Assembly (NCBI GenBank): GCA_015061495.1
Contig: SUWL01000028.1
Location: 1-33,539, forward strand
Direction of reading: 5' to 3'
Origin: Lentisphaerota bacterium
GTDB lineage: Bacteria; Verrucomicrobiota; Lentisphaeria; Victivallales; Victivallaceae
Length of the DNA stretch: 33,539 bases
Positions within the stretch are counted from its first letter, which is position 1, and every line of letters starts with the position of its first letter. Below the pieces are notes generated by a model. That model ran no database searches and was not told the origin of the DNA. It saw only the letters and a list, made by a program, of their open reading frames with translations. The translations under genes and the position numbers were made by a program. Below are positions 1 to 33,539 of this stretch, piece after piece.

Positions 1-1
1 C

Positions 2-1141
2 ACACCGCAGGAATTCAACAACCGCATCCGTCCGGAATTGCTCCGGCTCATGGGCGAATACATGTATGGTGAAATTCCGCCGCGCTGTGAAGAGCTGCGT
101 TTTGACCTCACCAGTGAAGCAGAGGCTTTTGACGGACTTGCCATCCGCCGGGAAATCGATATCGTCTGCCGCCATAAAGGGAAGAAAAAAGTTCTGCACA
201 TGCTCCTTTACATCCCTAAAGAACGCAAGGGCAAAGTGCCGGTATTTTTCGGGATGAATTTCAAAGGCAACCATGCCACGACCGATGATCCCGGTGTGAC
301 CTATCATCCCTTTGTCCGCTATCCCCAACGCTTCCTTGCCCGCTTGAGCGACAGCAGAGCCGGAGAAGATCAGCGGGGTATTCAGAAAGACCGTTTTGAA
401 TTTGAGAGAGTCCTCAAAGCCGGTTTCGCTTCTGCCACACTCAACTACTACGAAGTTGCCCCCGACCGCTACGGCAGATTTGAAGAGAGCATTTTAAGTA
501 TGTTCCACACCAAAGAAGAGTGGCTTGATCCCAACCGTAAATTCGGAGTCATCAGTGCCTGGGCATGGGGAATTTTCCGGGCGATCGACGCCCTGGAGAG
601 CCAGCCGGAACTGGATATGAAAAAATTGATCGTCCACGGACACTCCCGATTGGGTAAAACCGCCCTCTGGGCAGGTGCCAACGATCCGCGGATCACGCTT
701 ACGGTCTCATCCGGAGCGGGATGCTGCGGTGCAAAAATGGCGCACCATTACTTCGGTGAGAACTTCGAATGGATGGATCTCTGGAACAACCACTGGTATT
801 GCGGTAAATTCAGCGAATATGTCCAGCGGGATATGGAATATCCGGTGGATCAGCACTTCCTGCTTGCCGCTATTGCTCCGCGGATGCTCTACATTGCCGA
901 TTCCGAAGATGATACCTATGCTGACCCGCACGGCGAATTCATGTCGCTGCAGGCGGCGCAGGATGCGTGGAAAATTTTCGGCATGAAAGGTCTGGACGGC
1001 GGCAAATTTCCTGCCGTGCGCCACCGCACCGGTAATGAAACGGCATTTTTTATGGATATCGGCGGACATAAATTCACCACAGAAAACTGGATCGACCTCT
1101 TGGATTACGTCCGGGAAAAACTGGTGATGGAGGATAAATAA
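2..1141 (+). CDS. CE15-like glucuronoyl (4-O-methylglucuronate) esterase, 5' end outside the window
   Basis: The frame is open from base 2, and the residues before the first possible start (TPQEFNNRIRPELLRLMGEY) already look like the conserved beginning of the family, so the true start lies upstream. It is an alpha/beta hydrolase. The nucleophile elbow reads GHSRLGKTALW with the serine codon at 644-646, and a conserved block DSEDDTYADPHGE follows near 898-940. The likely catalytic histidine is in IGGHKFTTENW, codon 1067-1069. Bacterial CE15 enzymes cleave the ester bond between glucuronoyl groups of xylan and lignin alcohols; exact substrate is inferred. The stop is one base before the next ATG, so it heads a co-transcribed set with an isomerase and a second esterase. 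Secretion cannot be judged because the N-terminus is missing. Confidence 0.85.
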   Translation, partial: TPQEFNNRIRPELLRLMGEYMYGEIPPRCEELRFDLTSEAEAFDGLAIRREIDIVCRHKGKKKVLHMLLYIPKERKGKVPVFFGMNFKGNHATTDDPGVTYHPFVRYPQRFLARLSDSRAGEDQRGIQKDRFEFERVLKAGFASATLNYYEVAPDRYGRFEESILSMFHTKEEWLDPNRKFGVISAWAWGIFRAIDALESQPELDMKKLIVHGHSRLGKTALWAGANDPRITLTVSSGAGCCGAKMAHHYFGENFEWMDLWNNHWYCGKFSEYVQRDMEYPVDQHFLLAAIAPRMLYIADSEDDTYADPHGEFMSLQAAQDAWKIFGMKGLDGGKFPAVRHRTGNETAFFMDIGGHKFTTENWIDLLDYVREKLVMEDK

Positions 1142-1142
1142 G

Positions 1143-1931
1143 ATGGAATTCGGTGTTTTTAATTTTGAGATCGTCAATGTCATGGAACAGACCGGCAAAA
1201 GCTTCTACGATGTGTGCCGGGAGGTACGCGGCATGGGGTACAAATATGTGGAAATCGACCTTGATGAGCTGGATTTGGATAAATTGCTGATCTTCCGGGA
1301 AAATATCCTGCACATCTCTTCGATCTACTGTTTCCTGGACTTTGCCGGTGATGTCGAAGAGCGCATTGCCAAACTGCTGAAAATGGCGTACCTCGCCGAT
1401 GTCCACTTCGTCATGCCCATCCCGGTTCGTGATGACACTCCGGAATTGAAAGCCGCCGCCATTGCCCGGTTGGGCAAACTTTGCGGAGAATTGGCTGCCA
1501 TCGGTGTGCAGATGGTGATGGAAGACTTCGATGGACCGGGCAAGAGTTTTGCCGCTTCAAGCGGGTTGAAAAGTTATCTGGATGCCATCCCCGCATGCCG
1601 CTGCTGCTTTGATACCGGCAATTTCATCCACTGCGGCGAAAATGTGGAACAGGCACTGGCATTTTTCCGTAAAGATATCGTCCATATTCACGCCAAAGAC
1701 CGCCGGAACGATGAAAAATACGGCAAATTTTCCCATACCAATGCCGATGGTTCAAGAGTCTCCGGCGCCCCGGTCGGCTGCGGTATACTGCCGTTGGAAA
1801 AGATCGTTAAATCGTTGGTAAATGACGGTTTTGAAGGTATCATTATCGCAGAGCATTCCTGTTGTTCCGATCAGCAGGCGGCGTTGCTGGAATCAATCAC
1901 CAATTTGAAAAAATGGTGCGGTCAGGAGTAA
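1143..1931 (+). CDS. sugar phosphate isomerase/epimerase-like TIM-barrel protein (xylose isomerase-like fold)
   Basis: This 262-residue protein has the features of the AP-endonuclease-2/xylose-isomerase-like TIM barrel. Metal-binding type motifs include MVMEDFDGPG (glutamate), CCFDTGNFIHCG (aspartate and histidine), VHIHAKDRR (histidine and aspartate) and a terminal glutamate in GIIIAEHS. The segment APVGCGILPLEKIVKSL is typical of these enzymes near the last strands. They isomerise or epimerise free or phosphorylated sugars in the cytoplasm; the substrate cannot be read from the sequence. No signal peptide is present. It begins one base after the CE15-like gene and is followed 18 bases later by another hydrolase, so a role in handling a sugar released by the esterases is likely. 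Family confidence is high, function only general. Confidence 0.85.
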   Translation: MEFGVFNFEIVNVMEQTGKSFYDVCREVRGMGYKYVEIDLDELDLDKLLIFRENILHISSIYCFLDFAGDVEERIAKLLKMAYLADVHFVMPIPVRDDTPELKAAAIARLGKLCGELAAIGVQMVMEDFDGPGKSFAASSGLKSYLDAIPACRCCFDTGNFIHCGENVEQALAFFRKDIVHIHAKDRRNDEKYGKFSHTNADGSRVSGAPVGCGILPLEKIVKSLVNDGFEGIIIAEHSCCSDQQAALLESITNLKKWCGQE

Positions 1932-1949
1932 CATTACGGAGTATGTAAC

Positions 1950-3821
1950 ATGATGAAAAAATATGATATCCCGCTGTTGGCATCGGACGAGAGCATCGTG
2001 CTTGACCGCCGGTTGATCAGTGCTTTTACCATGGATTCTGCCAGGGAAGCGTATGTCCCGGCAACCATTGAGGAACACCGTCAACGCTCCTGTCAGGTGC
2101 GCCGCCGTCTGCTGTTGAGTGCCGGACTGCTGCCGGAAATGGAACTGCCCCCCGCAGAGGTGTACCAATCTGCTGCCAAAGAGTATCACGGTGTGAATAT
2201 CAGAGATGTGGTCGTAAATTCTCTGCCGGGCTTGCGGCTTACCGGTTCACTTTTTCTGCCGGAGAAATTTGAAGGCAAACTTCCCGGTTTGCTCTGTCCT
2301 CACGGTCACTGGTCAACGGGCAGGATCCACCACGCGCCCGACGGCGGAGTGGTGATGCGCTGTTTTGAATTGGCAAAACTGGGTTTCGCTGTCTTTGCCT
2401 ACGATATGATCGGCTACAATGAGTGTAACGACTTCCCGCATGACCTCGACCGGGAAATGAAGCGCAAAGGCGCGCTTGCCGGGGTTTCCACCTTTGGCAT
2501 GCAGACGGTCAACAGCATGCGGGCGGTGGATTTTATCGCTTCTCTGCCGGAAGTCGATGCCGGACGCATCGGCTGTACCGGAGCATCCGGAGGCGGTTCG
2601 CAAACCTGGTTTATTTCAGCGTTGGATGAAAGGATTAAGGTGCTTGCGCCGGTTTGTATGCTCTCTGCCCATTTCCAGGGCGGCTGCGGTTGCGAAGAGG
2701 GTCCGGCATTGCGGGTGAGCGGGTTGACCAGTTTTGATGTGTTGGCAGCCTGTGCCCCCCGGCCGGTCATGCTTCCCAGTGTCACCGGGGATTGGACCAA
2801 TTGCAATCCGTGGTATGAAGTGCCGCAGTTGAAAAAGGTTTACGCCCTGTACGATGCGGCGGATAAGGTGCATAACTTCCATTACGAAGACGGTCACAAC
2901 TACAACCGGCGCACCCGGGAGCATGTCTACGCCTTTTTAGTGCGGGAACTGCAGGGGATCGACCGGGGAGAGAAGATCATCGAATCCGATGATGCTCCGC
3001 CGCCGCCGGAAGTTATCTGGCACAGCGGTGCCAAACCGGCTGCCGCCACTGCCCGGAGTGCGGAAAAGGCTTATGAAGCACTGGAAAATTTCCTGCTGCA
3101 GAATCTTCCGGACACCAACGGAGATCCGGCAGCATGGCAGCGTGAACGCAAAGAGCTGCTCAAAGAATTGCTCTCCGGAGCAGGGGATTTCACCAAAGGG
3201 GCAGTGGAAAGAGTTTCCGCGTACTGGGATGTTCCCGGCGGCAAGGCATTCGGCAGGATCGTTTCCAACCGGGAAGCGGGCAACCGGATCACCACCGTGG
3301 ATCTCCGTCCGGATGAGGTCAAAAATGATGAAGTGCTGATAATCGCCGCTGCCGGTGCTTATACCGACTGGTTTTCCGATGGGTGTCAGGCGGAGAAACT
3401 GGCAAAGATCCTCCGCGATGGACAGCGTGTCCGGCTGGTGGAGCTGACCGGTTCCGGCAGCCAGGCGTGGCAGTTGGCAAAAGCCATCCGCAATCCGGAA
3501 CGTTTCACACTGGCATTTGATGAATCATTTTTCTCCATGAGGGTGCAGGATCTGGTCAGCGTGGTGGAACTGCTCCGGTTTTTAGGCGATGAGAAATTGC
3601 GGATATCGGCGGCAGGTGATGCGGTGCCGGCTGCTCTGGCGGCGGCAGCATTGACCGGAGTGCCCGTGGATGTCGATATGGCGGGAGTCAATGAGGACAT
3701 CTGGATGCAGGAACTTAATTATCAGGTGCTTATCCGCCGTCTTGGCGGTATTGCCGGATTGCTGCGGCTCAATGCCGGCAAGGATAACCGGATCAGTAAT
3801 TTATCAGAAAAAATACAATAA
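1950..3821 (+). CDS. acetylxylan-esterase-like alpha/beta hydrolase
   Basis: The 623-residue protein contains one alpha/beta hydrolase domain, about residues 80-340, and a second less conserved C-terminal part. The nucleophile elbow is GCTGASGGGSQT with Ser213. The acid is probably Asp281 in VTGDWTNCNPW and the base His316 in YEDGHNYN. The segment GLLCPHGHW before the first helix would form the oxyanion region. Such large hydrolases are common beside glycan degradation genes in Verrucomicrobia, Planctomycetes and Lentisphaerota and are usually annotated as acetylxylan esterases. No signal peptide is visible, so it may act on imported oligosaccharides. The C-terminal 280 residues are poorly conserved to my eye, possibly a degenerate second hydrolase-like fold. 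Start ATG 1950 lies 18 bases after the isomerase stop; the gene ends just before the regulator's promoter. Confidence 0.85.
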   Translation: MMKKYDIPLLASDESIVLDRRLISAFTMDSAREAYVPATIEEHRQRSCQVRRRLLLSAGLLPEMELPPAEVYQSAAKEYHGVNIRDVVVNSLPGLRLTGSLFLPEKFEGKLPGLLCPHGHWSTGRIHHAPDGGVVMRCFELAKLGFAVFAYDMIGYNECNDFPHDLDREMKRKGALAGVSTFGMQTVNSMRAVDFIASLPEVDAGRIGCTGASGGGSQTWFISALDERIKVLAPVCMLSAHFQGGCGCEEGPALRVSGLTSFDVLAACAPRPVMLPSVTGDWTNCNPWYEVPQLKKVYALYDAADKVHNFHYEDGHNYNRRTREHVYAFLVRELQGIDRGEKIIESDDAPPPPEVIWHSGAKPAAATARSAEKAYEALENFLLQNLPDTNGDPAAWQRERKELLKELLSGAGDFTKGAVERVSAYWDVPGGKAFGRIVSNREAGNRITTVDLRPDEVKNDEVLIIAAAGAYTDWFSDGCQAEKLAKILRDGQRVRLVELTGSGSQAWQLAKAIRNPERFTLAFDESFFSMRVQDLVSVVELLRFLGDEKLRISAAGDAVPAALAAAALTGVPVDVDMAGVNEDIWMQELNYQVLIRRLGGIAGLLRLNAGKDNRISNLSEKIQ

Positions 3822-3836
3822 TTTTTTCCGGCAGTA

Positions 3837-3865
3837 TTGACAAATCGGAAAAGTGGTATTATTTT
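3837..3865 (+). promoter_or_regulatory. sigma-70-type promoter of the LacI-family regulator
   Basis: A perfect TTGACA box at 3837-3842 is followed by a 17-base spacer and TATTTT at 3860-3865. It lies 16 to 70 bases after the hydrolase stop codon and upstream of the regulator start, so the regulator can be transcribed apart from the upstream genes. Confidence 0.6.
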
Positions 3866-3880
3866 ATTCTGCGAAGTAGA

Positions 3881-3894
3881 GTATAACGTTTTAC
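3881..3894 (+). promoter_or_regulatory. candidate LacI-family operator (autoregulatory)
   Basis: GTATAACGTTTTAC is a palindrome matching its own reverse complement at 12 of 14 positions, with a central CG as in many LacI-family operators. It sits just after the -10 box and before the ribosome-binding site of the regulator gene, where a bound repressor would block transcription. I found no second convincing copy in this window. Confidence 0.5.
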
Positions 3895-3906
3895 GCAAGG
3901 ATGATC

Positions 3907-4872
3907 ATGCGCATTAAAATGAAAGATATCGCCGCTATGGCGGGGGTTTCCCCCAGTGCGGTATCACTTATTCTCAACGGCAATGCCGACAAGCGTATTG
4001 CCAAAGAGAAACAGGAACTGGTATTGGAACTGGTCAAAAAGCATAATTACCGTTCCAATATGCTTGCGCGCAATCTGCGGGCGAAACAGAGCAATACAGT
4101 CGGTGTCTGGATGCCATATCCGGTCAATCAGGGGTATACGGAAGTTATGATTGCACTGCAAAGAGAGCTTCGGAGAAAAGGTTACACCCCATTGTTCGCT
4201 TTTTTCGGCGGTGAGAATATCACTTCTGACAAGCTGGAGGCTGAGATGATCGAAACGCTCAATACCATCTGCGCCCACGATGTCTGCGGTTTGATCACTC
4301 TGCATAACCATGAACGGCTCAAACAGCTGAATATTCCGATAGTTACGTGGAATCAGTCGGAATATTTCAGCGGAGTTGAGTATGACCACCGCTCTGCTGT
4401 CCGGCGGGCGGTGGAATACTTGAAAGATCTGGGGCATGAAAAATTCGGCTTCGTCGGTTTGCCGGATGACCCTTATTGTATTTCATTGCAGGAGATTCTG
4501 CCGGAAGTGCCGGTGTTTGAGTGCCAAGCCTCTCTCCTGGCGCCGGTGAATAATGTCATCCCACTGTGGTTTGCGGCAGAAAGGCGTCCGACGGTACTGC
4601 TTATTCACAACGACACATTGGCAGGCAGGATCTTTTTTGATGCCATGCGCCACGGCGTGCGGATACCGGAAGATCTCTCGATTTTAAGTTTCCGTTCCGT
4701 CGCCAATGCGGCAGTGCCGGAGCTTACCGGTTTCCTGAACAACTGTGCATACGGGGTGAAAATGCTGGTGGAAATGCTGGAAAAAAGAATCGCCAATCCC
4801 GGATGCGATTTGGAAAATATCTCTTTGGAACAGGATTTCCGCAAAGGAAAAACCTGCCGTCGGTTAAATTGA
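3907..4872 (+). CDS. LacI-family transcriptional regulator
   Basis: The N-terminus carries the classical LacI helix-turn-helix (KMKDIAAMAGVSPSAVSLIL, then a hinge ending near residue 60) and a periplasmic-binding-protein-like sensor domain follows. ATG 3907 is preferred to ATG 3901, because the ribosome-binding sequence CAAGG at 3896-3900 touches 3901 but is six bases from 3907. The predicted length of 321 residues is close to the family norm. Motifs such as HNDTLAGRIFFDAM and SILSFRSV correspond to the usual HNDxxAxG and ISxxxF regions. Regulators of this type respond to a sugar or oligosaccharide and repress nearby catabolic genes. The palindrome just upstream suggests autoregulation. The ligand is unknown; control of the flanking esterase and hydrolase genes is inferred from position. 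Confidence 0.93.
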   Translation: MRIKMKDIAAMAGVSPSAVSLILNGNADKRIAKEKQELVLELVKKHNYRSNMLARNLRAKQSNTVGVWMPYPVNQGYTEVMIALQRELRRKGYTPLFAFFGGENITSDKLEAEMIETLNTICAHDVCGLITLHNHERLKQLNIPIVTWNQSEYFSGVEYDHRSAVRRAVEYLKDLGHEKFGFVGLPDDPYCISLQEILPEVPVFECQASLLAPVNNVIPLWFAAERRPTVLLIHNDTLAGRIFFDAMRHGVRIPEDLSILSFRSVANAAVPELTGFLNNCAYGVKMLVEMLEKRIANPGCDLENISLEQDFRKGKTCRRLN

Positions 4873-4890
4873 AACAGCAAAGGTTGAAAA

Positions 4891-5670
4891 ATGACGATCC
4901 GTTTGATGACCAGCAATGTGTGGGGCAACTACTTCGGCAATGAGGTGGCAGTGCGGGATATTCAGTTGCTTGGAGTGATGAAAAAATATGTTCCGGATGT
5001 GATCGGTATGCAAGAGGTGACTCCCGCATGGCAGGATTCGGAACTTTTCAAAGGTCTGGCAGATGAGTTTGAGCCGGTTCCTGCCGGAAACGGCGATCAG
5101 CAGAACTATGTGCCGCTGGTTTACCGCCGCAGCCGCCTTGAATTGCTGGAGTGCAGTTTCAAACTTTACCACTGGTTTCTCGATCAATCCAAAGGTTACA
5201 CCTGGGCGGTATTCAAGGATAAGGAAAGCGGCAACGTTTTCGGCGTATTCAACACCCATTTCTGGTACAAGTGGGATGTGGCGGATGAGGCTTTGCGCTG
5301 TTACAATGCCAAAGATATGCTCGCTGAATTGCAGTATATCGAAGCAAAATACCGGTGTCCCGCCTTCTTTATGGGCGATATGAATTGCGGTCTGGAGTCG
5401 CGCACCTGGATGATGCTCCATGAAAAAGGCTACGTGGATTGCTGTGAGTGTGCGGATGAATTTTCTGCCAACAGTTCGTGGCACCGTGACCCGAAACGGG
5501 GCGCCGACGGCAGATATCACGGCAGAACTACCGCTGAACCCAATGAGTTGTCGCTGGATCACATCGGCGTGCGCAAAGGAACCAGAGTGCTTAAACAACT
5601 GGTCATCGAGGATCAGGATGCTCTGGATGCCACTGATCACTCACCGGTGATCGCCGATATCGTACTTTGA
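4891..5670 (+). CDS. endonuclease/exonuclease/phosphatase-family hydrolase
   Basis: The 259-residue protein shows the whole signature of the EEP fold: TSNVWG at the start, the metal-binding glutamate in GMQEVTP, FNTHFWYK, the GDMNCG asparagine/aspartate motif, SLDHIGV, and TDHSPVIADI at the C-terminus. Members cut phosphodiester or phosphate ester bonds in nucleic acids, inositol phosphates or lipids. There is no signal peptide or membrane segment, so it is probably cytoplasmic. It begins 18 bases after the LacI gene with AAAGG as ribosome-binding site and is probably co-transcribed with it. Stand-alone small EEP proteins in sugar loci are often annotated simply as metal-dependent hydrolases; its link to glycan catabolism is unknown. 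Confidence 0.9.
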   Translation: MTIRLMTSNVWGNYFGNEVAVRDIQLLGVMKKYVPDVIGMQEVTPAWQDSELFKGLADEFEPVPAGNGDQQNYVPLVYRRSRLELLECSFKLYHWFLDQSKGYTWAVFKDKESGNVFGVFNTHFWYKWDVADEALRCYNAKDMLAELQYIEAKYRCPAFFMGDMNCGLESRTWMMLHEKGYVDCCECADEFSANSSWHRDPKRGADGRYHGRTTAEPNELSLDHIGVRKGTRVLKQLVIEDQDALDATDHSPVIADIVL

Positions 5671-5750
5671 ATATTCAGGGAATTTACGGCAGTCAGAGGA
5701 TTGTCGCTGATTTGAGTAGAACGAAATATGTTTGAACACAGGAGAATGAA

Positions 5751-6032
5751 ATGGAATTTTCAAGACTTCATCATGATGAAGTAAAGCATGGCTGCTTTAC
5801 TTCAAAAGTACCGTCTGAAAGTATGCCGGTTTCGTTGTCCGGAGCATACGGCGGCAACGGCACGATCAGTACGGGGTATGATGGAGTGATTGCGCTCTGG
5901 CACAATCGGAATTCCCATGTGGGATATTGTGACGGACATGTTTCTCCGATGAGTGCGGAAGAAGCATTTGATATCGCCGGAGATGCGGTCGGTGACAGTA
6001 TTCTGTTTGTGACCAGTGGCAAGAGAAATTGA
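5751..6032 (+). pseudogene. remnant of an H-X9-DG-type pseudopilin gene (leader joined to tail, pilin helix lost)
   Basis: The 93-residue frame is preceded by a good AGGAG site (5740-5744). Its C-terminal half contains WHNRNSHVGYCDGHV, an exact histidine-nine residues-DG pattern as found at the end of Lentisphaerota and Planctomycetes type II secretion-like pseudopilins. Full-length members have about 200-300 residues and begin with a short leader, then FTLIELLVV and a long hydrophobic helix. Here the leader-like start ends in VKHGCFT, comparable to VKLCGFT of the pseudopilin at the right edge of this window, and then passes directly into tail sequence (SKVPSESMPV). The simplest reading is an internal deletion that removed the hydrophobic helix and the central domain. 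It may still be translated, but it cannot be processed as a pilin. It lies between the sugar-catabolic operon and the secreted proteins. Confidence 0.65.
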
Positions 6033-6067
6033 CGAACCCATAGGAATAATATAAAGGAGTGCAAAGA

Positions 6068-8821
6068 ATGAAAAAAGTGTTCGTGATTTTTGCCGCGTTG
6101 GCAGTTACAGCGGCATTTGCCGCCGGCAATTTGCGGGTATCTGTTCCGCAAAACGGTAAATACCAGTACACGGTTGACGGTAAAAACTTCGGTTCGCCGC
6201 TGGATACGCTGCAGATATTCAACGGCAAAAAGAAACATGCCAAAATCGCTCTCAAACTGGTCAAAAGCGAAAATAAAAACGGGATCATTACCGCCGATTA
6301 TACCGCTGATGATCCAAAAATGGCGGTCAAAGCGGTCTTTACCCCTGACCGCAAGTATCTGCGGACCGATGTCTATGTGACCAACCTCTCTGACGGTGAA
6401 CTGCATCTGCTTATCCATCAGGTTTTTCCGCTGGCATTCAAAAAGTTTGAATACTGGAACGGTTCACGCAATTTCAAACGGGTGCGCCGGGATATGGACA
6501 ACAAAGGACTGCACGGTATTTTCCCCATGGCGTGTGTTTACGATGAAAAAAGCGGTATCGCCGCCGGACTTTCCCCGGAAGAGATCGTCAACCACATGGA
6601 AAACGGCTGTAACGTCAAAAAGGCGCAGAATTTTTTCACCGGTATGCGCATGGTGCTTGCCAAAGGCGAAAAAAATGAGATCAGTTTCGTAAGTTACGCC
6701 TTTGATCCGGATTATAAATATATCAATGCCGTGGCGGATTATCAGGAGTACAAACCGGAATTTTTCCATCCTGCCGAGGGCATCGACCCCCGGATCTCCT
6801 CCACTCCGGAGGGATTCAACGACACCTACTACGGCGGCCGTTTCGGGAAACGTCCGGAACACTTCTACTCTCCCGAACCCACCCGGCGCATGAGCGGTGC
6901 TTACGGCGCATGGTCATGGGGCTATGCACCTTTTGCCGGTGTCGGCGACTGGGAGATCCGTCCGGATTTGTATAAATATCCGGATGACTTCAATTCGCCG
7001 CGTTCCAAACTTTATGACCCGGTGAAATACGCCGAAATCCGTCAACGCGCCATCAACGGCTACCGCTCTGCCAATATCGCTTACATGTTCTACATGATCA
7101 CCTGGGCAGATAAAAATTTCGCGGAAAGACACTTCCCCGAAGCTATTCTCACCGACAAGCGTGCCACCAATGTCGCTTCCAACTGGGTGCTTACCGGCGG
7201 TACCGATGTCCGGATGCTGGTTTACGGCAACCGTTTCGCGGATATGACCCTCCGGGCGATGAGTAAAGCGGCGGAAACGCTGGATATTTCCGGTTTTGCC
7301 TTTGACTGCGCCGCCGGTGTCGGCTGGGCAGCTGTGCCCATGCCCGGCGTGGATAAACACCCCGGCAGAGCCTATGACGACAACGGCAATGTCTATGTCC
7401 GCGAAGCAGTCGGCTACGCCTTGATGATGGATCATACCCATAAGCTGAAAAACCGTGACGGATACCGGCTGGGGGTTTCCGGAGGTATCGCCGGACGCAT
7501 GAGCATCTACTTCAATGCTTTCCGCAGTGACAACTGCCTGACAGATGCGACTTTTTCTGAAACATTCACCGCGGTGGATGAGCAGGATGTCATGCGGTTT
7601 ATGATCGGTTCCAAACCGCACAACTTCTGCGTGGGGCTCGACCATGAACGGCACGGGGCAACACTGCCGTGGCGGACTTTTTCCAAAGAGAAGATCAAGG
7701 AATTTTACAATTCCCTGCGGGATATGACGCTGCTTTTCTGCTTCCACCGGGCGTTTTTCTTTGACATCGTGGAAAACTGGGGCTGTGAAAAATTCATCTA
7801 CTACCAGCCGATCCTCTCGGAAACCATCCGCGCCGGATATCAGACCATCCCCGCATTGCGCAACGCCGGCAAATTGTGGCACTCCCGTTACGGAAAAGGG
7901 TTGAAAACCGTTTACTTCATCGGCAATCAGATGAAAAATACGGCAAAAACTGCCCCCTTGGCCGACAATAAATATATCGGTGCCGGAGATTATATTTTTA
8001 CCAAAAGAGACGGTAAAGTGCTGTCCAATCATGTCAGCGGCAGAATGACCGGATTTACCGATGAACTCAAACAGTATCAGATCGGCTTGTATATCACTGC
8101 CGCTGAAATCGCCGCCGGAAGCAAAGTCGATGCCGATGCCTCTTTTACCGCTGATTGCGCGCAGGGTACGGCAAAAATCGTTTTCAAAACGCCCTATAAC
8201 GGCAAAATTACCTTCCGCATGCCGGACAGATCGCTGCCCGTGGAGATCAAAGTTGACGGTAAAACCGCCGTCAAAAACAGCGACAGCGCAAACCTGGCGC
8301 TCAAAGCCGGAAGTACCGTGGAATTTTCCTGGAAATCGACCCTTTTCAAAGTAGCTGAAAAAGATCTGCTGGCATTCCCCTTTGTCACCATTACGGACGG
8401 CAAAGCTGCGGCTCTGCCCATCGTGCTTCCGGCGGAACCGGCGGAATTCACCCGCTATGCCGGTGAGCGTTTTGCCGAATATTTCCCCTTCTACTACCGG
8501 CAGACTGCCAAACGCAACGATGTCGTCCATGAACTGCTTACCGACGGCAAAGTTCCGGCAAAGGGCATCATGCTGATCGACAACGCCCCAAAAGGCACCT
8601 TTGAGATCCGTCTGGAAAACAACGTGCTGATCATGGCGGCGGATTCTCCCCGGGCGCTGATCGATCTGGTCAATCAGGCCGCACTGGTGCTGGATAAAAA
8701 ATATTGGTACTACGGGGTCATCGGCGATATGTATTCGGCATTGCCGCTGCTGAAAAGCACCCGGGAGATCCGTGCCGCCGGAGGTGTCGGCGTCGGGGAT
8801 ACCTGGCCGGGAATCGAATAA
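6068..8821 (+). CDS. large secreted protein of unknown function, possibly glycoside-hydrolase-like
   Basis: A strong ribosome-binding site AAAGGAG (6053-6059) places the start at ATG 6068; a GTG at 6059 overlaps that site and is unlikely. The 917-residue product begins with a signal peptide (MKKVFVIFAALAVTAAFA, cleavage near residue 19). The first 250 residues look beta-rich. The middle, about residues 280-600, has alternating strand-helix character with motifs such as ISGFAFDCAAGVGW, MMDHTHKLKNRDGYRLG and DNCLTDATFSETF that would suit a TIM-barrel hydrolase. A beta-sandwich-like part follows, and the end (NAPKGTFEIRLENNVLIMAA) resembles the N-terminal domain found on some glucuronidases or on DUF-type glycosidases. 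I do not recognise a named family. It leads a run of exported proteins and stands 26 bases before the LamG protein, so a role in extracellular or periplasmic glycan breakdown is inferred. Confidence 0.8.
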   Translation: MKKVFVIFAALAVTAAFAAGNLRVSVPQNGKYQYTVDGKNFGSPLDTLQIFNGKKKHAKIALKLVKSENKNGIITADYTADDPKMAVKAVFTPDRKYLRTDVYVTNLSDGELHLLIHQVFPLAFKKFEYWNGSRNFKRVRRDMDNKGLHGIFPMACVYDEKSGIAAGLSPEEIVNHMENGCNVKKAQNFFTGMRMVLAKGEKNEISFVSYAFDPDYKYINAVADYQEYKPEFFHPAEGIDPRISSTPEGFNDTYYGGRFGKRPEHFYSPEPTRRMSGAYGAWSWGYAPFAGVGDWEIRPDLYKYPDDFNSPRSKLYDPVKYAEIRQRAINGYRSANIAYMFYMITWADKNFAERHFPEAILTDKRATNVASNWVLTGGTDVRMLVYGNRFADMTLRAMSKAAETLDISGFAFDCAAGVGWAAVPMPGVDKHPGRAYDDNGNVYVREAVGYALMMDHTHKLKNRDGYRLGVSGGIAGRMSIYFNAFRSDNCLTDATFSETFTAVDEQDVMRFMIGSKPHNFCVGLDHERHGATLPWRTFSKEKIKEFYNSLRDMTLLFCFHRAFFFDIVENWGCEKFIYYQPILSETIRAGYQTIPALRNAGKLWHSRYGKGLKTVYFIGNQMKNTAKTAPLADNKYIGAGDYIFTKRDGKVLSNHVSGRMTGFTDELKQYQIGLYITAAEIAAGSKVDADASFTADCAQGTAKIVFKTPYNGKITFRMPDRSLPVEIKVDGKTAVKNSDSANLALKAGSTVEFSWKSTLFKVAEKDLLAFPFVTITDGKAAALPIVLPAEPAEFTRYAGERFAEYFPFYYRQTAKRNDVVHELLTDGKVPAKGIMLIDNAPKGTFEIRLENNVLIMAADSPRALIDLVNQAALVLDKKYWYYGVIGDMYSALPLLKSTREIRAAGGVGVGDTWPGIE

Positions 8822-8847
8822 AATCAACCATTGAAAGGATGAAAAAA

Positions 8848-9678
8848 ATGAATGTTGCAAAAATTTGTTCCATCGCGGTGATCGCTGCCGCATTGTCAGG
8901 TGCCGGAGCTGCCGAGGAGCTGCTCTATTTTCCCTTTGATGAAAACATCAATGCGGAAACCGCCGCAAAAAGCTGTTCCGTGGTCGGGCACATCGGATCA
9001 ACCACCGGCAACGGCGGATTTTCCGGTGAAGCTCTGGATATCAAACCGGGACTGAACATCGGGTACAACGGTATGGAAATGCCGTTCCGGGCGTTGACGG
9101 TCAAACCGGCACAGCACCACGATCCGGAAAAGGGCGCGATCGAATTTTACGTTGCCGCCTCAATGAATGATGCGGAGAAAAAGCAGGTGGAAGCCGGTAA
9201 AGCGGCTCCTTTTGCGTGGCTTTTCAATCTGGCAAGGTACGATGAATTCCGGCAGGAAGGTTCCTCCCTTAATATCCGCTTTGGCTACATCTATCAGAAA
9301 GGTAAACGCGGCAAGCAGTGGCGGCTGATAATCGTTGAATCCGCCAAAAAAGAGAAACGGGTCTACAAAACCACTTACGATTGGACGCAGTGCATGAATG
9401 AAAATATTTTCGGCGTGGATGCCGCCGACTGGAAACCGGGACAGTGGCATCATGTCGTCTTTTCATGGGAAGGCAAAAACCGCAAATTCTACGTGGACGG
9501 CAAATTGATCCGTGAGGTCAAAGATTCCGTCGTCTATCCCATGATTGCCAAAGCCGACTCGATGGTGTTTTGCGGCAGAGCGCCCTTTCAGCATCATCAT
9601 CCGCAAGTCTCCTGCCGGATGGATGAATTCAAAATCTACGATGCCCCCATTGTGCCTGCGGCAAAGGAAAATAAATGA
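8848..9678 (+). CDS. secreted LamG-like (concanavalin A-like lectin/glucanase) domain protein
   Basis: Start ATG 8848 follows AAAGGA (8834-8839) at good distance and yields a signal peptide (SIAVIAAALSGAGA, cleavage before AEELLYF). The mature protein of about 250 residues is one jelly-roll lectin domain of the LamG/laminin_G_3 kind. It opens with LLYFPFDENINAET, a typical start for such domains, and ends with PGQWHHVVFSWEGKNRKFYVDGKLI, the characteristic signature strand pair. These domains bind or line up carbohydrates; no separate catalytic domain is present. It overlaps the next gene by four bases and follows the large secreted protein by 26, so the three are likely translated together. 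Whether it binds substrate glycans for the neighbouring enzymes is inference. Confidence 0.85.
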   Translation: MNVAKICSIAVIAAALSGAGAAEELLYFPFDENINAETAAKSCSVVGHIGSTTGNGGFSGEALDIKPGLNIGYNGMEMPFRALTVKPAQHHDPEKGAIEFYVAASMNDAEKKQVEAGKAAPFAWLFNLARYDEFRQEGSSLNIRFGYIYQKGKRGKQWRLIIVESAKKEKRVYKTTYDWTQCMNENIFGVDAADWKPGQWHHVVFSWEGKNRKFYVDGKLIREVKDSVVYPMIAKADSMVFCGRAPFQHHHPQVSCRMDEFKIYDAPIVPAAKENK

Positions 9679-10886
9679 TGAAAAAATTTCTGCTCGCCAT
9701 CGTGCTTTTTTGCGCGATCATGTCGGTTTCTGCGGCATGTTCGGTCAAAAAAACGGAGTATTCCGACGGTCAACCGGCGCTGGTCATGGAAAACTCCCGG
9801 ATCAAAGTGGTCATCCTGCCCGGTTCCAACGGCAGGATCGCCGAACTTGCCATCAAGGAAGAGGATGATGAACGGCACTTTTTCCCCGAAGTGGTCTTTT
9901 CCACCGTGGAGGTCGGCAACGGCATTTCCCTGGTGGGTAAAACCAACTTCGCCGGTCTGGAGGATTGGGGCTGGGAAGAGGGGCTGATCAAAAAAAATGT
10001 CCCCTATACGGCGGAGATCATCAAAAATACCCCCGATGAGGTCACCGTAAAAATGAGTGCGGTATTCAGCTCATGGGCAAATCTGGAACGGTCCGTCACC
10101 ATCAGCCGGGATTCGGCGGTGGTCAAAGTGGCAACCGCTTTGACCAATGTCGCCAAAGAACGGATGACAAGAAGTTTCTGGCAGCATATCATGGTGGATT
10201 TTGACCGGGGTATGGATCTGGACAGTGTGCGGCTTTTCATCCCGGTCAAACAGACCGGAGAAATGGGCAAGGTGCTGGATGTCGCATACTTGCAGCAGCC
10301 CGGGAAAGATTGCGTGCTGGATCGTCCGGCAGTCTGCACCCATGCTCTGGCGCAGGATTACAGCCGTCTGGCACAGCCGTGGCGGGCAATGGTGCATGAT
10401 GATCTGCTTTTCGGCATGGTGGTCGATCCGGCGGATTTCCGGGGGGAAGGAGTGGCGTATCACTACACCAAAGATGTGTTGAGCTGCGAAAATATTTTCC
10501 CGAAAACCGCTTATCAACCCGGTGAAAAACATGTTTTCCGATCGGAAATGATCGCGGCATACTTCCCCGGCAGAGTCGATTATCTGGATAAAAACGTGGT
10601 TCTGGGCGTTTCCCGGAGCGTTGCAGACGGCAAAGTGGTATTGACCGTTTCCGGATACCGTACCGGGGCGCAGAAAAATTTCCGTCTCTCATTTTCTGCC
10701 GCCGATGCCCGGGGCAATATTCTGGAAACTGCCGCCTGCGAAGCGGAACTTCCCGCTGCCGGAGAGGCTTTTTCCAAAGCGTTGACCTTTGCCAAAGCCG
10801 GAAATGACAGCCGATTTTTTGTGGAAATTTCTGCCGGAAACAAAAAACTTGCCCGCAGTGAATTGCTGCCGCAAGTTGCATGGTAA
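9675..10886 (+). CDS. secreted galactose-mutarotase-like beta-sandwich protein, function unknown
   Basis: The protein of about 403 residues starts at ATG 9675 (overlapping the preceding stop as ATGA) or at the adjacent ATG 9678; AAAGGA at 9663-9668 serves either. It has a signal peptide (FLLAIVLFCAIMSVSA). A cysteine follows it closely (SVSAAC), but the position -3 serine makes a lipobox doubtful. The body has the rhythm of the aldose-1-epimerase/mutarotase superfamily: LVMENSRIKVVILPGSNGRI near the start, then FWQHIMVDFDRGMD and a late strand-rich part. I cannot place it in a named family. Similar proteins occur in glycan-degrading loci and may bind or epimerise sugars or be lyase-related. 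It is the last gene before a new promoter. Confidence 0.75.
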   Translation: MMKKFLLAIVLFCAIMSVSAACSVKKTEYSDGQPALVMENSRIKVVILPGSNGRIAELAIKEEDDERHFFPEVVFSTVEVGNGISLVGKTNFAGLEDWGWEEGLIKKNVPYTAEIIKNTPDEVTVKMSAVFSSWANLERSVTISRDSAVVKVATALTNVAKERMTRSFWQHIMVDFDRGMDLDSVRLFIPVKQTGEMGKVLDVAYLQQPGKDCVLDRPAVCTHALAQDYSRLAQPWRAMVHDDLLFGMVVDPADFRGEGVAYHYTKDVLSCENIFPKTAYQPGEKHVFRSEMIAAYFPGRVDYLDKNVVLGVSRSVADGKVVLTVSGYRTGAQKNFRLSFSAADARGNILETAACEAELPAAGEAFSKALTFAKAGNDSRFFVEISAGNKKLARSELLPQVAW

Positions 10887-10929
10887 GGTCGGAACTGTAA
10901 AAAAAATGTCAGAAAATCAGTATTTTTCG

Positions 10930-10959
10930 TTGCGGCAGATTGTAAAAATTTGATATGAT
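10930..10959 (+). promoter_or_regulatory. promoter of the beta-helix/GH35/GH43 operon
   Basis: TTGCGG at 10930-10935, an 18-base spacer and TATGAT at 10954-10959 lie in the 133-base gap before the beta-helix gene, about 60 bases upstream of its start. The -10 box is good and the -35 box mediocre. I saw no hairpin terminator for the preceding gene. Confidence 0.45.
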
Positions 10960-11019
10960 GATATCTTATAAGCATGTGAGGCAGTTTGTGCCAACGAAAA
11001 TTTACAAAAGGAGTTGTTT

Positions 11020-12477
11020 ATGTCAGGAATGTTCAAACACATGATGGCAGCACTGTTTGCTGCCGGAACTTTTTCGCTTCATGCGGCTGTCACCATTTAT
11101 GTCGATAACGTAAAGGGCAAAGACAGCAACCCGGGTACCAAAGAACAGCCGGTAATGAGTATCTCCCGCGGGCTGGAATTGCTCCGCAATCAGGTCAGCG
11201 CCGATATGGAGGTGATCAATACCGGTAAAGTTTACCGTGAATCCTATCCCGGAGTCAACGGCAGAGCTTTCTCCGTCCGGACTTCCGGCACGGAAAAGGA
11301 TCCGGTGGTCATCAACGGCAACGGCGCGGTATTCAGCGGACTGGCGGTGATCCCGGCAAAACAGTGGAAGCACGATTACGGCTATATCTACTCTCTGCCT
11401 TTCTGGCCGATGAGCAACCGGATGAAAAGTGTGAAAGAGGAGAACTACTGGCATGACGGTACGCAGATCTGGTTCCTGAATGGCAAACCTGCCAAAAACT
11501 GCCACGATTCCCAGGAGTTGCAGCGCACTCCCGGCGGATTCTGGTGGGATAAAGCCAATAAGGTAGTGCGTTTCCACCTGCCCAAAGGTATGAAGATCAC
11601 CGGTGTGGAGGTCATGCTTCCCGCCAATGAAGGATTCTATGTCCACGGCGACAATGTCACCATCAAAAACTTTTTCATCACCCACTCCCGCAATGACGGA
11701 TTCGATTCCGACAGCATCCACCGCAAAAATGTCCGCTACATCAATTGCGTTTCCATCGACAACTGCGGTCAGGGAATGTCCTGCCACGGCGGCGAAACGT
11801 TTTATGAAAATTGTGTGGCGATCCGCTGTTCCTCCGCCGGTATCTGCAACGTGGCGGATAATAACGCTTACTACAAAAACTGTCTGATCATCGACAACTG
11901 CTTTGAAGAGGGCGTTTCGATCGTCGGTACCGGTACGCACGTCTTTGAAAACTGCATTATTTCCGGCAACAAGCCCTTTGAACAGGTGCTGCAGGTCGGT
12001 GAATGTCAGGGAATTTTCAAAAACTGTCTTATCGAAACTTCGGCACAGGATGATAATCCGGTCGCCAAACTCGGCAACGGTATCCTGACCTTTCAGAACT
12101 GCACCATCCGCGGCGGTAAAAAACTGATCACCGTCACCAACAGCGGCAAAGGGGTGCTGGAACTTAACAACTGCATCATTTCCGGTCAGAGCAAATATAC
12201 GTTCCGGCTCAACGGTGTGGCAAGAGAACGGTGCAAAATCAGCGGCAATGCTTATGTCGCTTCTCCGGGATTCCTCATCGCGGACAAAAAGATCAATCAG
12301 AGCAACTATACCGAAATGATGGTTTTCGACGATACCTCATTTTTCGCAGCCAAAGAGAGCGATCCCAAAGTGGTTGCTTCCGGATTCGGCGCCAAACTGT
12401 CCCCGGAAATGTTTGAAATGTATAAGAAATTCAAAAAATGCCGTGCTACTGTTGATGGCGTGATTTTCGACAAATGA
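11020..12477 (+). CDS. secreted right-handed parallel beta-helix protein (pectate-lyase-like fold)
   Basis: The ribosome-binding site AAAAGGAG (11006-11013) fixes the start at ATG 11020, six bases downstream. The 485-residue product has a signal peptide (MMAALFAAGTFSLHA, cleavage before AVTIYVDN). The mature start YVDNVKGKDSNPGTKEQPVM is the usual opening of secreted polysaccharide lyases and related beta-helix proteins. From about residue 200 to 400 there are many short coils with asparagine and cysteine ladders, for example FENCIISGN, FKNCLIETS, FQNCTIRGG and LNNCIISGQ, which is the parallel beta-helix repeat. The family includes pectate, alginate and chondroitin lyases and glycosidases such as GH28 or GH120. 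I cannot identify the catalytic residues. It overlaps the GH35 gene by four bases, which suggests cooperation on the same glycan. Confidence 0.88.
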   Translation: MSGMFKHMMAALFAAGTFSLHAAVTIYVDNVKGKDSNPGTKEQPVMSISRGLELLRNQVSADMEVINTGKVYRESYPGVNGRAFSVRTSGTEKDPVVINGNGAVFSGLAVIPAKQWKHDYGYIYSLPFWPMSNRMKSVKEENYWHDGTQIWFLNGKPAKNCHDSQELQRTPGGFWWDKANKVVRFHLPKGMKITGVEVMLPANEGFYVHGDNVTIKNFFITHSRNDGFDSDSIHRKNVRYINCVSIDNCGQGMSCHGGETFYENCVAIRCSSAGICNVADNNAYYKNCLIIDNCFEEGVSIVGTGTHVFENCIISGNKPFEQVLQVGECQGIFKNCLIETSAQDDNPVAKLGNGILTFQNCTIRGGKKLITVTNSGKGVLELNNCIISGQSKYTFRLNGVARERCKISGNAYVASPGFLIADKKINQSNYTEMMVFDDTSFFAAKESDPKVVASGFGAKLSPEMFEMYKKFKKCRATVDGVIFDK

Positions 12478-14255
12478 ATAACAAAACGCAAAATTACCGT
12501 TTTGTACCGGGCCGGGAACAACTGATTTCCGGTGCACTGCACTATTTCAGGGTGCATCCGGGACTTTGGGACGACCGGCTGGATAAGGCGGTCGCCCTCG
12601 GGTTGAACTGTATAGAAACTTACATACCGTGGAATCTGCATGAACCGCATCGCGGTGAATTCGTGTTTGACGGGATCTGCGATTTGGAAAACTTCATCAG
12701 CAAAGTCGCCCGGCGGAATTTGAAAATGATCCTGCGCCCCGGTCCGTATATCTGCGCCGAATGGGATAACGGCGGATTCCCCGGCTGGCTCAATGCCGTT
12801 CCCGGAATCGCTTTGCGCCGGATGAATGAACCCTATCTCAACGCGGTGGAAGAGTACTTTACCGTATTGTTTGCCCGGATCGTGCCGTTCCTGTCCACTC
12901 ATGGCGGTCCGGTGATCATGATGCAGGTGGAAAACGAATACGGATCATTCGGCAATGACCACAACTATATGCGTTATCTGCGGGATATGTATATCCGTTT
13001 GGGGATCGATGTGCCGCTGTTCACCAGTGACGGACCTTACGGTAACTGTCCCATCGGCGGCGGTCTGGATGGCGCATGGCTGACTGCCAATTTCGGCACG
13101 CACAGCGACGAGGCATTTGCCGCAGTGAGAAAACTGCGCCCCGATGAACCGGATTGCTGTATGGAATTCTGGGACGGCTGGTTTGACCACTGGGGCGAAA
13201 AACACATGATCCGGGAGGATGCGGTCGGTGAAAACAGTTTCGCCAATGTCTATGAAAAAATGATCAAACGCGGCGCCAGTGTCAATTTGTACATGTTCCA
13301 CGGGGGGACGAATTTCGGATTTACCGCCGGGGCAAACGGCAATGGCTTTACCGATTACGCACCCTGCGTGACCAGTTATGATTACGACTGCCCGCTGTCC
13401 GAATGCGGGGATGCCACAGAAAAATTTCTGCAGGCGCAGGAGATCCTGAAAAAATATACCGGCAATCCCCGGATCACACCGGTGACGGAATCCGGAAAGA
13501 TCGTTCCCGCTCCGGTCAGATTGAGCGAATCGTGCAGTCTGCTGGCAAATGTCCGCCATTTTTCCGTGAAACACGGACAGGCGGTCACCCCGCCGACTTT
13601 GGAAGAATTGGGGGAAAACTTCGGCTTTGTTCTGTACACCAGAGAGTTGGAATTGCCGGACGCCGCAGAACATACGTTGCGCTTTTTCGGTGTTAATGAC
13701 TATGTGCAGACCTGGGTCGATGGTAAATATTACGGTCACTTGTACCGGTGCAACAGCGGGGAAAGCGTGACCTTTACCAATACCGGCAGCCGGGGAAAAG
13801 TGCAGATATTGACCGAAAATATGGGCAGGATCAATTACGGGCCGTTTGTCGGCAGAGATCCTAAAGGTATTTCCGGCAGTGTCTGTCTGGACCTGCAGCA
13901 GCAATTCAACTGGGAATACGATCTGATCCCGCTTGCCGATGTTGACGGTATCCCCTTTGAACCGCTGAAAAATACCGATCAGCCGGCACTCTTTTACCGG
14001 GGAACATTCACCTTGGATGAGTGTGGTGAAGCATTCATTGAGCGTCCCGGCAAAAAAGGGTGCATCTGGGTCAACGGATTCAATCTGGGAAGATATTGGG
14101 AAATCGGACCGACTGAAACGCTTTATGTGCCTTCGGCGGTGCTGAAAAAAGGGGTTAATGAGATCATCATTTTTGAGCAGGAGTCACTCTATGCTGCAGA
14201 GGTGAAATTTTCAGCGGTCCACAAGTTGGGAGTGGCAGATGAAAAAAGCAAATGA
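12474..14255 (+). CDS. GH35 beta-galactosidase
   Basis: The 593-residue protein is an unmistakable glycoside hydrolase family 35 enzyme. The N-terminus ISGALHYFRVHPGLWDDRL and ETYIPWNLHEP is the family start, followed by RPGPYICAEWDNGGFPGWL. The acid/base glutamate is Glu155 in MQVENEYG and the nucleophile Glu231 in CMEFWDGWFDHWG. FHGGTNFGFTAGAN is a further conserved motif. The C-terminal third holds the galactose-binding-like jelly rolls, ending with GCIWVNGFNLGRYWEIGPTE. GH35 enzymes release terminal beta-linked galactose, or related residues, from glycans. No signal peptide is seen, so it should act in the cytoplasm on imported fragments. The start codon overlaps the upstream stop (ATGA), and it overlaps the next gene by 17 bases. 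Confidence 0.96.
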   Translation: MNNKTQNYRFVPGREQLISGALHYFRVHPGLWDDRLDKAVALGLNCIETYIPWNLHEPHRGEFVFDGICDLENFISKVARRNLKMILRPGPYICAEWDNGGFPGWLNAVPGIALRRMNEPYLNAVEEYFTVLFARIVPFLSTHGGPVIMMQVENEYGSFGNDHNYMRYLRDMYIRLGIDVPLFTSDGPYGNCPIGGGLDGAWLTANFGTHSDEAFAAVRKLRPDEPDCCMEFWDGWFDHWGEKHMIREDAVGENSFANVYEKMIKRGASVNLYMFHGGTNFGFTAGANGNGFTDYAPCVTSYDYDCPLSECGDATEKFLQAQEILKKYTGNPRITPVTESGKIVPAPVRLSESCSLLANVRHFSVKHGQAVTPPTLEELGENFGFVLYTRELELPDAAEHTLRFFGVNDYVQTWVDGKYYGHLYRCNSGESVTFTNTGSRGKVQILTENMGRINYGPFVGRDPKGISGSVCLDLQQQFNWEYDLIPLADVDGIPFEPLKNTDQPALFYRGTFTLDECGEAFIERPGKKGCIWVNGFNLGRYWEIGPTETLYVPSAVLKKGVNEIIIFEQESLYAAEVKFSAVHKLGVADEKSK

Positions 14256-15669
14256 CCTTTACTGCAATCCGGTGCCGCTTCCGGATCTGCCGCCGGCAAT
14301 GGTTTGTCAGTTCCCCGGGTCTCCCCCGGAAGAGCAGTACATCGGCGAAAGGGTTTCGTTCCGGGAGGTCGCCGATCCGGAAGTGTTGTACTTTGAGGGC
14401 AAATGGTATATGTACCCATCCTGCGCGCAAGTTTATGTGTCGGAGGATCTGATCCACTGGGAATATCACCGCATCGATATTGATAATCCCCTGGGATATG
14501 CCCCCTGTGTGACCGTGTGTAAAGGCAGAGTGCTGGTGACTTCCAGCTGCCGTTTTGAGGATTCTCATGCCCGTATTTATGCGGCGCCGCATCCGTTGGG
14601 GCCCTTCAAAGCCTGCGGACCGGTGAAAGCATTGGACGGTTCGCTTATCCAATGGGGCGATCCGGCACTGTTTACTGACGATGACGGCAGACTTTACCTG
14701 TACGGCGGCTGTGCGCCTGCCGGCGGCGGGATCTACGGTGTGGAACTTGATCCGGATGATCCTTCGCAAGCTGTATCGGAAGCAGTGACGCTCTTTACCT
14801 TTGATCCCGCCAATGATTTTGAGCATTATGGTGAACATGGCGAAGTGCTCAATTACGGTTGGGATGAGGGCTGCAATATGTACAAATACAATGGCGTGTA
14901 TTATTTGCAGTACGCCGCCTGTGCCACGCAGTTCCGCAGTTACTGTATCGGCGTGTATATGGGCAAAAATCCGCTGGGGCCCTTTGAAAAACCGGCGAAA
15001 AAAATGGTGTTGCGCCGGGATGGTATCGTCAGCGGAACCGGACACGGCGGGATGTTCACCGGGCCGGAGGGACGACCGTTTCAAGCGTATACCGTACTGG
15101 TGCGCCGGGTCCACGGTTATGAACGTCGGGTCGGCATCGATCCGGTGAAGTTTGATGAAAACGGTGTGCCGGCAGTTCAGGTTTCCGATACGCCGCAGTC
15201 CGTGAAATACGGCGATGCGGGGCTGGTGAATGCCGCTGCCAACAAGCGGACGGAATTTTCCAGCAGCATGCCGTTTCTGGGAGGTGCGTATGCGGTGGAT
15301 GAGTGCCCGCACACCTGCTGGGTGCCGTCTCCGGAAGACCGCCGTCCGGAATTGACTGTCAATCTGGGCAGGATGATGGAGGTTTCTTCTTTGCGGCTCA
15401 TTTGGGCAGAGATGAATCTGGATTACTCCAATGGGGTGCTGCCGGAACCGGCAAAGTTCACCATCGAATTTCTGGACAGTGAAAAAAATCCGGTGGGCAA
15501 AAAACTGGATTTTTCCGCCAATACGGTCGATAAAGTGGTGGATTTCATCACCTTTGAAGCGGTGAAAGCTCACTTTGTCCGTTTGACAATTCTCCGGGAT
15601 GATTCTCCGATGCACCGGGGAGTGAGTGATCTGGCGGTGTTTACCGAACCATTTTATTGGGAACGGTGA
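14239..15669 (+). CDS. GH43-like beta-propeller glycosidase with C-terminal discoidin-like domain
   Basis: The 476-residue protein has a five-bladed propeller of the GH43 type in about residues 30-320. Motifs include REVADPEVLYFEGKWYMYPS with the presumed catalytic base aspartate, WEYHRIDIDNP, IQWGDPALFTDDDGRLYLYG and NYGWDEGCNMYKYNGVYYLQYA with a glutamate suited as acid. GTGHGGMFTGPEG belongs to the last blade. The C-terminal 140 residues (NKRTEFSSSMPFLGGAYAVD, then PELTVNLGRMMEVSSLRL) look like an F5/8 type C carbohydrate-binding domain. Known family members remove arabinose, xylose or galactose. ATG 14239 follows GGGAG at 14227-14231 and overlaps the GH35 gene, so the two are translationally coupled. 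No signal peptide. It is the last gene before a strong terminator. Confidence 0.9.
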   Translation: MKKANDLYCNPVPLPDLPPAMVCQFPGSPPEEQYIGERVSFREVADPEVLYFEGKWYMYPSCAQVYVSEDLIHWEYHRIDIDNPLGYAPCVTVCKGRVLVTSSCRFEDSHARIYAAPHPLGPFKACGPVKALDGSLIQWGDPALFTDDDGRLYLYGGCAPAGGGIYGVELDPDDPSQAVSEAVTLFTFDPANDFEHYGEHGEVLNYGWDEGCNMYKYNGVYYLQYAACATQFRSYCIGVYMGKNPLGPFEKPAKKMVLRRDGIVSGTGHGGMFTGPEGRPFQAYTVLVRRVHGYERRVGIDPVKFDENGVPAVQVSDTPQSVKYGDAGLVNAAANKRTEFSSSMPFLGGAYAVDECPHTCWVPSPEDRRPELTVNLGRMMEVSSLRLIWAEMNLDYSNGVLPEPAKFTIEFLDSEKNPVGKKLDFSANTVDKVVDFITFEAVKAHFVRLTILRDDSPMHRGVSDLAVFTEPFYWER

Positions 15670-15686
15670 CTGTTACTGTTTGGCAG

Positions 15687-15721
15687 GACAGGGAAAAGCG
15701 GAAGCTTTTTCCTGTCTTTTT
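15687..15721 (+). terminator. rho-independent terminator after the GH35/GH43 operon
   Basis: A 13-base-pair stem (15687-15699 with 15704-15716, one G-U pair) closes a GGAA tetraloop and is followed by five thymines, then CTTTC. It begins 18 bases after the GH43 stop codon. Confidence 0.93.
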
Positions 15722-15783
15722 CTTTCTGGAGAGTTTTGTGCTGCTGCAAAACGGTAAAAATCCTATAATTATGGACATCGAAC

Positions 15784-15812
15784 TTGCAAAAAATGGATAA
15801 AGGTCTTATATT
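15784..15812 (+). promoter_or_regulatory. promoter of the type I secretion pair
   Basis: TTGCAA at 15784-15789, a 17-base spacer and TATATT at 15807-15812 precede the ABC transporter gene. A further TATAAT lies at 15764-15769 with only a poor -35 box. Nearly the same TTGCAA/TATATT pair occurs before the glycosyltransferase operon at 19836. Confidence 0.6.
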
Positions 15813-15897
15813 AATATAATTGTTTATAAAGAAGTTTGGAATGCCTTCCGGAAAAATGATTTTCCGACCGGCAGATAATCAAAGGATATTTGAACTT

Positions 15898-18459
15898 ATG
15901 GAAAACACTCCCAGAGAGAATTCCGGGTTATTGTGTCTGCAATTCCTTTTCGGTCAGGTTCGCAGGAACGTCAATTTTTCGTCTCTGATGACTGCAAAGG
16001 TTTTGGCGGATTATGCAGATAATCCGGAAGCTGTACTCATGACACTTGCCGGAGATCAGCGGCTTGCCCCGGAAGTCATCACAACTCCGGAAACCCTCAA
16101 CCTCTACATCGGCCCGGTGCTGCTTTTGCTGAATACCAGCAGTTGGATACTGGCTCTTGATTCCCGCCCGCTCGTGAAAAAGGAGGGCAATGTGCCGATC
16201 CTTGACCCGGCGGCAGGAAAAAATGTTCTTCAAGTTCCGGTGGCACAGGTGTTGGAGAGATTCGGCGGTAAAGGTATAATTTTCCGCAATCTGGCACAGG
16301 TCGATGTGAAAAAACAGACCCGTCTGGCATCTTTTATGCAGATCGCCCGTCACAATAACACCCAGGTGGATATCCGGGAGATCATGCACGAATATGCGGT
16401 CGGTGAAGAGGAGGTGCGCGATTCGCTTTTTGCGGAGATCGCTTCGGATTACCACTTCAAGATGAAAAAAGTCAATCTGTCGTGGAAAGAACTGCAGAAA
16501 AGTTCATCGGTATTCCCCATGATCGCCGTCAAAAACAGCGGAAAATACGCGGTATTCTGCGGATTGCGCCCCCATGAGGACGGCGAAGCTGATGCGGTTA
16601 TTCTGGACCCGGAATCCGAGCAGTACAATACTCCGGATCACTTCCGGTTCCTCTCTGAAAAGGAGTTCTGTCAGGAGTTCGGCAAAAAGTTCATCCTGAT
16701 GAAAAAGGTCTACAAACTGTCCGATGAATCCCAGCCATTCAGTCTGCGCTGGTTCATTCCGGAATTTCTCAAGAATAAAGCGATTTTCGGCGAAATCGCC
16801 TTGATGGTGGTGCTGCTGACGGTCTTTTCACTGATCATTCCGCTCTTTTTCCAGATCGTCGTGGATAAAGTGCTGGTCAATCAGGCGTACAATACGCTCA
16901 ATGTCATCGGAGTGGGGATCATTATCGCAGTGATATTCAACGCGCTGGTCGGCTATGTCCGCAGTTATCTGCTGTTGTTTGCCACCAACAAGATCGATAT
17001 TTCCACGGCGACCAAGACCTTCACGCACCTTATGAAACTGCCGGTGGATTTCTTTGACCGGGTGCCGTCGGGCGTATTGCTCAAACACATGCAGCAGACT
17101 GAAAAGATCCGGGGATTTCTTTCCGGGAATCTTTTCTTCACCCTGCTGGATATTTTCGCACTGTGCATATTTATTCCGCTGCTGCTCTGCTACAGCTGGA
17201 TTTTGACCCTGATCGTGCTGGGATTTTCCGCACTGATGGCACTGGTCATCGCCTGTCTTATCAAGCCGTTCCAGAGACGTCTGGATGAACTTTATCAGGC
17301 TGAAGGTAAACGCCAGAGCATGCTCGTGGAGTCCATCCACGGTATCAAAACTGTCAAATCCCTCGCTCTTGAACCGGTGGAACGCAAAATCTGGGATGAT
17401 TCCACTGCCTATGCGATCAAATCCTATTTCCGGGTCGGTAAAATTTCCATGACCGCCCAGAGCATCAGCCAGATGCAGGAAATGATGATGACCATCTGCG
17501 TGATCTGGATCGGTGCGCATCTGGTTTTTGACCATGTGATCACCATCGGTGCGTTGATCGCATTCCAGATGCTCGCCAACCGGGTCACCGGTCCGCTGGT
17601 AAAAATGGTCGGACTTATCCATGAATATCAGCAGATCGCCCTGTCGGTACGGATGCTGGGAACCGTGATGAATTCTCCGGCTGAACCCGCCGGAGGCGGT
17701 GTCCGCAATCCGTTGCGCGGCGGCGTTGAATTTGAACGCATATCTTTCCGCTACCGCAGTGATCTGCCCATGGTCATCAAAAACTTCTCACTGGATATCC
17801 AACCCGGTGAAACCGTCGGATTCGTCGGCAGATCCGGTTCCGGTAAGACCACGATCACCAAACTGCTGCAGGGGCTTTACCATGTGCAGCAGGGTATCAT
17901 CAAAATCGACGGTATCGATATCCGCGAACTGGATAAAGCACATCTGCGGCGCAATATCGGCGTGGTGCTGCAGGAAAATTACTTTTTCAGCGGAACTGTC
18001 CGGGAAAATATCGCTCTTCCCAAACAGAATGCCGCACTGGAAGAGATCATTTATGCCGCCAAACTCGCCGGTGCGGATGAGTTCATTCAGAAACTCCCCC
18101 GGGGCTATGATACGGTGCTGGAGGAGAATGCCGCCAACCTTTCCGGAGGTCAGAAACAGCGCCTCGCTATCGCCCGGGCATTGCTGACCAATCCGCCGAT
18201 ATTGATTTTTGACGAAGCGACCAGTGCGCTTGACCCGGAAAGCGAAGAGGTCATCCGCAAAAATCTTAAAGCCATCGCTAAAGGCCGCACCGTATTGATC
18301 GTTTCCCACCGGTTGTCGATCATCAGCCATGCAGATAAGATCATGGTGCTGGACAATGGAGAGATCAGTGCGCTGGGCAACCACCGCGAACTGGTTTCGC
18401 AGCCGGGTATCTACCGGGAATTCTGGAATCAGCAAATGAGTGTGGAATTGGAGGACTGA
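15898..18459 (+). CDS. HlyB-like type I secretion ABC transporter with degenerate C39 domain
   Basis: Start ATG 15898 is preferred because AAAGGA lies at 15881-15886; in-frame ATGs at 15841 and 15856 would add up to 19 residues and have weaker sites. The 853-residue protein has an extra N-terminal part of about 140 residues, then a C39-peptidase-like domain (about 142-270) in which the catalytic cysteine is absent (RLASFMQIARHN). The membrane domain (about 285-560, WFIPEFLKNKAIFGEI, PLFFQIVVDKVLVNQ) is close to E. coli HlyB. The ATPase domain has Walker A GRSGSGKTT (644-652), LSGGQ (748-752), Walker B ILIFDEATSALD and switch histidine in VSHRLS. Such proteins drive one-step export of unfolded substrates with C-terminal signals, the dead C39 domain acting as chaperone. 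The next gene is its HlyD partner. Confidence 0.93.
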   Translation: MENTPRENSGLLCLQFLFGQVRRNVNFSSLMTAKVLADYADNPEAVLMTLAGDQRLAPEVITTPETLNLYIGPVLLLLNTSSWILALDSRPLVKKEGNVPILDPAAGKNVLQVPVAQVLERFGGKGIIFRNLAQVDVKKQTRLASFMQIARHNNTQVDIREIMHEYAVGEEEVRDSLFAEIASDYHFKMKKVNLSWKELQKSSSVFPMIAVKNSGKYAVFCGLRPHEDGEADAVILDPESEQYNTPDHFRFLSEKEFCQEFGKKFILMKKVYKLSDESQPFSLRWFIPEFLKNKAIFGEIALMVVLLTVFSLIIPLFFQIVVDKVLVNQAYNTLNVIGVGIIIAVIFNALVGYVRSYLLLFATNKIDISTATKTFTHLMKLPVDFFDRVPSGVLLKHMQQTEKIRGFLSGNLFFTLLDIFALCIFIPLLLCYSWILTLIVLGFSALMALVIACLIKPFQRRLDELYQAEGKRQSMLVESIHGIKTVKSLALEPVERKIWDDSTAYAIKSYFRVGKISMTAQSISQMQEMMMTICVIWIGAHLVFDHVITIGALIAFQMLANRVTGPLVKMVGLIHEYQQIALSVRMLGTVMNSPAEPAGGGVRNPLRGGVEFERISFRYRSDLPMVIKNFSLDIQPGETVGFVGRSGSGKTTITKLLQGLYHVQQGIIKIDGIDIRELDKAHLRRNIGVVLQENYFFSGTVRENIALPKQNAALEEIIYAAKLAGADEFIQKLPRGYDTVLEENAANLSGGQKQRLAIARALLTNPPILIFDEATSALDPESEEVIRKNLKAIAKGRTVLIVSHRLSIISHADKIMVLDNGEISALGNHRELVSQPGIYREFWNQQMSVELED

Positions 18460-18461
18460 TC

Positions 18462-19790
18462 ATGGAGTACGATGTGAAAAAAGTTCCCGGCAAGGTCATC
18501 GAATATCAGCCGGATGCTTTGGAAATAAAAAATCAGAAACTGCCCGGATTGATCAAATTCGGAGTGTGGTTTCCGCTGATTCTGGTTGCCGGTTGCATCA
18601 TCTGGGCATCATTCGCCAGAACCGATGTCGTTGTTCAGGGCGGCGGAAAAATGGTTTCCGACCAGCCGATGATCGTGATGAAACCGCTGGAAAGATCCGT
18701 GATCAAAGAGATCAAGGTCAAAGTCGGTGATGAGGTGAAAAAAGGTCAGGTGCTGATCACCTTTGACCCGGCATTCAACCGGGCGGAAGCCGACCGTTTG
18801 AAAAACGAGATCTCCGCCCAGGAGGCGCACTTGAAACGTCTGCAGGCGGAGTTTACCGAAAAGAACTTCGATGCCGGCAGCGATCACTTTGACCGCTGGC
18901 AGCTGGCGATCTACCGTCAGCGTCAGGAGTATTTCAAGCAGCGCATGACCTACTTTGCCGAAGCTCTCAAGCAGATCGATGCCATGGAAAAGAGCAAACA
19001 GGATACCTTGAGAAAGCAGAAGGAGCGGCTGATCAAAATTCAGGAACTTGAGGGCATTTTTGACGATCTGTACAAGAAAAAGGCCGGTACGCTGGTCGAT
19101 CTGCATCAGATGTCCATCACCCGTATGGAAATGGAAGCCGCCGTCGATCAGCTTGCCAATGATCTGCTGGAACTCAAACACCGCCGGGGGACGACACTGG
19201 CGGAGCAGAACTCCTTTGTCCAGGAGTGGCGCAACAAGATTTCCGAAGATATGGTGACGGTTGACCGGAATTTGACTTCCACCCGGAAAGAGTATGACAA
19301 GGTCGCCCAGTTGATCGAATATGTGGAATTGGTCGCTCCGTGCGATGCGGTGGTTCACGAAATCGCTTCATTTTCTCCCGGTTCAGCGGTGCGCGAGGCG
19401 GAAGCTCTGATCACCCTGGTTCCCACCGAGGGTACTATCGAACTGGAAGCTGAAATCCGTCCGGAAGATATCGGCAAAGTCAAAGTCGGTTCTGAAGCCC
19501 GGATCAAACTTTCCGCATATCCATTCCAGAAATACGGCACGCTTGCCGGTAAGGTGAAAAATATTTCCGAAGACACGTTGGAACGCAATGTCGGCGGTGC
19601 AACGGTCAAATATTATCGCGCCAGGATCGAAATCGATCCCAACAGCAAACTGCGCATCGTGGAAGATAAGTTCCGGCTGATTCCAGGCATGGAAACCCAA
19701 TGCGAAATCAAATGCGACCGCCGCCGGGTCATCACCTATGTGCTTTATCCGCTGATCAAAGCACTGGATGAAACCGCCCGGGAACCGTGA
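18462..19790 (+). CDS. HlyD-family membrane fusion (adaptor) protein of type I secretion
   Basis: The 442-residue protein begins two bases after the ABC transporter stop with GGAGG as ribosome-binding site. A short cytoplasmic start is followed by one membrane segment (FGVWFPLILVAGCIIWASF, about residues 27-46). Next is a half lipoyl motif (MKPLERSVIKEIKVKVGDEV, KKGQVLITFD) and a long alpha-helical coiled-coil hairpin (about 105-285, rich in glutamine, lysine and glutamate). The second lipoyl half (VELVAPCDAVVHEIASFSPG) and a beta-barrel with the terminal block FRLIPGMETQCEIKCDRR complete the fold. This is the standard HlyD/LapC architecture, joining the inner-membrane ABC protein to a TolC-like outer-membrane channel. 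No TolC homologue is in the window, so the channel must be encoded elsewhere. Confidence 0.93.
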   Translation: MEYDVKKVPGKVIEYQPDALEIKNQKLPGLIKFGVWFPLILVAGCIIWASFARTDVVVQGGGKMVSDQPMIVMKPLERSVIKEIKVKVGDEVKKGQVLITFDPAFNRAEADRLKNEISAQEAHLKRLQAEFTEKNFDAGSDHFDRWQLAIYRQRQEYFKQRMTYFAEALKQIDAMEKSKQDTLRKQKERLIKIQELEGIFDDLYKKKAGTLVDLHQMSITRMEMEAAVDQLANDLLELKHRRGTTLAEQNSFVQEWRNKISEDMVTVDRNLTSTRKEYDKVAQLIEYVELVAPCDAVVHEIASFSPGSAVREAEALITLVPTEGTIELEAEIRPEDIGKVKVGSEARIKLSAYPFQKYGTLAGKVKNISEDTLERNVGGATVKYYRARIEIDPNSKLRIVEDKFRLIPGMETQCEIKCDRRRVITYVLYPLIKALDETAREP

Positions 19791-19835
19791 GTTGATGGCG
19801 CGGCGGATTAAGCGTGCTTATTTGCGCCGTTGCGG

Positions 19836-19863
19836 TTGCAAAAAAGGTTTGTTGTGCTATATT
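19836..19863 (+). promoter_or_regulatory. first promoter candidate of the polysaccharide operon
   Basis: TTGCAA at 19836-19841, a 16-base spacer and TATATT at 19858-19863 lie in the 118-base gap after the HlyD gene. A small inverted repeat (GGCGC...GCGCC with an inner TAAGC/GCTTA hairpin, about 19798-19829) lies just upstream but has no T-run, so I do not call it a terminator. Confidence 0.5.
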
Positions 19864-19884
19864 AAGTTTTAAGAGTTTATTTGT

Positions 19885-19893
19885 TGGTATAAT
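19885..19893 (+). promoter_or_regulatory. second promoter candidate: extended -10 box
   Basis: TGGTATAAT is a perfect extended -10 element (TG-N-TATAAT) without a clear -35 box. Transcription from it would begin around 19900, on or next to the ribosome-binding site AGAGG (19896-19900), giving a very short or leaderless transcript. It may be secondary to the upstream promoter. Confidence 0.35.
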
Positions 19894-19908
19894 ATAGAGG
19901 TTCTGGCT

Positions 19909-22900
19909 GTGAGTTCAACCGGAAATGATTTTTGTTCAGCAGAATGTCTGTTGCATATATTGCCGGCTAACGCTGAAAAGATAAGTGCCCGGGTCAAAAA
20001 TTATGATGCAGTGATATACCGGGATGATACATCACTCTATTTCCCGCTGCTGACGGATGCTCCGGCATCTTCACGTCCTCTTGGCACTTATGAGTGCCGC
20101 CACTATGAAGCATTGAAACTGCTCAAAGACAACCCGGTTGAACATATCGCCCCGGTAACGGCGCTCTGTCACTGTTATCACGGTATTGCCATGATCAAAG
20201 GCGATGTGATGTTCAATGCCAATTCGATCCCGAAATGTTTTGATTCTTCCCAGGGGGCTTTGATCAGAGATCGCGATCAATCCATTTTGTGGAACAAATT
20301 CAAGATGTGGATGCTTGATCTGGCAACAGCACTGCGTGATCTGCACCGTTTGGGACTGGCACACGGAGATATTACGACCTTTAATGCGATCATCGATAAG
20401 AATGGTCATGCGTTCTGGATCGACCTCGAAAATCTCAATTTCGATCCGGTGCAGATGGATTGCGACATCGCATCATTCATCTTTCATGTCGTTCTTTTTG
20501 CAGCCGGACATTTGAAAGAGATGCCACTGAATTTTCTCGATGAGTGTACCGATATCTGGAAACATGCTTCTGACCGTCAGGAATTCATTGAAAAGTTCAT
20601 TGATCTGCTGCAGAAAGATTCTGCGCTGGAAACGTTATCCATGGCGGAGGTCCGCAGCCGCAATATTTCCCTTGCCAGAAGATTTGCAGACGCTGACGGG
20701 CAGACATCGTTCCATCGTAATTGTCAGGTCTATTTCAATGCTTCTGCGATCCATTTTCAACGGGATTTTCTCTGGCTGATAAACGGGATCATGCCGGCGA
20801 TCCGTCATGATCATTCTGTTTTGGCGGATATTTATCAGAGATTGGTGAATGTGGTCGATAATATCGATGAATTGAAGTCGATGGATAAAGAACGCATCGA
20901 AGCGTTCGGTAAACTTTCCAATGCATCCAAGATGGTTTCTCTGGAAAGTTCAAAAAGTGCTGTCGCTGACCGGAATTACCGGAAACTTGCCAATAAAGTT
21001 CAGTTGAGTTACCGTCTTGAATATGAATTACGGCAGAAAAATGCTGAACTGCGCTGGGAAAAGGCGCAGAATATTCTGCTGCGGCAGTTGTTCCGGGAAT
21101 TGAGCGATGCTTTTTCCGGATGTCGCGGCATCGATTTTCACAAGGCACAGATCCTGCAGATTTTGCGTGACCGGGAGATGAATGACCTGCCGGGGTGGGG
21201 AACTTCAGCGATGACCAAATTCATCTGTTCGATTCTCGACGATATCCCTGTCGATCCCGGATGTGAATTGCCGGAAACGGATTTTGATCTGAATTCGGTC
21301 AGCATCAAACGTTTTGAAGGTCTGGATTCATTTGCAAGCATCAACTGTCCGGAACCGGCGAAACCTCTGGATGTCCCGGATGAATCACTGCTGATCTCCA
21401 TCGTTCTTCCGGTTTACAATCAGGCCGAAATGATTTCAGAAGCCATCGATTCCATCCTGGCGCAGGATTACCGTAACTGGGAGTTGATCATTGTCAACGA
21501 TGGTTCGACGGATAATGTCGCTGAAGTCGTTGCACCTTATCTTACCGATCGCAGGATCTTTTATCTGGAACAGAAAAATCAGTATGTCGCCCGGGCATTG
21601 AGCAACGGTTTTGCCTTCGCATCCGGTGAATTTCTCACCTGGACCAGTGCCGATAATATCATGGAACCGCAAATGCTCCGCCGCTTGAGTGCCTTTTTGC
21701 GCAGTAATTCCGATACCGCCATGGTTTATGCAGACTATACCGCCATCAACGGCAAAGGCGAACCGCTGACTGAAAAATGGTACCGTCCGCATAACCGCCG
21801 TCGGCCGGATTCTCCGGAGATCCATCTGCCGCATACCACCGAATTGCTCAATCTGGTCCATGACAATTTCATCGGAGCCAGTTTCATGTACCGCCACTCG
21901 GTGAAAATGTTCTTTGAAGATTACGAACCGACGCTCGGCATCGAAGATTACGATTATTGGATGCGGATAAATTCCATGCTCAATATTTCCCATCTGGGAA
22001 CCGATGAATTGCTCTATCGTTACCGGGTGCACGATAAATCGCTTTCTGCGCATGCCAAAGAGCTGAAGATCCGTGAAAAAGCCATGCGGCTGCTGGGATA
22101 TGACAGAGAACGGCAGGGATTTTATTTCAAAGAGTTTGAGATATATGGTTCTTTCTCCCCAGCTCGGCTGAAATTAGGTGAATTTTTTGCACATTTCCAT
22201 GGCCAAAAGTGTGAAACAGCGCTCCCGCCGCATCCGCTGGATAAAAAAATTCTGCTGATCAGAGGCGATGAACTTGCATCCTACACCTTTGACGAATTGC
22301 GATGTTTCAACTTTATCGGGGTGTATTTTGCCCCCGGACAAGCCAATGAAGTCGGAAAAAACGCCTTTTTTATAAGGCGGTTCAAAATCCAGTGCTTCGC
22401 CGCAAGCGGCAGTGAAGAGATGCGCCGGATCAAGGTGCTGACTCCGCATTGTATGTCCTGCCTGCCCGGGGAAATCGGATTTTTCAGCGCGATCATCGCC
22501 AATAACCGGATCTTTTTTGATGCCACCCATAAACCGGAAGAACTCAAACGGGAACTGCCGCTTTTCCCGGAAAAAGATCCCGGCAGGATCATCATCCTGA
22601 TGGATTACTTCGGACACGGCGGCATGGAACAAGTGGCGTATGATATGGTCAGATCTTTCCGCAAAGCCGGACGCAATACCCTGCTGGTAAGTGTTTCCGG
22701 TATGGCAGATGATCTGGTTTTGCCGGAAGGTATCGAGATCCGTACTCTGGATGCAAATGATCCGCATACCGATTACCGGACTTTGCTCGCTTCCGAAAAG
22801 ACCGATGCGGTGATCGCCCACTACTGCACCTGGGGCGCATGGTATACTTTTGAACAGCATATCCCCTATTTCCAGGTCATCCACAATACCTATGTCTGGT

Positions 22901-23739
22901 TCAGTGACGAGGACATTGCCAAATATACCGAAACTTCTCCTTATACGACCGCATATATCGCCGTTTCCGCCAATGTGGCATGGTACGCCATGGAAAAAAT
23001 GAAACTGCCGCCGGAAAAGATGATCATCGTCGAAAATGGCGTGAATATCGGCAATTTCAAAAAATCTCCGGCAGTCAGAGAAAAAGTCCGCCGGGAATTG
23101 GGCTTCAAAGAGAGCGATTTCGTCATGCTCAATCCCGCCAGCTGTTACGGTGCCAAAAATCAGCTTGGCTTGATCCACGCCTTTGCCAAAGCCCGCATGG
23201 GCAACAGTAATTTGAAACTGGTCATGGCGGGAACCGTCCTTGAACCATACTACTTTGAGCGGATCAGACAGGTCATTGACAAATTCGATTTGCAGGACCA
23301 TGTGATCTGCGGCAGATATTTTGACAATATGCCGGATATTTACAATGCCGTCGATGCGGTGGTATTACCCAGTTTCTGGGAAGGTTGTTCGCTTGCAGTG
23401 GTGGAGACCATCCACATGCATCTGCCGCTGCTTGCCACCAATGTCGGTGATGTCCAGCGTCAGACCGACTGCCGCAACTGCCTGCTGGTCGATCTGCCAT
23501 TCAAATACCTGACGGAACTGGATTTCCGCAACTATACGGAAACGATCTGGAATCCGGATGAAAACATGGTCAACGAACTTGCCAATGCCATGCACAAAAT
23601 GGCTCTGGGCAACTACCCGATCGGCGCATATCCGAAAATCACCGAATTGAATGCCGATAATGTTTACGGACGTTATTTGAGAATATTGAACTATTACGCC
23701 GGCAGACTGGATATCAGTGTTTTCCGGCACAACATTTGA
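19909..23739 (+). CDS. three-domain protein: sugar-kinase-like, GT2 and GT4 glycosyltransferases
   Basis: The gene starts with GTG (AGAGG at 19896-19900) and encodes 1276 residues. Residues about 30-260 resemble the Kdo/LPS-kinase branch of the protein-kinase fold: HGDITTFN places Asp154 and Asn159 as the catalytic loop, and WIDLEN places Asp172 as the metal aspartate. A helical, probably coiled-coil stretch rich in K/E/R/L follows (about 310-400). A GT2 domain begins at ISIVLPVYNQAEM (496) and contains IIVNDGSTDN and WTSADN, where the usual first aspartate of DxD is serine (580) and Asp582 is kept. A GT4 domain runs from about 893, with GHGGMEQV, ENGVNIGNF and the EX7E pair Glu1158/Glu1166 in SFWEGCSLAVVE. 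No signal peptide or membrane segment is seen. It leads the export operon, so it probably builds and phosphorylates the glycan on the cytoplasmic side. Confidence 0.9.
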   Translation: MSSTGNDFCSAECLLHILPANAEKISARVKNYDAVIYRDDTSLYFPLLTDAPASSRPLGTYECRHYEALKLLKDNPVEHIAPVTALCHCYHGIAMIKGDVMFNANSIPKCFDSSQGALIRDRDQSILWNKFKMWMLDLATALRDLHRLGLAHGDITTFNAIIDKNGHAFWIDLENLNFDPVQMDCDIASFIFHVVLFAAGHLKEMPLNFLDECTDIWKHASDRQEFIEKFIDLLQKDSALETLSMAEVRSRNISLARRFADADGQTSFHRNCQVYFNASAIHFQRDFLWLINGIMPAIRHDHSVLADIYQRLVNVVDNIDELKSMDKERIEAFGKLSNASKMVSLESSKSAVADRNYRKLANKVQLSYRLEYELRQKNAELRWEKAQNILLRQLFRELSDAFSGCRGIDFHKAQILQILRDREMNDLPGWGTSAMTKFICSILDDIPVDPGCELPETDFDLNSVSIKRFEGLDSFASINCPEPAKPLDVPDESLLISIVLPVYNQAEMISEAIDSILAQDYRNWELIIVNDGSTDNVAEVVAPYLTDRRIFYLEQKNQYVARALSNGFAFASGEFLTWTSADNIMEPQMLRRLSAFLRSNSDTAMVYADYTAINGKGEPLTEKWYRPHNRRRPDSPEIHLPHTTELLNLVHDNFIGASFMYRHSVKMFFEDYEPTLGIEDYDYWMRINSMLNISHLGTDELLYRYRVHDKSLSAHAKELKIREKAMRLLGYDRERQGFYFKEFEIYGSFSPARLKLGEFFAHFHGQKCETALPPHPLDKKILLIRGDELASYTFDELRCFNFIGVYFAPGQANEVGKNAFFIRRFKIQCFAASGSEEMRRIKVLTPHCMSCLPGEIGFFSAIIANNRIFFDATHKPEELKRELPLFPEKDPGRIIILMDYFGHGGMEQVAYDMVRSFRKAGRNTLLVSVSGMADDLVLPEGIEIRTLDANDPHTDYRTLLASEKTDAVIAHYCTWGAWYTFEQHIPYFQVIHNTYVWFSDEDIAKYTETSPYTTAYIAVSANVAWYAMEKMKLPPEKMIIVENGVNIGNFKKSPAVREKVRRELGFKESDFVMLNPASCYGAKNQLGLIHAFAKARMGNSNLKLVMAGTVLEPYYFERIRQVIDKFDLQDHVICGRYFDNMPDIYNAVDAVVLPSFWEGCSLAVVETIHMHLPLLATNVGDVQRQTDCRNCLLVDLPFKYLTELDFRNYTETIWNPDENMVNELANAMHKMALGNYPIGAYPKITELNADNVYGRYLRILNYYAGRLDISVFRHNI

Positions 23740-23758
23740 GCAGAGGTATTTTATAGAG

Positions 23759-24607
23759 ATGAATCGGATCCTTAAAAAATTGCTGGTGCTGATAAATGTC
23801 TGGGCACCGTTGAAATACGTTTACGACCACCGGTCACTGACCGGAAATCTGATCAAACGCCGTTTTTCCCAGATGTACCGCAGTTCGATGATGGGCAAAT
23901 TGTGGAGCATCATCCACCCGTTATTTATGCTGCTGATCTACGCGTACGTTTTCCGGATCGTCTTTGAAGTCCGCTGGGATATGGAAAATGCCAATGAAAC
24001 GGATTCGATGTTTGCCATTACCATGTTCACCGGTATGATATTTTTCAACGTCTTTGCTGAGGCGCTCAACTCCTCTGCCAACGTGATGGCTGGCAATGTG
24101 AATTTTGTCAAAAAGACCATTTTCCCGCTGGAATTGCTGCCGATCACCCAGAGTTTGGGAGCGGCGATCACCGGTGTGATCTGTTTTGCTCTGGTGGTCG
24201 TTGCACGGGTGATATTTGACGGATTCGGGATCTTTTCCTGGAGCATGCTGCTTTTTCCGCTGTTGTTCATTTTGTTTTTATTCTTTGTTTCCGGGATCTG
24301 CCTGTTTGTGGCATCGCTTGGGGTCTACTTCCGGGATACCCAGTTTGTATGCGGCATTATTCTGCAGATGCTCTTTTTTACCACCCCGATCTTCTATCCG
24401 GTGGAGAGGGTCCCGGAAGAGTATCACTGGGTGCTGGACAGCAATCCGCTTTCACTCTACGTCAGTGTGGGCAGGAAGTTGCTGCTTAACGGCGCAGTTC
24501 CCGGTGCCGACAGCTGGCTGTTGATCGTTTTAATCAGTGTACTGGTCTGGCAGTGCGGCTGGACATGGTTCACCACCACCAAAAAGGGATTTGCTGATGT
24601 CCTCTGA
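23759..24607 (+). CDS. wzm: ABC-2 polysaccharide export permease (Wzm-like)
   Basis: Start ATG 23759 gives MNRILKKLLVLINVW and a 282-residue protein; an upstream in-frame ATG at 23717 would overlap the preceding gene and has no ribosome-binding site. A short amphipathic start (RSLTGNLIKRRFSQMYRSSM, GKLWSIIHPLFMLLIY) is the hallmark of this permease family, followed by six hydrophobic segments including YAYVFRIVF, GMIFFNVFAEAL, LLFPLLFILFLFFVSGICLF and a last one near the C-terminus. Wzm proteins form the channel that flips a finished undecaprenyl-linked O-antigen or other polysaccharide across the inner membrane. It is 19 bases from the glycosyltransferase gene and overlaps the ATPase gene by 11 bases. 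Confidence 0.93.
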   Translation: MNRILKKLLVLINVWAPLKYVYDHRSLTGNLIKRRFSQMYRSSMMGKLWSIIHPLFMLLIYAYVFRIVFEVRWDMENANETDSMFAITMFTGMIFFNVFAEALNSSANVMAGNVNFVKKTIFPLELLPITQSLGAAITGVICFALVVVARVIFDGFGIFSWSMLLFPLLFILFLFFVSGICLFVASLGVYFRDTQFVCGIILQMLFFTTPIFYPVERVPEEYHWVLDSNPLSLYVSVGRKLLLNGAVPGADSWLLIVLISVLVWQCGWTWFTTTKKGFADVL

Positions 24608-25904
24608 TATTTTGATGCAGGCTGATAATATTTCCAAGGCGTACCAGATCTACGCCAAACCGCATCACCGTTTCCTGCAGTGTCTGTGTGCGGGTAAAAA
24701 GCGTTTCTATGAAGAATTCTGGGCACTGCACAATATGTCCATGACCCTGAAACGCGGCGAAAGTGTCGGTATCATCGGCTGCAACGGTTCCGGTAAAAGC
24801 ACCTTGCTGCAGCTGCTCGCCGGGGTTCTGCAGCCGACCAGCGGTACGATCACCCGCAATGCCCGTATCGCGGCACTGCTGGAATTGGGCAACGGCTTCC
24901 ATCCGGACTACACCGGCAGGGAGAATATCGTGCTTGCCGCATCTCTGCAGGGGATCACTGACGCGGAATTGAAAAAACACATGGATGAGATCATTGATTT
25001 CGCCGCGATCGGGGATTTCGTTGACCGCCCGTTGAAAACCTACTCCAGCGGTATGGTTCTGCGTCTGGCGTTTGCGGTTTCCACCTTGCTGCTGCCGGAA
25101 ATTCTGATCATCGACGAAGCTCTTGCTGTCGGGGACTGTTTCTTTCAAGCCAAATGTTACTCCCACTTGCACAAACTTCTGGAAAAGGGGGTCGCTCTGC
25201 TCTTTGTTTCCCACTCGCAGGCAGTGGTCACTTCGCTGTGCAACCGCTGTTTGCTCCTGCACCATGGCGATCTGTTGCTGGATACTGATCCGGCAACTGC
25301 TTTTGATATGTATATGGAACTCAACGCGGCATCCGCCGGGCAGGGGTCTGCTGCCGCTCCCATCCGGAAAGCGGCTCCGGAAGCAGGGGCTGAAGAAGAT
25401 GAAAATAAACTTCAGACCGTTTCCCGCAGTCAGGCACCGTTCTCTTCCCGGGTGGTCAACCGGATCTCCTCATCGGTGGCGGAATTCACCGACTGCATGA
25501 TGCTGGTGGACGGCAAAGAGGTGCTTCAGCCGCGGCCCGGCAGAAACTGCACCATCCGTGCCGTTATAAAAGTCCATGAAACGTTGAAATCCACGGAGAT
25601 CGGCTGTGTGATCAGCACGATCGAAGGAGTGCAGCTTTTTGCGTTGAATTCCTACTTCAACGGCGATAATATCCCGGAACTTACGCCGGGGATCTGGGTG
25701 GCGGATTTTACTTTCAAAGTCGATCTGCGTCCGGGAACTTACTTCAAAGTCGATCTGGGGATGCGTTCTCCGATCCAGGGTGAATATGCTGATAAAGCCT
25801 TCAATGCGCTGGTCTTTGAGGTGGCTCCGGATCCGGATTCATTCCTGCCGCTGCTCTTTTCCGTACCGAACAAAATCGAATTTACCAAAGCCGGAGAACT
25901 TTGA
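24597..25904 (+). CDS. wzt: polysaccharide export ATPase with C-terminal glycan-binding domain (Wzt-like)
   Basis: AAAAGGG (24582-24588) supports ATG 24597, giving 435 residues. The N-terminal ATPase has Walker A GCNGSGKST (61-69), the LELGNGFHPDYTGRENI segment typical of the polysaccharide exporters, signature TYSSGMVLRLAF in place of the classic LSGGQ, and Walker B LIIDEALAVGD. After an acidic, alanine-rich linker (about 245-275) the C-terminal 160 residues form a beta-sandwich (AEFTDCMMLVDGKEV to GTYFKVDLGMRSP) matching Wzt-C domains. In E. coli O8/O9a the Wzt C-domain recognises the modified non-reducing end of the chain and licenses export. The presence of this domain and of a methyltransferase and kinase nearby suggests the same logic here. 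Confidence 0.93.
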   Translation: MSSDILMQADNISKAYQIYAKPHHRFLQCLCAGKKRFYEEFWALHNMSMTLKRGESVGIIGCNGSGKSTLLQLLAGVLQPTSGTITRNARIAALLELGNGFHPDYTGRENIVLAASLQGITDAELKKHMDEIIDFAAIGDFVDRPLKTYSSGMVLRLAFAVSTLLLPEILIIDEALAVGDCFFQAKCYSHLHKLLEKGVALLFVSHSQAVVTSLCNRCLLLHHGDLLLDTDPATAFDMYMELNAASAGQGSAAAPIRKAAPEAGAEEDENKLQTVSRSQAPFSSRVVNRISSSVAEFTDCMMLVDGKEVLQPRPGRNCTIRAVIKVHETLKSTEIGCVISTIEGVQLFALNSYFNGDNIPELTPGIWVADFTFKVDLRPGTYFKVDLGMRSPIQGEYADKAFNALVFEVAPDPDSFLPLLFSVPNKIEFTKAGEL

Positions 25905-25906
25905 TC

Positions 25907-26707
25907 ATGCAATATCTGCCAACTGTCAGCGATGAACAGCTGAAAACACGTCTGCTTGATCCGGATCCGGAATTTTTGAAGCAGATATTTACCAATGAAT
26001 ATGAGCGTGTCGGCATCGACCGGGCGTTGATGATCGCTGCCGATCTGCTGGTGCGCACCGGCAAGTGCCGGGATTATTCTCTGCTGGATGTCGGATGCAA
26101 TACCGGCTTGATCGGCAGAGCAATCGGCGCACTGGGCAATACCGTTGCGGGGATCGACAATTATGCAGTAAATTCCCAGCAGCTTTATGCCGATTTGATC
26201 AATGTTGAGAAGCGTGATCTGCTGGAATATATGCAGAATACCGGTACCGTCTGGGATGTGGTGCTGCTCTTGAGTGTCGCTCATCATTGGGAAACCGGTT
26301 ATGCCATGTCGGGCAATGCCATGTACACCAAAGAGCAGATCAACTGGATATTCGATCAGCTTAAAGAGCGTACTTCCATCGGAGTGTATATGGAAATGCC
26401 GCTGAATGAACCCGGATTTGACCCGGAATTTACCGACCGTTTCATTCAGGAGTATTGCGGCGGATTTGAAGTGCAGGAGATCAACCGCACCGTGGGGACA
26501 AATGGCTTTCTGCGGCGGATGTTTTTCCTTGCGTCAGCATCGGAGACACGCCGTCCGGTCTGGAAAAAGATTTTGCGCCGGGTCCGGCTCGCCGCCAGCA
26601 AGGCTCTGCTGATCAAACTGCTGCGCAATGCCCATTTGTATGAAAAAATGGAAATGGCACGCTTGACCGTTCCCCGGGTTTATTGTCCGGAAAAAATGCA
26701 GAAATAA
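25907..26707 (+). CDS. class I SAM-dependent methyltransferase
   Basis: ATG 25907 follows GGAG (25893-25896) and lies two bases after the Wzt stop. A TTG at 25901 is too close to that site. The 266-residue protein has the SAM-binding glycine motif LLDVGCNTGLIGRAIG (about 59-74), the acidic residue at the end of strand two in VAGIDNY, and VVLLLSVAHHW as motif for strand four. The C-terminal 60 residues are basic and helical (KKILRRVRLAASKALLIKLL), perhaps for membrane association. Placed between Wzt and nucleotide-sugar genes, it probably methylates a sugar of the exported glycan, possibly the terminal residue. The actual acceptor is unknown. It resembles the methyltransferase part of WbdD-type chain terminators in position and motif order, but I cannot show homology by eye. 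Confidence 0.85.
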   Translation: MQYLPTVSDEQLKTRLLDPDPEFLKQIFTNEYERVGIDRALMIAADLLVRTGKCRDYSLLDVGCNTGLIGRAIGALGNTVAGIDNYAVNSQQLYADLINVEKRDLLEYMQNTGTVWDVVLLLSVAHHWETGYAMSGNAMYTKEQINWIFDQLKERTSIGVYMEMPLNEPGFDPEFTDRFIQEYCGGFEVQEINRTVGTNGFLRRMFFLASASETRRPVWKKILRRVRLAASKALLIKLLRNAHLYEKMEMARLTVPRVYCPEKMQK

Positions 26708-26745
26708 GTGAAAAATAAATTTATCATATATCAGAGGACAGCCGT

Positions 26746-27870
26746 ATGAAAAAAGTTCTTGTAGTATTCGGTACCCGCCCGGAAGCGATCAAAATGGTGC
26801 CGGTCGCTAAAATGTTGAAAAGTTACACCGGAGATTTTGAAGTCAAAGTCTGTTCCACCGGACAGCACCGGCAGATGTTGGATCAGGTGATGGAATTTTT
26901 TGATCTGCAGGCGGATTTCGACCTCAATATCATGGCTCCGGATCAGACTCTGGCGGATGTTACCTGCAAGGTGCTCAAGGGAATGGAAGAGGTTTTCAAA
27001 CAGTGGAAACCGGATATTGTGCTGGTTCAGGGAGATACCACCACCGTGATGGCGGCGGCACTGGCGGCATTTTATCAGAAAATCGAGGTCGGCCATGTGG
27101 AAGCCGGCTTGCGTACCGGCAACCGTTATTCGCCGTGGCCCGAAGAGATGAACCGCATGATCGCCACCCAGCTGGCAACGATCCATTTTGCTCCCACCGA
27201 AACCAGCAGAAACAACCTGCTGCGCGAAGCCGTCGATCCCGGAATCGTCCATGTCACCGGCAATACGGTGATCGATGCCCTCTTTGAAGCGGTCAAAATA
27301 ATGGATAGCGATCCGGGAATGATCAAAAGTATGCAGGAGAAGTTTTCCTTCCTTGATCCGGCTAAAAAACTGGTGCTGGTTACCGGACACCGGCGGGAAA
27401 ATTTCGGGGACGGATTTTTGCAGATCTGCCGTGCCATCAAAGAGATCGCTTCCCGGGACGATGTGCAGGTCGTCTATCCCATGCACATGAACCCCAATGT
27501 CCGCAAGCCGGTAAATGAGATCCTCGGTGATGCCGGTAATGTTCACCTTATCGAGCCGCAGGATTATCCATCGTTCCTCTATCTGATGCGGCAGAGTTAC
27601 CTGATCCTCACCGATTCCGGCGGCGTGCAGGAAGAGGCTCCTTCGCTGGGAAAACCGGTGGTGGTTATGCGCGATACCACCGAACGCCCGGAAGCTGTGC
27701 AAGCCGGTACCGTTGTCCTCGCCGGAGCTGATAAGGAAAATATCTGCAAGTATGTCCTGCAGCTGCTGGACGATCAGAGCTTCTACCAGAATATGTCCCG
27801 TTCCATCAACCCCTACGGTGATGGCAAAGCTTCATGGCGGATCGCGGAATTACTGAAAAATCAGGGTTGA
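26746..27870 (+). CDS. wecB: UDP-N-acetylglucosamine 2-epimerase (non-hydrolysing)
   Basis: The 374-residue protein is a clear Wec[21 protein letters not shown] at the start, [16 protein letters not shown], the conserved [21 protein letters not shown] block, and [13 protein letters not shown] and [20 protein letters not shown] in the second lobe. It interconverts UDP-GlcNAc and UDP-ManNAc in the cytoplasm. AGAGGA upstream and a 38-base gap after the methyltransferase keep it in the operon. WecC, which would turn UDP-ManNAc into the uronic acid, is absent from the window, so the glycan may contain ManNAc itself or the next enzyme lies elsewhere. Confidence 0.97.
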
Positions 27871-27872
27871 TC

Positions 27873-28943
27873 ATGGCAAACCGGATTATCGTCACCGGCG
27901 GCGCCGGATTTATCGGTTCCGCGCTTGTCCGGCACATCATCGGCAGCACCGCAGATCAGGTCTGCGTGGTCGATAAACTTACCTATGCCGGAAATCTGGA
28001 ATCTCTGGCAGCGGTTTCTTCATCCGACCGGTTCCGCTTTGAGCAGTGTGACATTTGCGATAAAGAGGCACTTGACCGGATCTTCGCGGATTTCCTGCCG
28101 ACACATGTGATGCATCTTGCCGCTGAAAGTCACGTAGACCGCTCCATTGATGCGCCGGGAGAGTTCATACAGACCAATATCATCGGCACTTATACGCTGC
28201 TGGAATCGGCAAGAAAGTATTTTTCTTCTCTGGATGAAGCGGCAAAAGCGGCGTTCCGGTTTCACCACATTTCCACCGACGAAGTTTATGGAGATCTGGT
28301 AAATGACGATGATTTTTTCCGGGAAACGACCGCTTATGCGCCGAGTTCACCGTATTCGGCATCCAAGGCGGCAAGCGACCATCTGGTGCGGGCGTGGAAA
28401 AGAACATTTCAACTGCCGACACTGGTGACCAACTGTTCCAATAACTACGGACCTTATCATTTCCCGGAAAAACTGATCCCGCTGATGATCCTGCACGCAC
28501 TGGACGGCAGAGAATTGCCGGTTTACGGACAGGGTTTGCAGATCCGGGACTGGCTCTATGTGGAAGATCACGCCCGGGCTCTCTATCTGGTCGCCACCAG
28601 AGGAAAACCCGGCGAAACCTATAATATCGGCGGTCATAACGAGAAAAAAAATATTGAAGTGGTAAAGACCATTTGTTCACTGCTGGATGAGTTGTCCCCC
28701 CGGGCGGACGGCAGATCTTATGCGGAACAGATCGTATTTGTTTCCGACCGCCCCGGACATGATATGCGTTACGCCATTGATGCGGATAAGATCGCCCGGG
28801 AGCTGAACTGGAAACCGCAGGAGACCTTTGAGAGCGGCATCCGCAAAACGGTGTTGTGGTATCTGGAACACAAAAATAAGTGGTGTGCCAGAGTTTTAAG
28901 CGGTGAATACCGTATGGAACGGTTGGGAAAAGGGGGTAAGTGA
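27873..28943 (+). CDS. rfbB: dTDP-glucose 4,6-dehydratase
   Basis: ATG 27873 is two bases after the wecB stop, with AGGG at 27863-27866, and gives 356 residues. It is a short-chain dehydrogenase fold: [15 protein letters not shown] binds [15 protein letters not shown] and [12 protein letters not shown] are RmlB motifs, and [12 protein letters not shown], the [10 protein letters not shown] catalytic tyrosine and lysine, and [15 protein letters not shown] follow. It converts dTDP-glucose to dTDP-4-keto-6-deoxyglucose, the second step to dTDP-L-rhamnose. It is followed one base later by rfbA. Confidence 0.97.
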
Positions 28944-28944
28944 T

Positions 28945-29823
28945 ATGAAAGGTATCGTACTTGCCGGAGGTGCCGGCAGCAGACTGCATCCGGTGACCGT
29001 CGGAGTTTCCAAGCAACTGCTGGCGGTTTATGACAAACCGATGGTTTACTACCCGATTTCCGTGCTGATGCTGGCGGGGATCCGGGAAATATTGATCATT
29101 ACCACCCCGGAAGATCAAAGTTCATTTCAACGACTGCTGGGTGACGGCAGTAAGTTCGGAGTGGAGTTTTCTTATGCCGTTCAGCCCCGTCCGGAAGGTC
29201 TGGCGCAGGCATTCATCATCGGCAGGGAATTTATCGGCGATTCCCGGGTGGCACTGGTTTTAGGTGACAATATTTTTTACGGAGCGCATCTTTCTTCACT
29301 GCTCAAGGATGCTGTCGCCAGAGAATCCGGTGCCACGGTATTCGGCTACTGCGTCCGGGATCCGGAACGTTTCGGAGTCGTGGAGTTCGACGAAAACGGC
29401 AAGGCGGTCTCCATCGAGGAAAAACCGGCGGTCCCCAAGTCAAATTACGCTGTGACCGGGGTTTATTTCTACGACAACGAGGTGGTTTCCATCGCCGAAA
29501 GCATCAAACCGTCCGCCAGAGGAGAACTGGAAATAACTGCGGTAAATAACGCATATCTGCAAAAGGGAAAACTCCATGTCGAAACGCTTGGCCGGGGGTA
29601 TGCGTGGCTCGATACCGGTACCCACCGCAGCATGCTGGAAGCTGCCAATTTCATCCACACCATCGAAACCCGGCAGGGATTGCAGGTCGCATGTCTGGAA
29701 GAGATCGCATTTGAAAACCACTGGCTGGATGCGGAAGACTTGCGCCGTTCTGCTTCGGAAATGCTTAAAACCGAATACGGTCAGTATCTGTTGAGGATCG
29801 CCGACGGAGAGAACCGCAGATGA
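28945..29823 (+). CDS. rfbA: glucose-1-phosphate thymidylyltransferase
   Basis: The strong site AGGGGG (28931-28936) fixes ATG 28945, one base after the rfbB stop; product 292 residues, as usual. The N-terminal nucleotidyl-transfer signature is [20 protein letters not shown], then [28 protein letters not shown] and [18 protein letters not shown] are further RmlA motifs. It makes dTDP-glucose from glucose-1-phosphate and dTTP and is the first enzyme of the rhamnose branch, usually inhibited by dTDP-rhamnose. The stop overlaps the next start (ATGA). Confidence 0.97.
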
Positions 29824-30386
29824 AAATCATTGAGTGTGCCGTCCCGGAAGTAAAAGTGATCATCCCCGACGTTTTCGGCGATGAAAGGGGATATTTTTTT
29901 GAATCGTGGAACGAACAGAAGTTTGCCGCTGCCGGGATCTTCTGCCGTTGGGTGCAGGATAATGAATCCAGATCCAGGGCGGGAGTCATCCGGGGGCTGC
30001 ACTATCAGCTGCCGCCTTATACCCAGGCAAAACTGGTCAGAGTGATCGAGGGCAAAGTGCTGGATGTGGCGGTAGATATCCGCAAAGATTCGCCGACATT
30101 CGGCAGGTATGCGGCAGTGGAACTTTCCGGGGAAAACAAGTATCAGTTGTTTATTCCCCGGGGATTTGCACACGGATTTGCGGTGCTTTCTGAAACGGTG
30201 GTTTTCGCCTATAAGTGCGACAATATCTATATGCCGGCAAGCGAAAGGGGGATCGCCTGGGATGATCCGCAGTTGGGGATAAATTGGCAGATCCCCGCTG
30301 AAAATGCCGTTTTATCCGGTAAAGACCGGCTCAATCCCGTTTTTGCCGCCGGGGAATTTTTTGACGGAGCAGAGTATTTGAGATGA
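29820..30386 (+). CDS. rfbC: dTDP-4-dehydrorhamnose 3,5-epimerase
   Basis: The 188-residue cupin-type enzyme shows the RmlC set: [19 protein letters not shown], the catalytic histidine in [33 protein letters not shown] and [15 protein letters not shown]. It epimerises carbons 3 and 5 of the 4-keto sugar. Both ends overlap neighbouring genes by four bases, indicating translational coupling within the rhamnose set. Confidence 0.97.
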
Positions 30387-31234
30387 AGATCCTCGTGACC
30401 GGCGGCAAAGGCATGCTCGGCAGAACACTTTGCCGCAGCTGGCAGGATTGGGAAGTCGTCCCGGCCGACCTGCCGGAAGCTGATATTACCGATAAGGTAA
30501 AATTCCATGATCTGGTCGCTTCAGTTTGTCCGGATGCGGTTATCCACTGTGCTGCCATGACTGCCGTTGATAAGTGTGAATGTGCCGTAGAACAGGCGTA
30601 TTTGCTCAATGAAACCGGTTCTGCCAATGTCGCATCGGCGTGTGCGGCAAACCGGGTGCGTTTGATCGCGATTTCCACGGATTATGTTTTTGACGGCAGA
30701 GCAGAGCATCCTTATGATGAATTTGATCAGCCCAACGGCGGCGATACGGTTTACGGTAAAAGCAAATTTGCCGGAGAAGAGGCGGTGCGCCGTGCGGTTG
30801 TCGACCATGTGATCTGCCGGATTTCATGGCTTTACGGTCCGGGAGGACCGAGTTTTGTTCACACCATGCTGCAGCTTGCCGACGGAAGCCGTCCGGAACT
30901 GAAAGTGGTGGCAGATCAGATCGGCAATCCGACTTCAACATTGGCAGTGGCGGCAAAATTGCGGGAAATCGTTTTGCGTCCGGAGGTTCGCGGGACACTG
31001 CACTTAACTTGCGAAGGAGAGGCATCATGGGCGGAATTTGCCGCTGAAATTTTCCGTTTGGCAGGTCGGAATCAACGGATCGTGCCATGTTCGACGGAGG
31101 AGTTTCCCCGTCCGGCGCCCCGCCCGAAAAATTCGCGTCTGACCAAGTTGCGGCTGAAAGAGTTGGGCTTTGCCCCCATGCCGCACTGGCAGGATGCGCT
31201 GGCTGAATTTATGAAAGAGGAATTTCCCGGATGA
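30383..31234 (+). CDS. rfbD: dTDP-4-dehydrorhamnose reductase
   Basis: The 283-residue protein is RmlD: ILVTGGKGMLGRTL for NADPH binding, DITDKVKFHDL, VIHCAAMTAVDKCE, the STDYVFDGRAEHPYDE motif and YGKSKFAGEE with catalytic tyrosine and lysine, then RISWLYGPGGPSFV. It reduces the keto sugar to dTDP-L-rhamnose and so completes the four-enzyme pathway of this operon. Starts and ends with four-base overlaps. Confidence 0.96.
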   Translation: MKILVTGGKGMLGRTLCRSWQDWEVVPADLPEADITDKVKFHDLVASVCPDAVIHCAAMTAVDKCECAVEQAYLLNETGSANVASACAANRVRLIAISTDYVFDGRAEHPYDEFDQPNGGDTVYGKSKFAGEEAVRRAVVDHVICRISWLYGPGGPSFVHTMLQLADGSRPELKVVADQIGNPTSTLAVAAKLREIVLRPEVRGTLHLTCEGEASWAEFAAEIFRLAGRNQRIVPCSTEEFPRPAPRPKNSRLTKLRLKELGFAPMPHWQDALAEFMKEEFPG

Positions 31235-32148
31235 CTGATATCCTGCTTGCCACCTGGAATTCGGCGAAGTTTCTTGAAGAACAGATCGATTCCATTATTG
31301 CCCAAACTGTTACGGATTGGCGGCTGCTGATCCGTGACGGGGGGTCAAGTGATGAAACACTGGCGATAATTGACCGGTACAGCAGTAAAGATGCCAGGAT
31401 CATGCTGGTGGAGCAGGGGCAGGCAGGAGCGATGGAAAATTTTTCCAGATTGTTGAAATTTGCCGAAGCCGACGAAGTGATGTTTGCTGACCACGACGAT
31501 GTGTGGCTGCCGGAAAAGGTGGAAAAATCCAGGAAGTTTCTGCAGGAAGTTTCTGCAGAAGTTCCGGATGGCACACCGGTATGCGTATTTACCGATGCGC
31601 TGGTTACCGATGCGGATCTTGCCGTGATCGCCCCGTCCAATTTGCGGAATCAGCACCTTGATCCGGCAGGCGGGCTGTCATTGCCCCGGCTGCTGGTGCA
31701 GAATGTTCCATCGGGCAATACGATGATTTTCAACCGGGCATTGGTGAAGTTGATCGACCCGATCCCGGCAACGGCGGTGATGCACGACCATTATGCGGCA
31801 TTGGCAGCGGCGGCGGCAGGGAGAATAGAGTATTTGAATGAGCCGACCTTGCTTTACCGTCAGCACCATGCGAACGTATTGGGGAGCAGTTCCTACGGAG
31901 TGCGGGAGATGTTCCGCAAATTATCCGGTGGTGCAGGCGTGCTGCGCAAGCGTTTTTTTGCCAACTGCCGTCAGGCGGAAGCTCTCTTGAACAGCGGGAT
32001 CGAAGTGGATGAAAAAAGTGCCGCTTTGCTGAAAACGTTTGCTTCTCTGGAAAAGATGACTTTTATTAAACGCAAATACACCATTATCCGTTACGGTTTC
32101 TGGAAAACCGGTTTTCTCCGCAATTTGGGGATGCTCATTCTGATCTGA
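31231..32148 (+). CDS. GT2-family glycosyltransferase (rhamnosyltransferase-like)
   Basis: The 305-residue protein is a GT-A fold transferase: TDILLATWNSAKFLEEQIDS at the start, LIRDGGSSDETL, and the metal site FADHDDVWLPEKV with an intact DHDD. QNVPSGNTMIFNRALV and AVMHDHYAALAAAA hold the acceptor-side histidine-aspartate region usual in rhamnosyltransferase relatives. No membrane segment is present. It is the last gene of the operon and directly follows the enzymes for dTDP-L-rhamnose, so transfer of rhamnose is a reasonable inference. The start overlaps the rfbD stop by four bases. Confidence 0.9.
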   Translation: MTDILLATWNSAKFLEEQIDSIIAQTVTDWRLLIRDGGSSDETLAIIDRYSSKDARIMLVEQGQAGAMENFSRLLKFAEADEVMFADHDDVWLPEKVEKSRKFLQEVSAEVPDGTPVCVFTDALVTDADLAVIAPSNLRNQHLDPAGGLSLPRLLVQNVPSGNTMIFNRALVKLIDPIPATAVMHDHYAALAAAAAGRIEYLNEPTLLYRQHHANVLGSSSYGVREMFRKLSGGAGVLRKRFFANCRQAEALLNSGIEVDEKSAALLKTFASLEKMTFIKRKYTIIRYGFWKTGFLRNLGMLILI

Positions 32149-32171
32149 TGTAAAAAATGTTGAATTTTTTG

Positions 32172-32211
32172 GCTGTTGGGACATAAAATATCCAAACAGC
32201 TGTGCTGTTTT
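32172..32211 (+). other. overlapping alternative hairpins after the operon, weak terminator or attenuator candidate
   Basis: AACAGC at 32195-32200 can pair upstream with GCTGTT at 32172-32177 (with an additional GGA/TCC match) or downstream with GCTGTT at 32204-32209, where the 7-pair stem has a three-base loop and runs into four T. The two pairings exclude each other. The T-run is short, so termination would be inefficient. Confidence 0.35.
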
Positions 32212-32263
32212 ATACGCAAGTATCGTAACCTTTGAAGCTAATCAAACCCAGGAGGCTGACACA

Positions 32264-32380
32264 ATGAAATTCCGTATGGTTCACAACAATCTGAACGTTT
32301 TTGACCTTGATAAGAGCATCAAATTTTATCAGCTGGGGTATAAAGGTAATTTTTGTTTTGCCCTGCTTGCATTTTTATGA
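32264..32380 (+). pseudogene. 5' fragment of a glyoxalase I-like gene (truncated first copy)
   Basis: The frame opens with a good AGGAGG site (32250-32254 region) and encodes MKFRMVHNNLNVFDLDKSIK followed by FYQ, identical in protein to the complete copy downstream. After codon 23 homology ends abruptly, and 15 unrelated codons (LGYKGNFCFALLAFL) lead to TGA at 32378-32380. The 38-residue product lacks most metal ligands and the fold. The junction at 32333 lies in sequence that serves as the promoter region of the second copy, so a deletion or recombination between two glyoxalase genes is likely. Confidence 0.8.
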
Positions 32381-32395
32381 TGAACGAGGTATATT
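32367..32395 (+). promoter_or_regulatory. promoter of the second glyoxalase copy
   Basis: TTGCAT at 32367-32372, a 17-base spacer and TATATT at 32390-32395 lie 37 bases before the start codon and just before the conserved leader. It resembles the TTGCAA/TATATT promoters at 15784 and 19836. Confidence 0.6.
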
Positions 32396-32431
32396 ACCTC
32401 TGAAGATAATTAAACCCAGGAGATATATCCA

Positions 32432-32782
32432 ATGAAATTTCGCATGGTTCACAATAACTTAAACGTTTTCGATCTTGACAAAAGCATCAAATTTTATCAG
32501 GATGCCTTTGATATGCACGAAGTGCGCCGTATAAACGCTAAAGATGGTTCTTTTATCATTGTTTACCTTGAAGACGGCAACAGCAGCCACCAGTTGGAAT
32601 TGACTTGGCTGCGGGAAATGGATCGTCCCTACGATTTGGGCGACAATGAATTTCATTTGGCTTTCAAAGTCGATGATTACGAAGGAGCCCACAAACGCCA
32701 CTCCGAAATGGGCTGCATCTGTTACGAAAATCCCGAAATGGGAATCTATTTTGTGACCGACCCAAACGGCTGTGTTGCCTAA
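32432..32782 (+). pseudogene. gloA: lactoylglutathione lyase (glyoxalase I)-like gene, apparently cut just before the last metal ligand
   Basis: The 116-residue frame, with CAGGAG upstream, is a vicinal-oxygen-chelate protein very like short bacterial glyoxalase I: MVHNNLNVFDLDKSIKFY, HQLELTWL, LGDNEFHLAFKVDDYE, MGIYFVTDPNG. Glyoxalase I turns the glutathione (or other thiol) adduct of methylglyoxal into a lactoyl thioester. Of the four metal ligands known in E. coli (His5, Glu56, His74, Glu122), three are visible as His7, Glu56 and His75. The fourth should sit four residues after DPNG, where family members read DPDGYWxE; here codon 117 is TAA. One base change from GAA would explain it, or the 3' end was replaced, since the following DNA shows no family sequence. 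It may be inactive or rely on another ligand; sequencing error is possible. Confidence 0.75.
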
Positions 32783-32993
32783 ACGAATACTTACCCATTT
32801 GTTAAAATGAAATTACATTCGTGGTATATTATACGAAGTACATTTCAAAAAAATCTCTCGTTTTACGATAGTTTGAATCAACTTTTACTAAGTTTTGTCG
32901 GACACTTTTCAAAGCAGTTTCTCTATGTGAACGTAAAGAAGCAAGTGTCAAAAACACAATCCATTCATTTGGATAAAACTGTCTTGCTGGGTA

Positions 32994-33038
32994 CCGGAAT
33001 ACTTTTCCCTGCAGTGCCGGTGAAAAAGTAATTCCCGG
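32994..33038 (+). other. long imperfect hairpin
   Basis: CCGGAATACTTTT can pair with AAAAGTAATTCCCGG through about 14 to 15 base pairs with two single-base bulges and a loop of 16 to 17 bases. It lies 20 bases before a strong terminator. It may be part of a small RNA or the scar of an inserted element. Confidence 0.5.
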
Positions 33039-33058
33039 AAAACAAAAGATAGCCTGAT

Positions 33059-33091
33059 CGGATCACAGCAGCTGCCGTGATCCGTTTTTTT
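33059..33091 (+). terminator. rho-independent terminator
   Basis: CGGATCAC (33059-33066) pairs perfectly with GTGATCCG (33077-33084), with two further G-C pairs possible inside, and seven thymines follow. On the reverse strand no T-run follows, so it acts on + strand transcripts. The only gene upstream is the glyoxalase copy 280 bases away, or an unrecognised RNA. Confidence 0.85.
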
Positions 33092-33256
33092 CTGCCGGTG
33101 GTCGGGTAGTAATTTGCTATTGTCCATATACCACCCGGATGGCAAGAGCGTATCCCCAAAGTTGTATACCTTTGCAGTTAAGTATGAAGCACGACCATAT
33201 CTCCTGCGGGCATCTTGAGTATCGTTTTGTACTATAATATCCCATTTTACTATCAT
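33092..33256 (-). pseudogene. possible minus-strand gene remnant (unrecognised)
   Basis: The minus strand is open from ATG 33254-33256 leftward and reads RRYGRASYLTAKVYNFGDTL, then LPSGWYMDNSKLLPDHRQK. The distribution of residues is protein-like, and the order (RGR-like basic start, hydrophobic stretch, acidic residue, LPSGW) weakly recalls the region after the pilin helix in pseudopilins. There is no ribosome-binding site and the left end runs into the terminator hairpin. I regard it as a possible decayed fragment only. Confidence 0.2.
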
Positions 33257-33273
33257 TTAGTCATTTTCAGCTA

Positions 33274-33302
33274 TTGTATCAGTTACCGGTTTGTGGTATA
33301 AT
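33274..33302 (+). promoter_or_regulatory. promoter of the right-edge pseudopilin gene
   Basis: TTGTAT (33274-33279), a 17-base spacer and a perfect TATAAT (33297-33302), preceded by TG at the extended -10 position, lie 71 bases before the start codon. This is the best promoter match of the window apart from that of the LacI gene. Confidence 0.75.
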
Positions 33303-33373
33303 AAAAGGCAGTGGTGTATTGCCGCCCCGGGGGGATGGCACAGTGAAAACATAATCAATATGGGAGAACGCAA

Positions 33374-33539
33374 ATGAAACATCAACTCTCCGTCCGGAGA
33401 GTAAAACTGTGCGGTTTTACTCTGATCGAATTACTCGTGGTCATTGCCATCATCGCGATTTTGGCGGCAATTCTTTTACCTGCCCTCAATTCTGCCCGTG
33501 AACGCGGCCGGGCGGCGGCATGTATCAACAACCTCAAAC
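33374..33539 (+). CDS. type II secretion-like pseudopilin (prepilin N-terminal cleavage/methylation domain), 3' end outside the window
   Basis: ATG 33374 follows GGGAGA (33362-33367). The 55 visible residues contain a short basic leader ([14 protein letters not shown]), the prepilin peptidase motif with cleavage between glycine and phenylalanine ([10 protein letters not shown]), glutamate at position +5, and a long hydrophobic helix ending in [20 protein letters not shown]. The sequence [11 protein letters not shown] and the cysteine in CINNLK are characteristic of the Lentisphaerota/Planctomycetes family whose C-terminus carries the H-X9-DG motif; that end is not in the window. Such proteins are inserted in the inner membrane, processed by prepilin peptidase and may form pseudopili; their real role in these phyla is unclear. 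A 7-pair inverted repeat lies in codons 4 to 10. Confidence 0.93.

Follow-up and report, generated by a model that had tools for sequence, protein, structure and literature searches.

A methyltransferase, a kinase and a coiled coil form one protein, WbdD, in Escherichia coli O9a and Klebsiella O3, where the polymerase WbdA is separate and Wzm and a Wzt with a C-domain are encoded next door. Excerpts of the O9a report state that phosphorylation is sufficient to terminate the chains, that WbdD residues H132, H133 and R203 are essential for methylation of the phosphate, and that neither the O8 enzyme nor any other known sugar methyltransferase has an equivalent of the H132/R203 pair (PMC3482155). 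The same excerpts describe the E. coli O8 WbdD as an enzyme without a kinase that methylates a hydroxyl. O8 and O9a therefore do not share a capping chemistry, and their joint treatment in an earlier reading of the DNA studied here, made from its letters alone (the sequence-only reading), had to be dropped. Fusions of a terminator to glycosyltransferases have been published for Klebsiella O7, O12 and, without a kinase, WsaE (PMC11231755, PMC2943079). As given in excerpts of the Klebsiella report, terminator and polymerase sit at opposite ends of the coil, which is described as a molecular ruler of chain length; O7 ORF6 has the order methyltransferase-kinase-CBM-coil-GT2-GT2 and a kinase that resembles AmiN and is reported to be unlike that of WbdD, while O12 WbbB is a Kdo-transferase with two glycosyltransferases (PMC11231755). 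Excerpts on the Geobacillus S-layer glycan give WsaE as methyltransferase-GT-GT (PMC2943079).

The locus described here, from a Lentisphaerota bacterium, shares with WbdD of O9a/O3 a methyltransferase and a kinase with matching catalytic residues, a coiled coil, and Wzm/Wzt with a C-domain next door. Here, unlike in WbdD, the methyltransferase is a protein of its own and glycosyltransferases are attached to the kinase-coil; the N-lobe of WbdD also differs, without the four cysteines that are invariant in the present family. Going by the excerpts, Klebsiella pneumoniae O7 ORF6 is similar in its methylphosphate terminator, its coil, its two glycosyltransferases in one chain and its rhamnose-containing glycan, but ORF6 includes a methyltransferase and a predicted CBM in the chain, and both of its polymerase modules are GT2 (PMC11231755). 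O12 WbbB likewise combines its terminator with two glycosyltransferases in a single coiled-coil polypeptide (PMC11231755), but it terminates with beta-Kdo, without kinase or methyltransferase. The N-terminal domain found here matches kinase folds. WsaE is comparable in that an N-terminal cap enzyme and two rhamnosyltransferases form one protein, with wzm/wzt and rml genes nearby, but its cap is a 2-O-methyl added by the methyltransferase domain, and the excerpted text gives it no kinase (PMC2943079). The present system fails the single-chain definition of both WbdD and O7 ORF6 and was therefore filed under neither, but it most likely works as they do.

The sequence-only reading had held that covalent fusion would tie capping, length control and export together, in an architecture for which it knew of no described system. 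Fusion of terminator and polymerase is known from the published portions cited above for O7, O12 and WsaE, but a standalone methyltransferase with a kinase-headed polymerase is distinctive. The observation itself was confirmed, and its interpretation was partly supported. The new points are that the methyltransferase is separate in every locus seen, that the kinase heads the polymerase chain, that polymerase modules appear to be exchanged, that the kinase has a four-cysteine N-lobe, and that the system occurs far outside enterobacteria. Among the titles and abstract openings covered, none described a standalone methyltransferase with a kinase-coil-glycosyltransferase fusion; a 2019 survey in Glycobiology, which is said to deal with the diversity of chain termination, may already list it.

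Organization of the Cluster

The window, that is, the whole stretch of 33,539 nucleotides that was analyzed, is contig SUWL01000028.1 of a 2.67 Mb assembly. Co-directional genes between 19909 and 32148 encode a 1276-amino acid protein, Wzm, Wzt, a methyltransferase, WecB, RmlB, RmlA, RmlC, RmlD and a GT2 glycosyltransferase (Table 1). In the product of the first gene (19909-23739), a domain with a kinase fold is followed by a short, weak coil and then by a GT2 and a GT4 domain; Wzm, Wzt and the lone methyltransferase are encoded next. Pfam assigned the GT2 and GT4 domains, left the first third of the protein without assignment and found no methyltransferase domain in it. The domain and gene order proposed in the sequence-only reading was confirmed by Pfam and the fold calls. 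The domain content, the fold, the conserved catalytic residues, the relationship to WbdD and the kinase-methyltransferase-Wzt-Wzm linkage were all computed here. Between the GT2 and GT4 domains (21835-22617), residues 725-924 had no Pfam match above the cut-off; the stretch is still covered by similarity to loci L042 and L055.

Table 1. Features of the cluster in the window and of two related proteins
Feature	Position	Strand	Evidence or remark
Domain with a kinase fold (residues 1-290 of the 1276-aa protein), predicted to terminate the glycan	19909..20778	+	AF2 model, Foldseek/VIA, WbdD profile match
Four N-lobe cysteines	19933-19947 and 20167-20175		1276-aa protein
Catalytic segment H152-G-D154-x4-N159 to D172	20362..20424	+	Kept in 8/8 kinases and WbdD
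Linker of helices with weak coiled-coil character (residues 294-401), proposed to act as a ruler	20788..21111	+	AF2 helices, heptad score
GT2 domain, Pfam match residues 497-642	21397..21834	+	PF00535 E 3.1e-27; homology extends beyond Pfam match
GT4 domain, residues 904-1194	22618..23490	+	PF13439, PF00534, PF13692
Wzm, ABC-2 permease of glycan exporter	23759..24607	+	PF01061 E 2.1e-22; ORF listed from GTG 23717
Wzt, exporter ATPase with C-terminal glycan-binding domain	24597..25904	+	PF00005, PF14524; ORF listed from GTG 24537
Wzt C-terminal carbohydrate-binding domain	25458..25829	+	PF14524 E 1.6e-13
Standalone methyltransferase, predicted terminal-phosphate methylation	25907..26707	+	Residue numbers start at TTG 25901, the listed beginning of the ORF
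WecB, UDP-GlcNAc 2-epimerase	26746..27870	+	TIGR00236 E 1.4e-156
RmlB, RmlA, RmlC, RmlD, dTDP-rhamnose supply	27834..31234	+	Domain/family matches
Further GT2 glycosyltransferase	31231..32148	+	PF00535 E 7.5e-18
Hydrogenophaga kinase-GT proteins	L043 5615-9319 and L045 10596-14336		86% identical

The Kinase Domain

The N-terminal domain had been read as kinase-like, and its AF2 model, of low confidence (mean pLDDT 58.7, pTM 0.52), matched the kinase fold through Foldseek and VIA. Window residues H152, D154, N159 and D172 are equivalent to WbdD H349, D351, N356 and D369. The sequence-only reading had named a missing kinase fold, and loss of Asp154, Asn159 or Asp172 in homologues, as findings that would speak against it. 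A kinase fold was found, and the equivalents of WbdD D351, N356 and D369 are kept in all eight kinases of the family, which have diverged to 19-24% identity with that of the window.

The family kinase profile placed WbdD at ranks 3-6 of 159 PDB matches (E 0.006-0.013), with the match confined to the catalytic segment; the best match was another kinase, 9gmp (E 7e-5), and hhalign against WbdD gave a probability of 65%. Structural comparison of the model returned mostly protein kinases in the Foldseek list, with WbdD at rank 48, and WbdD was absent from the 50 VIA rows listed. When the window kinase was used as a single sequence, the best PDB matches were eukaryotic protein kinases (E 0.034), and WbdD was absent among its 37 PDB matches. 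Pfam matches of the domain were weak and fell in the RIO, Pkinase and Kdo families.

The N-lobe differs from that of WbdD. Its cysteines 9, 13, 87 and 89 are invariant in the eight members and absent from WbdD, and possibly form a metal site. No invariant lysine was seen in the N-lobe, and the WbdD acceptor/metal residues Y230, R270 and E274 had no clear equivalent in the window, where alignment of the N-lobe is unreliable.

The Methyltransferase and the Exporter

The methyltransferase is a separate gene in all eight kinase loci. Its family profile found WbdD first in the PDB (E 6.3e-6), with UbiG close behind (8.1e-6). Window R36, H128, H129 and R205 align with WbdD R36, H132, H133 and R203, the R203 column coming from MAFFT alignments; the hhalign match stops at WbdD residue 165, short of R203. 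Equivalents of R36, H132 and R203 are present in nine of nine methyltransferases and that of H133 in eight; the window enzyme has all four, and in the EW11 enzyme H133 is replaced by Q and D82 by E. None of the nine retains Y16, another residue that WbdD requires. The top PDB match and the conserved residues support the link to WbdD that had been proposed. At the EW11 locus L033, a second methyltransferase gene of the Methyltransf_11 type (7258-8175) lies between the kinase-coil and GT2-GT4 genes.

The exporter was recognized from PF14524 (Wzt_C), above the Pfam cut-off, and the paired ABC-2 permease PF01061. The best PDB match of the window Wzt was 8dku (E 1.6e-65). A profile of the Wzt tails from the eight loci matched only five PDB sequences at E 0.01 (8dky, 6o14, 8dku, 7k2t and 2r5o), all titled ABC transporters and read as Wzt; we take the first four to be Aquifex Wzt and 2r5o an O9a-type Wzt C-domain. 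A comparison by hhalign with the O9 Wzt from E. coli HS returned 84%. The glycan-binding tail anticipated in the sequence-only reading is supported by PF14524 and by these five matches.

Recurrence of the Module

Wzm, Wzt and the methyltransferase adjoin the kinase in all eight kinase loci, so that the neighborhood does recur. The gene order is Wzm, Wzt, methyltransferase, kinase in seven loci, and the window is the one with the kinase gene first; in seven of the eight, the kinase gene starts at most 10 bases from the end of the methyltransferase gene or overlaps it. Since five of the eight kinase loci were found through the methyltransferase, fairer counts of linkage come from each direction of search. 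When genome contigs were scanned with an alignment of three methyltransferase sequences, 43 pattern matches and six true relatives came up, namely G045, EW11 (Opitutaceae), and the four new ones in Pelotomaculum, two Hydrogenophaga and a Planctomycetota assembly. A kinase gene adjoins in five of the six, the sixth being on a truncated contig. Conversely, the methyltransferase adjoins in three of the three genomes first found by the kinase with that of the window excluded (EW11, G647 and G731); EW11 is counted in both tallies. G045, of the same family as the window, has a Wzt 60% and a methyltransferase 53% identical to those of the window. Its 4 kb contig breaks off within Wzt, and a kinase match was absent from the assembly. 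The divergences of kinase and methyltransferase correlate over the eight loci (r 0.94, reached by 0 of 2000 permutations), a value that leans on two close pairs of loci. The arrangement in the window is not due to chance, given the linkage in the eight loci and the near end-to-end match of the fusion protein at L055. In L054 and L055, too, a WecB gene comes after the module, and both Hydrogenophaga loci have rml genes beside it.

The system was rare wherever it was sought. With the starting genome included in each count, the kinase profile matched three of 250 genomes in the family of the Hydrogenophaga genome, one of 113 in the class of the Pelotomaculum genome and two of 199 in the phylum of the Planctomycetota genome. 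One of the last two, G1026 (E 1.2e-7, partial), was dropped, as none of ten module proteins matched within 18 kb at E 1e-8. The methyltransferase was found in three of 387 sampled genomes of the phylum of the window and in two of 137 of its order. The loci lie in assemblies labelled as Verrucomicrobiota, Bacillota, Pseudomonadota and Planctomycetota, four phyla. This rare and patchy distribution suggests horizontal transfer; several of the host labels belong to metagenome assemblies, where misbinned contigs are possible.

Other searches returned few relatives. The N-terminal domain as a single sequence found one relative in 100, the window itself, and a first scan of genome contigs gave no match. 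The kinase search of the phylum matched 31 of 387 genomes at E 0.01, mostly by short matches over the catalytic segment; of the 29 loci besides that of the window, 14 had a frame read on the right strand and two, L022 and L023, on the wrong strand only, and the 14 frames included one kinase-coil protein (L004, EW11). A two-sequence kinase profile matched two of 103 genomes in the order of EW11, EW11 itself and G460, the latter rejected as an ordinary Ser/Thr kinase by sequence with no Wzm/Wzt among the surrounding ORFs of at least 250 amino acids. The L054 kinase had no match at E 1e-5 in 72,556 plasmid records. In a genome of the same order as that of the window, L020 (955-1884) encodes a kinase judged by eye to be WaaP/Kdo-type-like, with a match over the catalytic segment only.

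Modularity and the Helical Linker

The kinase-coil was found with different partners. In EW11 it stands alone, with GT2-GT4 as a separate protein. Pelotomaculum, L054, Hydrogenophaga L043 and a Planctomycetota genome have it in one chain with GT4-GT4, and the fusion proteins of L055 and the window, 30% identical over nearly the whole length, have GT2-GT4 instead. Outside its fusion, Pelotomaculum also encodes a GT2-GT4 protein whose identity with the C-terminal part of the window protein is 35%. The proteins of L054 (5243-9133) and L055 (4575-8516) are 47% identical in the kinase-coil with different glycosyltransferase pairs behind it, and their flanking genes are alike by eye, as would result from a swap of the polymerase with the terminator retained. 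The system would show the terminator of ABC-exported glycans to be modular, a kinase with a coil that occurs alone, on GT4-GT4 or on GT2-GT4. As kinase-coils of 47% identity precede unrelated glycosyltransferases in two genomes, more than one polymerase would be available for work on the ruler.

The helical stretch behind the kinase had been called a probable coiled coil. The AF2 model of the 1276-residue protein has helices at 296-340 and 350-403, with low pLDDT, and a heptad signal follows the kinase in all eight proteins by a score of our own; these favor a coil, but in the window it is short and has the weakest signal of the eight. The Hydrogenophaga proteins L043 and L045, alike throughout, differ in the coil by a 14-residue insertion, equal to two heptads, a difference that might fit a ruler of variable, tuned length.

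Proposed Mechanism and Alternative Explanations

We consider it likely that the cluster serves polysaccharide assembly and ABC export with a split WbdD-like methylphosphate terminator, in which the kinase is fused to exchangeable polymerase modules. In the scheme that we infer for substrate, step order, ruler function and cap recognition, the GT2 and GT4 domains would extend a lipid-linked glycan, probably containing rhamnose, while the helical spacer would hold the N-terminal kinase away from them. The kinase would phosphorylate the non-reducing end of a chain that has grown far enough to reach it, and growth would stop; the separate methyltransferase would then methylate the terminal phosphate, and the Wzt C-domain would recognize the capped end for export of the chain by Wzm/Wzt. 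Judging from the rml and wecB genes, the glycan would contain rhamnose and possibly ManNAc. Because phosphorylation is sufficient for termination in O9a, a methyltransferase acting in trans is compatible with this scheme. A more specific version, which we put forward only tentatively, is that the loci form a separate methylphosphate-terminator lineage, marked by the four-cysteine N-lobe, in which the kinase in cis stops growth and the methyltransferase in trans, near Wzt, licenses export.

The lack of an invariant lysine in the kinase N-lobe would also suit a degenerate scaffold or regulator, with the methyltransferase capping the chain directly on a sugar hydroxyl, as O8 and WsaE terminate by O-methylation in the excerpts cited (PMC3482155, PMC2943079). 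This is unlikely, as the catalytic triad is kept in all eight diverged kinases and equivalents of H132 and R203, the pair for which the O9a excerpts report no counterpart in the O8 enzyme (PMC3482155), persist in the methyltransferase. Less probable still is a phosphate that decorates the glycan, added by the kinase to internal residues or to a side group of the repeat unit. A kinase and a polymerase in one chain would also suit such decoration during synthesis, but a Wzt with a glycan-binding C-domain, a phosphate-type methyltransferase and a heptad signal after the kinase accompany it in all eight loci, as in known terminators. Least probable of all is a protein kinase or WaaP/Kdo-type core kinase, fused by chance and regulating the synthase. 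Protein kinases dominate the Foldseek list and the weak Pfam matches point the same way; against this, the constant partner is a WbdD-like methyltransferase, and the PDB profile search puts WbdD third, ahead of most protein kinases.

The natural separation of kinase and methyltransferase means that phosphorylation and methylation could be removed singly by gene deletion, for which WbdD needs point mutants. Such removals would test whether the phosphate alone stops growth and whether export needs the methyl group.

Neighboring Genes

Two PF02397 and three PF04932 matches elsewhere in the genome of the window indicate that enzymes for initiation and attachment may exist. ORFs 6059-8821 (920 amino acids) and 9675-10886 (403 amino acids) had no Pfam or NCBIfam match at E 0.001. 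Directly upstream of the cluster, 15820-19790 encodes a type I secretion pair, an HlyB-like ABC transporter with a C39-like domain and an HlyD adaptor. The region 38-15669 is a polysaccharide-degradation cluster with a glucuronoyl esterase, an acetyl xylan esterase, a LacI regulator, a beta-helix protein, GH35 and GH43.
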